Assembly: GCF_009725995.1 (NCBI RefSeq) | Contig: NZ_RCNS01000003.1 | Span: 1,061,130 to 1,125,129 of the forward strand | Direction of reading: 5' to 3' | Source: Zobellia laminariae | GTDB taxonomy: Bacteria; Bacteroidota; Bacteroidia; Flavobacteriales; Flavobacteriaceae | DNA: 64,000 nucleotides | Shown: one piece after another, positions 1 through 64,000 of the stretch | How the letters are laid out: each line of letters opens with the position of its first letter | Numbering within the stretch: the first letter of the stretch is position 1 | Position numbers and translations under genes: made by a program | Notes under the pieces: model-generated | Databases searched by the model: none | What the model saw: only the letters and a program-made list of their open reading frames with translations | Told to the model about the DNA's origin: nothing

Positions 1-3000
1 AGCCGAAAACCGTACCGTTATTTGTGTCGTTGTAGCTACAAAAGTACGTTCTTCATAAAACCAGTTTTTTGGACCTGTATAACCACCTACTTCACCAGTT
101 GCTACCGTTGTTAAGGTTTCGTCCAAAAGGGCAACGCTGCTAGAGTCTGTAATATCAAACTCTAAGGTTACAGTCTGACCGCTTAGATGTCCGATATCTT
201 CACCCCAGTAAAATGAGAAAGTATAACTTTCTCCGACTATTAAATCTACTGTTTGCGTTAATTCATTAGATACTCCACCAGTAACATTATTGTTTCCAAT
301 AATATCTATGTACTGAGAACCATTAATGGCAGGAGCAAAAGAACCTGCACCAAATGAACCACTATTTACCCAACCATCTAAGTTTTGTGTATAGTTCCAC
401 GCAGATAATGTATTAGTATTATAAGTTGTACCGATAAAAGTTCCGTTTGCTCCAGTAAATCCGTCAGGAAAAGCAACTGGGTCTCTAAAATCATCTTGCT
501 CAAAAGAACCGTTTATGATGAAATTACCACAACCTTCATCCGTATCAAGAATACCATCATTATCATCATCTAAATCTGCATCATCTACTATACCGTCATT
601 ATCATTATCCGGTCTATCATCTGTAAGATCTCTAAAATCAACATCTCCACCTGTAGTTGCATCTGAATCTACATCTGGTAAAATTTCAGGAGCTGTTAAT
701 GGATTATCAATAATTCCGCCAACATCTGTGTAGTCGGAAGTGGCATCTGTTCCATCATCTAAACCATCATTATCACTATCTACACCACTTGGTCTAAGGC
801 GCGCCTCTGTTGTATCACTGATATTATCATTATCAGAATCTAAATCTAAATAATCTGGATTGTCTGCGCCATCTGTATTTGTTGGCGTTATTCCTTCTCC
901 TGAACCTGGAGAAGTTTCATAAGCATCATCCAAACCGTTGCCATCTGAATCTACTCCACTTGGAGCGACGTAACCAATTGTTGTTTGTGCCTCTACATTA
1001 TCCGGAATACCGTCATTGTCCGAATCTAAATCTAAATGATTCTCATTTCCGTCTCCATCAGAATCTATAGGCGAAGTACAAACATCAAGTCCAAAATCAT
1101 CAAATGATGAAATAGAACTTACTGGAGCCTGTTTATCATAAAAATAAACTCTAACCGTGTAGGTAGTAGATGGTTTTAATGATATAGGGTCAAATTGCAC
1201 ATCGTGTATAATTGCTCCATTACCCGTGGTAAACAAGTTTTGAGCTAAAGATTGTTGTGTGGTAAAATTATCTTCTGAAATAATACTGGCCCACTTATGA
1301 CGATGTGCCGATGAGGTACTATATTCCCTTAATTGGGTTATGATAAAGTTATTAGCTAAGGTACTAACTGTAGTAAACGAATATTCCAAATATTCATTCA
1401 TAGCAATAGACTCAGCCAAATTAAGCGCATCTATATTCTCTATTTGAACTGCCGTACCAGAATAACCCGAAATTGTAATACCTGAGCCTGTAATTTCATT
1501 ACCAGCGGAAGCTACAATAGCCGTACTTTGAATAGTTGGTCCTGAATTGGTTGTGTTATGATCCCAACGGACTATACTTGTTGTCGCCGTACATGCGAAT
1601 TCGTCTATATCCTTAATACCATCATTATCATCATCAATATCTTCGGCATCTGCAACCCCATCATTATCGGTATCGGTTCTATCATCTGTAGCATCTCTAA
1701 AATCTACATCACCACCTGAATTTGCATCTAAATCTACATCTGGTAGAACTACGGGGAAGTTTAATGGATTGTCTATAGTACCACTAGTATCTGTATAATC
1801 TGCTGTGGCATCCGTAGCATCATCTAAACCATCATTATCAGTATCGTTACCTGTTAAGGTAATGTTGGCCTCTGTAGTATCATCCGCTCCTTCGTTATCA
1901 GAATCCGTATCTAAATAATCTGGATTGTCCGTACCATCTGTGTTAGTTGGCACAATACCTGAAGGATATGCCGTATCAACGCCATTGGCATCTACAATTC
2001 CGTTTGGAAGTATATAACCTGTAGTTGTCTGCGCTTCTACATTATCTGGCAAGCCATCTCCATCACTATCTAAATCTAAAAAGTTAACAATAGTATCTGC
2101 ATCATCTGTACTTTCTGCAATGGTATAGGTAGCAGTAGCCGCCTGACTATCATCAGATTCCACTGCACTAAACAAACCATTGACACCAAAATCTGCCGGT
2201 AAACCATCTATTTTGCCGTCATTATCAGCATCTAGTTGTAAATGACCTGATTCGATTACATCAAAAATTCCATCATTATCTGAATCTAAATCTAATGAAT
2301 TTGGAACACCATCTTCATCTGTATCGCAGTTTTCTACTTTTATACCGTAGTCTACACTCGCTAAATTATCTCCATAAATTCCATCATTATAATAGAAGTA
2401 CAAAGGTCCGGTCGTAGTTGACACAGGAATACTGTTTGGCACTAAAGGATCTACGGGGCCTAATAATTCATCTACACCGTCTTCATATGTTCCATTCCCG
2501 TTAGCATCAATAATACCGTAGAAAACATAAAACCCTCTATTTACCAAACCACCTGTTACGGCAGAATCACCGGCATTATAAGTGAAGTCAGTATTATAGA
2601 CTGCCGTTGCACCATTAAGAGTTGCCCCTCCACTAGTTGTGTTCGTCAAATAAATATTAATCGTTTGCCCTATAAAAGGACCATCAACAGCTACTCCAGT
2701 AAGAATACCACCTGTAGAAACATTTTCTATATCCAAGACATATTTAATACCAGCTTGCAGCATGGTATTAGCGTTTTGCAGGGTATTTAGATTGGAACTC
2801 ATATTTTGTCCCGTTATAATATTGCCGCAAATATTTTCGTCTGTATCTAAGACACCATCATTATCATCATCCAAATCGATATGATCAGGAACGGTATCGT
2901 TATCCGTATCCGGTTGTGGCTCATTGTCAAGGATTCTCAATGCTGATTTTTCAGTATTTATACTTACCCTAGAAGGTCCGGAACCATATTTAGTTGCTTC

Positions 3001-6000
3001 TGCTGCATTGCGCGATTTAACACCGCTAAATTCTTCAGTTGGTTCTATAATTGAATCATCCAAAGTAGGAACAGGAATAAAAATTTCTGTACCAGCAACT
3101 GAATTAGCTGGAAAAGTTACCGTTACATTAAGGCTGCTAAAATCCAAAACTTCTGTAGCTGGATTGCTTGAAGAAGGTCTTTCTTCAATTAAAAAGTCTA
3201 CATTATAAGCATCTTCAATACCAACATACTGTTGGCCACTTCCATTAGTACTTGTTGATAAAAACAATCTGTATTGTATTGTACCTCCTTCAGTAATGTC
3301 AAAATTACCTCCAACTACATGAGCTACATCTGTATCAAGAATAGTACCTCTACCTTCAGAATCACTAATATCTACTAGACCAGCAGGGTTAGTAATGACT
3401 ACATCAAATGATTGATTAGCCTCTACCCAATTATCATCTATAGCTGCAACATTAAATGTTACGCTAGTTGTATTTGCTGGTAACGTAATTGTAGTCGGAC
3501 CACTATAATCTGCATTGATAGTTGTGATATTGGTATAATTAATATCAAAAACAACATCTTGCGGAATAACTTGCGAAGAGGTAATTGTAAAGGTTAAATT
3601 AGTTCCTTCTACGCCAGAAACATCATCAATTATAATAAACGGCCTGTCATCTGTGTCATCTCTATAATCTAAGTCTCCCCCAGTATTTACGTCATCATCT
3701 TCATCTGGAAGTTGAACCGGTGTTGCAGTAGGATCATCTATTGTTCCTCCTGGATCGAAATAACCAGTAATATCTGAATCAGTAGCATCATCAAGACCAT
3801 CATTATCAACATCGTTACCCGATAAGGTGATTGCTGCCTCTAAGGTGTCGTTTCCGCCTTCATTATCAGAATCAATATCTAAATAATCTGGATTGTCTGT
3901 AGCATCCGTGTTTTCTGGTGTAACGCCTCCTAAATAGGCTGTATTTACCCCAGAATTGGTACGATAAGTAGCTGCGGTATCCGCATTGGGAGCAGTATAT
4001 CCTAAAGTTGTCTGTCCTTCTATATTATCAGGAATACCATCATCATCACTATCTAAATCTTTATGGTCAGTGATACCATCATTATCAAAATCTTTAAGGC
4101 AATATGTAGGTTGTATAAATCGTGTTGATGAGTTTGAAGGATGATTAAAAGTTAAGACGATACGACTTACCGGTCTTTCAAAGTAAAAATAAATAGCCCC
4201 ATTCATGTCATCCGCAGGGTCGTTTCCATCTAAATTAACAGAACCGGCCGCAAAATCATTTCCTGTTTGGGTAATTCCCGAACCAACTAAAATAATGCCT
4301 TCCGAATCTAAATCGTATAGTACATTACTGTCATCATAAATCTCAATGGTATATTGTGTATTATTATCAAAATCCGTCATTTTAAAAAAGACGTTTTCGA
4401 TTGGCGTGCTGTAGGTTGATGTTAAACTACCTGTGTCTCCGGCTTGGCCTTCTATGCGAATTCCGTGGCCATTTGCACCAGCATCATAGGCATATATATT
4501 TGTGCTCGCAGGTTTGCTAACTGTATAGGTAACGTCCGTTCCAACAAGTGGATACGTTGTATCAGAAATGGCATTACCAATACCAACTGTACCGGAAATA
4601 TCAGTATTCTCACAACCTTCTACAGTATCATAAATTCCATCATTATCATCATCAAGATCTAAACCGTCTTCTACCCCATCGCCGTCAGTGTCCGGACCAC
4701 TCATTGCATCTAAACAAAGTGTAAACGTATCTGTAGTAGTTATGTATCTATTATCTACTGTTATGTAATATGTTTCTCCTGGGGTAAGACTCCAGTGCCT
4801 AAGCCTTAAATCATCTTCTGGATCTGAATACGTAGTACATGCTAGCTCAGTCTCACCATCATCTTCCCAAAGCGCCATATAAGCATGGCGAAGGGTTCCC
4901 TTACTGCCTCCTCTATCAAGGTTTACTTCTATTCTACCAGATGAAGGTGCTATAAAACTGAACCATTTGTTATGGTTTACTAAGTCTAACCAACATGAAC
5001 CAGTACCTTTATCAAAAGTAGCACCTAGTGTGGTGTAAGCGGCATCCGGAGAGCAACCACCTATGAAACCAGTTACATCTGTTGCTCCTTGATAATAATC
5101 ATTTGTAGCTTGATCGCTCAAACACAACGAAAAGGTATCGAAAGCATGAATATATCGGTTATCTACGGAAACATAATATGAATCTCCAGGGGTTAAACCC
5201 GTTGCCAATAGGGAAATATCATCGTAATCACGCCCCATTCTGTAGCTATTACAACCTAACTCATTGGTACCGGTACTATCCCAAAGGGCTAAATATGCCG
5301 TTTGTAATGCTCCTTTTTCAGAGCCTGTATCTAATTTTACTTCAATATTTCCGGTTGCTGGAGCAGTAACTTCAAACCAAACATTTCTATTTGGACCTGT
5401 ACCCCAACATGAACCTGCTACTCTATCTGCAGATGCACCCAAAGTTGAGTAAGCAGCATCGGCAGAACAACCGTTCATAAATGAATCTATATTTATGGCA
5501 CCTTCCAAATAATCATTTGTAGGTGTATCGCTAAGACATAATTTAAAAGTTTCCGCTCCGGATGGTGTTCCGTAATACCTATCTACCGAAAATAAATAAG
5601 TATTTCCAGGGGTAAGTCCGCTTTGTAATATGGAAATATCATCACTCACATCAGTATAAGAACTACAAGCAATCTCCGTTGTACCCGTGGCATCCCAAAG
5701 GGCCATCAAAGCATAACGTAAATCTCCGGTCATATCACCACCAATGGTACCACGATCCAAATTTATTTGTACCGTACCTGTGGCACTTGCTACAAAACTG
5801 AACCAAACATTAGCGTTAGGACCTCCTGGCCAACAGGAGCCAATAGTTCCATCAGGAGTAGCATCTAAAGTATTGTATGCTGCATCTGCAGAACAACCAT
5901 TAATTGAAAGAGGGGTGGCATTTGCTATGTCATCGTTTGCAGGTTGTGCCCACAAAGACTGCCCTATAAATAAAACGAATAATAGCAGAAAACCGAAATA

Positions 6001-6051
6001 TCTAGGGTATTCTCCAAAAAAGGTAGAATTTCTTTTTCGTTTGACGTGCAT
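1..6051 (-). CDS. Giant secreted surface protein, truncated by the left edge (>2017 aa)
   Basis: The reading frame opens with ATG at 6049-6051 and stays open to base 1. I checked the frame at several points (codon ends at 4683, 2853 and 564), so at least 2017 residues are encoded and the C-terminus lies outside the window. A charged start and hydrophobic stretch ending in LWAQ form a signal peptide. About three copies of a 150-residue PPC-like (pre-peptidase C-terminal) beta domain follow, each opening with a GCSxDAAY motif. The rest alternates thrombospondin type 3-like DxDxDGxxD calcium-binding blocks with beta-sandwich segments, including a Calx-beta-like one near 3000-3650. This is typical of Bacteroidota T9SS cargo. 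A sorting domain would be expected past the edge but cannot be seen. It lies 317 bases downstream of a PorP/SprF gene on the same strand. Confidence 0.85.
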
Positions 6052-6161
6052 ATACTAAGCTGCTTGGTTGGACTATTTTAACGAAAATCTCATGTTAATA
6101 TTGTTAAAATTAGCCGTTGAACATATCTCTATAAACCACTTAATCAAAGATTAAGAACTTA

Positions 6162-6208
6162 TAAAATTAAGAGCAAGCAGCTCCTATATTTCAACTTTTG
6201 TTGTGAAA
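6162..6208 (-). promoter_or_regulatory. Candidate promoter of the giant surface protein
   Basis: Within the 317-base gap 6052-6368, the minus strand has a TAATTTTA box (6162-6169), one mismatch from the Bacteroidota -7 consensus TAnnTTTG. It is preceded by TTTCACAACAAA (6197-6208). This resembles the TTACACAACAAT element found at nearly the same spacing before three other adhesin genes here. It is the weakest of the four. Otherwise the gap shows only a poor inverted repeat (CCCT/AGGG near 6250-6264) and no convincing terminator for the upstream PorP/SprF gene. Confidence 0.35.
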
Positions 6209-6368
6209 CGGTCTAATTGAGGTGTGAAAGAGGTAATATCCTATGGCACCCTTTATTTATAGGGCATTCAAAAATTAATTGCAGTCGATAAAATGTGCAA
6301 AAAAGCCAGTTATCGAACCTGATAAAATAGTATAGAATTTTAAAATCTATTTTTACTAAAGAAGTATT

Positions 6369-7319
6369 TTAAAAGAAACGAGGCGATTTTAAGTTGCCTT
6401 TTGTGCTGATGAAATCATATCGTAAAATGGCCTCAAAAGAACCCGAATTAAAGACCGCTTTACCAAGCTCTGTAACTTCACGATCGTAAGCAAGACCAAT
6501 CAAGAACTTCTTAGATATATTGAAACCAACCATACCACTAACCGCCGCATCCCAGCGGTAAGCTGCTCCAAGAATAAACTTTTCACTAAACATAAAGTTC
6601 GCAGAGATATCTACTTGTAAAGGTGCTCCTGTAACCAATTTGGTCAATAAGGCCGGTTTAAATTTTGTGTTGTCATTCAAATCCCAAACATATCCTGTAA
6701 TGAGATAAAAGTTCATTTGTTCTTTTGCGGTTGATGGATCGGAGCCTTCTTGAAAATGAAGGGTCTGTAAAATTCTAGGTACAGAAAGGCCTGCATAAAA
6801 CCTTTCATTATGATAATAGACACCAGCACCAAAATTGGGTGAAAACTTATTTTCTATATCATTCTGTAAGCTGTTATCCGAAGTAAATTGATTCAGTTCT
6901 GAAAAACGAACATCTAGTAAGTGAGCACTCCCTTTTAAACCAAAACTTAATCTACCTTCCGAAGACGTATAAACGGTATAGGAGAAATCTATATCTATGT
7001 AGGTTTCAGAAGTAGGTCCAATTTTATCGTTTACAATAGACGCACCCAAACCTACACCCCTATATCCTATAGGCGAATGTATATTAAATGTCTGTGTTGT
7101 AGGTGCCCCGTCAAGACCTACCCATTGCGAACGGTGCAAAAGAGCCGTACTTATATGTCCTCGTGAACCTGCGTACGCGGGATTTACACTTACAGTATTA
7201 TACATATACTGTGTGTACTGGGAATCTTGTTGAGCAATGGCGTTTTGAATGGTTGCCATAAATAATAGGGCAAACGTTACACCAAGTTTACGAGCGGTTT
7301 TTCTGAGATTTGGGATCAT
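6369..7319 (-). CDS. PorP/SprF family type IX secretion outer-membrane protein (316 aa)
   Basis: This is an outer-membrane beta-barrel of the PorP/SprF family, which helps the T9SS export and retain particular surface proteins. In Flavobacterium johnsoniae SprF is needed for secretion of the adhesin SprB. A signal peptide ends near residue 29 (AIAQ). The family hallmark follows: QQDSQYTQYMYNTVSVNPAY and then AGSRG, with RSQWVGLDG shortly after. The C-terminus ends in an aromatic residue (RFF), as usual for barrels. It starts 8 bases after the 675-aa type B sorting-domain protein, so it is almost certainly cotranscribed and dedicated to that protein or to the operon. Its closest relative here is the second copy at 32790-33749. 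The ATG at 7317-7319 fits the signal peptide. Confidence 0.93.
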   Translation of the reverse strand: MIPNLRKTARKLGVTFALLFMATIQNAIAQQDSQYTQYMYNTVSVNPAYAGSRGHISTALLHRSQWVGLDGAPTTQTFNIHSPIGYRGVGLGASIVNDKIGPTSETYIDIDFSYTVYTSSEGRLSFGLKGSAHLLDVRFSELNQFTSDNSLQNDIENKFSPNFGAGVYYHNERFYAGLSVPRILQTLHFQEGSDPSTAKEQMNFYLITGYVWDLNDNTKFKPALLTKLVTGAPLQVDISANFMFSEKFILGAAYRWDAAVSGMVGFNISKKFLIGLAYDREVTELGKAVFNSGSFEAILRYDFISTKGNLKSPRFF

Positions 7320-7327
7320 CGTTACTG

Positions 7328-9355
7328 CTATCTGTTAATATATATGTATCCTGAAAGTGATTGTTGTTCACCCTTAGCATCTTTGTAATCTAAAATATAG
7401 AAGTATGTACCTACCGGTAGTTTTCTATCGGCATCAACGGTTACTCTTCCTTGAGAGGTTCCGTCAAATACATTTCCTTCGGTATTATAGGCCTGCGTAG
7501 TGTAGACCAAAACACCCCATCTATTATAAATCTTAATTGAATTATCTGGGTATTTCTCTAAGCCTTTAATCGTAAGCACATCATGCGCTCCATCATTATT
7601 AGGCGTAACCACATTAAATACTTCAATAGGATCTTCTTCTGCATTAGGCTCTAAATATTCAGGTATACCATTGCCATCTGTATCATCATTGGCGTAATTA
7701 CCATCTATATTTACATCCTCATCTTTACTCTGGATGCCGTCATTATCATCATCCGTATCTCTATAATCAGATTCTCCGTCACCATCTGTGTTTGGTAAAT
7801 CATTATAAGGATCGTTTATTTCATCATTAACATCAAGATCAATCGTGGTTTCTCCTTCATAACCGTCATCAAGACCGTCACGATCTTTATCTGAACCAAT
7901 TAATACAACGTCTGGAATACCATCTCTGTTGTGATCATGTGCTTCTATTCTATCAGGAATGTTATCATTGTCACTATCTTCATCTACATAATCCGGTAAA
8001 TCATCACCATCTGTATCTTCTGGGATAATGCCCAATAATCCATTATTTTCATACGCATCATCTACACCGTTACCATTAACATCTACTCCACTTGGAGCTA
8101 CATAATCAATAGTACTCTGAGCTTCTACATTATCAGGAATACCATCATCATCACTATCTATATCTAGATAATCTGGTACACCGTCATTATCCGTATCCGT
8201 TGGATTGGTTGCGGGATCATTATCGGCATCTAAATTCAAGTCTTCAAAACTATCCAAGATTCCATCATCATCCATGTCTAGGTCAATAGCATCACTAACC
8301 AAAATAGTTACCGTAGCCGTATCACAATTGCCTGCTGTATCGCAAACGGTGTACGTAAATGAATCCGTACCATCAAAATTTTCGTTAGGTGTATAGGTCA
8401 CTAAATCATCAGACGGGTCATTAGGAGTTCCTCCATCATCTAACGTCAACGTTCCATTAGATGGATTCGTTGTTGTTAAGGTTCCTACAGATGGAAGATC
8501 ATTATCATTTGCAAGAATATCCAAAACAACCGGTGTGTCTTCTGCAGTTGCTACACTATCATCTATAGTATCTAAGATTGGTAGCACATCTACTGTAACA
8601 GTAGCGGTACTACAGTCTCCAAAAATATTACAAATCGTATAATTGAATGTATCCGTACCATTATAATCTGGGTCAGGAATATAGGTTACAATATCGTCCG
8701 TAGGGTCGTTAGGTGTTCCGTTATTATCAATATTTACCGAACCATTTGCTGGGTCGGTAGTCGTAAGATTACCTTCGGTAGGTACTTCACTATCATTAGC
8801 ATAAATATCTACAATTACAGAACTGTCTTCATCTACTGTAACAAAATCGTCAACAAGAATAGCAGATTCGTCAATACAGACTACGGTAAAACTGGGTAAA
8901 CTTTTGTTATTTCCTGCTTTGGTAATGGTTGCTATATAGCGCTCTACATTTTGTGTTGCAATTACCATTGGTGCACTTTGATTACCTGGCAAAGGCGGAT
9001 TCCAACTAACGGTAGCTCCTGCCGAAAGGTTATCTGTATTATCACTAATATCTAACGTTACCTCGTTATATGGGGAATTACAATTGGTTACTATAAAATA
9101 GCTGGTTGCATTCTTACCGCATAAAGTACCGTCATAGGTTGCAAAATAAATTCCTTGATCGGCTACTTCCAAGAAAGGGTCCGTACTTAAAATAGTACTT
9201 GTATCCTGCGCTTCGTACCAACGAAAATTGGTTCTGGTCTCTTCTGCCGTATCATCCGGAGCTCTCAATAAGTACTGAGCGTTGGATACCGCAAGCCCCA
9301 GTATAGTAAACACCATACTGAGAACAAGTTTTTTATATGTAGATTTTGCTTTCAA
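7328..9355 (-). CDS. Secreted protein with cadherin-like domains and a T9SS type B sorting domain (675 aa)
   Basis: A signal peptide ends near residue 26 (SNAQ). Residues of about 30-160 are of unknown type. Two tandem Ig/cadherin-like domains of about 85 residues follow (roughly 165-255 and 260-350), each beginning with an EDxxVxxDIxANDxxxP motif. About 220 residues of DxDxDG calcium-binding repeats come next. The last 100 residues are a gliding-motility-associated C-terminal (type B) sorting domain, with VVTPNNDGAHDVL, IYNRWGVLVY and a terminal GYIYINR. The start appears to be TTG at 9353-9355: it gives a lysine-rich n-region, while the first in-frame ATG (9314-9316) removes it, and a stop lies just upstream. 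The gene sits 21 bases after the giant repeat gene and 8 bases before PorP/SprF, so the three form an operon. Confidence 0.9.
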   Translation of the reverse strand: MKAKSTYKKLVLSMVFTILGLAVSNAQYLLRAPDDTAEETRTNFRWYEAQDTSTILSTDPFLEVADQGIYFATYDGTLCGKNATSYFIVTNCNSPYNEVTLDISDNTDNLSAGATVSWNPPLPGNQSAPMVIATQNVERYIATITKAGNNKSLPSFTVVCIDESAILVDDFVTVDEDSSVIVDIYANDSEVPTEGNLTTTDPANGSVNIDNNGTPNDPTDDIVTYIPDPDYNGTDTFNYTICNIFGDCSTATVTVDVLPILDTIDDSVATAEDTPVVLDILANDNDLPSVGTLTTTNPSNGTLTLDDGGTPNDPSDDLVTYTPNENFDGTDSFTYTVCDTAGNCDTATVTILVSDAIDLDMDDDGILDSFEDLNLDADNDPATNPTDTDNDGVPDYLDIDSDDDGIPDNVEAQSTIDYVAPSGVDVNGNGVDDAYENNGLLGIIPEDTDGDDLPDYVDEDSDNDNIPDRIEAHDHNRDGIPDVVLIGSDKDRDGLDDGYEGETTIDLDVNDEINDPYNDLPNTDGDGESDYRDTDDDNDGIQSKDEDVNIDGNYANDDTDGNGIPEYLEPNAEEDPIEVFNVVTPNNDGAHDVLTIKGLEKYPDNSIKIYNRWGVLVYTTQAYNTEGNVFDGTSQGRVTVDADRKLPVGTYFYILDYKDAKGEQQSLSGYIYINR

Positions 9356-9376
9356 ATCGATTGGTTATCGTTTAGA

Positions 9377-12300
9377 TTATTTTACTACAAAAACTACATT
9401 AATCAATGAGTTGTAACTAGCCGGCTGACCAATAACGTCATACGTCATTACGCCCGCAGCATTTACATTTACATTAGCAAACACAGCCGTATCATAAAAC
9501 GTTACATAATAATACAACTCCGTATTAGCATAGGTTGGAATAGCTGCTGGTGCCGAGGCACTCGCTACCATAGGCGAACCATATTGAGCAACATATTGAG
9601 CGTGTAAATCTATAGTTCTTCCAGTACCATTTGTTGAAGCGTCTACTTCTATAGAAGGTGGATAGAAAATCTTAGAAGCTTTTAATGAATTCACTTCAAC
9701 AAGGTCACCATCAGCCTCAACTCCAAGTAGTGAAGTTGCCGTACCAGTTATAGCATTTGATCCATAATCAGAAAAACGTACCGTACCTCCTTCTACATCT
9801 AATCTGGCATCTGGTGAACTGGTACCAATACCTACTTCATCGGAAGAAGCATCTGTAAACAGTAAAAATGTTTCAGTGTCTCCTTCAACTCTCATATCAC
9901 TATTTGCACCCCTTTCATTTACAACCAAACCATCATACATTCTTACATTTCCATTAAAAAATGTTCCTAAGACATAGTCGTTACTCCAATTAATACGCAA
10001 ATAATTATCGTCAGTTGCCCTCAAAGTATTCTTACCGTTCATATATAGGTAATCGTTTATTTCAACATTACCCTCTACATCTAAAGCTCTATTATTTGTT
10101 ATAGTAGTTGTACCAATACCCACATTTCCTTCGGTAAAGATATTGTCGGTTATGGCGTCTGGAGCAGATGTACCACCTACTTCATACCAATCATGATCAG
10201 CTAATCCACTTAAATCAACACTATTTCCTGAAGTTGCAGGATTAGTTAATGTAAGAGTTGAGCCGGCTAATTCTAAATCCTGTAATTCGTTCGTTGCATC
10301 AGAATCAGCATCCCTAATATCTATTGTTGTATTTGTACCATCATTAATTTGTACTTCAACCGATTGATTCGGTACAACAACAGCACTAGTAAGATTTTGA
10401 TCATCTCTAAAATCCGTAAGATCTACCGTTGTATTGGCGCCCGTTCCATTATCTAAAGTGATAATATTTCCTGAAAGGCTTATTTGCTGATTATCTGTAT
10501 TTGCTAGGCTCGATAAATTTACCGTCTCAGAGCTACCATCCTCTATTCCTATGGTTAAAGTATTTCCTGATAAACCTGAACCTTGTATACTTTGGTTATC
10601 TGCCAAAGCAGCCAAGCTTACCGTATCAGAACTACCATTTTCAATACCAACCGTTAAAGTATTTCCTGAAAAGGTTAAATTCCGAATGCTTTGGTTATCC
10701 GTACCTGAATTATCTAAGTGTGATAAGTTTACAGTTTGACTGCTACCATCCTCAATACCTACAGTAAGCACATTAGAACTTGTATTTATAGCAAGACTTT
10801 CTATATTTTGATTATCGGTACCAGTATTATCTAAGTGAGATAAATCTACAGTCTGACTTGTACCGTCTTCAATACCTACGGTCAATACATTTGATGTTGT
10901 ATTAACTGCTAGACTTTCTATATTTTGATTATCACTACTTGCAGGAAAGTTTACTGATAAATTATAGTCGTCATTTGTCTCTGTTAAGGTCACAGAACCA
11001 TCTGTTGAGGTTAGTGTCTGGATTTCATTAGTAATGTCTCCATCCACTTCCGTTCCTGTAACGACATAAGGACTTGCGGTTGTTCCTGAACCGGTAACAG
11101 AGTTGATACCCGCTCCGTTTACGATTGTCTCCGAACCATCGGCTGTTGGGATAGTAACTGTGTTACCACCCGTTATGCTCAACTGATCTCCTGCTATTCC
11201 TAAATCTTGGATTTCATTAGTTGCATCGTTATCGTTGTTCGCAGGAATCGTTATCGACAAATCAAAATCGTCTCCAGTTCTCACAACATCCACAGAACCA
11301 TCTGCTGAGGCTACTGTCTGTATTTCATTCGTATCATTGTTCGCATAAGGACTCAAATCGATTGCAGTTGCGGTAGGATCATCACTTAGAGTAAGGTTGT
11401 CACCTGTCAAGCTCAAATCCTGAAATTCATTCGTTGCATCGTTATCATTATTCGCAGGAATCGTTATTGATAAATCAAAATCGTCTCCAGTTCTTACTAC
11501 ATCTACAGAACCATCCGCTGATGCCACTGTCTGGATTTCATTTGTAATGTCTCCATCCACTTCCGTTCCAGTAACAACATAAGGACTTGCGGTTGTACCT
11601 GAACCAGTTACCGCGTTGATACCTGCTCCGTTTACGATTGTCTCCGAACCATCGGCAGTTGGAATAGTAACTGTGTTACCACCCGTTATGCTCAACTGGT
11701 CTCCAGCTATTCCTAAATCTTGGATTTCATTGGTTGCATCGTTATCATTGTTCGTAGGAATCGTTATTGATAAATCAAAATCGTCTCCAGTTCTTACTAC
11801 ATCTACAGAACCATCTGATGATGCCACTGTCTGAATTTCATTGGTTGCATCGTTATCGTTGTTCGCAGGAATCGTTATCGACAAATCAAAATCGTCTCCA
11901 GTTCTTACTACATCTACAGAACCATCCGCTGATGCCACTGTCTGAATTTCATTGGTTGCATCGTTATCATTGTTCGCAGGAATCGTTATTGACAAATCAA
12001 AATCGTCTCCTGTTCTTACTACGTCTACAGAACCATCTGATGATGCTACTGTCTGGATTTCGTTTGTAATGTCTCCATCTACTTCCGTACCGGTTACAAC
12101 ATAAGGACTGGCGGTTGTACCTGAACCAGTTACCGCATTGATACCTGCTCCGTTAACTACCGTTTCTGAACCATCGGCTGCAGCGACAGATAAATCATAA
12201 TCATCACCTGATGGTGTTAATGTTACAGAACCATCGGTCGATGTTAATGTCTGTATTTCGTTTGTAATGTCTCCATCTACTTCCGTACCGGTAACGACAT

Positions 12301-15300
12301 AAGGACTGGCAGTTGTTCCTGAACCGGTAACAGAGTTGATACCTGCTCCGTTTACTATTGTCTCCGAACCATCGGCAGTTGGGATAGTAACCGTGTTACC
12401 ACCCGTTATGCTCAACTGATCTCCAGCTATTCCTAAATCTTGGATTTCATTGGTTGCATCGGCATCCGCATCGTCAATATTATCCACACTACTAATTTGA
12501 TAAGGACTGCCCGTTGAACCGTCTCCGGTTACCGTAACATTTGCATTTCCTGATTCAACTTTTGTTTCTGTTCCGTCCGCAGTTGGAATAGTAACTGTGT
12601 TACCACCCGTTATGCTCAACTGATCTCCAACTATTCCTAAATCTTGGATTTCATTGGTTGCATCGTTATCGTTGTTCGCAGGAATTGTTATTGATAAATC
12701 AAAATCATCTCCTGTTCTTACTACATCTACAGAACCATCCGCTGATGCCACTGTCTGGATTTCATTTCTAATATCTCCATCCACTTCAGTTCCGGTAACT
12801 ACATAAGGACTTGCAGTAGTACCTGAACCGGTAACAGCGTTGATACCTGCTCCGTTTACGATTGTCTCCGAACCATCGGCAGTTGGGATAGTAACTGTGT
12901 TACCTCCTGTTATGCTCAACTGATCTCCTGCTATTCCTAAATCTTGGATTTCATTGGTTGCATCGTTATCGTTGTTCGTAGGAATCGTTATCGACAAATC
13001 AAAATCATCTCCTGTTCTTACTACATCCACAGAACCATCCGCTGATGCCACTGTCTGGATTTCGTTCGTGTCATTGTTCGCATAAGGACTCAAATCGATT
13101 GCAGTTGCGGTAGGATCATCACTTAAAGTAAGGTTGTCACCTGTTAAGCTTAAATCCTGAAATTCATTGGTTGCATCGTTATCGTTGTTCGTAGGAATCG
13201 TTATCGATAAATCAAAATCGTCTCCCGTTCTCACAACATCTACAGAACCATCTGATGATGCTACTGTCTGAATTTCGTTTGTAATGTCTCCATCCACTTC
13301 CGTTCCAGTTACAACATATGGACTGGCGGTTGTTCCTGAACCGGTAACAGAGTTGATACCTGCTCCGTTTACTATTGTCTCCGAACCATCGGCAGTTGGT
13401 ATAGTAACTGTGTTACCTCCTGTTATGCTCAACTGATTTCCTGCTATTCCTAAATCTTGGATTTCATTGGTTGCATCGGCATCCGCATCGTCAACATTAT
13501 CAACACTACTAATTTGATAAGGACTGCCCGTTGAACCGTCTCCGGTTACCGTAACATTTGCATTTCCTGATTCAACTTTTGTTTCTGTTCCGTCCGCAGT
13601 TGGGATAGTAACCGTGTTACCTCCTGTTATGCTCAACTGATCTCCAACTATTCCTAAATCTTGGATTTCGTTAGTTGCATCGGCATCGGCATCGTCAACA
13701 TTATCCACACTACTGATCTGATAAGGACTAGTTGTAGAACCGTCCCCTGTTACCGTAATATTTGCATTTCCTGATTCAACTTTTGTTTCTGTTCCATCGG
13801 CAGCAGCTACAGAAAGATTGTAATCATCGCCTGTTTGTGTCAAGGTTACAGAACCATCTGTTGAGGTAATTGTTTGTATTTCGTTGTTTGGATCTGGATC
13901 CGCATCAGGACTAGCATTTCCACCTACTTGTTGCCATGTACTACCATCGTAGACATATAGTTGTCCCGTTAAAGTATCTACATAAGTTTCTCCACTATTA
14001 GTACCTGTAGTTCCTGTTGCGGCAGGCGTACCCGCATCAACAAAGGTAAGTTCGTTAGTAATATCTCCATCCACTTCAGTTCCGGTAACCACATATGGAC
14101 TGGCGGTTGTACCTGAACCAGTTACCGTATTGATACCTGCTCCGTTAACTACCGTTTCTGAACCATCGGCAGAAGGAAGCGTAATTGTATTACCGCCTGT
14201 TATACTTAATTGATCCCCTGCTATTCCTAAATCTTGGATTTCATTGGTTGCATCGTTATCGTTGTTCGTAGGAATCGTTATCGACAAATCAAAATCGTCT
14301 CCCGTTCTTACTACGTCTACAGAACCATCTGCTGATGCCACTGTCTGGATTTCGTTCGTGATATCTCCATCCACTTCAGTTCCGGTAACTACATAAGGAC
14401 TTGCTGTTGTACCTGAACCGGTTACCGTATTGATACCTGCTCCGTTTACGATTGTCTCCGAACCATCGGCAGTTGGGATAGTAACCGTGTTACCACCCGT
14501 TATGCTCAACTGATCTCCAACTATTCCTAAATCTTGGATTTCATTGGTTGCATCGTTATCGTTGTTCGCAGGAATCGTTATCGATAAATCAAAATCGTCT
14601 CCCGTTCTTACTACATCTACAGAACCATCTGCTGATGCCACTGTCTGGATTTCGTTGTTTGGATCTGGATCTGCATCAGGACTAGCATTTCCACCTACTT
14701 GTTGCCATGTACTACCATCGTAGACATATAGTTGTCCCGTTAAAGTATCTACATAAGTTTCTCCACTATTAGTACCTGTAGTTCCTGTTGCGGCAGGCGT
14801 ACCCGCATCAACAAAGGTAAGTTCGTTAGTAATATCTCCATCCACTTCTGTTCCGGTAACTACATAAGGACTTGCTGTTGTTCCTGAACCGGTAACAGCG
14901 TTGATACCTGCTCCGTTTACTACCGTTTCTGAACCATCCGCAGAAGGAAGCGTAATTGTATTACCACCTGTTATACTTAATTGATCTCCTGCTATTCCTA
15001 AATCTTGGATTTCATTATTTGCATCGTTATCGTTATTCGTAGGAATCGTTATCGACAAATCAAAATCATCTCCTGTTCTTACTACATCCACAGAACCATC
15101 CGCTGATGCCACTGTCTGGATTTCATTGGTTGCATCGTTATCGTTGTTCGCTGGAATCGTTATTGATAAATCAAAATCGTCTCCCGTTCTCACAACATCC
15201 ACAGAACCATCCGCCGAGGCTACTGTCTGAATTTCATTCGTGTCATTATTCGCATAAGGACTCAAATCGATTGCCGTAGCGGTAGGATCATCACTTAAAG

Positions 15301-18300
15301 TAAGGTTGTCACCTGTTAAGCTCAAATCCTGAAATTCATTGGTTGCATCGTTATCGTTGTTAGCAGGAATCGTTATCGATAAATCGAAATCGTCTCCAGT
15401 TCTTACTACGTCTACAGAACCATCGGCTGATGCCACTGTCTGGATTTCATTCGTGTCATTATTCGCATAAGGACTCAAATCGATTGCAGTTGCGGTAGGG
15501 TCATCGCTTAAAGTAAGGTTGTCACCTGTTAAGCTCAAATCCTGAAATTCATTGGTTGCATCGTTATCGTTATTGGCAGGAATGGTTATCGATAAATCAA
15601 AATCGTCTCCCGTTCTTACTACGTCTACAGAACCATCTGATGATACCACTGTCTGGATTTCATTGGTTGCATCGTTATCGTTGTTCGCAGGAATCGTTAT
15701 CGACAAATCAAAATCATCTCCCGTTCTTACTACATCTACAGAACCATCTGATGATGCCACTGTCTGGATTTCATTCGTGTCATTGTTCGCATAAGGACTC
15801 AAATCGATTGCCGTAGCGGTAGGGTCATCACTTAAAGTAAGGTTATCACCTGTTAAGCTTAAATCCTGGAATTCATTGGTTGCATCGTTATCGTTGTTCG
15901 TAGGAATCGTTATCGATAAATCAAAATCGTCTCCCGTTCTTACTACATCTACAGAACCATCCGCTGATGCCACTGTCTGGATTTCGTTGTTTGGATCTGG
16001 ATCCGCATCAGGACTAGCATTTCCACCTACTTGTTGCCATGTACTACCATCGTAGACATATAGTTGTCCCGTTAAAGTATCTACATAAGTTTCTCCACTA
16101 TTAATACCTGTAGTTCCTGTTGCGGCAGGCGTACCCGCATTAACAAAGGTAAGTTCGTTAGTAATATCTCCATCCACTTCAGTTCCGGTAACTACATAAG
16201 GACTTGCTGTTGTACCTGAACCGGTTACCGTGTTTATACCTGCTCCGTTTACGATTGTCTCCGAACCATCGGCAGTTGGGATAGTAACCGTGTTACCTCC
16301 TGTTATGCTCAACTGATCTCCTGCTATTCCTAAATCTTGGATTTCATTGGTTGCATCGTTATCGTTGTTCGCAGGAATCGTTATCGACAAATCAAAATCG
16401 TCTCCTGTTCTTACTACGTCTACAGAACCATCTGATGATGCCACTGTCTGGATTTCATTGGTTGCATCGTTATCATTGTTCGCAGGAATCGTTATCGACA
16501 AATCAAAATCGTCTCCCGTTCTCACAACATCCACAGAACCATCTGCTGAGGCTACTGTCTGTATTTCGTTCGTATCATTGTTCGCATAAGGACCCAAATC
16601 GATTGCAGTTGCGGTAGGGTCATCACTTAAAGTAAGGTTGTCACCTGTTAAGCTCAAATCCTGAAATTCATTCGTTGCATCGTTATCATTGTTAGCAGGA
16701 ATCGTTATCGACAAATCAAAATCGTCTCCAGTTCTTACTACATCTACAGAACCATCTGCTGATGCCACTGTCTGGATTTCATTCGTGTCATTATTTGCAT
16801 AAGGACTCAAATCGATTGCAGTTGCGGTAGGGTCATCACTTAAAGTAAGGTTGTCACCTGTTAAGCTCAAATCCTGAAATTCATTCGTTGCATCGTTATC
16901 GTTGTTCGCAGGAATCGTTATCGATAAATCGAAATCGTCTCCCGTTCTTACTACATCCACTGAACCATCGGCTGATGCCACTGTCTGGATTTCATTATTT
17001 GGATTACCATCTAAATCTGGTGATGCATTTCCACCTACAGCATTCCATGTAGTTCCGTCGTAAACATATAATTGTCCAGCAACCTCATCTACATAAGTAA
17101 CCCCACTATTACTTGGTGTTACAGTTGGAGAACCATTACCTAATAAGGTAAGTTCGTTAGTTACATCTGAATCAGCATCACGGATATCAATATCAAAGTT
17201 ACTTCCTCGTTCCAAAGCAACATTTACTAATTCATTTGGAGTGGTAACCGTACTACTTATTTGTTGGTTATCACTAGCATTGGCAGCTAAATCTTCTAAC
17301 GCTTCTTGAACTGTAGTTTCGTTTACCGTATCTCCGTCTACATCAAAAGGGGCATCCAAAAGAACTTCCGTTGCATTTTGCTCATCTAAATCTACACTAC
17401 TGATTTGATAAGGACTAGCGATAGAACCATCTCCTGTTACCGTAACATTTGCATTTCCTGATTCAACTTTTGTTTCTGTACCATCTACAACAGCTACAGA
17501 AAGATCATAATCATTACCTGAAGGTGTTAATGTTACTGAACCATCTGTTGATGTTAAGGTCTGTATTTCGTTTGATGCGTTTGCATCTGCATCATCTACA
17601 TTTAAGCTAATTGCATTTCCTTCAGATATACTAATATTACCAGGATTACCATCCGTACTTAACGTTTGGTCATCACTGGCATTAGCAGCTAAATCTTCCA
17701 ATGCTTCTTGTACCGTAGTTTCGTTTACTGTATCTCCGTCTACATCAAAAGGAGTGTTCAAAGCTACTTCCGTAGCATCTTGAATCTCATTGGTTGCATC
17801 GGCATCTGCATCTTGAATGTTAATCGTAGTAGAACCACCTCGTTCTAAATCGATATCTACCGTTTCGTTTGGCGTTCCAACCGCACTGCTTACTTGTTGG
17901 TTATCGCTTGCGTTCGCAGCTAAATCTTCTAATGCTTCTTGAACTGTAGTTTCGTTTACCGTATCTCCATCAACATCAAAAGGAGTGTTCAAAGCTACTT
18001 CCGTAGCATCTTGAATCTCATTGGTTGCATCGGCATCGGCATCTTGAATGTTTATTGTTGTAGAACCACCTCGTTCTAAATCGATAGCTACCGTTTCGTT
18101 TGGCGTTCCAACCGCACTGCTTACTTGTTGGTTATCGCTTGCGTTCGCAGCTAAATCTTCTAATGCTTCTTGAACTGTAGTTTCGTTTACTGTATCTCCA
18201 TCAACATCAAAAGGAGCATCTAATGGAACTTCCGTTGCATTTTGCTCATCTAAATCTACACTACTGATTTGATAAGGAGTGGCCGTAGACCCATCTCCTG

Positions 18301-19657
18301 TTACCGTAACATTTGCATTTCCTGATTCAACTTTGGTTTCCGTACCGTCTACAACAGCTACAGATAAATCATAGTCGTTTCCTGATGGCGTTAATGTTAC
18401 CGATCCATCTGTAGAAGTAAGTGTCTGTAATTCATTATTTGGGTCTGGATCAGCATCTGGTGCTGCACTACCTCCGACTTGCTGCCAAGTTGTTCCGTCA
18501 AAAACATATAATTGCCCTGCAACATCATCAACATAAGTAACACCTGAATTTGAAGGTATTACTACTGGTGCGCCACTATCAATTAAAGTAAGTTCGTTCG
18601 TTTCATCTTCGTCAGGATCAGTAGAAGTAACCGTATAGTTTCCGTTTCCGTCATCAGCTACCGAAATGGCACCTGTTCCAGCAATTACGGTTTCTACAAG
18701 AGATGATAAGTCTACACTTGTTGAACTTCCTCTTTCTATATCTATTTGTAGTTGATTTGTTCCGCTTAAAGTTGCACCTGTCAAATTCTGATTATCACTA
18801 GCATTGGCAGCTAAATCAATAATAGCTTCCTCCACTGTTGTTTCATCCACGCTATCACCATCAACATCCAAAGGAGTTGTTAAGTTGACTTCCGTTGCTT
18901 CTTGATCATCAGTACCATCAAAACTCGTTGGCGTTCCATTCTCCGAAGTATAGGTGTAATTAACACTATCAGCTGTGGACAATGTTGTAATCGTCTCATC
19001 TATTTCCGTAAACGTTCCATCGGCTTGTGTTACCGTGGCAATTAGATTACCGGCAACGACATCTGTTATAGCGATGCCGTTCGTGTTGATATCTACATCC
19101 GTTCCATCTCCATTGGTGAATCGGTACAGACCCCCACCTAAATCAGTAATGTCTGATTTAGCTACGGTTACTGTTGCTCCTGATTCATTGGTTAGCGTAA
19201 TGTTACCATCACCAGCATCACTGATAGTAGTAATTGTTTCATTGATCGTAACTAAATCACCGTTTTCATTTTCATAAACACCAATAGCATTCCCTAATGC
19301 AGCCGTTCCCGTTAAGGTAGTAATGGTCTCTACCGGTAGGATAACTGTTGCTGTACCTCCATTTTCAAGTGTAAGAGAAAGTTCTCCACTTACATTATCA
19401 AAAGTGAAGTTTTGAAGTTGCTGATCATCGGAAGAGGTCAACTCCCAAGAATCACCATCCCAGAAATAAATTGTACCTGTATCGGTATTGACATAAATAT
19501 CGCCAATATCTGCTCCTGCAGGAGTAGGTAACCCTGGAGCGGTAACATCTGTACCGCTTAACACCTCGCAATTACATTGGTCTTCTAAATTGACCGTAGT
19601 CTGTGCAAATGTTAATCCGGAGATTAGGAAAACTAAGAGTGTAATTATTCTTTTCAT
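9377..19657 (-). CDS. Giant modular repeat surface protein with tail-fibre-like C-terminus (~3426 aa)
   Basis: The protein starts with a signal peptide, MKRIITLLVFLISGLTFAQ, from ATG 19655-19657. Further in-frame starts at 19663 and 19681 and a TTG at 19690 only lengthen the n-region. The bulk (about residues 400-2800) is a mosaic of modules that each open with an NE(I/F/L) motif and meet at Asp/Asn/Thr-rich joints. Module A is about 37 aa (EIQTVASADGSVDVV type, about twenty copies). Module B is about 34 aa (EFQDLSLTGDNLTLSDD). Module C is about 63 aa (EIQDLGIAGDQLSITGG). Module D is about 57 aa and contains GQLYVYDGSTWQQVGG. A second repeat family (SLAVNTTSNVLTVGIEDG type) fills about 2850-3100. 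The C-terminus has GNVGIGTT and GIGTSSPDARLDVEGG motifs, as in tail-fibre and trimeric fibre head regions. I see no type A or type B sorting domain. It heads an operon with a type B sorting-domain protein and PorP/SprF. Confidence 0.88.
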   Translation of the reverse strand: MKRIITLLVFLISGLTFAQTTVNLEDQCNCEVLSGTDVTAPGLPTPAGADIGDIYVNTDTGTIYFWDGDSWELTSSDDQQLQNFTFDNVSGELSLTLENGGTATVILPVETITTLTGTAALGNAIGVYENENGDLVTINETITTISDAGDGNITLTNESGATVTVAKSDITDLGGGLYRFTNGDGTDVDINTNGIAITDVVAGNLIATVTQADGTFTEIDETITTLSTADSVNYTYTSENGTPTSFDGTDDQEATEVNLTTPLDVDGDSVDETTVEEAIIDLAANASDNQNLTGATLSGTNQLQIDIERGSSTSVDLSSLVETVIAGTGAISVADDGNGNYTVTSTDPDEDETNELTLIDSGAPVVIPSNSGVTYVDDVAGQLYVFDGTTWQQVGGSAAPDADPDPNNELQTLTSTDGSVTLTPSGNDYDLSVAVVDGTETKVESGNANVTVTGDGSTATPYQISSVDLDEQNATEVPLDAPFDVDGDTVNETTVQEALEDLAANASDNQQVSSAVGTPNETVAIDLERGGSTTINIQDADADATNEIQDATEVALNTPFDVDGDTVNETTVQEALEDLAANASDNQQVSSAVGTPNETVDIDLERGGSTTINIQDADADATNEIQDATEVALNTPFDVDGDTVNETTVQEALEDLAANASDDQTLSTDGNPGNISISEGNAISLNVDDADANASNEIQTLTSTDGSVTLTPSGNDYDLSVAVVDGTETKVESGNANVTVTGDGSIASPYQISSVDLDEQNATEVLLDAPFDVDGDTVNETTVQEALEDLAANASDNQQISSTVTTPNELVNVALERGSNFDIDIRDADSDVTNELTLLGNGSPTVTPSNSGVTYVDEVAGQLYVYDGTTWNAVGGNASPDLDGNPNNEIQTVASADGSVDVVRTGDDFDLSITIPANNDNDATNEFQDLSLTGDNLTLSDDPTATAIDLSPYANNDTNEIQTVASADGSVDVVRTGDDFDLSITIPANNDNDATNEFQDLSLTGDNLTLSDDPTATAIDLGPYANNDTNEIQTVASADGSVDVVRTGDDFDLSITIPANNDNDATNEIQTVASSDGSVDVVRTGDDFDLSITIPANNDNDATNEIQDLGIAGDQLSITGGNTVTIPTADGSETIVNGAGINTVTGSGTTASPYVVTGTEVDGDITNELTFVNAGTPAATGTTGINSGETYVDTLTGQLYVYDGSTWQQVGGNASPDADPDPNNEIQTVASADGSVDVVRTGDDFDLSITIPTNNDNDATNEFQDLSLTGDNLTLSDDPTATAIDLSPYANNDTNEIQTVASSDGSVDVVRTGDDFDLSITIPANNDNDATNEIQTVVSSDGSVDVVRTGDDFDLSITIPANNDNDATNEFQDLSLTGDNLTLSDDPTATAIDLSPYANNDTNEIQTVASADGSVDVVRTGDDFDLSITIPANNDNDATNEFQDLSLTGDNLTLSDDPTATAIDLSPYANNDTNEIQTVASADGSVDVVRTGDDFDLSITIPANNDNDATNEIQTVASADGSVDVVRTGDDFDLSITIPTNNDNDANNEIQDLGIAGDQLSITGGNTITLPSADGSETVVNGAGINAVTGSGTTASPYVVTGTEVDGDITNELTFVDAGTPAATGTTGTNSGETYVDTLTGQLYVYDGSTWQQVGGNASPDADPDPNNEIQTVASADGSVDVVRTGDDFDLSITIPANNDNDATNEIQDLGIVGDQLSITGGNTVTIPTADGSETIVNGAGINTVTGSGTTASPYVVTGTEVDGDITNEIQTVASADGSVDVVRTGDDFDLSITIPTNNDNDATNEIQDLGIAGDQLSITGGNTITLPSADGSETVVNGAGINTVTGSGTTASPYVVTGTEVDGDITNELTFVDAGTPAATGTTGTNSGETYVDTLTGQLYVYDGSTWQQVGGNASPDADPDPNNEIQTITSTDGSVTLTQTGDDYNLSVAAADGTETKVESGNANITVTGDGSTTSPYQISSVDNVDDADADATNEIQDLGIVGDQLSITGGNTVTIPTADGTETKVESGNANVTVTGDGSTGSPYQISSVDNVDDADADATNEIQDLGIAGNQLSITGGNTVTIPTADGSETIVNGAGINSVTGSGTTASPYVVTGTEVDGDITNEIQTVASSDGSVDVVRTGDDFDLSITIPTNNDNDATNEFQDLSLTGDNLTLSDDPTATAIDLSPYANNDTNEIQTVASADGSVDVVRTGDDFDLSITIPTNNDNDATNEIQDLGIAGDQLSITGGNTVTIPTADGSETIVNGAGINAVTGSGTTASPYVVTGTEVDGDIRNEIQTVASADGSVDVVRTGDDFDLSITIPANNDNDATNEIQDLGIVGDQLSITGGNTVTIPTADGTETKVESGNANVTVTGDGSTGSPYQISSVDNIDDADADATNEIQDLGIAGDQLSITGGNTVTIPTADGSETIVNGAGINSVTGSGTTASPYVVTGTEVDGDITNEIQTLTSTDGSVTLTPSGDDYDLSVAAADGSETVVNGAGINAVTGSGTTASPYVVTGTEVDGDITNEIQTVASSDGSVDVVRTGDDFDLSITIPANNDNDATNEIQTVASADGSVDVVRTGDDFDLSITIPANNDNDATNEIQTVASSDGSVDVVRTGDDFDLSITIPTNNDNDATNEIQDLGIAGDQLSITGGNTVTIPTADGSETIVNGAGINAVTGSGTTASPYVVTGTEVDGDITNEIQTVASADGSVDVVRTGDDFDLSITIPANNDNDATNEFQDLSLTGDNLTLSDDPTATAIDLSPYANNDTNEIQTVASADGSVDVVRTGDDFDLSITIPANNDNDATNEIQDLGIAGDQLSITGGNTVTIPTADGSETIVNGAGINSVTGSGTTASPYVVTGTEVDGDITNEIQTLTSTDGSVTLTETNDDYNLSVNFPASSDNQNIESLAVNTTSNVLTVGIEDGTSQTVDLSHLDNTGTDNQNIESLAINTSSNVLTVGIEDGSSQTVNLSHLDNSGTDNQSIRNLTFSGNTLTVGIENGSSDTVSLAALADNQSIQGSGLSGNTLTIGIEDGSSETVNLSSLANTDNQQISLSGNIITLDNGTGANTTVDLTDFRDDQNLTSAVVVPNQSVEVQINDGTNTTIDIRDADSDATNELQDLELAGSTLTLTNPATSGNSVDLSGLADHDWYEVGGTSAPDAITDNIFTEGNVGIGTTTITNNRALDVEGNVEINDYLYMNGKNTLRATDDNYLRINWSNDYVLGTFFNGNVRMYDGLVVNERGANSDMRVEGDTETFLLFTDASSDEVGIGTSSPDARLDVEGGTVRFSDYGSNAITGTATSLLGVEADGDLVEVNSLKASKIFYPPSIEVDASTNGTGRTIDLHAQYVAQYGSPMVASASAPAAIPTYANTELYYYVTFYDTAVFANVNVNAAGVMTYDVIGQPASYNSLINVVFVVK
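10980..18440 (-). repeat. Shuffled coding tandem repeats (modules A-D and relatives)
   Basis: About 7.5 kb inside the giant gene consists of repeated coding modules of about 102, 111, 171 and 189 bases. Copies are near-identical in DNA, differing mostly at scattered synonymous positions. Module order varies (A-B-A-B, A-A-C-D, A-C-C and so on), and every junction falls in the same NDNDAT/NE context. This points to expansion and shuffling by homologous recombination at module boundaries. The number and order of copies may differ between strains and could be wrong in a short-read assembly. Confidence 0.9.
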
Positions 19658-19690
19658 GACCATTACTTTACTTAAAATCATATTGTTCAA

Positions 19691-20198
19691 AATTTCTTCA
19701 TAGCCACTTGAACAATCGTTACAAGTAGCGAACTATTTTAAACTAAAATCAAAGCTGAAATCTTACCCGGGACATTGTACTTTTTATGTACATTCTTGGT
19801 ATGGTGAAGAGGAGGTTGGTACTTCCTAAATGCCATTTGGTTTTGAAAAAAAACCTATGTCAAAATTTGGTTAAGTTATTCAGTTTTTGGGTTGTGTAGA
19901 ATCAATTCAATTGAATATGATCCAATTACACTTTACAAAATTAACCTTAGTGTTAGCAACAGAAAATAATTGTTGTATAAGTGTTAATTACTATTGTATA
20001 GGTAGAGAAAGCTGAGGTCTTGGTTTATTTTTTTCTTGTGTCAATCGTCGATAAGTTCAATAATACGACTGACTTACGAGCCATTATCCCGAAAATAAAT
20101 TCGTTGAAATACCTACTTTTTAACACTAAATGAAATGTTAATTTTATTGATTTAGAAGATAATTTTGGCCCTTTATCTGAGCTCAAATAAAAAAAATA
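19691..20198. other. Noncoding gap between two adhesin genes
   Basis: About 0.5 kb without a supported gene. It contains the candidate promoter of the giant repeat gene (19936-19980) and a perfect 12-base palindrome ATTCAATTGAAT at 19905-19916. I see no convincing Rho-independent terminator after the 1499-aa gene that ends at 20199. The implied 5' leader of the repeat gene would be about 270 bases, long for this window, so leader regulation is possible but not shown. Confidence 0.6.
19936..19980 (-). promoter_or_regulatory. Candidate promoter with shared upstream element (giant repeat gene)
   Basis: On the minus strand TAATTTTG (19936-19943) matches the -7 consensus TAnnTTTG. The element TTATACAACAAT (19969-19980) begins 33 bases upstream, nearly the same arrangement as before the 1499-aa and 1855-aa adhesin genes. 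No TTG -33 box lies at normal spacing. Confidence 0.5.
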
Positions 20199-23100
20199 CT
20201 AGTTGGGTTTTACTCTATATGTAATTCTTCTGTTAGTAATTACAGTGTACGCTTTAACCGTACTTAATGGAGAAAATTCAGATGTGGAGTTGGCTAAAGT
20301 TGCCGTGGTGGTTATCGTCTTTCCTAAGGTTATACCAACAGGCAAAGGAATACTAAATTTGAACTTATTGGTGTTATCCGTATTATTGTCTTCATCTGTG
20401 TAGGTAGAAATATTTGACTCTGAATCAGAAGCAGAACCTTCTACCATAGTATTAAGGTAGCGTTGCCCCTCCCCATAGTCATAGATCATTCCTAAAGTAT
20501 TATCACCAATGGTTGCCGTACCTTCATTAATATCTGTAGCAAACAACTCTATAGTTGCCCCTGGTCTTGACCAACCTTCTATCACTAAATTAGTTCCTGA
20601 AACGAACGCTCCAGTAATTATAGGGAAGTTAACAGCTCCATTAGGGCCATTATCACTATCCCCTGAATCATTAATTGTTACTCCATCACCAAATCCATCT
20701 GTTAAATCTAAATCAATACCTAATGCTGCACTAGCCGTTCCGTTTGCATATATAGAATTTCTAGAAATTAAGTTTCCAGATGTATTACCTCCACTTAATA
20801 CAATTCCTGCTCCGCCATTTGCAGCTATAATATTATTGACTACGGATGAGTTACTGCCGTCTAAACGAATTCCTACGTTGGCATCATCCCCCGTACATTT
20901 ACCTCCATCTTGACCTGAATTTGTAATTGTATTATCCGTAATCGTTAATGACCCAGTTATTCCTTCTGCATCAATTCCAAGTGAAGCTGCTCTATCTATT
21001 AAATTCTGCTGAATAACGATACCAGTACCTCCACTGATTTTTATATTGTCAAAACAAGCATTACTGCCGTTGTCCGTAATATGATTGTTTTGAATAGTAG
21101 TAGATGTTCCACCCGCAACCAAAATACCCTCATCTGTATTTTCTGTAATATAATTACTATCTATTATAGCTATTCCCCCAGTAACCTCAACACCATAATC
21201 TATATTACCTGAAGGATTACCAACAGCATTTACGCCTAACAAACTATGGGACACGGTAGCCGAACCACCTTGAATGATAATTCCGGCATTGTTACCTGCA
21301 CGAACAGCCAAATTACGTGTTATTACATTGGTTCCGTTTAATTGAAGAACATCTCCACCTGCACTATACAATTCTATTTCTGGTCTCTCAAAATTTGGTA
21401 AAGCCGTATTGGAATTCCCTACTCCTGTTCCTCCTAAACCTACTGTTCCAGAATTAGTATTTCCCGAATAGGCCGTTTGCGTACGACCATCAATAACGGT
21501 ATTTGTGCCTGTTACAACAGGCAACTCGTTAGGGTTTGACATGGTAAAGTTAAAATACCCATTCGCAAAATTATTATCGGGGGCTCTGCCTAAAGGGTCT
21601 GCCGTAGAGGGTATCATAAATATTGAAGTGTCTTCTCCTGCTGCTGGATCAAACAAACTATTGGCTTCTATATCCAAACCTACTTCACCTATGGTATTAG
21701 AATTCCTGATAAACTGAGTCAATGAACCCTGGCCGGTTTCATTTGTATTAACAATCGTATTAAAATTAAATCCAAAATTGATACCTACTACACCGTTACC
21801 TGCAACCTCTACGGCAGATATACTTTGCGCATTATTAAAAACACCTAGGGAAACATCTTGACCTGCTTGTGGATTAGCCCCTCCTACTTGATTAGTAATA
21901 TCTATAATATTACCAGAAACCATCTCTGTCTTGTATGTCTGAACCGGATAGCAAGAAGAACAATTTGGCCCATTATCTCTTGTAGATCTTACGGTTGAAC
22001 TTACCACTTTAACAAAGTAGTCTCCATCTGCCATTCCTCCAAATGAATAATTTCCGTTTGCTTCCGTATTTTTTCTCTGGATAAAAGTCCCTGAAGAATC
22101 AAAAAGTTCTACAATTGCTCCTGATATTCCTATCCCTCCAGATGTTAATTGATCGCGACCTGCACCACCTGGATAATTGATATCCTCAAAAACACGGCCT
22201 GCAATTAAGTTGGAAGGAACTTTTAATACCACCGCTGCAGAAATAACAAAATCTTGACCTACATCTACATTTGCCGTTACTTCACTATCTGCTGGTTGTA
22301 TAAATGACGAAATATCATACGTGTCTAAATCTACACCATACATATTTGCATTATTATAAACTGGTGGCCCTACGGTGTTATCGTAAATTGTAGAATTATA
22401 AGAGTTGTTACCCGTTTGTCCCCCATCACCTATCAAAACATTTTTCTGATTTCGCTGGTTTGTAATCGATAGTTCTTCAGGATTAGTTGAACCAGAACTT
22501 GAACCATTTAAATCCGGATCACCTTCCCATGATAAAAATGACGCTTTAGCCCCTGTTCCCGATATGGCATAAAATGAATCTAGCGTAAACGAATTACCAT
22601 CATTACTAAGTCCATCAAAACCTTGATATAAATTTATATTTACAGCTGGTAAAGAACGGTCTTCATAAAACACCATTAGTGCCCAGCCCCCTAGAACCGT
22701 ACTGGTAGTACAATATTCTCCCGTATTGTTAATCGTTAAACCGCTAAAATCAAAAACATTGCTCGATAAATTAGATACACCTTGCAATATGCTGGTTACA
22801 TCACTTACATATCCAAAGAAGTTTCTGTTACCCAGAGAGGTTTGATACAGAAAATTAGCAGAAACGCTTTGCCCTTCAAAAATTACATCTGCATCACGAA
22901 CGGTACTAGAATGAGACCAATATAAATAAGCCCTTTCTACAGTTGCTGTTGCCGGAACCGGAGAAACCAAACTATTGGACGATGATGTCGTAACCGCACA
23001 TGGACTAGCTCCATTAGGGCTCGTACGCATGGTACCTCCCGTGGTTGAATAATCATAATACCCATCAAATTCTTGAAATAGTGTTAAAGGGTCATTTGCC

Positions 23101-24698
23101 AAAATTTGTGAGTTTATGGTTCCTTTTCCTTTATCGTTATAGTTCACGACTGCATATTGAGCAGTTGCTCCTGTAAATTCTATATCAAAATCTTCAGCAA
23201 ATTCAGGTACACCATCATTAGAAATAGGTACAGATATTGTTTGGACATTGTTTAGTTCTCCCGTAAATGTTAACGTACCTGATGATGCAGTATAATCGCT
23301 ACCTGCCAGCGCCAAACCATCTACTGTTTGAAAATCTACAGTAAACGGAGATTCTACAAACCCAAATAAAAATATATTTCTACCATGTGCAGCCCTAGTG
23401 GACCTTACTGTGAATACGGCATTACCCACATCTTCATCAAAAGTTATATCATCAATTACAATAATAGGACCATCAACAAAACAATTAATTTCTGCTTCCC
23501 AACCAGCGCCTGTATTACTTCCGTTAGAAACAAATCTAAACGTAAGACAGCCAGATGCAGCAGAAGAATTTATACTTGTAGGTACATTGGCACTATCATA
23601 CTGGCCAATTAATGTACCACTGGTATTAGAACCGTCATAAACATATAGTACATCTCCCGAAACAATTTCAAAGCTTGTAAAATTTATATTTATATAAGTA
23701 TCGGCGGTATCTGGGCAAATGGTATATGTTACATCTTGATTGTTACTGTAATTAGAAAGTCCGCCAGGGTCAAAAAAGGTATCACTACAAGTGGTAACGC
23801 TACCACCATCTGTCATTATAAGAGCATCGTCATCAATAATTGTTCCTGTAGCTGTGTCACTAATATCAACCGTTGGATCAGACGCTAATGTAAATTCTAA
23901 AGTAAAATTTTCAGGATTTTCTATCGTACCATCATCTAAAATAGGAACGGTAATGGTTTCCGTATCTCCAGCAGTACCATTAAAATTTAAAACACCAGTC
24001 CTAGACGTATAGTCGCTTCCATTAACCGCCAAACCATCTACAGTTTGGTAATTCAGCGTAAAAGGTCCTGTAGTATTAGTACCTGTATGCCTAACTGTAA
24101 AAGTAGCATTGCCTGAATCTTCATCTACAGTAACATCATTAACCTCTATAACTGGGATAGGTGCGGGAAAAGTTGCCAAAATCTGAAAATTATCGATTAA
24201 TGCATAATCATCATTATTCCAATTATTGCCCGATTTTGCAAACCTTACCGTTGTGGTTGCAGAAATAAAACCAGATATGTCTCGCGTATAAGTTCCTGAA
24301 CTGTTATTCCCACTAATTGTACCTACCGTTGTATAAGATGCTCCACCATTATTGGACACCTCTATTCCCAAAGCTCTACCGTTGGTAAGACTTACAGTCT
24401 GCCAATTAAAACTAAGCACTGCTGTTGCAGCCCCATTAAGGTTAGCCGATCTGCGTATATTTTCTGCCCATATATAATAAAGTTCTAGTCTATTGCTACT
24501 TATTCTAATATATTGACTGGCAGGGCCATTGTTTGTATCCCCTGTTTCTACCCAATCTGTAGAAAAGTTAGAACTACCATTATTATTTGAATACGATACA
24601 CTGCTAAAATTATCACGATAGGTTTCCTGAGCGACCAACTGAAATGAAAACAGCAGCGCTACAAAAATGTAAAGGAATTTTAAAGAGTTATACAACAT
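20199..24698 (-). CDS. Multidomain secreted adhesin with Calx-beta, CUB and beta-helix regions (1499 aa)
   Basis: A signal peptide (MLYNSLKFLYIFVALLFSFQ, cut near LVAQ) is followed by several regions. A jelly-roll/MAM-like domain spans about 25-175. A Calx-beta domain spans about 180-290 (DEDSGNATFTV, GSDYT). A CUB domain spans about 295-405 (YTICPDTADTYININFTSFE, YVYDGS). A second Calx-beta domain spans about 410-530. A beta-rich segment of about 300 residues of unknown family follows, then an SdrD_B-like domain near 850-950 (GRVFEDIN, NYSFGGMADGDYFVKV). A right-handed beta-helix covers about 1050-1390 (repeated NNIIxxNGGAGI-type turns). The last 14 residues, VITNRRITYRVKPN, nearly match the tail of the 1855-aa protein upstream. 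No known T9SS sorting domain is present. Probable role is surface adhesion or polymer binding, which is inference. It has its own promoter region. Confidence 0.88.
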   Translation of the reverse strand: MLYNSLKFLYIFVALLFSFQLVAQETYRDNFSSVSYSNNNGSSNFSTDWVETGDTNNGPASQYIRISSNRLELYYIWAENIRRSANLNGAATAVLSFNWQTVSLTNGRALGIEVSNNGGASYTTVGTISGNNSSGTYTRDISGFISATTTVRFAKSGNNWNNDDYALIDNFQILATFPAPIPVIEVNDVTVDEDSGNATFTVRHTGTNTTGPFTLNYQTVDGLAVNGSDYTSRTGVLNFNGTAGDTETITVPILDDGTIENPENFTLEFTLASDPTVDISDTATGTIIDDDALIMTDGGSVTTCSDTFFDPGGLSNYSNNQDVTYTICPDTADTYININFTSFEIVSGDVLYVYDGSNTSGTLIGQYDSANVPTSINSSAASGCLTFRFVSNGSNTGAGWEAEINCFVDGPIIVIDDITFDEDVGNAVFTVRSTRAAHGRNIFLFGFVESPFTVDFQTVDGLALAGSDYTASSGTLTFTGELNNVQTISVPISNDGVPEFAEDFDIEFTGATAQYAVVNYNDKGKGTINSQILANDPLTLFQEFDGYYDYSTTGGTMRTSPNGASPCAVTTSSSNSLVSPVPATATVERAYLYWSHSSTVRDADVIFEGQSVSANFLYQTSLGNRNFFGYVSDVTSILQGVSNLSSNVFDFSGLTINNTGEYCTTSTVLGGWALMVFYEDRSLPAVNINLYQGFDGLSNDGNSFTLDSFYAISGTGAKASFLSWEGDPDLNGSSSGSTNPEELSITNQRNQKNVLIGDGGQTGNNSYNSTIYDNTVGPPVYNNANMYGVDLDTYDISSFIQPADSEVTANVDVGQDFVISAAVVLKVPSNLIAGRVFEDINYPGGAGRDQLTSGGIGISGAIVELFDSSGTFIQRKNTEANGNYSFGGMADGDYFVKVVSSTVRSTRDNGPNCSSCYPVQTYKTEMVSGNIIDITNQVGGANPQAGQDVSLGVFNNAQSISAVEVAGNGVVGINFGFNFNTIVNTNETGQGSLTQFIRNSNTIGEVGLDIEANSLFDPAAGEDTSIFMIPSTADPLGRAPDNNFANGYFNFTMSNPNELPVVTGTNTVIDGRTQTAYSGNTNSGTVGLGGTGVGNSNTALPNFERPEIELYSAGGDVLQLNGTNVITRNLAVRAGNNAGIIIQGGSATVSHSLLGVNAVGNPSGNIDYGVEVTGGIAIIDSNYITENTDEGILVAGGTSTTIQNNHITDNGSNACFDNIKISGGTGIVIQQNLIDRAASLGIDAEGITGSLTITDNTITNSGQDGGKCTGDDANVGIRLDGSNSSVVNNIIAANGGAGIVLSGGNTSGNLISRNSIYANGTASAALGIDLDLTDGFGDGVTINDSGDSDNGPNGAVNFPIITGAFVSGTNLVIEGWSRPGATIELFATDINEGTATIGDNTLGMIYDYGEGQRYLNTMVEGSASDSESNISTYTDEDNNTDNTNKFKFSIPLPVGITLGKTITTTATLANSTSEFSPLSTVKAYTVITNRRITYRVKPN

Positions 24699-24729
24699 TC
24701 TATATATCTACAAATAACCTAGTTTCTTT

Positions 24730-24748
24730 GTCAATAGAATTCATTGAC
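24730..24748 (-). promoter_or_regulatory. Inverted repeat in the 5' leader of the 1499-aa adhesin gene
   Basis: GTCAATAGAATTCATTGAC has 6-base arms GTCAAT/ATTGAC. It lies 32 bases upstream of the start codon. A related repeat lies at exactly the same distance before the 1855-aa adhesin gene. It could be an operator or an mRNA hairpin near the ribosome entry site. Confidence 0.55.
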
Positions 24749-24760
24749 CTTCTAACCAGG

Positions 24761-24806
24761 CAAATATATCTGTATATAAACTGTTAGTATAAATATTGTT
24801 GTGTAA
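24761..24806 (-). promoter_or_regulatory. Candidate promoter with shared upstream element (1499-aa adhesin)
   Basis: The minus strand has a perfect -7 box TATATTTG (24761-24768) and the element TTACACAACAAT (24795-24806) about 26 bases further upstream. A standard TTG -33 box is missing, so the shared element may be an activator site that replaces it. The expected start of transcription is near 24755, giving a leader of about 56 bases. Confidence 0.6.
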
Positions 24807-24989
24807 GTCCCAAATGTATGCGCAACTGGTAGATTTTTGAATGTCAACTGATTTCTAAAAGTACTTAAACCCCTGTAAAAACTCTGTCTTATCGATTAAA
24901 AGTCTATCTAAATACGGTTTTAATAAAACTAAATTATATGTTATTTAATAGACCCCTTTTTGTTCGAGTCACTATCTCTATTTAAGAAA

Positions 24990-27900
24990 TTAATTTTTCT
25001 TGACCCTCACCGTAATTCGTCTATTAGTAATAACCGATTTCACTTTAATTGTAAGTAAAGCTGCATTTGAAACTTGGGCAGCACAAGTAGTTAACGTACT
25101 CGAAACTAAAACTCTATATTGAAAATTATTTTGGGTTAAGTCCACCCCGATAACATTTAAGGTTTCTGTTTGAGTACCTGTATAATCAGGTCCATTAGAG
25201 ATATCATTAAAAGTAACTCCTCCATCTATACTTACTTGCCATTGAAAAGTATCGGCATTAGTAGTATTCACCGTAAAAACAGCATTATCATTTACAAACA
25301 CAGATTGACCTAAAGGATGCGTATCTATGGTAGACTCTGGAATAACAGCAATGACATGCTCTCCTAAATCTACCGGACATTGGTTATTACCCCAACGCGC
25401 CCATAAACGATAGGTACCAGAGGCTAAATTTGAATACGTTACAGAACCACTATTATCTGGCACTAAGGATTCATAAGAAGCTTGATTATCTAAACTAAAT
25501 TCAATTGATGATCTATTTAAATTATCAGGATAAGTAAAGCTAATTTCTCCATTATCTAAATCACAACTGGATGATGTAACGTTAACTGTAGGATTTGGCG
25601 AAGGATAAACTTTTACCTGTGCGTCATCTGACATTGTACACCCGTTAGGAAGTGTTACCGTAACCGTATATATCAAATCAGTAATTATTGTAATATCAGC
25701 ACCAGAATATGTAAAAGTTGGTTGTGCTGCACCAATATTGTCCAAATAAGCTGTTTCAACGGCCGTTGCACCAGACCACACATAACTATAATTTGGGTTT
25801 GAGGTTTGACCTATTATTCTAGAATCAGATACTTCGCAAACCGTTACATTAGATCCAGCTAAACCAGAAAGGCTTGTAGGCGAAATCATTTCTGCTTCTG
25901 AATTCGCACAAGCGCATGAGTTATTTGATGATTCAATTACTAGTACTATATTACAAACCCTGTTTGGAGATGTGGTGAAGTCAATAGAACCATTAACAGT
26001 ACTTGTTGCTGGAATCTGAACTGTCATCGTTTTAGTACCAATTAAAACATCTCCAGCTGAGAAGACTCCATTAGTATCCGCATCATAATACGCTGAAACA
26101 ATAGTACCAGTTGGCATCATAGTACCAGAAGTGTTTTCTATGGAAAAATTGGCACTGACATTCTGATCATTACCACTGACTGTTGCGGTTGTAGATGTTG
26201 AGTTTATTATTAAAGTAGATTTTTCGACAGAAATTGTTTCATCGGTCTGCGCTGTAACACTCTGAACAACCGGACAACTTGGTCCACCTGATCCTGAACA
26301 GTCAATACTTTGTTCTATTCGCGTAGCTACGTTTAAATCATAATTTTGACAACTCACATCTTCAGGTGAAACAACTTCAATTTCAAAATCGAAGGCAATA
26401 AGAGAAGTGACCCCTACTCCATCCGGAATTTGCCATTTTAATATTCGTGTTCCCGCTACTGGATCGGTTGATACTGTTGGTCCTGCAGAAGGCCCATTCG
26501 TGCCTGCTACATACGAACCTGCTACGTAATTAAATGCATCGTCAATTGTAGCAACAACAAATTCAATATCCCCATCACTTTCAATACCCTGGTTTGTAAT
26601 TTCAACTGAAATACCTTCAGTTTCATTACATGCTTGAATAGCATTATCATCAGAAGTTACCGAAATATCATAATCAATATTAGAAGGTACTTGGGTAACA
26701 TTTACGGGATTGGTTTTAATTTCACTTTGCCCATCATTAGGATCAATGGCTTGTTGACAACCAGACTCCGCATTTATTTGCGTAATTATCTTACTACCGG
26801 ATACATAATCGCAAGTAAATGCTAATTCAAAATTCACTTTAAATTCATTAGGCTCCGGAACAGATACACCAGGTAGGCCATTGGTACCGCTAATGGGACT
26901 TCCAACAATTGCAGAAATATCTATTGAATATGTATTTGTACCCGCATTAAATACAATTAGACCCGAACCTATTGCATAATCTACTGCATCATAAGTCAAA
27001 ACCCCTGAAGTATTATCGAGTACCATACCAACAGGCAATTTAATATCTGCAGCCAAAGCGTAGGCAAAGCCATTGGCAGCATTGTTTACGTCTATTGAAT
27101 ACGGTACAACATCGCAAAAATCATAAGTAGCTGGAGGTACACCAAGAGCTGTAGTTACATTAATAGAGGGGTCTTGGGTACTTAATGAAAGTTGAATGAC
27201 TTCTTCACTACAATTGTAATTACTTCCAGAACTCCCTAAGGGATAACCCGTATCAGGATCGGTAGGGTACTGACTACAATTTTGACCAACCCGGATATCA
27301 AAACTATCTGTACCACAAACGGTAAAATCATCAGACCGGATTTCCAATTGTTTACCTGCGCTTGATATGTCTCCTACTTGTGCCCAATATTTACCAGTAC
27401 CATAGCCAATAAGGGGTATTTCTGTTGTGTTATCCCAAAGTGTTGGTACAATATTGTTATTTGTAATTTCTATAGCAATCCACGTATTCTGCAAAGAAGC
27501 TCCTCCTGAGGTTGTATTATTGATATCAACTACCCATTCGGCATTTTGGGTGTTCGTAGAAATTGTAGGCGTGGGTGAACTTACGGTATAGCTTAAGGGT
27601 AAATATTGTGTATTTCTTACGTTGGTTGTTCTTCCCACATTAATAGACCTTCCTGGTAAACTTACATTTCTAAAAATTTCAAACTCTGTACTTGGCAAAA
27701 CAATGATGCCTAATCTTTCATTGGAAAAAGACCAATCTTCAATAGTACAATTTGCAACAACATTAAAATTAACGTCTTTAATTGCGTAACTAGCGGAAGC
27801 CTTTTCTTTTGACCAAGAACCATCATTCGTCCAACTGTATCTATGAAATCCTGGTTCTGCATTATAGGTAATAACAGGATCTGTTATATCATGTAAAAAT

Positions 27901-30557
27901 TCTCCATAACCTCTATAACTTGAGGTGCCTGGCACATAATCAACTCCAACCGGAACAAGAATATCTACTACTTTAGGTATGGCAAAATTTCTAAATTCAT
28001 TAGGAAAAAGGTCACCTAATATCGAATAAGTTGCATGATGAAACCGTATTCCCATTCCAAACTCATTACAACCGTTTATGGTCAAACTTTGTTGTACCAC
28101 CTGCATTGTTGGTACATCTTTATAAGCTAAGACTCCAAATTCTTCTGTGAGAAAATTACAAGTATGTTCCGTTGGATTAGCTGCGGAAGTTACCGGAGAT
28201 GAAACTAAAATTCCGGTCATAGGCATATACCTAGTATTGGAAATAGAACTATTTTCAGAGACCTTCAAATCTACATCTATAATATATCTATCACCAAGCC
28301 CCGGTGTTATTGTTGAAAAATCACCGCCCAATACATCTACTGAATGATTGCTTTTTCCTCCGTTATTTTGAACATAAGAATACTGACCTAAATTATTTGA
28401 TATTGTTGATGTGCCACCACCACTTGGAAGGTATTCAACTTGTATTGCTTTTATACCTCCGTCTGATTGTGTACCAAACCAGTTATTAGCATCATATTCA
28501 AGTAACGCTTTAGCAGAAGTAAGATTTGTTTCATTCACATCAATCTCAACATGCCATCTAACCATATCGCCCTCAAGCACATGATCTAAACGTAGACCAG
28601 AGGTACTTGCTGGAATTGGAGTAGTTTCAGTCATATCAGTATACCCTAAAGTAGTACGGTCTAGAGAAAAATTAGATACGCAAACCGATGGTCCGCCACT
28701 TGGACAGGTAACTGTAAACGTAGGACCATCTTCACAAATGTGAATAGGTTCATATGTGGAATCACCTTTTAAATGATATTCGTAAGATATACCCCCAGCA
28801 AAACTGCCAGAACAAGTTGGGTCTACCATTAATGGAATTTGTGGGTTTCTACTAATTAAATACCCATACGTTGGTGCTGAAATAGAAGAGTATATAGCAA
28901 CTCCCGTTGCTGCATTAAAACTAAGTAAATCAAAAGGTTCCGATTGCCATACACCGTTTCCATTGGGTATGATACCTGGAGGTAAAGTATAGTGAACCTC
29001 CCAATGCATACCTGGAATACTTGTAGTTGTTGGCGTTTGGCTACTTGAAGTACTTATAAAAAAATCAAAAGTGTCACCAGGACCAAAATTAGCACTTCCG
29101 CTAGATGAATTAATATTTGTAGCAATGGATTGCGTATTATAAAAACTCCAAGGACGCCACGTATTCAATCCATTATTCGGCACATTCAAGCTTGTTGAAT
29201 TACCACATTGATCTTTGTATTCGTAAGCCCAACGTACCATCGAATAACCTGCATTCATGCGATCACAAGCGGTATCATTATTTGAATCTAGTAGATAGTT
29301 ATATGCTAGTTCCGCTTCTAAGACCAATGAGTTTCCCACTGGTAAATCATCAAAAAATCCATCTCCATCTAAATCTTCCAAACCTACTCCAGCTCCGTCA
29401 GGATCTATTGTCAATTGAAAATCAGCAAAACTCCCTTCCGTTCCTTGGTTGGCAAAAGATGTCCCGTTTACATTAAAATTAGACCAGGTATAAATGTTAT
29501 AATCTGCGGGAATATAGGTCGCACCTCCATTACTAAAACCTAAATCGAGCGTAAGGTCATAAATATCTCCAGCACCTGTGCCATCATTCCGTAATAAGAA
29601 TTCAGCAGTGTCGGTAGTCGTTAATCCTGGCCAAGCTCTTTTGACTACTCTAGTATATAAGTCCGGGGCTCCCGAAGCTAAAGCAATACCTGATGTAGAA
29701 GTATTACCTGATTCACACGCGTTGGCACCAGTAATACAACCGCCATAAGCTGCTTGATATGTTATGGTTTCTCCCGCACCAGACGGGCAATTTAAAAGTT
29801 TTGCCGTTACAGTTATTGAAATATTTTCACTTTGTTCAAAGCGCGAATCATTATCACCTATAGCTGAAATTTCCACAGTATTCAATTCTAAGGTATCTGT
29901 AACCATGCCTCCCACTGGCGTCCCTAAAGAAAAATTTCCTGTACCTCCATATGAAATAGAAATATTGTCAGAATGTTCAATATAAGCTACCACATTATTA
30001 CTATAGGCATTGGAATTTACGGGGTCGTTGCCAATTGTAAAGGTAAAATCTTGTGTTTCGTCAACACGTAATGAACCCGACAAGGGTATAATAGCATTAT
30101 CAACTTCCAAAGATGAATACAAAACTGATGGGTAATCCACAGTTGTTGAAACAGAAGGATTACTAATGAGCGTATGTTCAATTTCTGGATCTATCATTGT
30201 TGAACACCCTGTCTGAACCGTATATGTTATGTCTATAAAACTTATAGTTCCAATAAGAGGTGCAGCAATAGTAAATATTGGGTTATTAGGATTAGTAGCA
30301 TCTACTGAAACCCCTGCAACAGGAGATACAAGTGCCACGAACTCTGATTGGGTAGGTAATTGAACACTTACCTGTGCATCTGCTCCAGTGGTACCATAAA
30401 GCCTAAATTGAAATGTAGATGAATCGCCACAAGCAACAACCTCCGTTGGAAGATCAGTTGACGGGTTAACCACAATATTTTGCGCTTTTAGACCTGCTGT
30501 GCTGAAAAGAAGCATCGCTACTAAAATGTAAAAGAATTTTATCGGGCTATACAACAT
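24990..30557 (-). CDS. Very large secreted adhesin with conserved-repeat (DUF11-like) and Ig-like domains (1855 aa)
   Basis: A signal peptide, MLYSPIKFFYILVAMLLFST, is cut near LKAQ. The long body is made of beta-sandwich segments like the DUF11/conserved-repeat family. Motifs of the NxVxAYIEHSD and VxIPxG type recur, and many paired cysteines are present, which suggests disulfide-stabilised extracellular domains. An SprB-like or Ig-like segment lies near 1640-1740. An Ig-like domain spans about 1750-1840 (FQWQVSIDGGVTFNDIS). The protein ends in VITNRRITVRVKKN, nearly the same tail as its neighbour. No type A or B sorting domain is visible. Start ATG 30555-30557. It lies downstream of a strong terminator and a promoter region, so it is its own transcription unit. 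The ligand is unknown; a role in adhesion is inferred from architecture. Confidence 0.87.
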   Translation of the reverse strand: MLYSPIKFFYILVAMLLFSTAGLKAQNIVVNPSTDLPTEVVACGDSSTFQFRLYGTTGADAQVSVQLPTQSEFVALVSPVAGVSVDATNPNNPIFTIAAPLIGTISFIDITYTVQTGCSTMIDPEIEHTLISNPSVSTTVDYPSVLYSSLEVDNAIIPLSGSLRVDETQDFTFTIGNDPVNSNAYSNNVVAYIEHSDNISISYGGTGNFSLGTPVGGMVTDTLELNTVEISAIGDNDSRFEQSENISITVTAKLLNCPSGAGETITYQAAYGGCITGANACESGNTSTSGIALASGAPDLYTRVVKRAWPGLTTTDTAEFLLRNDGTGAGDIYDLTLDLGFSNGGATYIPADYNIYTWSNFNVNGTSFANQGTEGSFADFQLTIDPDGAGVGLEDLDGDGFFDDLPVGNSLVLEAELAYNYLLDSNNDTACDRMNAGYSMVRWAYEYKDQCGNSTSLNVPNNGLNTWRPWSFYNTQSIATNINSSSGSANFGPGDTFDFFISTSSSQTPTTTSIPGMHWEVHYTLPPGIIPNGNGVWQSEPFDLLSFNAATGVAIYSSISAPTYGYLISRNPQIPLMVDPTCSGSFAGGISYEYHLKGDSTYEPIHICEDGPTFTVTCPSGGPSVCVSNFSLDRTTLGYTDMTETTPIPASTSGLRLDHVLEGDMVRWHVEIDVNETNLTSAKALLEYDANNWFGTQSDGGIKAIQVEYLPSGGGTSTISNNLGQYSYVQNNGGKSNHSVDVLGGDFSTITPGLGDRYIIDVDLKVSENSSISNTRYMPMTGILVSSPVTSAANPTEHTCNFLTEEFGVLAYKDVPTMQVVQQSLTINGCNEFGMGIRFHHATYSILGDLFPNEFRNFAIPKVVDILVPVGVDYVPGTSSYRGYGEFLHDITDPVITYNAEPGFHRYSWTNDGSWSKEKASASYAIKDVNFNVVANCTIEDWSFSNERLGIIVLPSTEFEIFRNVSLPGRSINVGRTTNVRNTQYLPLSYTVSSPTPTISTNTQNAEWVVDINNTTSGGASLQNTWIAIEITNNNIVPTLWDNTTEIPLIGYGTGKYWAQVGDISSAGKQLEIRSDDFTVCGTDSFDIRVGQNCSQYPTDPDTGYPLGSSGSNYNCSEEVIQLSLSTQDPSINVTTALGVPPATYDFCDVVPYSIDVNNAANGFAYALAADIKLPVGMVLDNTSGVLTYDAVDYAIGSGLIVFNAGTNTYSIDISAIVGSPISGTNGLPGVSVPEPNEFKVNFELAFTCDYVSGSKIITQINAESGCQQAIDPNDGQSEIKTNPVNVTQVPSNIDYDISVTSDDNAIQACNETEGISVEITNQGIESDGDIEFVVATIDDAFNYVAGSYVAGTNGPSAGPTVSTDPVAGTRILKWQIPDGVGVTSLIAFDFEIEVVSPEDVSCQNYDLNVATRIEQSIDCSGSGGPSCPVVQSVTAQTDETISVEKSTLIINSTSTTATVSGNDQNVSANFSIENTSGTMMPTGTIVSAYYDADTNGVFSAGDVLIGTKTMTVQIPATSTVNGSIDFTTSPNRVCNIVLVIESSNNSCACANSEAEMISPTSLSGLAGSNVTVCEVSDSRIIGQTSNPNYSYVWSGATAVETAYLDNIGAAQPTFTYSGADITIITDLIYTVTVTLPNGCTMSDDAQVKVYPSPNPTVNVTSSSCDLDNGEISFTYPDNLNRSSIEFSLDNQASYESLVPDNSGSVTYSNLASGTYRLWARWGNNQCPVDLGEHVIAVIPESTIDTHPLGQSVFVNDNAVFTVNTTNADTFQWQVSIDGGVTFNDISNGPDYTGTQTETLNVIGVDLTQNNFQYRVLVSSTLTTCAAQVSNAALLTIKVKSVITNRRITVRVKKN

Positions 30558-30588
30558 CCTATGTACCTACAAGTGACTCAACATATTC

Positions 30589-30607
30589 GTCAACAGAATT
30601 GATTGAC
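30589..30607 (-). promoter_or_regulatory. Inverted repeat in the 5' leader of the 1855-aa adhesin gene
   Basis: GTCAACAGAATTGATTGAC has arms GTCAA/TTGAC. It lies 32 bases before the start codon, exactly as in the paralogous leader at 24730-24748. The arms and spacing are kept although the central bases differ. Confidence 0.5.
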
Positions 30608-30619
30608 AGAGTTATTAGG

Positions 30620-30665
30620 TAAATATATCTGTACTTAAGTTGCTATGAGAATAATTGTTGTGTAG
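30620..30665 (-). promoter_or_regulatory. Candidate promoter with shared upstream element (1855-aa adhesin)
   Basis: TATATTTA (30620-30627, minus strand) is a one-mismatch -7 box. CTACACAACAAT (30654-30665) begins 34 bases upstream. The whole stretch from about 30560 to 30760 aligns by eye with 24700-24900, so the two adhesin promoters are paralogous. Confidence 0.55.
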
Positions 30666-30791
30666 GCCTAAAATGTAGGTGTAACTGGTGTTTTTTTCAA
30701 TGTAAGCTGATTTACAAAACTTCTTTAACACCTGTAATCATTATACTCTATCGATTAAATACCTCGCTATATAATGATATTGAAACAAAAA

Positions 30792-30819
30792 AAAGGCAGC
30801 TATTAAAATAGCTGCCTTT
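30792..30819 (-). terminator. Rho-independent terminator of the sorting-domain/PorP/OmpA operon
   Basis: A 13-bp stem (AAAGGCAGCTATT pairing with AATAGCTGCCTTT) is followed on the minus strand by eight T. It ends the operon transcribed from 37531 and insulates the next adhesin gene. Confidence 0.9.
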
Positions 30820-30841
30820 CCTAATTTATGTAAAATAAACT

Positions 30842-32779
30842 TTATTCTAAAATGATGAATTCCGATCTTCTGTTCAACTCATGGTCTTTATCAGAACATT
30901 TGACGCCATTGGCACATTTGTTAATCAGTTTTGTCTCACCAAAACCTTCTCCATCCAACCGTTCTTTAGCTATTCCCTTTTTTACCATATAATTTACGGT
31001 AGATTCGGCTCTTTTTTGTGAAAGCCAAAGGTTATAGGAATCCTTACCTCTACTATCCGTATGTGAATTTACCTTGATTCTCAAACTTGGATATTTTTCC
31101 ATAGCTGCGATTACTTTCTCAACCTCTATTTCAGAATCTTTACGAATATCATATTTATTAAAGTTGAAGTAAATAGTACTTAACTGTAACAATTTAGATA
31201 AATCATCTCCAAACCCAGCTGTTATAGAGCTTCTCTCTAAATAGAAGTCTATTTCTTTAGGTTCTCCATCAGATTTTCCTAAGTATTCTTCTGAAGGCAC
31301 ATAACCTTCTGTCATAGCTCTTACGAAATTACCTTGCGTACAATCTATCAATAAATTGTATTTACCTTCGGCATCTGTAATAGCCGACATGATTTCCTCA
31401 TTATTCTCGTCTATAACTTTTACAGAAGCACCAATAAGGGGTTGATTAGAAATCTTATCCCTCACCACACCAGAAATAGCTTGCTCACAATCAATAAGTA
31501 AAGGTTTCGTTTCTAAAAAAACATAGATATCATCAGCGCCTCGTCCTTCTGCTCTGTTAGAGGCAAAATAACCTTTTCTTGTATCTTCATTAAAAATGAA
31601 CGTAAAATCGTCCATTCTTCCGTTTACTGGTTCTCCAACGTTCATTACATTCCCGTCCAATCTACCATTGGCTATTTTAGAAGCAAAAATATCTAAGCCT
31701 CCAAGACCAGGGTGTCCATCTGAAGAAAAATATAAAACATCTTCACTCGTTACAAAAGGAAAGGTTTCTCTAGCCTCTGTATTAATAACTGGACCTAAAT
31801 TTTCAGGAGTACCATAAGTTCCATCTTCATTTATGGCTACTTTAAATATATCGGATTCACCTAAAGTTCCCGGCATATCTGATGCAAAATACAGCGCCTT
31901 TTCATCAGAACTTAATGTTGGATGTGCTACTGAGTAATCATTACTATTAAAAGGTAGTTCTTCAATTTCAGACCATACGCCTTCTACCATTTTAGCCTTA
32001 AATATCTTAAGACGTATTACTCCTGTTTCATCTTTTACATACTTACCTTCCTTAAAGTTATTTCGAGTAAAATATAGTATGTTACCATCTTTGCTTACAG
32101 TAGAAGTTGATTCATGCAATCTTGTATTAACGTGATCACCGAATTTAATAACAAACCCTTGTGAAGCACTATCTGCATTTACTTTATACAAGTCCAAGAA
32201 ATCTTTTGAATTCCATGTGTGACGATACCGAGCGAAGTTTCCAGTATCTCTATCCGAAGAAAAAATAAGACCTTCCTTATAGAAAGAAGGAGCAAACTCT
32301 GAATACGGAGAGTTATACTGAAAAGGTGATACATTGTATCTTCCAGAGTTTCTTTTAATATCGTTTAAATAGTCTTCTTCATCTTTGTAAGCAGTTGCTC
32401 TGGCATCATCAGAAGTAGCTTCTAAGAATTTTGCCATAATGGCTTTTGAACCCTCGTAATCTTCTAAAGTTTTTAAAGTTTGAGCATATCTAAAATAATA
32501 CTCTGGACCTATTTCATCCGGATACTCGTCTACTAATCTTTTGTACGTTTTAGATGCATCTTCATAATCTGCATTATAATAGTAAGAGTTCCCTAATTTC
32601 TTAAGTAAATCTGCAGAAGCGTACCCGCGATCTAATACCTTTTTATAAATGTCGATAGCAGGGCTGAAAGAATATTCGTCATATTTTTCATTGGCTTTGG
32701 TAATTAACTTTTCTTGGGCAAAACCACTTACACCCATCAAAAAGACCAAAACAAATAGAATGTGTATTTTTTTTATCAT
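30842..32779 (-). CDS. TPR / PD40 / carboxypeptidase-regulatory / OmpA-family outer-membrane protein (~645 aa)
   Basis: This is probably an outer-membrane-associated protein that grips peptidoglycan. A signal peptide begins MIKKIHILFVLVFLMG and is cut near SGFAQ. Several TPR-like helices span about 20-135. WD40-like PD40 beta-propeller repeats span about 150-420 (SSDRDTGNFARY, YFASDMPGTLGESDIFKV, YFSSDGHPGLGGLDIF). A carboxypeptidase-regulatory-like domain lies near 430-510 (ISGVVRDKISNQPLIGASVK). The OmpA peptidoglycan-binding domain fills the C-terminus (YFNFNKYDIR, VNSHTDSRGKDSYNLWLSQK, RRSEF). The ATG at 32777-32779 is preferred: a longer frame to 32821 would overlap the upstream PorP/SprF stop and spoil the signal peptide. 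The gap to PorP/SprF is 10 bases. This trio of sorting-domain protein, PorP and OmpA resembles known T9SS surface-anchoring operons. Confidence 0.9.
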   Translation of the reverse strand: MIKKIHILFVLVFLMGVSGFAQEKLITKANEKYDEYSFSPAIDIYKKVLDRGYASADLLKKLGNSYYYNADYEDASKTYKRLVDEYPDEIGPEYYFRYAQTLKTLEDYEGSKAIMAKFLEATSDDARATAYKDEEDYLNDIKRNSGRYNVSPFQYNSPYSEFAPSFYKEGLIFSSDRDTGNFARYRHTWNSKDFLDLYKVNADSASQGFVIKFGDHVNTRLHESTSTVSKDGNILYFTRNNFKEGKYVKDETGVIRLKIFKAKMVEGVWSEIEELPFNSNDYSVAHPTLSSDEKALYFASDMPGTLGESDIFKVAINEDGTYGTPENLGPVINTEARETFPFVTSEDVLYFSSDGHPGLGGLDIFASKIANGRLDGNVMNVGEPVNGRMDDFTFIFNEDTRKGYFASNRAEGRGADDIYVFLETKPLLIDCEQAISGVVRDKISNQPLIGASVKVIDENNEEIMSAITDAEGKYNLLIDCTQGNFVRAMTEGYVPSEEYLGKSDGEPKEIDFYLERSSITAGFGDDLSKLLQLSTIYFNFNKYDIRKDSEIEVEKVIAAMEKYPSLRIKVNSHTDSRGKDSYNLWLSQKRAESTVNYMVKKGIAKERLDGEGFGETKLINKCANGVKCSDKDHELNRRSEFIILE

Positions 32780-32789
32780 AAGGCAAGGT

Positions 32790-33749
32790 TTAGAAGAAAC
32801 GAGGAGAAACCAGTTTTTCAAATGATTTTACCAATTCCCATCTTAGAAAAATTTCAAAAGATCCGCTATTGAACTGAGTACTACCAAAATCGGTTGTTTC
32901 TTTATCATAAGCCAATCCTAACATAATTTGATCAGATACTTGAAAACCAGCTAAGGCACTTACAGCGGCATCCCATCTGTAAGCCGCACCAAAAGAAAAC
33001 TTGTCTGCAAAAAGAAAGTTAGCAGATACGTCTACCTGGAGTGGCGCTCCACCAACAACTTTTGTTAAAAGTGCCGGTTTGAACTTAAAATTATCATTCA
33101 AATCAAATACGTAACCCGTAATTAAATAGAAGTTAACACGGTCTTTAGCCAAAAAGTCAATATCATTCGCATCGGAATTAGAAGTATCAAAATGTTCTAT
33201 CTCCAACAAATTCGGAGCAGAAAGACCTGCGTAGAATTTATTAGTATGATAGTACATACCCAAACCTACGTTTGGAGAAAATCGATTTTCAATATTGTCC
33301 GTTCCTACAGCCTCCTCAAATCCGGGCCTTTGTCTTAATTGGTCAAAATCCAAATTAAGGATATTACCTCCCAATTTCAAACCAAAAGATAGTTTAGCTT
33401 TAAGAGAAACATCTATTGAATACGAAATTAATCCATCAATATAGGTTTCTTGAACTGTACCTTCCCCTATCTTATCATTAACAATAGACAATCCGTACCC
33501 CACATTACTATTTCTTATGGGTGAATGTAAGTTAATGGTAAAAGTCTCTGGTGAGCCGTCTAAACCTACCCATTGTGACCTGTAGAGTCCTGCTATACTA
33601 AGCTGACCTCTAGAGCCAGCATAGGCCGGGTTAACGCTCATAGTATTGAACATATACTGAGTGTATTGAGCATCTTGCTGGGCCGAAGCCGTTTGGCAAT
33701 AGATCAACACCAAGAATAGGGCTGCTAGTAGTTTGTTTTTTATAATCAT
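32790..33749 (-). CDS. PorP/SprF family type IX secretion outer-membrane protein (319 aa)
   Basis: This is the second PorP/SprF copy. The signal peptide ends near QTASA, then QQDAQYTQYMFNTMSVNPAY and AGSRGQLS, RSQWVGLDG, and a C-terminal SPRFF. It is similar along its length to the copy at 6369-7319, with differences mainly in loop regions such as the one near residues 125-145 and a DTSNSDAND insertion. In T9SS bacteria these proteins bind or recruit particular sorting-domain cargo at the outer membrane. Here the likely cargo is the 1255-aa protein encoded 14 bases upstream. The downstream OmpA-type gene may fix the assembly to the cell wall. Start ATG 33747-33749. Confidence 0.93.
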   Translation of the reverse strand: MIIKNKLLAALFLVLIYCQTASAQQDAQYTQYMFNTMSVNPAYAGSRGQLSIAGLYRSQWVGLDGSPETFTINLHSPIRNSNVGYGLSIVNDKIGEGTVQETYIDGLISYSIDVSLKAKLSFGLKLGGNILNLDFDQLRQRPGFEEAVGTDNIENRFSPNVGLGMYYHTNKFYAGLSAPNLLEIEHFDTSNSDANDIDFLAKDRVNFYLITGYVFDLNDNFKFKPALLTKVVGGAPLQVDVSANFLFADKFSFGAAYRWDAAVSALAGFQVSDQIMLGLAYDKETTDFGSTQFNSGSFEIFLRWELVKSFEKLVSPRFF

Positions 33750-33763
33750 GCCTACTTTATAGA

Positions 33764-36700
33764 TTACTTGCTAATGTAAATATAACCACTATCAGTTATA
33801 TTCTCGTCGTTTACAGTGGTGTACTCAAAAATATAAAAATACACGCCGGCAGGTAAATAGTCTTGCCCAGCAATAGTAGATCTTCCTTTTGATCTACCAT
33901 CAAAAACATTGTTTTGATTATTATAATCTTCACCGTCATACACGGCTATACCCCATCTGTTGAAAATCTGAAGTTTATTGTTTAATGCCTTATCTACATT
34001 TTCAATCCACAAGAATTCATTTTTACCGTCACCGTTAGGTGTTACCATTTGCATTACTACAATCTCTGTTTCCTCTTCTGGATCAAGGTATGAAGGAATA
34101 CCATCATTATCACGATCATCATCTGTTGGGTCTCCGTTTCCATTGCCATCTTCATCTGCCGTGTTAATTCCATCACCGTCATCATCAAAATCTCGGTAAT
34201 TTACATCTTCCGTACCATCTGTATCAGGTAAGTCTGTTGCAGGATCGTTAATTTCATCATGAACTTGAAAACCATCACTAACATTAGACCCTTCATATCC
34301 ATCAAGAAGACCGTCATTATCAGTATCCTCTATCGTAGGCAACTGATCTGGTTCCCCATCAAAATTAAAGTCATTTCCTTCGTTGTTATCTGGTACCAGG
34401 TCATTGTCACTATCTAAGTCCAAATAATCTGGTTCATCAGTACCATCAGTATTTACAGGAGTAAATCCTTCTGGATAAGCTGAATTAACACCGTTATTCT
34501 CAATTGTAGTAGCCTCATCATCCGGATTTGGAAGAATAAAACCATCGGTAGTTTGAGCTTCTACATTATCAGGAATACCATCATTATCCGCATCAATATC
34601 TAAATGATTAGGAAAACCATCACCATCTGAATCCAATGGATCTGTTAACGGATTATTATCTCCATCTGTGTTAGGATCTTCAACCGTATCCAATATACCA
34701 TCATTGTCATCATCTAAATCTACCATATCCGGTACACCGTCACCATCTGTATCCGTTGTAGGAATGTTATCCGTAGGATCTAAGTAGTTAGGAATACCAT
34801 TTCCATTACTATCGTCATTAGTAGGGTCACCATCTTGATTCACATCTTCATCTGGAGTATCAATCCCATCACCATCATCATCTAAATCACGATAGTTTAC
34901 ATCTTCCGTGCCATCTGTATCAGGTAAATCGTTTGCAGGATCATCTATTTCATCGTTTACATCAAAACCGTCATTGACATCACTTCCTTCATAACCATCG
35001 TCCAGTCCATCACCATCTGTATCCACACCAGTGTAAGTTTGGTCAGGAGTACCATCGAAGTCAAAATCGTTACCTTCATTATTATCGGGCACCGTATCAT
35101 TATCACTATCCAGATCTATGTAATCTGATGTACCGTCTTCATCCGTATCAACTGGTGTTAAACCATCTGGATATGCAGAATTTAAACCGTCATTAGCTAT
35201 ACTTGTAGCTTCATCATCTTCATTTGGAGCAATATAACCGTCAGTAGTTTGAGCTTCTACATTATCAGGAATACCATCGTTATCTGCATCAATATCCAAG
35301 TGATTAGGTATACCATCCTCATCTGTATCCAACGGGTTGGTCAATGGATTATCATCACCATCTATATTAGGATCTTCTACAGCATCTAATATACCATCGT
35401 TATCATCATCTAAATCAGTTACATCAGGTACTCCGTCTCCATCCGTATCTTTTGTAGTGTCTTCATCAAAATCAAGATAATCTGGTGTACCATCTTCATC
35501 AGTATCATCGTTGGTTGGATCACCATCTTCATCTATATCTTCATTTGGAGTATCAATACCATCGCCGTCATCGTCTAAATCACGATAATTTACATCTTCA
35601 GTACCATCTGTGTCAGGTAAATCGTTTGCAGGATCATCTATTTCATCGTTTACATCATAACCATCGTTGATATCACTTCCTTCATAACCATCGTCCAAAC
35701 CATCACCATCGGCATCCGTACCTAAATAAGTCTGATCAGGAGAACCGTCAAAATTGAAATCGTTACCTTCATTATTATCAGGCACATCATCATTATCACT
35801 ATCCGCATCCAAATAATCTTCAACATCACGACCATCTGTATTAACTGGTGTTAAGCCATCAGGATATGCTGAGTTTAAACCGTCGTTAGCTATACTTGTA
35901 GCTTCATCATCTTCATTTGGAGCGATATAACCATCTGTTGTCTGAGCCTCTACATTGTCAGGAATACCATCATCATCAGAATCAATATCTAAATGATTTG
36001 GAACACCATCTTCATCTAAATCGTAAGGATCTGTAAGTGGATCGTTATCACCATCAATATTAGGATCTTCAACTGTATCCAAAATACCATCGTTATCATC
36101 ATCTAAATCCGTTGCATCTGGAACACCATCACCATCTGTATCAGGTGTAACATCTAGGGTTGGATCTAAATAGTCCGGAGTTCCATCACCATCTGTATCA
36201 TCATTGGTTGGGTCACCATCTTCATCTACATCTTCATTTGGCGTATCAATTTTATCACCATCATCGTCTAAATCACGATAGTTTACATCTTCGGTACCAT
36301 CTGTATCCGGTAAATCGTTTGCCGGATCATTTATTTCATCGTTTACATCAAAACCATCATTAACATCACTTCCTTCATAACCATCATCCAGTCCGTCACC
36401 ATCCGTATCTATACCAGTATAAGTTTGATCAGGATTACCATCAAAATTGAAATCATTTCCTTCATTATTGTCCGGTACAGAATCGTTATCACTATCAAGA
36501 TCTATATAATCCGGCGTATCAGTACCATCAGTATTAACAGGCGTTAATCCGTCTGGGTAAGCAGTATTCAAACCATCATTAGCAATACTTGTTGCTTCAT
36601 TATCTTCATTAGGTGCTATATACCCATCTGTAGTCTGAGCCTCTACGTTATCTGGAATACCGTCATCATCAGAATCAATATCCAAATGATTAGGAATACC

Positions 36701-37531
36701 ATCATTATCCGTATCCAAAGGATTGGTCATAGGGTCATTATCACCATCTGTATTTGGATCTTCAACAGCGTCTAGTATACCATCATTATCATCATCTAAA
36801 TCTGTAGTATCTGGAACACCATCACCATCTGTATCAGTTTCTGGGCATTGAACCGGAATAATGGTCAAATGAATTCCATTAATAGGAAAACTAGAAGAGG
36901 TGTAAAATTGAATTTCATTAACAAAATCTTGAGATTCCCAGGTAAACCGACTTTTTGAATTTATAGGAGTATTTGTAGTATTCTCAACAAAATAGTCATT
37001 CCCGTCGTTACCTGAAACGGTACCATTCGGTAATGCACTTGTATAATCATACATAACATTATCTAAGGCGATAATTCCATCTCTGTGGTTGGCGTCTACT
37101 CTAAGAGAGTGTTCTGCGATTATTTTCACTGGAACCGTACCTGAAAAAGAAAAGGTTGCAGGAAGACCTTGGTTTACTTCAAAAAACCCACCTGAACTCT
37201 TGGTACTAGCACCTATAACAGATACTAAAACGCTACCATCAGGAAGACCCCATTTGGAGCTTAAATCTACATTTTCAGCGGAAAGGCTACCATCGGTAAC
37301 TCTATCAGGAAAACCAAAATCGCTAGCGGTGATTTCTATACCATTCAGTTCCATACAATCATTCATATCCAGTTCGGATCCAACAATTATTTCGGAATTT
37401 TCTACTTCAGGTTTTTCTACATTCCCAGTAGTAGCAAAAGAAGAACTCATACCAAAAACGGCAAGAGCAAAAGTATAAGTAACGGTCTTAAAAGCACCGT
37501 TTTTAAAATTCAATAGAGTAAAGTTTTCCAT
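33764..37531 (-). CDS. Secreted Asp-rich calcium-binding repeat protein with T9SS type B sorting domain (1255 aa)
   Basis: An atypically long hydrophobic leader (residues about 1-34, ending SSFA) precedes a domain of about 200 residues of unknown family (about 40-230). Four large tandem repeats of about 230 residues follow, each a string of DTDGDGxxD motifs typical of thrombospondin type 3/calcium-binding linkers. Each includes [14 protein letters not shown] and [10 protein letters not shown] signatures. The final 100 residues are a type B sorting domain ([44 protein letters not shown]). The protein is very acidic and is expected to need calcium to fold. It is first in the operon with PorP/SprF (14-base gap) and the OmpA-type protein. 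It could be a stalk or spacer on the cell surface, which is inference. Confidence 0.92.
34060..36840 (-). repeat. Four long coding repeats (~0.69 kb each)
   Basis: Four successive copies start near 36840, 36150, 35460 and 34765 on the minus strand. Each encodes about 230 residues in the same order of calcium-binding motifs. The first three are closest to each other. The last differs more (for example [19 protein letters not shown]) and leads into the sorting domain. Confidence 0.85.
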
Positions 37532-37930
37532 AAATGTTTAGTTTTTATTAAACTAATCACCATGGCCTGTAGGTTTAAAACGTATAAAGTAAGAAGTTGG
37601 GGGCTTCAATATGGATGCAAGATATATTTAATATTTCGTTAACCAAATTCTTTTGATTCTAGAAATTATGATTTACCCTTTAAAAACCTAAATATTCGGT
37701 AAAGGGCAGGAATTAAACCAGTTTATCGAATTAGCACATCGACGAAAACAACCAAATATCATTCCCTTAATTCATTAAATCGAATTTATGTGTAGTTCAT
37801 CGACACGTTGCAATCCACTATTAAAGTTGAAATACAAGTAAAATATTTATCCATTTTAACACTTTGTTATTAACCTATCTTCTGTTCTAAATAAACTATA
37901 ATTTAACGTATTTTTGCACAAATTTTCTTC
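37532..37930. other. Divergent intergenic region between the surface island and prfC
   Basis: The 399-base gap carries promoters for two divergent genes. The prfC promoter is clear (37909-37916). I found no good TAnnTTTG box for the leftward 1255-aa gene. An inverted repeat CCCTTTA (37676-37682) / TAAAGGG (37700-37706) could be regulatory. No small gene or structured RNA was recognised. Confidence 0.55.
37909..37916 (+). promoter_or_regulatory. prfC promoter, -7 box
   Basis: TATTTTTG, followed by CAC, is a full match to the Bacteroidota -7 consensus TAnnTTTG. Transcription should start about 5-7 bases later, so the leader before the ATG at 37931 is only about 8-10 bases. The -33 region shows an imperfect GTTC instead of TTG. 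Confidence 0.7.
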
Positions 37931-39520
37931 ATGAGTTTTAAAGATGAGATTCAACGGCGTAGAACTTTCGGAATAATATCCCACCCAGATGCGGGTAAGA
38001 CCACTTTAACGGAAAAACTTCTGTTATTTGGTGGAGCTATTCAGGAAGCAGGTGCCGTAAAAAACAATAAAATAAAAAAAACCGCCACTAGTGACTTCAT
38101 GGAAATAGAGCGCCAACGTGGTATTTCTGTTGCTACATCTGTACTTGCGTTTATATATAAGGATAAGAAAATTAATATTCTTGATACGCCAGGGCACAAA
38201 GATTTTGCCGAAGATACATTTAGAACACTTACCGCTGTAGATAGTGTAATTGTGGTTGTTGATGTTGCTAAAGGTGTGGAAGAGCAAACCGAAAAATTGG
38301 TGCAAGTATGCCGAATGCGAAACATACCCATCATTGTTTTTATAAACAAATTAGATAGGGAAGGACGTGATGCTTTTGACCTTCTTGATGATTTGGAACA
38401 GAAACTTGGACTATCAGTCACCCCTTTAAGCTTCCCTATTGGTATGGGTTATGATTTTAAAGGAATCTATAATATTTACGAAAAAAACATCAATCTTTTT
38501 AGTGGTGACAGCAAGAAAAACATTGAAGAAACCATTGCTTTTGATTCTATTGAGAGCCCAGAACTTGAGAAAATTATTGGTTACAAAGCGGCAGAAGAAT
38601 TACGTGAGAACATAGAGTTAGTGAAGGGTGTGTACCCTGACTTTGACAAGGAACAATACTTACAAGGTACACAACAACCTGTATTCTTTGGCTCTGCCTT
38701 AAACAATTTTGGTGTCCGCGAACTATTGGACTGCTTTATTGAGATTGCTCCTTCTCCACGCCCTAAAAAGGCCGAGGAAAGACTAGTTAATGCGAATGAA
38801 AAGGAAATGTCCGGTTTTGTATTCAAAATACATGCGAATATGGATCCGAAACATCGTGACCGACTAGCATTTATAAAAATTGTATCAGGTACTTTTGAAC
38901 GAAACAAACCATATCTACATGTTAGAAATGGTAAAAAGCTAAAGTTCTCGAGCCCAAACGCATTTTTTGCCGAGAAAAAAGAAATTGTAGATATCTCCTA
39001 CCCTGGTGATATTGTAGGACTTCATGACACTGGTAATTTTAAAATTGGTGACACGCTTACTGAAGGAGAGGAACTTCACTACAAAGGCATACCTAGTTTC
39101 TCCCCTGAGCACTTTAGATACATTAACAATGCTGACCCAATGAAATCCAAACAACTTTACAAAGGTATTGACCAGTTGATGGATGAAGGTGTAGCGCAGT
39201 TATTTACTCTTGAATTAAATGGAAGAAAAGTAATTGGAACCGTAGGCGCTCTCCAGTTTGAGGTTATTCAATACCGTCTTGAGCATGAATATGGAGCCAA
39301 ATGTACGTATGAAAACTTCCCTGTGTTTAAAGCCTGCTGGGTAGACCCTTCAGACCCAAAGAACGACGAGTTCAAAGAATTTAAAAGAGTAAAACAGAAA
39401 TTTTTGGCTAAAGACAAAAGAAACCAATTAGTTTTCCTAGCAGATTCTCAATTCTCATTGCAGATGACGCAACAAAAATACCCAAGCGTAAAACTACATT
39501 TTGTTTCTGAGTTCGATTAA
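37931..39520 (+). CDS. prfC: Peptide chain release factor 3 (529 aa)
   Basis: RF3 is the GTPase that removes RF1/RF2 from the ribosome after peptide release, in the cytoplasm. The length is typical (about 525-530). The GTP-binding motifs are all present: SHPDAGKTT (P-loop), DTPGHKDF (G3) and NKLDREGRD (G4). After the G domain come domain II and the C-terminal domain III ([29 protein letters not shown]). It is the only rightward gene in the central part of the window and converges on the DUF3467/rpoC block with a shared hairpin terminator. It is probably transcribed alone, from a promoter very close to the start codon. Confidence 0.97.
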
Positions 39521-39531
39521 AACAGAATATT

Positions 39532-39580
39532 TATAAACCAAAAAATGCTTGTAGAAACAAAGGGCATTTTTTGGTTTATA
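39532..39580. terminator. Bidirectional terminator between prfC and the DUF3467 gene
   Basis: A perfect 17-bp stem (39532-39548 pairing with 39564-39580, core ACCAAAAAATGC) encloses a 15-base loop. The stem has runs of A and T on each side, so it can end transcription from both convergent genes. Confidence 0.85.
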
Positions 39581-39583
39581 TAC

Positions 39584-39895
39584 TTAAGCCTCTCCTGTTG
39601 GCCCAAAATTCATAGGTATTGGAGGTTGCTCATAGTCCTTAATAGTTCCATGTGCTGCCTCAAAACGCTTTACATTGTCGTTCAAAGCCTTTAGAAACTT
39701 TTTGGCATGCTGCGGTGTAAGAACTATTCTACTCTTAACCTTCGCTTTTGGAGCGCCTGGCATCATACTAATAAAATCGACTACAAATTCTGATACAGAA
39801 TGATTGATAATCGCCAGATTTGAATAGATACCTTCTGCCGTCTTTTCATCAAGCTCAATATTAATCTGGTTTTGTTTTTGTTCTTTTTCGCTCAT
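39584..39895 (-). CDS. DUF3467 family protein (103 aa)
   Basis: A small soluble protein of the DUF3467 family, common in Bacteroidota and of unknown function. The recognisable core is INIELDEKTAEGIYSNLAII, SEFVVDFI, MMPGAPKAKVKSRIVLTP and HAKKFLKALNDN, with a low-complexity tail PPIPMNFGPTG. It has no signal peptide or membrane segment. It lies 54 bases after rpoC on the same strand, with a terminator hairpin between them, so it is probably expressed by read-through from the RNA polymerase operon. Its place after rpoC hints at a link to transcription, but this is only inference. Confidence 0.85.
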   Translation of the reverse strand: MSEKEQKQNQINIELDEKTAEGIYSNLAIINHSVSEFVVDFISMMPGAPKAKVKSRIVLTPQHAKKFLKALNDNVKRFEAAHGTIKDYEQPPIPMNFGPTGEA

Positions 39896-39907
39896 AAGTA
39901 AAAAAAT

Positions 39908-39936
39908 AAACCCTCAATAGAAACTATTGAGGGTTT
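39908..39936 (-). terminator. Terminator after rpoC
   Basis: A 13-bp stem (AAACCCTCAATAG / CTATTGAGGGTTT) with a 3-base loop is followed on the minus strand by TTTATTTTTTTA. It ends or weakens transcription of rplKAJL-rpoBC. The T-run reaches almost to the start codon of the DUF3467 gene. Confidence 0.88.
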
Positions 39937-39949
39937 GAATTATTTGAGT

Positions 39950-42900
39950 TTAAAATTTCAAGGCTTCCTTGCGTGCCATGATTTCATCATACTCTTCTTT
40001 AGAGCCAACAATGATGTTCTCATAGTCGCGCATACCCGTACCTGCTGGAATTTTATGTCCAACAATAACATTCTCTTTCAAGCCTTCTAATGTATCTATT
40101 TTACCGCTTACAGCAGCTTCATTCAATACTTTAGTCGTTTCTTGGAAAGATGCTGCAGATATAAACGATTTAGTCTGTAAAGACGCACGTGTTATACCTT
40201 GCAATATAGGCGTAGCAGTAGCTGCAACGGCATCCTCTGCAGTTACTAGATTCTTATCGGTCCGTTTCAAAACAGAATTTTCATCTCTTAATTCACGAGC
40301 CGTAATAATCATACCAGCTTTAAGGTTTTCAGAATCACCAGCATCAACAACAACTTTCTTACCAAAGATTTCATCATTTTCTTTAATGAAATCATCTTTG
40401 TGAATCAATTGATTCTCTAAGAAGATTGTATTACCAGGATCTTGAATACGTACTTTACGCATCATCTGTCTAACAACAACCTCAAAATGCTTATCATTTA
40501 TCTTCACACCCTGTAAACGATATACTTCTTGTACTTCGTTAACCAAGTACTGCTGAACAGCAGATGGGCCTTTAATCTTAAGAATATCTTCAGGAGTAAT
40601 AGAACCATCTGACAATGGCATACCTGCACGAACGTAATCGTTTTCTTGAACCAGGATCTGATTAGAAAGTTTCACCAAGTATTTCTTGACTTCACCTAAT
40701 TTAGATTCTATTATGATTTCACGGTTACCTCTTTTGATTTTTCCAAAAGAAACAACACCATCTATCTCAGATACAACTGCTGGGTTAGAAGGGTTACGCG
40801 CCTCAAAAAGTTCAGTTACTCTTGGAAGACCACCCGTAATATCACCTGCTTTAGCAGATTTACGAGGTATTTTCACAAGAATCTTACCTTCTTTAATCTT
40901 ATCACCATCATCTACCATGATGTGTGATCCAACAGGAAGGTTATACGAACGTAACGTTTCACCTTTACTATCTTGAATTAAAAGAGTTGGTATCAACTTC
41001 TTGTTACGAGATTCCGAGATAACTTTTTCTTGGAAACCGGTTTGCTCATCAATTTCAACTTGATAAGTAACACCTTGATCAATATTCTCGTAAGCAATCT
41101 TACCTGGAAACTCAGAAACAATTACACCGTTATATGGATCCCAAGAACAAACAACATCATCTTTAGCTATTGTTGCTCCATTCTCAACAAACAATTGAGA
41201 ACCATAAGGTATATTATTAGTACTTAATGTAATACCTGTTTTCTTATCTACAACCTTAATTTCAGATGTTCTAGAAATAACAATCACAGCTGGTTTACCC
41301 TCGCTATCTTCTCCTAAAACAGTTCTTAAATCTTCGATTTCAGCTACACCACCAAATTTAGCGATTAACTTGTTATCCTCAGAAATGTTACCTGCAATAC
41401 CACCCACGTGGAAAGTACGCAATGTAAGCTGTGTTCCTGGCTCACCAATTGACTGAGCAGCAACAACACCTACAGCTTCACCTCTTTGAACCATTTTATT
41501 GGTAGAAAGGTTACGACCGTAACATTGAGCACAGATTCCTTTAGGAGCTTCACATGTTAATGCTGAACGTACTTCAACTTTTTCAACAGGAGACTCTTCA
41601 ATTCTCTTAGCATCAATTTCCATTATTTCCTGACCAGCAGAAAGTAACTGTTCTTGAGTTAATGGATTGTATACATCATGTAAAGAAACCCTACCTAATA
41701 TACGTGCTCCAAGAGACTCAACAACCTCTTCATTCTTTTTCAAAGCAGAAACTTCAACACCTCTTAAAGTTTCGCAATCTGTAATATTAACAATAACATC
41801 TTGTGAAACATCTACTAAACGACGTGTTAAGTAACCTGCATCTGCCGTTTTAAGAGCCGTATCCGCAAGACCTTTACGAGCACCGTGAGTAGAAATAAAG
41901 TATTCAAGAATTGAAAGACCTTCCTTAAAGTTAGATAAAATTGGGTTTTCAATAATTTCACCACCACCGGCAGTAGATTTTTTAGGCTTGGCCATCAAAC
42001 CACGCATACCTGTTAACTGGCGAATTTGTTCTTTAGAACCCCTTGCACCAGAATCAAGCATCATATACACAGAGTTGAAACCTTGTTGATCCTCACGAAT
42101 ACGCTTCATTGCCAATTCGGTCAATTGCGCGTTCGTAGAAGTCCAAACATCAATTACCTGATTATAACGTTCGTTGTTGGTAATAAGACCCATGTTATAG
42201 TTGGCCTTAATTCCATCAACTTGTACGTTAGCTTCAGCAATCATTTCATGCTTTTCCTGCGGTATAATAATATCTCCCAAACTAAAAGATAGACCACCTT
42301 TAAAGGCGAAATCATATCCCATAGTCTTAATCTTATCTAAGAAATCTGCTGTAGTAGGGACATCAGTAACTGCTAAGATTCCTCCGATAATATCTCGTAA
42401 AGATTTCTTATTCAATACATCATTAATGTATCCTGCAGCTTCTGGAACTTCCATGTTAAACAAAACTCTACCAACCGTAGTAGGTATAATTTTATTTACC
42501 AACTCACCTTCTTCGTTGAAGTCTTTTGCTCTTACTTTTATCCCAGCATTTAAGTTAACCATTCCTTCATTAAAGGCAATCTCTACCTCTTCGTAAGAAT
42601 AGAAAGTTAAACCTTCACCTTGAATAGGCACTTCTGGAGTTGATTTTCTCTCTTTGGTCATATAATACAGACCCAATACCATATCCTGAGATGGTACAGT
42701 AATAGGTGAACCATTTGCAGGGTTCAAAATATTATGAGAAGCCAACATTAATAATTGACACTCTAGAATTGCTTCTGGTCCTAAAGGAAGGTGAACTGCC
42801 ATCTGGTCACCATCAAAATCCGCGTTAAACGCCGTACATACCAATGGGTGAAGACGAATAGCCTTTCCTTCAATAAGTTTTGGCTGGAATGCTTGAATAC

Positions 42901-44248
42901 CTAAACGGTGTAATGTAGGGGCCCTGTTCAACATTACAGGGTGTCCTTTCAATACGTTTTCAAGAATATCCCAAACAACGGGTTCTTTTTTATCTATAAT
43001 CTTCTTAGCAGACTTAACTGTTTTTACGATACCTCTTTCTATCAGTTTTCTGATAACGAAAGGTTTGTAAAGTTCAGCAGCCATATCTTTAGGAAGACCA
43101 CATTCAAACAATCTCATTTCAGGTCCAACAACAATTACCGAACGTGCAGAATAATCAACACGTTTACCCAATAGGTTTTGACGGAAACGTCCTTGCTTAC
43201 CTTTTAATGAATCTGAAAGAGACTTTAACGGTCTGTTAGATTCAGTTTTTACAGCTGAAGCTTTTCTTGTGTTATCAAAAAGAGAATCTACTGCTTCTTG
43301 AAGCATACGTTTCTCGTTTCTAAGAATTACCTCAGGAGCTTTAATCTCAACTAACCTTTTTAAACGGTTGTTACGAATAATAACCCTTCTGTAAAGATCA
43401 TTTAAATCTGAAGTTGCGAAACGACCACCATCTAATGGCACCAATGGACGCAATTCTGGTGGAATCACCGGAATTACCTTCATAATCATCCATTCAGGTC
43501 TGTTGTCTCTATTTTCTTGAGATTCACGAAGCGCCTCAACAACTTGAAGTCTTTTTAAAGCCTCAGTTTTTCTTTGCTTGGAAGTCTCTGTATTTGCCTT
43601 ATGACGTAACTGGTACGATAATTCTTTTAAGTCAATACGAGCTAAAAGATCTATAAGACATTCCGCACCCATTTTAGCGATAAACTTATTAGGGTCCGTG
43701 TCATCTAAATACTGGTTTTCAACAGGAATAGACTCTAAAATAGTCAAGTACTCCTCTTCAGTCAAGAAATCCATTTTATTGATTTCTTCACCTTCAGCGC
43801 CTTTAGCTATACCTGGTTGAATTACTACGTAACGTTCGTAGTAAATAATCATATCCAATTTCTTGGAAGGTAATCCCAAAAGGTAACCTATTTTATTTGG
43901 CAACGAACGGAAGTACCAGATATGAGCTACAGGAACCACCAAGTTGATGTGCCCTACTCTATCTCTACGTACTTTCTTCTCCGTAACCTCAACACCACAA
44001 CGGTCACAAACAATACCGCGGTAACGAATTCTCTTATATTTACCACAAGCACATTCGTAATCCTTCACAGGACCGAAAATACGCTCGCAGAAAAGACCGT
44101 CTCGCTCTGGCTTGTGCGTTCTGTAGTTGATAGTTTCAGGCTTAAGAACCTCTCCTCTTGACTCCGCCAAAATTGCTTCTGGTGAGGACAATCCGATAGA
44201 AATCTTATCAAACCTTTTTATTGGATTATTATCTTTTATTCTAGCCAT
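39950..44248 (-). CDS. rpoC: DNA-directed RNA polymerase subunit beta' (1432 aa)
   Basis: This is the catalytic beta' subunit of RNA polymerase. The N-terminal zinc finger is seen as [20 protein letters not shown] near residues 66-85. The catalytic magnesium loop is [15 protein letters not shown]. The trigger-loop region follows ([19 protein letters not shown]), then a second zinc site ([15 protein letters not shown]). The C-terminal part has [17 protein letters not shown] and [15 protein letters not shown]. The length is normal for Bacteroidota. It starts 54 bases after rpoB and is cotranscribed with it. Confidence 0.99.
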
Positions 44249-44302
44249 AATCTAATGGTGATACTAATTAAAATGTGTGTTCTTCAATCGCTGCAATCGA
44301 TT

Positions 44303-47300
44303 CTATTCTTCCAAACGGATATCTAAGCCCAAACCTTTAAGTTCGTGCATCAATACATTGAAAGATTCCGGTAAACCGGGTTCTGGCATGGTTTCGCCCT
44401 TAACTATTGACTCATAGGTCTTAGCTCTACCAATAACATCATCCGACTTAACGGTCAATATTTCACGTAAAGTTGCCGAAGCACCGTATGCCTCAAGAGC
44501 CCAAACTTCCATCTCTCCAAAACGCTGACCACCAAATTGTGCTTTACCACCTAATGGTTGTTGTGTAATTAAAGAGTATGGTCCTATAGAACGTGCGTGC
44601 ATTTTATCATCTACCATGTGACCAAGTTTTAGCATATAAATCACACCAACTGTTGCCGGTTGATCAAAACGCTTACCTGTTCCACCATCATGAAGATAAG
44701 TATGACCAAATCTTGGAATACCAGCTTCATCTGTATACTCATTTATTTGATCTAAAGTGGCACCATCAAAAATTGGCGTACCAAATTTCTTTCCTAGCTT
44801 TAAACCTGCCCAACCTAATACGGTTTCGTAAATCTGACCAATGTTCATACGAGAAGGTACACCCAATGGATTCAATACGATATCTACTGGAGTTCCATCT
44901 GCCAAGAAAGGCATATCTTCTTGACGAACAATACGAGATACAATACCTTTGTTACCGTGACGACCTGCCATTTTATCACCTACTTTAAGCTTACGCTTTT
45001 TGGCAACATAAACTTTAGCCAATTTCATAATTCCAGCTGGCAATTCATCACCAACAGAAATTGTAAACTTGTCTCTTCTCAAGTTTCCTTGAAGATCGTT
45101 CAATTTTATTTTATAGTTGTGAAGTAAATCGGCAACAGATATGTTTGTATCCTTATCCATTGTCCAACTACCACCTACCAAGTGAGCAAAATCATCTACG
45201 GAGTTTAACATTTTAAGTGTATACTTCTTACCTTTTGGTAATACTTCTTCACCTAAATCGTTTAATACACCTTGAGATGTCTTACCGTTAATTAAAGTAA
45301 AAAGTTTCTCTATCAAGACGTCTTTCAACTCTTGGAATTTCACTTCGTACTCTAACTCTAACTTGTTAAGTTCCTCTTTATCTTCAGAACGCTTACGCTT
45401 ATCTTTTACCGAACGAGAAAACAATTTCTTCTCAATAACAACACCATGTAATGATGGAGATGCTTTTAAAGATGCATCTTTTACATCACCTGCTTTATCA
45501 CCAAAGATCGCTCTAAGTAATTTTTCTTCAGGAGTTGGGTCAGACTCTCCTTTTGGAGTAATCTTACCAATTAAAATGTCACCAGGCTTAACCTCGGCAC
45601 CGATACGAATCATACCGTTTTCATCCAAATCCTTAGTAGCTTCCTCAGAAACATTAGGAATATCGTGAGTTAATTCTTCCGCACCTAATTTAGTATCTCT
45701 AACCTCTAAAGAATACTCATCTACGTGAATTGAAGTAAATATATCTTCACGAACTACTTTTTCAGAAATTACGATCGCATCCTCAAAGTTGTATCCTTTC
45801 CAAGGCATAAAAGCCACAGTAAGGTTACGACCTAATGCCAACTCACCTTTTTCAGTTGCATATCCTTCACAAAGAACCTGACCTTTTTTAACTTTATCGC
45901 CTCTTCTTACAATCGGCTTTAAGTTAATACTAGTACCTTGGTTAGTTTTTCTAAACTTAACTAGGTTGTATGATTTTGAGTCTTCTTCAAAACTAATTAA
46001 ACGCTCGGCATCAGTACGATCATACTTAATCGTAATCATTTTAGCATCTACATACTCTATAGTTCCGTCTCCTTCTGCATTTATCAATACTCTAGAATCA
46101 GAAGCAACCTGACGCTCAAGACCTGTACCAACAATTGGTGCTTGTGGCTTTAACAATGGCACCGCTTGGCGCATCATGTTAGACCCCATCAATGCACGGT
46201 TGGCATCATCATGTTCCAAGAATGGAATAAGTGATGCAGATATAGATGCAATTTGATTCGGAGCTACATCCGTGTAATTAATCTCAATAGGATTTACTAC
46301 TGGAAAATCACCTTCTTCCCTAGCAATAACTTTATCAGTATCAATTGTACCATCTTCTTTCAATGGAATGTTAGCCTGCGCTATTTTCATTCCTTCTTCT
46401 TCCTCTGCACTTAAGTAAACGAATTCTTTCGTATTTACCTTAGCATTATCCACCTTACGATATGGAGTTTCCAAGAAGCCCATTGGGTTTACTTTAGAAA
46501 ATACCGCTAATGAAGATATCAAACCAATGTTTGGGCCTTCAGGTGTTTCAATAGGACAAAGTCTACCGTAGTGTGTGTAGTGAACATCACGAACCTCAAA
46601 ACCAGCACGCTCTCTAGAAAGACCACCTGGCCCAAGAGCTGATAATCTACGTTTGTGCGTAATCTCTGCTAATGGATTGGTTTGATCCATAAACTGAGAT
46701 AACTGGTTAGTACCAAAGAAAGAATTAATAACAGAAGACAATGTCTTAGCATTAATCAAATCTATTGGGGTAAACACTTCGTTATCACGAACGTTCATAC
46801 GCTCACGAATAGTTCTTGCCATACGCGCAAGACCTACACCGAACTGAGATGATAATTGCTCACCAACAGTACGAACACGACGGTTAGAAAGGTGATCAAT
46901 ATCATCAATCTCTGCTTTAGAGTTGATAAGTTCGATCAAATATTTTATAATAGTTATGATATCTTCTTTAGTCAAGACTTGCTTGTCCATTCCGATATCC
47001 AACTGTAATTTCTTGTTCATTCTGTAACGTCCAACTTCACCTAAGTTATAACGTTGATCAGAGAAGAATAATTTATCAATAATACCACGTGCAGTCTCCT
47101 CATCTGGCGGCTCAGCGTTACGTAATTGACGATAAATATGTTCAACAGCTTCTTTTTCAGAGTTTGTTGGATCCTTCTGTAATGTATTATGGATTATAGA
47201 GTAATCTGATTGTGCATTACTCTCTTTATGGAGAAGAATGGTTTTAACATCAGCATCTATAATCTCTGCAATATGTTCTTTTTCTAAAACAGTATCACGA

Positions 47301-48112
47301 TCTATAACAATTTCGTTTCTTTCAATAGAAACAACCTCACCAGTATCTTCATCAACGAAATCTTCATGCCAAGTGTTCAAAACCCTAGCGGCTAATTTAC
47401 GTCCCAATACTTTTTTAAGACCTGCGTTTGAAACCTTAACCTCTTCAGAAAGGTCAAAAATTTCAAGAATATCTTTATCTCTTTCAAAACCAATAGCTCT
47501 GAAAAGAGTAGTTACAGGCAACTTCTTTTTACGATCAATGTACGCATACATTACACCGTTTATATCTGTTGCAAATTCTATCCAAGAACCTTTAAAAGGT
47601 ATAACTCTGGCAGAATATAATTTAGTTCCGTTCGCATGAAATGACTGACCGAAGAAAACACCTGGTGAACGGTGTAACTGAGAAACTACAACCCTTTCCG
47701 CTCCGTTGATAACAAATGTACCACTAGGTGTCATATAAGGAATAGTACCCAAATACACATCTTGCACGATAGTTTCGAAATCTTCGTGCTCAGGATCGGT
47801 ACAGTATAATTTTAATCGTGCTTTTAACGGAACACTATAGGTAAGACCACGCTCAATACATTCTTGGATAGAATATCTTGGCGGATCTATGAAGTAATCT
47901 AAAAATTCAAGTACGAACTGGTTTCTGGTGTCCGTAATAGGGAAGTTTTCCATGAAGGTATTGTACAAGCCTTCATTGCCTCTTTCGTCAGATTTCGTTT
48001 CTAGCTGAAAAAAGTCTTGAAACGATTTTATCTGAATGTCCAAGAAATCCGGATAAGCCGGTGTGTTCTTAGCGGATGCAAAATTTATTCTCTCAGTCTG
48101 TTGTGTGAACAT
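44303..48112 (-). CDS. rpoB: DNA-directed RNA polymerase subunit beta (1269 aa)
   Basis: This is the beta subunit of RNA polymerase, which forms the active centre with beta'. The rifampicin-binding region reads [20 protein letters not shown] and continues [14 protein letters not shown]. The Asp, His and Ser positions where resistance mutations usually arise are wild type, so rifampicin sensitivity is expected. Other conserved blocks are [34 protein letters not shown] and [20 protein letters not shown]. The length is typical for Bacteroidota. A hairpin lies in the 143-base gap from rplL. Confidence 0.99.
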
Positions 48113-48195
48113 CTATGGACAGTATTTTGAACGTGAATACTAAATTCGGGTCGTATATCTCATCATATACGTGGGTCTTACTTGTATAAAAAGGC

Positions 48196-48231
48196 TTAGG
48201 TCTAGCTCCGCCGGAGCGAGGAAAGACCTAA
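48196..48231 (-). terminator. Hairpin with T-run between rplL and rpoB (possible attenuator)
   Basis: Outer arms TTAGGTCT/AGACCTAA (48196-48203 and 48224-48231) enclose an inner GCTCC/GGAGC hairpin (48205-48217). On the minus strand the stem runs into GCC and TTTTT. A partial terminator here would set the ratio of L7/L12 to RNA polymerase subunits, as the rplL-rpoB attenuator does in E. coli. Confidence 0.6.
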
Positions 48232-48255
48232 ACCAAATTGTTATGGTTGCTGATA

Positions 48256-48630
48256 CTATTTAAGCTCAACTTCCGCTCCTGCTTCTTCCAAAGATTTTTT
48301 GATTCCTTCAGCTTCGTCTTTAGTAACACCTTCTTTTACAGCTTTAGGTGCGCTATCAACGATATCTTTAGCATCTTTCAATCCAAGACCAGTCAATTCT
48401 TTAACCAATTTAACTACAGCTAGTTTTGAACTACCTGCTGCTTTTAAGATTACATCAAATTCTGTTTGCTCGTCAGCAGCTTCAGCAGCGTCTCCACCAC
48501 CAGCAGCAACAGCAACTGCAGCAGCTGCAGGCTCTATACCGTACTCATCTTTTAATATATTAGCTAACTCATTTACCTCTTTTACGGTTAAGTTAACCAA
48601 TTGTTCTGCGAAATCTTTCAAATCTGCCAT
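48256..48630 (-). CDS. rplL: 50S ribosomal protein L7/L12 (bL12, 124 aa)
   Basis: The stalk protein of the large ribosomal subunit, which recruits translation factors. It has the N-terminal dimerisation helices ([20 protein letters not shown]), a flexible Ala-rich hinge ([12 protein letters not shown]) and the C-terminal factor-binding domain (KTEFDV-type strand, then [20 protein letters not shown] and [12 protein letters not shown]). Length and order are standard. It follows rplJ by 52 bases and precedes rpoB. Confidence 0.98.
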
Positions 48631-48682
48631 TTTACTATCGTTTAATAAATTTTTAAAATATACTTAGTTTACTAGTGCGTTC

Positions 48683-49198
48683 TTATCTTTCTGATAATGT
48701 CTTAAGGATACCTGCTAGTTTACCACCACCAGATTTAAGTCCAGAAATAACGTTTTTGGCTGGGGATTGTAACAATCCAATAACCTCACCGATCATTTCT
48801 TCTTTAGACTTAATGCTTACAAGTGCATCCAAATTCTCATCACCAATATATACCGCTTCTTCTACGAAGGCTCCTTTCAACAAAGGCTTATCAGACTTCT
48901 TTCTAAAAGCCTTAATAATTTTTGCTGGAACGTTACCTACTTCTGAGAACATCAACGAAGTATTGCCCTTAAGCACTCCGGGAAGTTCACCGAATTCTCT
49001 TTCGGAAGCTTCCATTGCTTTTGCAAGCAATGTATTTTTGACTACTGCTAGTTTCACATCTGCTTTAAAACAAGCTCTTCTCAAATCTGAGGTTTGCGTT
49101 GCATTCAAGCCCGATATGTCAGCTAAATAAATAGTTGCATTATCGCCTAACTGTGAAGTCAAATCCTGTATTACGTTTGCTTTTTCTTCTCTTGTCAT
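48683..49198 (-). CDS. rplJ: 50S ribosomal protein L10 (uL10, 171 aa)
   Basis: The base of the ribosomal stalk; it holds L7/L12 dimers and binds 23S rRNA. Family features are the N-terminal MTREEKANVIQDL, the central LRRACFKADVKLAVVKNTLL (rRNA-binding face) and a C-terminal helix that carries L12 dimers. The gap to rplA is only 28 bases, too short for the large L10-binding leader seen upstream of rplJ in many bacteria. Autoregulation, if any, must act elsewhere. Confidence 0.98.
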   Translation of the reverse strand: MTREEKANVIQDLTSQLGDNATIYLADISGLNATQTSDLRRACFKADVKLAVVKNTLLAKAMEASEREFGELPGVLKGNTSLMFSEVGNVPAKIIKAFRKKSDKPLLKGAFVEEAVYIGDENLDALVSIKSKEEMIGEVIGLLQSPAKNVISGLKSGGGKLAGILKTLSER

Positions 49199-49226
49199 AC
49201 TGTAAATTTTGAACTACCCAGTTCGA

Positions 49227-49916
49227 TTAAACTGTCTTTGGATCTAACTGAACACTTGGGCTCATGGTACTTGACATGAAAATACTTTTCATATAAACAC
49301 CCTTAGCAGCAGCAGGTTTCATTTTCACTAAAGTATCTAACAACTCTCTAGCATTTTCTTCCAATTTATCCGCAGAGAAAGAAGCTTTCCCTACAGCAGC
49401 ATGAACGATACCTGTTTTATCTACTTTAAAGTCGATTTTACCAGCCTTTACTTCTGCTATCGCCTTAGCGACATCCATAGTAACTGTTCCTGTCTTTGGA
49501 TTAGGCATAAGACCTCTTGGCCCTAAAACTCGTCCTAAAGGACCTAGTTTACCCATTACGCTTGGCATAGTGATGATAACATCAACATCTGTCCAACCGC
49601 CTTTTATTTTTTCCAAATACTCATCCAATCCAACAAAGTCAGCACCGGCTTCTGTAGCCTCTGCTTCTTTATCTGGTGTTACCAAGGCCAAAACCTTAAC
49701 ATCTTTACCAGTACCATGAGGAAGTGTTACCACCCCACGGATCATTTGGTTTGCTTTTCTTGGATCTACACCCAAACGCACTGCCAAATCTACAGATGCA
49801 TCAAATTTTGTATTGGTAATTTCTTTTACCAAAGCAGCACCTTCAGCTACAGAATAAAGTTTATCTTTATCTATCTTCGCGTGGGCGTCTTTTTGTTTCT
49901 TAGTTAATTTTGCCAT
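49227..49916 (-). CDS. rplA: 50S ribosomal protein L1 (uL1, 229 aa)
   Basis: Forms the mobile L1 stalk that helps release deacylated tRNA from the E site. Typical blocks are [34 protein letters not shown] and [20 protein letters not shown]. The length is standard. It lies 20 bases after rplK. In many bacteria L1 represses the rplK-rplA mRNA. I did not identify an L1-binding site in the short gaps here. Confidence 0.98.
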
Positions 49917-49936
49917 TTCAAATTGCTTTTAAGATT

Positions 49937-50374
49937 TTAGAAAGGTCGCTTACCTGCAACTTTAAGACCCATAGACCTTGCTGTTCCAGCAATCATGCTC
50001 ATTGCAGATTCTACTGTAAACGCATTAAGATCTACCATTTTGTCCTCGGCAATTGTTTTAACTTGATCCCAAGTAACATTACCAGATTTTACACGATTAG
50101 GCTCACCTGATCCTTTTTTAATCTTAGCCGCTTCCAATAGCTGAATTGCCGCCGGTGGTGTTTTTACAAGGAAGTCAAATGACTTATCCTTATACACGGT
50201 GATAACAACAGGTAATACTTTACCTTGTTTGTCCTGCGTACGAGCATTAAATTGCTTACAGAACTCCATTATGTTAACACCAGCAGCACCTAAGGCGGGT
50301 CCAACCGGTGGCGACGGATTCGCTGCACCTCCCCTAACTTGTAGTTTAACTACTTTACCTATTTCTTTTGCCAT
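49937..50374 (-). CDS. rplK: 50S ribosomal protein L11 (uL11, 145 aa)
   Basis: Binds the GTPase-associated centre of 23S rRNA and is needed for the stringent response sensor on the ribosome. Conserved features are [20 protein letters not shown] and [16 protein letters not shown] in the N-domain, and [14 protein letters not shown] with [11 protein letters not shown] in the RNA-binding C-domain. Length is typical. It follows nusG by 67 bases. Confidence 0.98.
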
Positions 50375-50441
50375 TGTTTAAAATTAAATTTCAGCTGTAT
50401 TATTTTGGAAGCAACACAACTTTAAATATGTAACACTTAAC

Positions 50442-50993
50442 TTATACTTTCTCTACTTGCATATAACTAAGCTCTAATGGTGTCTTTCTTCCGAAAATCT
50501 TAACCATTACCTCTAGTTTACGCTTCTCTTCGTTGATTTTCTCAACGGTACCATTAAACCCATTAAACGGACCATCAATAACTTTTACCGTTTCACCATG
50601 AGTGAAAGGTATAGCTACCGCATCTGTATTAACAGCTAATTCATCTACCTTACCTAGCATTCTGTTCACTTCAGCTTTTCTCAACGGAACAGGATCACCT
50701 CCTTTTGTCTCACCCAAAAAACCAATTACGTTCGTTATTGAACGTACAATATGAATCATCTCACCACCAAGATTAGCTTTGATCATTATATAACCGGGAA
50801 AATAAACTCTTTCTTTATTAACCTTTTTTCCGTTACGAATCTGAATAACCTTTTCCGTTGGAACAAGGATATCTTCCAAATAGTCAGAAAAACCATGGCG
50901 CTCTACTTCACTCTCAATATAGCCTTTGATTTTATTCTCTTGCCCACTGACAGCTCTTACTACATACCATTTCTTTTCCAATACTTCTGACAT
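50442..50993 (-). CDS. nusG: Transcription termination/antitermination protein NusG (183 aa)
   Basis: NusG binds the clamp of RNA polymerase, promotes processive elongation and links it to Rho or the ribosome. The N-terminal NGN domain begins KWYVVRAVSGQENKIKGYIE and includes VYFPGYIMIKANL. The C-terminal KOW domain is FTHGETVKVIDGPFNGFNGT followed by VEKINEEKRKLEVMV. The length is normal, with no insertion. It follows secE by 9 bases, the usual pair. Confidence 0.98.
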   Translation of the reverse strand: MSEVLEKKWYVVRAVSGQENKIKGYIESEVERHGFSDYLEDILVPTEKVIQIRNGKKVNKERVYFPGYIMIKANLGGEMIHIVRSITNVIGFLGETKGGDPVPLRKAEVNRMLGKVDELAVNTDAVAIPFTHGETVKVIDGPFNGFNGTVEKINEEKRKLEVMVKIFGRKTPLELSYMQVEKV

Positions 50994-51002
50994 AGCAACT
51001 GA

Positions 51003-51191
51003 CTAGTTTAAGATGTTATCGAAATACAATCGAACCAATTTGCTGAATGCACTATCCACACCCCAAGTCGCCAAAGCGAACAAAATAGAAAATACCGCAA
51101 CCACTACCATAAGGTTAGATGATTCGGCTCTTGGAGGCAAAGTAACATTGTTACGAAGCTCTTCTATAGATTCTTTTATATACGTTAACAT
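51003..51191 (-). CDS. secE: Preprotein translocase subunit SecE (62 aa)
   Basis: The small essential subunit that clamps SecY in the inner-membrane Sec channel. This short form has one amphipathic helix (LTYIKESIEELRNNVTLP) and one transmembrane segment (about residues 28-46, VVVAVFSILFALATWGVD). The length suits Bacteroidota SecE. It is placed between tRNA-Trp and nusG, as expected. Confidence 0.95.
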   Translation of the reverse strand: MLTYIKESIEELRNNVTLPPRAESSNLMVVVAVFSILFALATWGVDSAFSKLVRLYFDNILN

Positions 51192-51212
51192 AATGATTCT
51201 TACTTAAATTCG

Positions 51213-51285
51213 CACGGGAGGAGAGACTCGAACTCCCGACACCTGGTTTTGGAGACCAGTGCTCTACCAACTGAGCTACACCCGT
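51213..51285 (-). tRNA. tRNA-Trp (CCA)
   Basis: A 73-base cloverleaf with anticodon loop CTCCAAA (anticodon CCA), D arm GCTC/GAGC, T loop TTCGAGT and discriminator G73, as bacterial tryptophanyl-tRNA synthetase expects. CCA is not encoded. The acceptor stem has one U6-U67 mismatch. It lies between tuf and secE. Confidence 0.96.
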
Positions 51286-51354
51286 TTATAATTGCATTTA
51301 AAGGTGCCCTACTAAAGCAGAACACCCTTAATTACATTATTCCTATATAATAAA

Positions 51355-52542
51355 TTAATCTATAATCTTAGTAACCTGACCGGCACCTACAGTTCTACCA
51401 CCTTCACGGATAGCGAAACGTAAACCTAAGCTTAAAGCAATTGGTTGAATCAACTCAACTGTAATAGTAAGGTTATCACCAGGCATTACCATCTCAACTC
51501 CTGCAGGAAGTGCGATGTTACCAGTTACATCAGTAGTTCTTACATAGAACTGTGGACGATAGTTATTATGGAATGGTGTATGACGACCACCTTCTTCTTT
51601 TTTCAATACGTAAACTTCAGCTTCAAATTTAGCATGAGGCTTAACAGAACCTGGCTTACAAATAACCATACCTCTACTAATCTGAGATTTTTCAATACCT
51701 CTCAACAAGATACCTACGTTATCACCAGCTTCACCTCTATCCAAAATCTTACGGAACATCTCAACACCAGTAACAGTAGAAGTTAATTTCTCAGCTCCCA
51801 TACCGATAATCTCAACAGGGTCACCTGTATTAGCAACACCAGTCTCAATACGACCAGTTGCAACAGTACCACGTCCAGTAATTGTAAATACATCTTCAAC
51901 AGGCATCAAGAAATCTTTTTCAACATCTCTCTTTGGAAGTTCGATCCAGTTATCAACAGCCTCCATCAATTCCATTACCGTGTCAACCCATTTTTGCTCA
52001 CCGTTCAATGCACCTAATGCAGAACCAGCAATTACAGGACCATTATCACCATCATACTCGTAGAAAGAAAGTAATTCTCTTACTTCCATTTCAACTAGCT
52101 CGATCAATTCCTCATCATCAACCATATCCACTTTGTTCATGAATACAACTATTCTAGGAATACCTACCTGACGTCCTAAAAGGATGTGCTCACGAGTTTG
52201 TGGCATTGGACCATCTGTAGCTGCAACAACTAAAATAGCACCATCCATCTGAGCAGCACCAGTAACCATGTTCTTTACATAATCCGCGTGACCAGGACAG
52301 TCAACGTGAGCGTAATGACGGTTAGCTGTAGAATACTCTACGTGTGAAGTGTTAATAGTAATACCTCTTTCTTTTTCTTCAGGAGCGTTATCGATAGACT
52401 CGAAACTTCTCAATTCAGAAAGACCTGCATTTGCCAAAACTGTAGTAATAGCAGCAGTTAATGTAGTTTTACCGTGATCCACGTGTCCAATAGTACCTAT
52501 ATTTAAGTGCGGTTTGGAACGATCAAAAGTTTCCTTTGCCAT
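51355..52542 (-). CDS. tuf: Elongation factor Tu (395 aa)
   Basis: EF-Tu is the GTPase that carries aminoacyl-tRNA to the ribosome. Motifs: [14 protein letters not shown] (P-loop), [20 protein letters not shown] (G3), [11 protein letters not shown] (G4) and SALGALNG (G5). Domain II is marked by [13 protein letters not shown]. Domain III ends in [18 protein letters not shown]. Length is standard. It is preceded by four tRNA genes and followed by tRNA-Trp, with only 56 bases to tRNA-Thr(GGT), so it is probably on one transcript with the tRNAs. Confidence 0.99.
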
Positions 52543-52597
52543 TTTTAATGAATTTTAATCTTAGTTATATATTAGTGTACAAATAATGCCTTTGTTG

Positions 52598-52669
52598 AGC
52601 CAACGACGGGAATTGAACCCGTGACCTCTTCCTTACCAAGGAAACGCTCTACCCCTGAGCTACGTCGGC
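52598..52669 (-). tRNA. tRNA-Thr (GGT)
   Basis: Acceptor GCCGACG pairs with CGTTGGC (two G-U pairs allowed). The anticodon arm TTCCT-TGGTAAG-style loop gives anticodon GGT. The T loop is TTCAATT and the discriminator is T. CCA is not encoded. It is the last tRNA of the cluster before tuf. Confidence 0.95.
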
Positions 52670-52739
52670 TTATTAGGTTCAAGGTTCAAGACTAATGTCT
52701 GTAGATTTAAGACTACAAAACATTACCTTGGTTTATTAG

Positions 52740-52812
52740 AGCGGGAGACCGGGTTCGAACCGGCGACATTCAGCTTGGAAGGCTGACGCTCTACCAACTG
52801 AGCTACTCCCGC
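52740..52812 (-). tRNA. tRNA-Gly (TCC)
   Basis: Acceptor GCGGGAG/CTCCCGC is perfect. Anticodon arm CAGCC/GGCTG-type with loop CTTCCAA gives anticodon TCC. T loop TTCGAAC, discriminator T. CCA is not encoded. Confidence 0.97.
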
Positions 52813-52868
52813 AAATTTTAATAATCCAATATTTCAAAACCCAAAAAACCGGGCTGTTTAAAAAAAGT

Positions 52869-52949
<81 letters not shown>

Positions 52950-52975
52950 AAACCAATTTTTTAAAAGAACTTAAG

Positions 52976-53049
52976 AGCCGATGGAGGGACTCGAACCCAC
53001 GACCTGCTGATTACAAATCAGCTGCTCTAGCCAGCTGAGCTACATCGGC
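52976..53049 (-). tRNA. tRNA-Thr (TGT)
   Basis: Acceptor GCCGATG/CATCGGC is perfect. Anticodon arm CTGAT-TTGTAA-ATCAG gives anticodon TGT. T loop TTCGAGT, discriminator T. CCA is not encoded. It is the first gene of the tRNA-tuf transcript. Confidence 0.97.
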
Positions 53050-53076
53050 CTTTCTACGCTGTTTCCGGCATAAAAA

Positions 53077-53098
53077 AGTCCGCTATTTCTAACGGACT
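53077..53098 (-). terminator. Terminator after hpf, overlapping the tRNA-tuf start site
   Basis: Arms AGTCCG (53093-53098 read on the minus strand) and CGGACT are followed by TTTTTT. It ends the xerC-hpf transcript. The first arm covers the expected start point of the tRNA-tuf promoter, so new tRNA transcripts would lack most of it and escape termination. Confidence 0.75.
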
Positions 53099-53099
53099 G

Positions 53100-53130
53100 C
53101 AAATGTATACGTTTTTTTGTATATTCAAAA
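53100..53130 (-). promoter_or_regulatory. Promoter of the tRNA-Thr/Tyr/Gly/Thr-tuf operon
   Basis: On the minus strand TTTTG (53126-53130) and TACATTTG (53100-53107) are separated by 18 bases. This is a full match to the Bacteroidota housekeeping promoter (-33 TTG, -7 TAnnTTTG). Expected start of transcription is about 53093-53096. Confidence 0.78.
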
Positions 53131-53151
53131 CAAAAAATGAAAAAAAAATCA

Positions 53152-53454
53152 TCAAGCTTGAACACGAGATTTTTCTTTGTGCTTTATTAGCTTTCTTTCC
53201 AAGGAGTTACATGCAGAATCTACTGCCTCCTCAAATTTCTTACATTGTTTTTTTATCATGAATTTATCACCCGGAATATTCAATTTGATTTCTACTATCT
53301 TATTTTCCTTTGAACTGGTGTTTTCCACCTTCAAATAAACATCTGCGCTAATTACCTTATCGTAGAAGGTTTCAAGCTTATCAAGTCTGGTCTGTAAAAA
53401 ATCGATAAGTGTCTGATCCGCGTTGAAATTAACTGATTGCGCATTTACTTTCAT
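53152..53454 (-). CDS. hpf: Ribosome hibernation-promoting factor, HPF/RaiA family, short form (100 aa)
   Basis: Binds the decoding region of idle 30S subunits and inactivates ribosomes under stress or in stationary phase. It is the short form with only the beta-alpha-beta-beta-beta-alpha domain. The start is MKVNAQSVNFNADQTLIDFL, then a basic C-terminal helix CNSLERKLIKHKEK. No long-form dimerisation domain is present. It lies 40 bases after xerC, so the two are probably cotranscribed and ended by the hairpin at 53077-53098. Confidence 0.92.
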   Translation of the reverse strand: MKVNAQSVNFNADQTLIDFLQTRLDKLETFYDKVISADVYLKVENTSSKENKIVEIKLNIPGDKFMIKKQCKKFEEAVDSACNSLERKLIKHKEKSRVQA

Positions 53455-53494
53455 AGGTTGTAGTTTTTAAATTAAACAATATAAAATCACCCAA

Positions 53495-54385
53495 TTACTC
53501 CTTACTCCTAGGATGAGCCTTGGCGTGTACCTTTTTTAGCTCGGCAATACTATTATGAGTATATACCTGTGTAGATGCCAAACTTGCATGACCCAACAAC
53601 TCTTTTACAGAATTCATGTCTGCTCCTTTATTCAACAGATGGGTCGCAAAAGTATGTCTAAGGATATGAGGACTCTTCTTTACCTTAGACGACACCTTAC
53701 TAAAATACTTATTTATTAGCCGATAAACAAGATTTTCATATAATTTATTGCCCGACTTCAACAAAAAAACATACGCTTCATCGGCAATTAGTTCAAGCGC
53801 CTCCCTTTCTCTTAAATAATCATCTAAAAGTTCTACAGTAGAAGGCAATAATGGCAGAATACGCTCTTTGTTTCTTTTTCCCAAAACCTTTAAATGTTGT
53901 TGCGAAAAATCTACGTTCACCATCTTCAAACTAATTAGTTCCGCCCTACGCATACCAGTTGTATAGAACAACTCAATAATAAGGCGATCTCTAACTCCCT
54001 CAAAATCATCTGCAAAATCTATTTGAGAAAGCACTTTTTGCATTTCAATTTCCGAAAAAGGAACTTCAATTTTCTTTGCTGTCTTAAGAGCCTTATGCTT
54101 AGCTAATGGGTTTATATCTATCGCCCCTATATTTTGAAGAAATCTATAGTAAGCTTTTAGAGATGCCATTTTTCTGTTTATAGATCGATTAGAAACACCG
54201 GCATCTACCAAACTAACAATCCAACTTCTCACAATACCGTACGCTACAGCATCAATATTTTTATAATCGTAATTATTATCACAAAAATCACTAAACGCCT
54301 CTAAATCTCTTTTATATGCCGTTACCGTATGAACGGAATAGTTCTTCTCTAAAGCCAAATATGATATAAAGGGTTCCAAGGACAT
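53495..54385 (-). CDS. xerC: Tyrosine recombinase, XerC/XerD type (296 aa)
   Basis: A site-specific recombinase that resolves chromosome dimers at dif. The N-terminal SAM-like core-binding domain is at about 1-85. The catalytic domain shows the expected residues: Arg in TTGMRRAELISL, Lys in the KVLGKRNKERILPLL turn, HxxR in PHILRHTFATHLLNKG, His in LLGHASLASTQVYTH and the nucleophile Tyr in QVYTH. Length is typical for chromosomal Xer proteins. It is flanked by rpsU and hpf with no phage or integron genes, so a housekeeping role is more likely than mobile DNA. XerC versus XerD cannot be settled from this sequence alone. Confidence 0.88.
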   Translation of the reverse strand: MSLEPFISYLALEKNYSVHTVTAYKRDLEAFSDFCDNNYDYKNIDAVAYGIVRSWIVSLVDAGVSNRSINRKMASLKAYYRFLQNIGAIDINPLAKHKALKTAKKIEVPFSEIEMQKVLSQIDFADDFEGVRDRLIIELFYTTGMRRAELISLKMVNVDFSQQHLKVLGKRNKERILPLLPSTVELLDDYLREREALELIADEAYVFLLKSGNKLYENLVYRLINKYFSKVSSKVKKSPHILRHTFATHLLNKGADMNSVKELLGHASLASTQVYTHNSIAELKKVHAKAHPRSKE

Positions 54386-54482
54386 ACTACGAAGTTAACA
54401 AAGTTGATAACATACTGCAGATTTAACAACGCCAAGAGGAAATAGACATTGCAATTACACGGAGAAAAATATATAAACAAAA

Positions 54483-54510
54483 AAAAATCCCATCATATGA
54501 TGGGATTTTT
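54483..54510. terminator. Terminator after rpsU
   Basis: A perfect 28-base palindrome with core ATCCCATCAT/ATGATGGGAT is flanked by A and T runs, so it is symmetric and works in the rpsU direction. It separates rpsU from xerC. Confidence 0.85.
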
Positions 54511-54535
54511 CTATTTGTACACTAAACAAGATTTA

Positions 54536-54730
54536 TTAAATTTCTTCTTTATCTCTTAAACCTTGAATGTATTCTGCTTTCTGTATCTGCGCTCTGCGCT
54601 GAACTGAAGGTTTTGTGAATTGTTGACGCTTACGCAATCTGCGCATCGTACCCGTTTTATCAAATTTACGCTTGAAACGCTTCAAAGCGCGATCGATGTT
54701 TTCTCCTTCTTTTATTGGTATAATTAACAT
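54536..54730 (-). CDS. rpsU: 30S ribosomal protein S21 (bS21, 64 aa)
   Basis: A small basic protein of the 30S platform, beside the 3' end of 16S rRNA. Sequence features are MLIIPIKEGENIDRALKRF, then FDKTGTMRRLRKRQQFTKPS and a basic tail. Length is normal. The start is fixed by a full Shine-Dalgarno sequence 8 bases upstream. This is striking because most genes in this window lack one. In Flavobacteria bS21 takes part in hiding the anti-Shine-Dalgarno end of 16S rRNA, and published work on F. johnsoniae indicates that rpsU is translated better when bS21 is scarce. The same autoregulation is likely here. Confidence 0.97.
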   Translation of the reverse strand: MLIIPIKEGENIDRALKRFKRKFDKTGTMRRLRKRQQFTKPSVQRRAQIQKAEYIQGLRDKEEI

Positions 54731-54738
54731 TGGCTACA

Positions 54739-54747
54739 ACCTCCTTT
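54739..54747 (-). promoter_or_regulatory. Extended Shine-Dalgarno sequence of rpsU
   Basis: AAAGGAGGT on the minus strand lies 8 bases before the rpsU ATG, a near-full complement of the 16S rRNA 3' end. I saw nothing comparable at the other start codons inspected. This fits the known rpsU-specific control by bS21-free ribosomes. Confidence 0.85.
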
Positions 54748-54764
54748 CTATATGATTAAGGCGG

Positions 54765-54772
54765 CAAATATA
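54765..54772 (-). promoter_or_regulatory. rpsU promoter, -7 box
   Basis: TATATTTG on the minus strand is a perfect -7 box, placing the transcript start near 54759 and giving a leader of about 29 bases that holds the Shine-Dalgarno. A TTG lies upstream (54785-54787), but its spacing of 12 bases is too short for a normal -33 box. Confidence 0.6.
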
Positions 54773-54866
54773 TAAACTAATTTACAATTGAGCACTACTT
54801 ATTTTTAAATATACCAGAAAACGCCATATCAAAAAAATACTAATAACTCCTCAGCCTTTATATTCA

Positions 54867-56036
54867 CTACTCTTTTGGCACTCTATATTCTTTTTTATCA
54901 ATAACGATTTTTGCAATTATCTCTTTAAGTATTTCAGAGGTCCCCCCTCCTATTGGCCCTAAACGACTATCTCTAAACATACGTGCCATAGGATAATCCT
55001 CTATATAACCGTAACCCCCTAAAAACTGCAAACAGTCATAAGCAACCTTATCGGCCATTTCTGTAGACTTTAACTTAGAAATGGTAGCTTCACGAACAAC
55101 ATACTCACCTTTGCCCATTTTATAAACCACTCCATAATTGTATTGCTTGCACAAATCCATATCTGCATGCAGATCTACAAACTTATGTCTTAACGCCTGA
55201 TACTGATTAATAGACTTACCAAACGTTTCCCGCTCGGACATATATTGCTGCGCATAGTCTAAAGCCCACTCTGCTCTAGCATGGGCATTTACCCCCATAA
55301 CCAAACGTTCTAAAGCAAAAGCTTCCATTATAAAAGTGAAACCTTTTCCTTCTTCTCCCATCAAACTACTTGCTGGAATTTTTACATTATCAAAAGCGAG
55401 TTCTGCCGTATCTGATGCACGCCAACCTAATTTATTTAACTTATTAGCAGAGACACCTTCCTTATCTAAATCAACAATAAAAATACTTATTCCCTTATTA
55501 CCGGCAGATGGATCAGTCTTTGCTGCAAGAATACAGTAGTCACCATACACCCCATTAGTAATGAAAGTCTTTGAGCCATTTATTATATAACTATCCCCTT
55601 CTCTTACTGCAGTCGTTCGCATACCGGCAACATCACTGCCACCAAAAGGCTCAGTAACACCAAGACAACCTATTTTCTCCCCGTTTACACTAGGAATCAA
55701 ATACGCTTTTTTCTGCGCGTCATTTGCATTTTTATTCAAATGGGTCATAGCCAAATAAGCATGTGCCCACATGGCAGCAGCAAAACCACCTGAATTTACT
55801 TTCTGGAGCTCTTCCAAAAATATAACCGTATAGAAAAGATCTAGTCCAAGTCCATCATAAGTTTCAGGGGTTGCAAGACCAAAATAACCCATTTCACCAA
55901 ACTTTTTCCATATAAAGGGTTCTATGGTTCCCGAAGCTTCCCATTTATCTATATGAGGTACAACTTCTTTCTTTAAAAAATCTCGGAGACTCTCTCTAAA
56001 TAATTGATGTTCTTCCGTAAAATACATGCTTTGCAT
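54867..56036 (-). CDS. Acyl-CoA dehydrogenase, long-chain type (389 aa)
   Basis: An FAD flavoenzyme that oxidises acyl-CoA to trans-2-enoyl-CoA in fatty-acid beta-oxidation (cytoplasm). Domain order is helical N-domain, beta-domain with the GVTEPFGGSDVAGMRTTA signature (about 128-145), and helical C-domain with LGGYGYIEDYPMARMFRDSR. The C-terminal motif is PIGGGTSEI, where short- and medium-chain enzymes have catalytic Glu in YEGT. As in long-chain and isovaleryl types, the base is probably the Glu of the ALERL motif near residue 245. It is last of three close genes (11 bases after the helix-hairpin-helix gene). An alternative start is the Met at 56027. Confidence 0.9.
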   Translation of the reverse strand: MQSMYFTEEHQLFRESLRDFLKKEVVPHIDKWEASGTIEPFIWKKFGEMGYFGLATPETYDGLGLDLFYTVIFLEELQKVNSGGFAAAMWAHAYLAMTHLNKNANDAQKKAYLIPSVNGEKIGCLGVTEPFGGSDVAGMRTTAVREGDSYIINGSKTFITNGVYGDYCILAAKTDPSAGNKGISIFIVDLDKEGVSANKLNKLGWRASDTAELAFDNVKIPASSLMGEEGKGFTFIMEAFALERLVMGVNAHARAEWALDYAQQYMSERETFGKSINQYQALRHKFVDLHADMDLCKQYNYGVVYKMGKGEYVVREATISKLKSTEMADKVAYDCLQFLGGYGYIEDYPMARMFRDSRLGPIGGGTSEILKEIIAKIVIDKKEYRVPKE

Positions 56037-56047
56037 TCCAATTAAAT

Positions 56048-56944
56048 TTATAGGGTCAAATATAACTTAATTCTATCAATCTTCTCAAATGGAAAATTCT
56101 CTATTTTTGACAATTCATCAAAAGAAAGTATGGTTCCATTGTCACTTCTGTAATTTACTATACCCTCAGAGACGTCTTTTTGAAGATATACTAATTTCGA
56201 TAGATTTTTTGCTGATGCTGTATTTATATTAATTTTCTCGATAACTGGCTTTTTAAGCACTTGAAACCGCTTCAAAGTTCGCTCTACAACCCCACACTCT
56301 AATCCATACACATCATACAATTGTTCATTTATTAAAAACCCTCCTAACCTATCCCTAAATTTTACGATTCTAGCAGAAAGCTTTTCCCCAATTCCATTAA
56401 TTTCCCGAAGTTCTTCAATTGTTGCGGAATTTAAATCGGAAACTGTAAATTTTGATTCAGCCTTTCTACTGCCTTTATCTTGTTCTTTAGATGATGTTTT
56501 ATAAGATGAAGTTGATTTTGATTTCCTCTGCGTCCATTCAGGAAATTTAAAATAGGGAGAAATTACCTGTAGTAAAGAATCTGAAACTTGGGTTACTTTT
56601 TGAAAGTCTTCTACGGAATTTGCAAATTTCCCATCCTTTCGAAAACTATGTAATCTATCTATTTCTTCTATGGACATTCCCAGAGTATAACCCTTATAGT
56701 CTGTTATGTAATTAGGGTTAAAAGGATAAAGCTTAATGGAGTCTTTTAATTGCACCCTGGCCTTTAGACTATCTATCTGTGTTTGCAGGTCGTCATTCTC
56801 AATAAATGAATTATCTACCTCAGTAGCTCCCGATGAACGAAGAACGAAATAAGCTACTTGAAGTAGTACTATTATCAACAGCAAATAAAAAACCCCACTT
56901 CGTTCTTGTTTATTGAACCTGAAGTGGGATTTAAAATTTTTCAT
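56048..56944 (-). CDS. Membrane-anchored helix-hairpin-helix (ComEA-like) protein (298 aa)
   Basis: One N-terminal membrane helix (about 17-36, VFYLLLIIVLLQVAYFVL) is followed by a charged linker and three helix-hairpin-helix units. The clearest are DLNSATIEELREINGIGEKL and ININTASAKNLSKL, each of the ComEA type that binds DNA without sequence specificity. The serine/lysine-rich stretch (about 140-165) is low complexity. The protein may bind DNA on the outer face of the inner membrane, for example in DNA uptake. No competence genes are adjacent, so the role is open. It overlaps neither neighbour and is cotranscribed with alsT (21 bases upstream) and the acyl-CoA dehydrogenase. Confidence 0.82.
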   Translation of the reverse strand: MKNFKSHFRFNKQERSGVFYLLLIIVLLQVAYFVLRSSGATEVDNSFIENDDLQTQIDSLKARVQLKDSIKLYPFNPNYITDYKGYTLGMSIEEIDRLHSFRKDGKFANSVEDFQKVTQVSDSLLQVISPYFKFPEWTQRKSKSTSSYKTSSKEQDKGSRKAESKFTVSDLNSATIEELREINGIGEKLSARIVKFRDRLGGFLINEQLYDVYGLECGVVERTLKRFQVLKKPVIEKININTASAKNLSKLVYLQKDVSEGIVNYRSDNGTILSFDELSKIENFPFEKIDRIKLYLTL

Positions 56945-56965
56945 CCGCTAAATAAGATATATTAA

Positions 56966-59038
56966 TTATTCCTTAGCGGTTATCTGTTTTTTAAAAAGTT
57001 CGTTTTTCTTAAGTTTCTTCCAATAGGTACTTAAGTCACCTTTAACCTCACCAGACATTATATAAAGTCCGATAATATTTGGAAACGACATTGCCAGAAT
57101 CATCATATCCGAGAAATCCAATACAGCTCCTAAACTAACAGAAGCACCGATAACTACAAATACTAAGAAAAGCATTTTATAAACCATCTCTGATTTTTTA
57201 CTTTTTCCAAAAAGGTATGTCCACGCACGCATACCATAATAAGACCATGATATCATTGTAGAAAAAGCAAAAAGGAATACTGCTAAAGCCAATACATATG
57301 GGAACCATGAAATCTGGCTTCCGAATGCATCTGAGGTCAACTGCGCTCCCGCCATACCTTCTACCTCGTGCATACCTGTAAAAATAAGAACAAGCGCCGT
57401 AAGCGTACAAACTACCACCGTATCTAGAAATGGCTCAAGAAGAGCTACAAAACCTTCTGATGGAGGATGATTGGTTTTTGCGGTACTATGCGCAATGGCC
57501 GCAGAACCAACGCCCGCCTCATTAGAGAAGGCCGCCCTCTGAAAACCGATTACCAGAACACCTATAACCCCACCTTTTAAAGCAGATGGACTAAAAGCTC
57601 CTTCCCATATTGCCGTAAATGCAGGCCCTATGTTTTCTATATTCATTATAATTACCGCTAAGGCCGCTATAATATAAACCGAAGCCATTAAAGGAACAAT
57701 CTTACCCGTAACATTAGCTATACTATTGATTCCTCCAATAATTACAACACCTACAAGAATTGCCGTAACCACACCAAACCAAAATCCTTGACCAACCAAT
57801 GCTGGAAATTGCCCTGCTAATTGCTCAAAAGATTGATTCGCTTGAAACATGTTTCCTCCACCAAAGGAAGCTCCAATAGCCAAGACAGCAAAGAAACCTG
57901 CCAGGATTTTACCAAAACCTTTCATGCCACGTTTCTCTAACCCGTATCTTAAGTAATTCATTGGACCTCCAAAAACCCTTCCGTCAGGTAATATATCTCT
58001 ATATTTTACTCCCAAAGTACATTCAACAAACTTGGAAGACATTCCCAATAAACCACATACGATCATCCAAAATGTAGCTCCTGCACCACCTAAAGAAACC
58101 GCAACAGCAACACCCGCTATATTACCAAGCCCTACCGTACCCGATACTGCTGTTGCCAACGCTTGAAAGTGTGTAACCTGACCTGGCGCATCAGGATCAT
58201 CATACTTTCCTCTTGCCAAATCAATAGAGTGCCCAAAACCTCTAATATTTATAAAGCCCATTCTAATCGTAAAGAAAGTAGCTCCTAGTACCAACCAAAT
58301 TACAATAAAGGGGATAGGCTTAGTAATAGGGTCTCCATTTGGGTGCACCATTACTAAAGGCTCATCATACTTAATTTCTGCCAAGTAATGTGCCCCTGAC
58401 TCAATAACATGTTTTGCATTTTCAGAATTGTAAATAACTTTACCCTCACCTACCAAATATTTCAATTCTCCTGTAACGGTAGCTGTGACGGTCAAATCCT
58501 CCTCGTCATTACTTGAAATTATAGCAATATTATCTCCTTTTTTAACCTTAGCTCCCTCAGGCTTTAACCATTTTTTGAGAACGAATCTATTTTCCGTTTC
58601 GTTGGTCCAACCCGGAGTACCTACCAACTTAACATCTGCATAAACCACAGGATCATAAATACCTATAGCAGCAAAAGGGTCCCAAAAAAGTATAGCCCCT
58701 AATGCGCTTACCGCAGGGGTCATTGTACCATTAAAAATTTCGGCTATTACTGTGGGCTCTATTTCAAATACTTTAGTTTCTGAATTACCTGCAGCATCGG
58801 TAACCAATACATCATAAGGCACGCCTTCAACAAGTCCGCTGGCTCTTTTAGAAGACAAAGCGGTTGATTGATTATTCCATTTATAAACATATGGAGGGGT
58901 TCCTCCTGTTACATTTAACTCAATTACACCATCGTTTATTTGTGCTGAAGGGTTGTAAACCTTGCCTTTTACAACAAGTTCTTGAGAAAAGGCCACTACA
59001 CCAAGTAGTAGGAAAAACAATAAGGTAAATTTCTTCAT
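56966..59038 (-). CDS. AlsT-family sodium:amino-acid symporter with extracytoplasmic N-terminal extension (~690 aa)
   Basis: An inner-membrane alanine/glycine:cation symporter (AGCS family). The conserved core begins near residue 255 with [13 protein letters not shown], then [37 protein letters not shown] and [20 protein letters not shown], and ends in a short cytoplasmic tail. In front is an unusual extension: a signal peptide ([19 protein letters not shown]), an SprB-type repeat ([20 protein letters not shown]) and a biotinyl/lipoyl-like hammerhead ([18 protein letters not shown]) in which the usual modified Lys position is replaced by NDEED. A normal AGCS protein is about 450-550 aa. The ATG at 59036-59038 gives the signal peptide; the frame is open further to 59080 but that would bury it. 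Confidence 0.88.
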
Positions 59039-59147
59039 ATGTATTTTTGTCGGTTTAGTGCTCGTCAATGGTTTTAACACAATTGCGGCAATATCATAAA
59101 AAATAGTAACACAATCAAATAATAATGTTCAATTAACGTAGATGGGA

Positions 59148-60161
59148 CTAACCAATCTTAAACATTTCATTTAATTTTCGTATTTGCTCCGGTCTACCCA
59201 AAACAATTACTTTACTCCTTGGCTGCAATTGTAAGTCTGCCTCAGGGTTAATTATATAATTACCATCTGGCTCTATATAACCAATTATGGTACAGCCTGT
59301 TCGCCTTCTAAGATCCAAATCTCGCAAAGAATTACACTCCACTTGTTCTTTGAAATCTTCAATAGCAACCTCTTCTAAATTAGTCGTATGTTCGCCCTCT
59401 ACGCCCAGCTTATCCATAAAAGTAATTAAATCCGGCATCACAATTAATGAAGCCATGTGGTCTCCACCAATTTTATCCGGCATAATAACCTTATCGGCAC
59501 CGGCCAATAGCAATTTTTTTTGTGAAGTAAGCAAAGACGCCCTTGTAACTATAAAAAGAGCTTTATTTAATTGTCGTGCAGATAGCACTACAAAAAGATT
59601 GGTAGCATCATCGGGAAGTGCTGTTATGAGATACCGAGCGCGATCAATACCTGCAGCTAGTAAAACTTCATCTTCGTTAGCGTCCCCTTCTACAAATAAG
59701 ACGTCTTCATCATATTTTTCAATAACTTCTTTATCCCTTTCGATAATTACGAATGACTTATTATAGGCTGTTAATCGCTTAACGGCCTGCATTCCATTTC
59801 TACCAAAACCACATACAATAACATGATCAGAAAGGCTTTCTATCTTATTTTTCACTTTTTTATTTTTTAATTCCTCTAGTGAATTTCTACTCAAAATATA
59901 TTCGGTAATGACCGAGATAGCAAATGCAAAAATGAAGATACTAAGTATAATCAGTACTACGGTGAATAATTTTTCTTGGGTATCCATTGGCCCAACTTCG
60001 GAAAAACCTACTGTGGTAACCGTAATAATGGTCATATAAAGCGCATCTATCCAAGAAAGCTCCGATAGAAAGCGGTAACCAAGAACACCAATTATTAGCA
60101 CGCTTGACATTAACGTCAGCGCTATATTCATTCTAGACTGAAAGAATTGTGTAATCTTCAT
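59148..60161 (-). CDS. Two-TM potassium channel with RCK (TrkA-N/TrkA-C) domains (337 aa)
   Basis: A potassium channel of the MthK-like type. Two transmembrane helices (about 13-30 and 66-90) flank a pore loop with selectivity filter TVTTVGFSEV (the usual core is TVGYG). The cytoplasmic RCK domain starts at about 112 with the nucleotide-binding VIVCGFGRNGMQAVKRL, and Asp/Glu residues (VEGDANEDEVL) follow. A TrkA-C domain closes the protein (about 250-337). Such channels open in response to ligands or calcium and help set membrane potential and turgor. The start ATG overlaps the stop of the PspC gene by 4 bases (ATGA), so the two are translationally coupled. Confidence 0.88.
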   Translation of the reverse strand: MKITQFFQSRMNIALTLMSSVLIIGVLGYRFLSELSWIDALYMTIITVTTVGFSEVGPMDTQEKLFTVVLIILSIFIFAFAISVITEYILSRNSLEELKNKKVKNKIESLSDHVIVCGFGRNGMQAVKRLTAYNKSFVIIERDKEVIEKYDEDVLFVEGDANEDEVLLAAGIDRARYLITALPDDATNLFVVLSARQLNKALFIVTRASLLTSQKKLLLAGADKVIMPDKIGGDHMASLIVMPDLITFMDKLGVEGEHTTNLEEVAIEDFKEQVECNSLRDLDLRRRTGCTIIGYIEPDGNYIINPEADLQLQPRSKVIVLGRPEQIRKLNEMFKIG

Positions 60162-60385
60162 AAATCAAAAACGGAAGTACGTTTTGTATACATTAGATCT
60201 TTTATTCCTAGCCAAAACGCCAAAAACAAATAAAGTGCAAAACCAAAACCAAGGGTTACAAAAGTTAGATAGATAAACGAAGTACGGACTACTCTAGCCC
60301 TAATACCTAATCTTTCCGCAATTCTACGGCATACCTCAAAACCACGTTTCTGAAAATAATAAAGTAGTTTATAGAAAATATTCAT
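60158..60385 (-). CDS. PspC domain membrane protein (75 aa)
   Basis: A small protein that is a single PspC domain: an N-terminal amphipathic basic part (FEVCRRIAERLGIRARVVRT) and one strong membrane segment (about 36-60, SFIYLTFVTLGFGFALYLFL). PspC domains occur in phage-shock/envelope-stress systems. No pspA is nearby. Its stop codon overlaps the start of the potassium channel gene (ATGA), which suggests a joint role in membrane stress or ion balance. This is inference from context. Confidence 0.85.
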   Translation of the reverse strand: MNIFYKLLYYFQKRGFEVCRRIAERLGIRARVVRTSFIYLTFVTLGFGFALYLFLAFWLGIKDLMYTKRTSVFDL

Positions 60386-60459
60386 ATTAAATCTGGGTAT
60401 TGACAGGACGTGCTCTTAAAAGCATATTTATCATAATCAAGAAATCAAATTTAACCATT

Positions 60460-61734
60460 TCAACGCAATAAACTAGTTCCTACCGCACATTGCAAACATT
60501 TGTTTTGCGTACAGTACTCATTATATAATTGCAATAAAGCCTGACTCTCTTGTGCATTGGCAATAATAAGACCGTGTGTATTAAAATTACGCACGACCGT
60601 ATTCTCTTCTTTTTTGATTTTTGAGATGATATTGATTATACTCTCATTAACATCCCTACCTTGGTATTTGGCGTAACAAAATTGCAGCGGCAGTATAGCA
60701 TTTACAATCAAAAGATCAATAAACTTTGGGGTGAGTTTTTTTAGGTTCTTTTTTGACTCCTTACCAAATGTATAATGATTGTTCCAGTAACCACTGGCAG
60801 AAACTTCAAACAACGTATGCATTTCCTCTAAGCTTGTTGCCGTAACTACTTTTTGAAACAATGATGAATGTGTAGCGTATAAATTAGCCAATTGCGATAG
60901 GCGGATAGTTGGAAAATTGGGCGGTCTTAGCTTAAAGAATTGTGGCTTCAGAACACTTTCATCTTTCAAATTATATTTTTTCTTCTGGTAAGCATACTCT
61001 TTCTTAAGCTGAATATAATATTCATCTAAAACCTCCTCACCTTCTAATAGATGAGTCATCCCAAAGAGTAAACTCTCCATCTGAAAGAGATTCTCTTGCT
61101 GCTTTCTAAAAACAGAAAATTCAAGAGCAGAGCCCAAACTTAAAAAGGAAGCTCCGTTTATCTTAAGTCCAAAAGTCTTTAAAAGCAATGTGAACAAAAC
61201 TTGCTCCCAGTCATTATTAGATTTTTCCAAAAGCGTAAATACAAATTCGGCTTTGGTTTCTAGTCTTTCAAAATAAAGTCGCTCTAACCAATTTTTAACC
61301 AAGAAATCGTCAACATCTTTAATGTCTTTTTCGCAGTTAATAAAACGTGTTTCATTTTTATCAAAAAGCTTTTGGTACGATTGCAAAAGCTGCAATGGAA
61401 TATACTTACGGAGTTCTAAAGTGGGTATACTACTGTTATCTTTTCTAAAAACCTCGGCATCGTCCTCCCACACTACATGTAGTATTACATTGTTATAGTT
61501 TTCATCTTCCTCATGATGATGCGCGTACCAGTCAGAAGATTTTAAATGCATCTCTACATTACCTGCCCAAACCTGATTATCAATATTTATTTTAGCATTG
61601 AAAAAATCAGGACCTGCCAATAGGTTGTGGGTACCAAAATCCAAAAGAGACAAACTTTCTCCTTGGGTCGTCACCAAGTCGGTAAGTTGTATTTTTTTAT
61701 ACTTCCAAATAAAATGAAGAAGGTCTTCACGCAT
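60460..61734 (-). CDS. DUF2851 family protein (~424 aa)
   Basis: A cytoplasmic protein of the DUF2851 family, widespread in Bacteroidota and of unknown function. Family features: MREDLLHFIWKYKKI at the start, a GPDFFNAKI motif with WAGNVEMHLKSSDWYAHHH (a conserved His/Asp-rich region that could bind metal or be nuclease-like), NNVILHVVWEDD, and a C-terminal cysteine pair region CTQNKCLQCAVG. The ATG at 61732-61734 matches the usual family start. A GTG 27 bases upstream would add nine residues. It lies 74 bases before the PspC gene on the same strand and may share a transcript with it. Confidence 0.85.
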   Translation of the reverse strand: MREDLLHFIWKYKKIQLTDLVTTQGESLSLLDFGTHNLLAGPDFFNAKINIDNQVWAGNVEMHLKSSDWYAHHHEEDENYNNVILHVVWEDDAEVFRKDNSSIPTLELRKYIPLQLLQSYQKLFDKNETRFINCEKDIKDVDDFLVKNWLERLYFERLETKAEFVFTLLEKSNNDWEQVLFTLLLKTFGLKINGASFLSLGSALEFSVFRKQQENLFQMESLLFGMTHLLEGEEVLDEYYIQLKKEYAYQKKKYNLKDESVLKPQFFKLRPPNFPTIRLSQLANLYATHSSLFQKVVTATSLEEMHTLFEVSASGYWNNHYTFGKESKKNLKKLTPKFIDLLIVNAILPLQFCYAKYQGRDVNESIINIISKIKKEENTVVRNFNTHGLIIANAQESQALLQLYNEYCTQNKCLQCAVGTSLLR

Positions 61735-61807
61735 GGCAAATAGTTTATCTTTCCTCTGCACAATGTAAAGACAATAATTGTAAAAACTAAATTACAAGAA
61801 ACAACAA

Positions 61808-61845
61808 GTCCCCAAAAACACCTTTAAAAGGCATTTATTGAGGAC
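61808..61845 (-). terminator. Possible terminator after the rhodanese gene
   Basis: An 8-bp stem with one wobble (GTCCTCAA / TTGGGGAC on the minus strand) closes a loop of about 22 bases that contains a smaller CCTT/AAGG hairpin. A T-rich stretch follows. It is weaker than the other terminators listed. Confidence 0.4.
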
Positions 61846-61878
61846 TCTATTTCTTTAAGGTTTAGAAAGCAAATTTAA

Positions 61879-62190
61879 TTACTCCCCTTCTATTGCTCCA
61901 TCCCAATTCATGAAACCGCCTTCCAAATTATAGGCATTCTCAATACCTACGCTATTCATAATTGCACAGGCCTGACCGCTACGGTTACCACTACGGCAAT
62001 ACACATAATAATTCTTACTCTTATCAAGCTTTTCTATCTCGTTCAAGAAATCTTGTCCAAGATAAAAATCTATATTAGTAGAATTAGGAATATAACCTTC
62101 TTCTATTTCTTGTGGAGTTCTAACATCTAGGATAAGTGCATTGTCATCTTTTGCCAATTGCTCTTCCCACTCTTCTTGTGATAAATTCAT
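61879..62190 (-). CDS. Rhodanese-like domain protein (~103 aa)
   Basis: A single-domain rhodanese, probably a sulfur carrier or sulfurtransferase in the cytoplasm. The fold motifs are LILDVRTPQEIEEGYIPNST, NIDFYLGQDFL and the active-site loop CRSGNRSG with catalytic Cys, then GGFMNWDGAI. The ATG at 62188-62190 is chosen because a -7 box at 62232-62239 puts the transcript start near 62226. The frame upstream to 62223 would rely on TTG at the very start of the message. It is transcribed divergently from marR. Confidence 0.9.
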   Translation of the reverse strand: MNLSQEEWEEQLAKDDNALILDVRTPQEIEEGYIPNSTNIDFYLGQDFLNEIEKLDKSKNYYVYCRSGNRSGQACAIMNSVGIENAYNLEGGFMNWDGAIEGE

Positions 62191-62231
62191 AACGTTATTT
62201 TTTATCGCTACCGCGGATATCAATTAAAATT

Positions 62232-62239
62232 CAAAATTA
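62232..62239 (-). promoter_or_regulatory. Rhodanese gene promoter, -7 box
   Basis: TAATTTTG on the minus strand is a full TAnnTTTG match. It gives a 5' leader of about 36 bases if the start codon is 62190. No -33 TTG is at the proper spacing. Confidence 0.5.
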
Positions 62240-62320
62240 CGGATTTTGACGCAAAGGCTTTTCCTAAATATTTAACAAAAAATTACCGCTTCAATATTTC
62301 TTCACATCAAACAATCAACT

Positions 62321-62346
62321 TACATTTGTATATACAATAGTTGTAT
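62321..62346 (+). promoter_or_regulatory. marR promoter with overlapping palindromic operators
   Basis: TACATTTG (62321-62328) is a perfect -7 box. It overlaps the perfect palindrome TTGTATATACAA (62326-62337). Next comes the inverted repeat ATACAATAGTTGTAT (62332-62346, 6-base arms, 3-base centre), the size of a MarR dimer site. A protein bound here would cover the transcription start, so autorepression of the marR-yceI unit is likely. Confidence 0.6.
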
Positions 62347-62350
62347 TGAC

Positions 62351-62800
62351 ATGAATGTTGAAGATATTTTAAAGACCGAAAAAGAAATTCCTCTAAAAAG
62401 CCGAACGCTGATTCACTTTTTATTGGTTAATAATACAATTACGGAAGCGCTAAGTGCTGCTTTAAAACCTTATGGCGTTTCATTACAACAGTTTAATGTA
62501 CTACGTATATTAAGAGGTCAAAATAAAAAGCCTGCAAGCTTGGCCACACTTAATGAACGTATGGTTACTAAAATGAGCAATACCACGCGCTTGGTAGATA
62601 AACTATTGTTAAAAGGATATGTAGAAAGAAAGGTTTGCCCTTCGAACCGACGAAAGGTTGAAATACGTATAACTAAAGAGGGACTTCTAGCTTTGAAGAG
62701 AATGGATGCCTCAATGTCAGAAGCTGAAGATAATGTGCTTCAAAATCTATCTGATAAAGAAATGGAACAACTGAACATATTGTTCAACAAATTTGAATAG
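62351..62800 (+). CDS. MarR family transcriptional regulator (149 aa)
   Basis: A winged helix-turn-helix dimer of the MarR family that usually represses its own operon and releases DNA on binding a small ligand or on oxidation. The core includes LRILRGQNKKPASLATLNER (first helices), MVTKMSNTTRLVDKLLLKGY (recognition helix) and VERKVCPSNRRKVEIRITKEG (wing). A lone Cys in the wing could be redox-sensitive, but this is unproven. The ATG at 62351 lies just after palindromic operators; a second ATG at 62355 is out of frame. The yceI gene follows by 35 bases and is the likely target. Confidence 0.92.
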   Translation: MNVEDILKTEKEIPLKSRTLIHFLLVNNTITEALSAALKPYGVSLQQFNVLRILRGQNKKPASLATLNERMVTKMSNTTRLVDKLLLKGYVERKVCPSNRRKVEIRITKEGLLALKRMDASMSEAEDNVLQNLSDKEMEQLNILFNKFE

Positions 62801-62835
62801 AAACACTAATTATTAATTAAATTTTACAATCAATT

Positions 62836-63411
62836 ATGAAAAAAGGAGTATTTAGTTTAGCCCTAGCCTTGGTATTTGGAGTTGCAACTGCAACAGAGCC
62901 TGTGGCAGAAGATAAAAAAGAAGTAAAAACAGAGACAAGTACAATTACTTGGAAAGCATATAAAGTAACTGGTTCACATACTGGTACCGTAAACTTAAAA
63001 TCGGGTACTTTGGCTTTTGATGGAGACAAACTTACCGGTGGTGAATTTGTAGTAGACATGACTACTCTTGTAGCTACTGACCTTGAAGGTGAGTCTAAAG
63101 GAAAACTAGAAGGCCATTTAAAATCTGAAGATTTCTTTTCAACCGAGAAGAACACAGAAGCTACATTGGTTTTCACTAGTGTTGAAGCTAAAGGTAAAAA
63201 TGCTTACGAAGTTACTGGTGACCTAACTATTAAAGGTATTACTAAACCTGTAACGTTTGATGTATCTGTTTATGGTAGCAAAGCAACTGCTTCTGTAAAA
63301 GTAGATAGAACTGCCTATGACATTAAATATGGTTCTGGGAATTTCTTTGAAAACTTAGGTGACAAGACCATTTATGATGAGTTTGATCTTGTGGTAGATT
63401 TAGAATTCTAA
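62836..63411 (+). CDS. YceI family periplasmic protein (191 aa)
   Basis: YceI proteins fold as lipocalin-like barrels that bind isoprenoid or amide lipids in the periplasm. A signal peptide (MKKGVFSLALALVFGVATAT) is followed by the family pattern: STITWKAYKVTGSHTGTVNL, GGEFVVDMTTL, LEGHLKSEDFFSTEKNTEAT, GDLTIKGITKPVTFDVSV, DRTAYDIKYGSGNFFENLGD and a closing VVDLEF. Length is typical. It lies 35 bases after marR and is probably cotranscribed with it. A hairpin terminator follows. Confidence 0.93.
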   Translation: MKKGVFSLALALVFGVATATEPVAEDKKEVKTETSTITWKAYKVTGSHTGTVNLKSGTLAFDGDKLTGGEFVVDMTTLVATDLEGESKGKLEGHLKSEDFFSTEKNTEATLVFTSVEAKGKNAYEVTGDLTIKGITKPVTFDVSVYGSKATASVKVDRTAYDIKYGSGNFFENLGDKTIYDEFDLVVDLEF

Positions 63412-63436
63412 ATCACTTTAAGAACTAAAACCAAAG

Positions 63437-63472
63437 CCCTGCATTTAACACGATTGCAGGGTTTTGTTTTTT
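63437..63472 (+). terminator. Terminator after yceI
   Basis: Stem CCCTGCA/TGCAGGG (7 bp, 11-base loop) is followed by TTTTGTTTTTTT. It ends the marR-yceI unit. Confidence 0.85.
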
Positions 63473-63485
63473 TCAAACAATCGGT

Positions 63486-63515
63486 TTGTGGTTTTAAAAA
63501 TGATTTCTATATTTG
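63486..63515 (+). promoter_or_regulatory. Tryptophan operon promoter
   Basis: TTG (63486-63488) and TATATTTG (63508-63515) are separated by 19 bases, a full match to the Bacteroidota promoter. The expected start of transcription is within a base or two of 63521, the first base of the leader peptide ATG, so the leader may be almost leaderless. Confidence 0.75.
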
Positions 63516-63520
63516 AACCA

Positions 63521-63577
63521 ATGAACAGAAATAACGCAAATACTTGGTGGTGGAACAACTCTCGACAGATATCGTGA
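63521..63577 (+). CDS. trpL: trp operon leader peptide (18 aa)
   Basis: A short reading frame encodes MNRNNANTWWWNNSRQIS and ends with TGA. Three consecutive Trp codons at positions 9-11, upstream of a hairpin and trpE, are the hallmark of transcription attenuation: ribosomes stall at the Trp codons when charged tRNA-Trp is scarce. No Shine-Dalgarno is visible, as usual for Bacteroidota. Confidence 0.9.
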   Translation: MNRNNANTWWWNNSRQIS

Positions 63578-63605
63578 GCTAAGCATCATTGTAGTAAAAC
63601 TATAT

Positions 63606-63636
63606 AAAGGCTTGTCTTCACGACAAGCCTTTTGCA
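63606..63636 (+). terminator. trp attenuator
   Basis: A perfect 11-bp stem (AAAGGCTTGTC / GACAAGCCTTT) with a 5-base loop is followed by T and a weak T-run before trpE. It is the terminator of the attenuation control. I found only short candidate pairings for an anti-terminator (for example GACAG with the TGTC arm), so its exact partner is unclear. Confidence 0.8.
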
Positions 63637-63652
63637 TTTGAATACTATCAAC

Positions 63653-64000
63653 ATGAAGTACAAATTAAAATCTTATCACAAAAAAATTCTAGCAGATACT
63701 ATTACTCCGGTAAGCGTCTATCTAAAAATTAGAGATCGTTTCCCGAACAGTATTTTGTTAGAAAGTAGCGACTACCATGCGGCGGACAATAGTTTTTCGT
63801 ATATCTGTTGCAACCCTATTGCCTCTATAAAAATAGAGAACGAAACAATCGTTGAAAACTTTCCTGATCAGACTTCCAATGAAACGGAAATCAATTCAGA
63901 TACAGATGTTGTAAAAGTCCTTCATGATTTTAGCAAAAAATTTGAAGCCGAGGAGAGCGATTTTAAATTCATAAACAACGGTATTTTTGGCTACATGGCC
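63653..64000 (+). CDS. trpE: Anthranilate synthase component I, 5' part (116 aa in window)
   Basis: The N-terminal region of TrpE, which with TrpG converts chorismate and glutamine to anthranilate, the first step of tryptophan synthesis. The start MKYKLKSYHKKILADTITPV is followed by SVYLKIRDRFPNSILLESSD, then SYICCNPIASIKI and NNGIFGYMA at the edge. This matches the family's N-terminal ALLES/SFI region that binds feedback Trp in other bacteria. The rest lies beyond the window, presumably followed by other trp genes. It sits 76 bases after the leader peptide. Confidence 0.93.
   Translation, partial: MKYKLKSYHKKILADTITPVSVYLKIRDRFPNSILLESSDYHAADNSFSYICCNPIASIKIENETIVENFPDQTSNETEINSDTDVVKVLHDFSKKFEAEESDFKFINNGIFGYMA

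What the first reader, a model, noticed from the sequence alone, without database searches (positions are those of the whole stretch)
20199..30557. Two adhesins with conserved ends and unrelated cores share a 14-residue C-terminal tail
The 1855-aa and 1499-aa proteins end in VITNRRITVRVKKN and VITNRRITYRVKPN, and both start MLY..-KF-YI. Their middles are unrelated (DUF11/Ig-like versus Calx-beta/CUB/beta-helix). Neither has a type A or type B T9SS sorting domain. A short basic tail kept on otherwise different exported proteins next to PorP/SprF genes looks like a sorting, anchoring or assembly signal that I do not recognise. Alternatively, it marks cassette exchange in which ends are conserved and cores swapped.
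Basis: partly seen in the sequence, partly recalled or inferred. Interest (0 to 1): 0.75.

Follow-up and report, generated by a model that had tools for sequence, protein, structure and literature searches.

The report
C-terminal docking tag for bacterial adhesins
Many unrelated surface proteins of marine flavobacteria end in the same 13-14-residue tag, and the sampled genomes that carry it also carry a fibre protein with its own unnamed end domain, often encoded next door, so the tag probably plugs adhesins onto that fibre.

Summary
The two tails are real (12 of 14 residues identical, only 4 of 14 codons) and belong to a Flavobacteriales-wide C-terminal motif, core (V/I)ITNRRITxRV. In reference genomes 108 of 130 in-frame matches lie 12-14 codons before a stop, on exported proteins of about 17 architectures. 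No Pfam, NCBIfam or PDB match covers the tail. In three genomes a tail protein adjoins a ~4100-aa paralogue ending instead in a T9SS type B sorting domain: the tail stands where the sorting domain would. New here is a partner: the window's neighbouring 3437-aa fibre ends in an unnamed ~98-residue domain (..INVVFVVK). Among 249 Flavobacteriaceae genomes the domain occurs in 56, once each, including all 39 with a genuine tail motif (p~1e-29). In 25 loci chosen by the domain, strict tail not known, 13 of 33 adjacent genes end in a diverged tail, against 2 of 235 others. Fibre and tail genes share one promoter architecture; PorP, PorE-like and type B neighbours rarely do. Best reading: the tail docks adhesins that lack a sorting domain onto a fibre hub beside a T9SS PorE-PorP-type B anchor. 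Binding and export route are inferred, not shown.

The parts
20199..24698 (-). client gene, 1499 aa: signal peptide, Calx-beta, CUB, SdrD-B, beta-helix, C-terminal tail
20202..20243 (-). tail VITNRRITYRVKPN
24990..30557 (-). client gene, 1855 aa, no Pfam family, C-terminal tail
24993..25034 (-). tail VITNRRITVRVKKN
9377..19690 (-). hub: 3437-aa repetitive fibre (the true start may be a later Met)
   Evidence: homologues adjoin tail genes in 53 of 61 neighbour ORFs of this family
9380..9679 (-). hub end domain of ~98 aa, ..INVVFVVK, proposed socket for the tail
30621..30684 (-). regulon promoter of the 1855-aa client, 0 mismatches
24762..24825 (-). regulon promoter of the 1499-aa client, 1 mismatch
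19936..19999 (-). regulon promoter of the hub, 3 mismatches to the strict pattern; core spacing present
24647..24914 (-). repeat: promoter region and signal-peptide start of the 1499-aa gene
30506..30773 (-). the same repeat, 1855-aa gene (72% identical)
7328..9355 (-). type B CTD protein, 675 aa, next to the hub (TIGR04131 48.4 bits, cut-off 35)
6369..7319 (-). PorP/SprF family
30842..32821 (-). PorE-like TPR-PD40-CarboxypepD-OmpA protein
32790..33749 (-). PorP/SprF family
33764..37531 (-). type B-like protein, 1255 aa (TIGR04131 33.0 bits, just below the cut-off of 35)

Best explanation
The tail is a peptide docking tag. Exported adhesins that lack a T9SS sorting domain carry the 13-14-residue C-terminal strand (V/I)ITNRRITxRVxxN, which binds the ~98-residue end domain (INVVFVVK) of a usually single-copy extracellular fibre protein, the hub. 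In the window's lineage the hub and its type B CTD / PorP / PorE-like neighbours hold the assembly on the cell surface, so one fibre can display several adhesins whose genes are adjacent or elsewhere in the genome. Hub and client genes are switched on together through one promoter/activator site. Shown here: the motif and its fixed place, signal peptides, replacement of a CTD, co-occurrence, adjacency, shared promoter. Inferred: physical binding of tail to domain, the export route, surface location.
For: (1) 108 of 130 in-frame matches 12-14 codons from the stop; synonymous codons freely used. (2) 92 tail proteins, tail removed, fall into 17 clusters at >=50% mutual coverage; signal peptide by a simple rule in 80 of 92, and by eye in nine of the other 12. 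(3) CTD-tail swap: in G001, G027 and G180 a 682-705-aa tail protein adjoins a 4106-4253-aa paralogue ending in a type B CTD; seven homologues from hub-negative genomes also end in one (10 of 10 C-ends scanned pass TIGR04131 and PF13585 cut-offs). (4) Hub domain in 39 of 41 tail-pattern genomes; the two misses lie in frames of under 30 codons and read Ser; 191 of 249 have neither; Fisher p 1.1e-29. One tail checked per genome: C-terminal in 38 of the 39 (35, three), internal with the Aquimarina-type extension in G193. One domain copy in each of the 56; 1-4 strict pattern matches in each of the 39. (5) 15 of 18 genomes with both on one contig have a tail within 9 kb of the hub ORF. (6) In 25 domain-selected loci, strict tail not known, adjacent same-strand ORFs end tail-like in 13 of 33, other ORFs in 2 of 235 (p 1.2e-11). 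(7) Promoter within 350 nt upstream: tail 24/77, hub 26/40, other 6/188, PorP 1/7, OmpA 0/10, type B 0/8 in mixed genera; 11/19, 9/9, 0/19, 0/9, 0/9, 0/4 in Zobellia; opposite-strand control 4 of all, in 'other'. (8) AF2 folds the hub domain well but leaves client tail residues 206-220 unstructured, pLDDT <50. (9) The motif also stands internally in six Aquimarina loci, as a docking strand could.
Against: No binding was tested and no complex modelled. Co-occurrence is partly shared ancestry, and the Zobellia loci are near-duplicates of one another. Of 17 domain-only genomes 8 show no clear tail: G133 and G212 doubtful; G029, G038, G259 weak domain matches; G119, G166, G238 unexplained. In one search, 16 of 38 domain ORFs had no tail-like same-strand neighbour, some because the contig starts inside the domain ORF. 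21 of 39 genomes have hub and tail on different contigs, and in three (G048, G159, G192) they lie far apart on one contig as counted. Most tail genes in mixed genera (53 of 77) lack the promoter as scanned. The client model is poor (mean pLDDT 57), so its disordered tail is weak evidence. G528 has four domain copies.
Confidence: 0.6

Rival explanations
1. The tail is itself an outer-membrane secretion or anchoring signal read by the T9SS or another export device; the hub is just another cargo of the same regulon.
For: It replaces a type B CTD at the C-end; SprA is in every carrier genome of the 249-genome sample; PorP, PorE-like and type B genes recur nearby.
Against: Very short next to known CTDs of ~70-85 positions; would not explain a hub domain in all 39 tail genomes nor adjacency without PorP or type B; motif can be internal.
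Confidence: 0.2
2. The hub-domain protein is a periplasmic chaperone or secretion pilot for tail proteins rather than a surface scaffold; small 170-370-aa hub proteins would be the basic form.
For: Small stand-alone hub proteins beside a single tail gene in Aquimarina, Tenacibaculum and family f5.
Against: In Zobellia, Maribacter, Arenibacter and others the neighbour is a giant repetitive fibre, odd for a chaperone.
Confidence: 0.15
3. Cassette exchange: ends conserved by recombination while cores are swapped.
For: 5' repeat of 268 nt between the two window genes.
Against: Only 4 of 14 tail codons are identical although 12 of 14 residues are; tails keep their sequence across genera with free synonymous codons.
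Confidence: 0.03

Closest known systems
T9SS type B CTD with its PorP/SprF shuttle (TIGR04131/PF13585; PMC12618676, PMC9143113)
   Same: C-terminal signal on large exported adhesins, paired with a dedicated partner, often one operon; the window loci carry PorE-like, PorP and type B genes
   Different: 13-14 residues instead of ~85; no sequence match; proposed partner is a fibre-end domain, not a beta-barrel; tail and CTD replace each other
PEP-CTERM/exosortase, GlyGly-CTERM/rhombosortase, LPXTG/sortase (recalled)
   Same: short C-terminal tag on many unrelated exported proteins; PEP-CTERM genes also share a regulatory motif (recalled)
   Different: no hydrophobic stretch before the basic tail by eye; no sorting-enzyme family among the recurrent neighbours
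Cohesin-dockerin and donor-strand adhesin systems (recalled)
   Same: modular attachment of unrelated proteins to a scaffold by a terminal element
   Different: no sequence relation found; fold comparison inconclusive; binding not shown
PF26696 (precomputed label on many hub homologues)
   Same: appears to be a Pfam entry for small hub proteins
   Different: gave no hit in the local Pfam scan; its name and boundaries could not be read; no paper in the held library mentions it

Membership tests
T9SS type B CTD substrate | C-terminal TIGR04131 / PF13585 domain | tested here: not met
   no match to the 1499- or 1855-aa proteins at E<=0.1 in NCBIfam, none in Pfam at E<=0.001
T9SS type A CTD substrate | C-terminal TIGR04183 / PF18962 domain | tested here: not met
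   same scans
T9SS substrate in the wide sense | Sec signal peptide and a genome with SprA | tested here: met
   signal peptides; SprA in 56 of 56 domain-positive genomes
T9SS substrate in the wide sense | secretion depends on SprA | not testable with these tools
   needs mutants
PEP-CTERM / GlyGly-CTERM / LPXTG sorting substrates | motif, transmembrane stretch and basic tail; NCBIfam models (their presence in the library is recalled) | tested here: not met
   no such model listed at E<=0.1; sequence before the tail is polar and strand-like by eye
Hub domain as a known sequence family | match in the Pfam or NCBIfam copies, or in the PDB by sequence | tested here: inconclusive
   no significant match; but homologues carry precomputed PF26696
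Hub domain, known fold | clear structural match | tested here: inconclusive
PorE-PorP-type B anchoring operon beside the clients | PorE-like (TPR-PD40-OmpA) protein, PorP/SprF and type B protein encoded together | tested here: met
   window neighbours (the 1255-aa type B match is 2 bits under its cut-off); such genes recur within three ORFs of tail genes: type B 34, OmpA 27, PorP 21 loci

The most novel reading that the evidence does not exclude
A two-part tagging system unknown so far: a 13-residue C-terminal strand is a portable plug and the INVVFVVK end domain of one giant fibre is its socket, letting flavobacteria load unrelated adhesins without sorting domains onto a T9SS-anchored fibre, with socket and plugs under one dedicated regulator that in Zobellia also drives a multi-copy sRNA family.
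Probability: 0.45. Interest if true: 0.9.

Novelty: new variant of a known kind. Interest (0 to 1): 0.8.

Why it matters
It would give Bacteroidota a further way, besides type A and type B sorting domains, to put large adhesins on the surface, explain a class of exported giants without any sorting domain, and supply a short portable tag with a defined partner domain. It makes direct predictions: the tag alone should move a reporter onto the fibre, and removal of one hub gene should strip several unrelated adhesins at once. The shared promoter opens the regulator of the whole set to search.

Tried and rejected
RNA element: the conserved 5' leader was first taken for a structured RNA; folds are not clearly better than shuffles (z -1.50 and -0.66) and Rfam gives only a sub-threshold L20_leader match (30782-30875) over a terminator-like hairpin upstream of it. 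It is read as a promoter region instead.

PorP/SprF as the constant partner: rejected, because L274, L275, L276 and L279 pair hub and tail without PorP or type B among the listed neighbours, and a PorE-PorP-type B locus without the hub domain (L357) has no tail gene beside it.

Isopeptide link between the tail Asn and a hub Lys: considered from sequence; no Lys is among the invariant domain columns, so dropped.

sprC-sprD-sprB-sprF of F. johnsoniae as the same locus: a lead from memory, followed only through papers; not settled.

Fold of the hub domain: weak cadherin-, tailspike- and cohesin-like rows, none trusted. PHROGs: weak matches to families of unknown function only. The first single-linkage clustering of tail proteins chained 88 of 92 through shared modules and was replaced by mutual coverage.

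Absent cases told: 16 of 38 domain ORFs had no tail-like same-strand neighbour.

Full report
WHAT IS THERE. The window looks Zobellia-like: the closest named homologue of the 1499-aa C-end is from Zobellia roscoffensis, and the nearest held genome shares 49% of sampled 31-mers. Two neighbouring minus-strand genes encode exported proteins of 1855 and 1499 aa that end VITNRRITVRVKKN and VITNRRITYRVKPN. Neither has a T9SS sorting domain. The tails share 12 of 14 residues but 4 of 14 codons. Their N-terminal likeness is part of a 268-nt direct repeat covering the promoter region and signal-peptide start.

THE TAIL IS A WIDESPREAD C-TERMINAL MOTIF. Of 130 in-frame matches 108 lie 12-14 codons before a stop. 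Read against the record titles, the C-terminal ones that name a genus come from Flavobacteriaceae genera such as Maribacter, Aquimarina, Tenacibaculum, Cellulophaga, Arenibacter, Robiginitalea and Zobellia, apart from one labelled Cytophaga sp. FL35; family placement of the genera is from knowledge. In 107 of the 108 tails that fit an alignment pattern, the residue before the motif is V, I or L in 105 and the last residue is N in 83; positions inside the motif are fixed by the search itself. Variants found through homology widen it: VITNRKITYRV, VITNRRITFRATAN, VISNRRITIRV, and NP-type tails such as LITNPMIYQKVD. In six Aquimarina loci the motif is internal, followed by about 115 residues.

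CARRIERS. 76 tail proteins with a start from named contigs and 21 from the window and its nearest genomes make 97; five short ones with unreliable starts were dropped, leaving 92. A simple signal-peptide rule passes 80 of 92; of the other 12, nine show a signal peptide by eye and three (L001, L062, L102) have doubtful starts. With the tail removed they form 17 clusters at 50% mutual coverage and 29 at 70%.

TAIL IN PLACE OF A SORTING DOMAIN. The IgGFc/DUF11 family gives a natural experiment. In G001, G027 and G180 a tail protein of 682-705 aa adjoins a paralogue of 4106-4253 aa that is 56-59% identical to the G001 tail protein over its residues ~2-662 and ends in a type B CTD. Of 40 hub-negative genomes 8 had hits (9 in all, one to the DUF11 part only, one genome with two). 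The seven C-ends scanned there and the three tandem paralogues all pass the TIGR04131 and PF13585 cut-offs (10 of 10). A hub-positive genome, G168, also has a homologue with a type B-like end, read by eye.

THE PARTNER. Among ORFs within three of 134 tail genes the commonest family (61 ORFs in 56 loci, 53 immediately adjacent) is the homologue of the window's 3437-aa neighbour: a repetitive fibre ending in a ~98-residue domain that finishes INVVFVVK. In Aquimarina and Tenacibaculum the same domain sits on a protein of about 170-370 aa beside the tail gene. It has no significant match in the Pfam and NCBIfam copies or in the PDB by sequence; many homologues carry the precomputed label PF26696, which I could not read.

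CO-OCCURRENCE. The same 249 Flavobacteriaceae genomes (235 genera) were searched for both. Tail pattern: 41. Domain: 56, one copy each. Both: 39; neither: 191; Fisher p 1.1e-29 with the false matches kept in. I then read one match from each genome: 38 of the 39 are C-terminal (35, three) and G193 has the Aquimarina-type extension; the two tail-only genomes (G054, G135) read Ser in frames of under 30 codons. Of the 17 domain-only genomes nine carry a clear variant tail: G030, G046, G069, G110, G236 and G239 next to the domain, G034, G053 and G073 by a relaxed pattern. G133 and G212 are doubtful. G029, G038, G259 (weak domain matches), G119, G166 and G238 show none. In a 345-genome draw from the phylum the domain was in 13, four of them in another family of the order.

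ADJACENCY. Of the 39, 18 have tail and domain on one contig and 15 of these within 9 kb of the hub ORF; 21 are on different contigs. In 25 loci chosen by the domain where the strict tail was not known, adjacent same-strand ORFs end tail-like in 13 of 33, all other ORFs in 2 of 235 (Fisher p 1.2e-11). In L274, L275, L276 and L279, from the second family, no PorP or type B gene is among the neighbours listed, so the hub-tail pair is the more constant unit.

SHARED PROMOTER. Blind k-mer counts in upstream DNA put CACAACA first among 7-mers (28 of 71 against 3.0 expected; 14 of 21 in the Zobellia set against 0.9); the reverse complement of ACAACAA is rare (3 of 71, 1 of 21). Of 69 aligned sites, TAnnTTTG (the Bacteroidota -7 box, recalled) starts 34 nt after ACAACA in 24, 33 nt in 6 and 40 nt in 1, and a weaker TAnnTTT at 34 in 10; 23 had no such box in reach and 5 had it elsewhere. 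The consensus is TnAC-N16-T-nn-ACAACAW-nnn-TT. Frequencies by gene class are in the evidence field. Seven Zobellia-genus genomes hold 115 sites with at most one mismatch, the reversed pattern 3. In G003 the sites precede a tail gene, type B-like and type A-like proteins, a sigma-factor-like gene and a kinase-like gene, named by eye; at eight sites no clear ORF follows within about 500 nt, and four of these start near-identical short stretches ending in a hairpin and T-run.

HOW IT MOST LIKELY WORKS. Hub and client are exported by Sec. The type B protein, PorP and PorE-like protein beside them match a known surface anchor: a PorE-PorP-PG1035 complex was found in P. gingivalis (PMC9143113, abstract seen), and F. 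johnsoniae has five operons with these three kinds of gene, one thought to hold its adhesin statically (PMC12618676, abstract and Discussion read). SprF family and PG1058-like genes are induced on macroalgae in Zobellia (PMC9296495, passages). I infer that the fibre is tied to this anchor and that its end domain takes up the tails. How hub and clients cross the outer membrane is open.

NOVELTY. The strings ITNRRIT, NVVFVVK, TNRRITYRV and NRRITHRV and PF26696 occur in no paper of the held library, which lacks most subscription journals. Other papers touched: PMC12635249, PMC9723704 and PMC9870892 (passages only); the rest were seen in listings.

Noticed in passing
L200 (two sites), L201, L202 (G003:C2 ~1270569, 1270865, 1291025, 1650768; a diverged one ~1301143): Near-identical starts of short unannotated stretches, each after a TTCACAACA-N13-TTCACAACA promoter and followed by a GC hairpin with T-run: a likely multi-copy sRNA family in the same regulon; no Rfam match at gathering threshold.
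   Followed up: partly
L205 and L211 (G003:C2 ~889716, ~2597263): A second short ORF-less stretch, much alike between the two sites, after the same kind of promoter.
   Followed up: no
L199 and L206 (G003): Two tiny proteins (115 and 107 aa) that look like little more than a signal peptide and a type A-like C-terminal domain, in the same regulon (by eye).
   Followed up: no
L203 (G003:C2 ~4170966): A sigma-factor-like gene (193 aa, by eye) preceded by the regulon promoter.
   Followed up: no
window 1-6051 (-), promoter 6164-6227: A large exported-looking ORF runs off the window start and has a regulon promoter upstream; its G003 counterpart is in L212.
   Followed up: no
L002, L014, L034, L057, L089, L107: Aquimarina proteins in which the tail motif is followed by a conserved ~115-residue extra domain ending like GCVSFYKL.
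   Followed up: partly
L357 (G424): PorE-PorP-type B locus preceded by a 795-aa fibre-like protein with a coiled-coil-like end instead of the hub domain, and no tail gene listed.
   Followed up: partly
window 9377-19690: Pfam prok_STING and DUF2793 matches to the repetitive fibre look spurious.
   Followed up: no
L277, L278 (G528): A genome with four hub-domain matches, two genes in tandem, beside a client of over 3500 aa.
   Followed up: no
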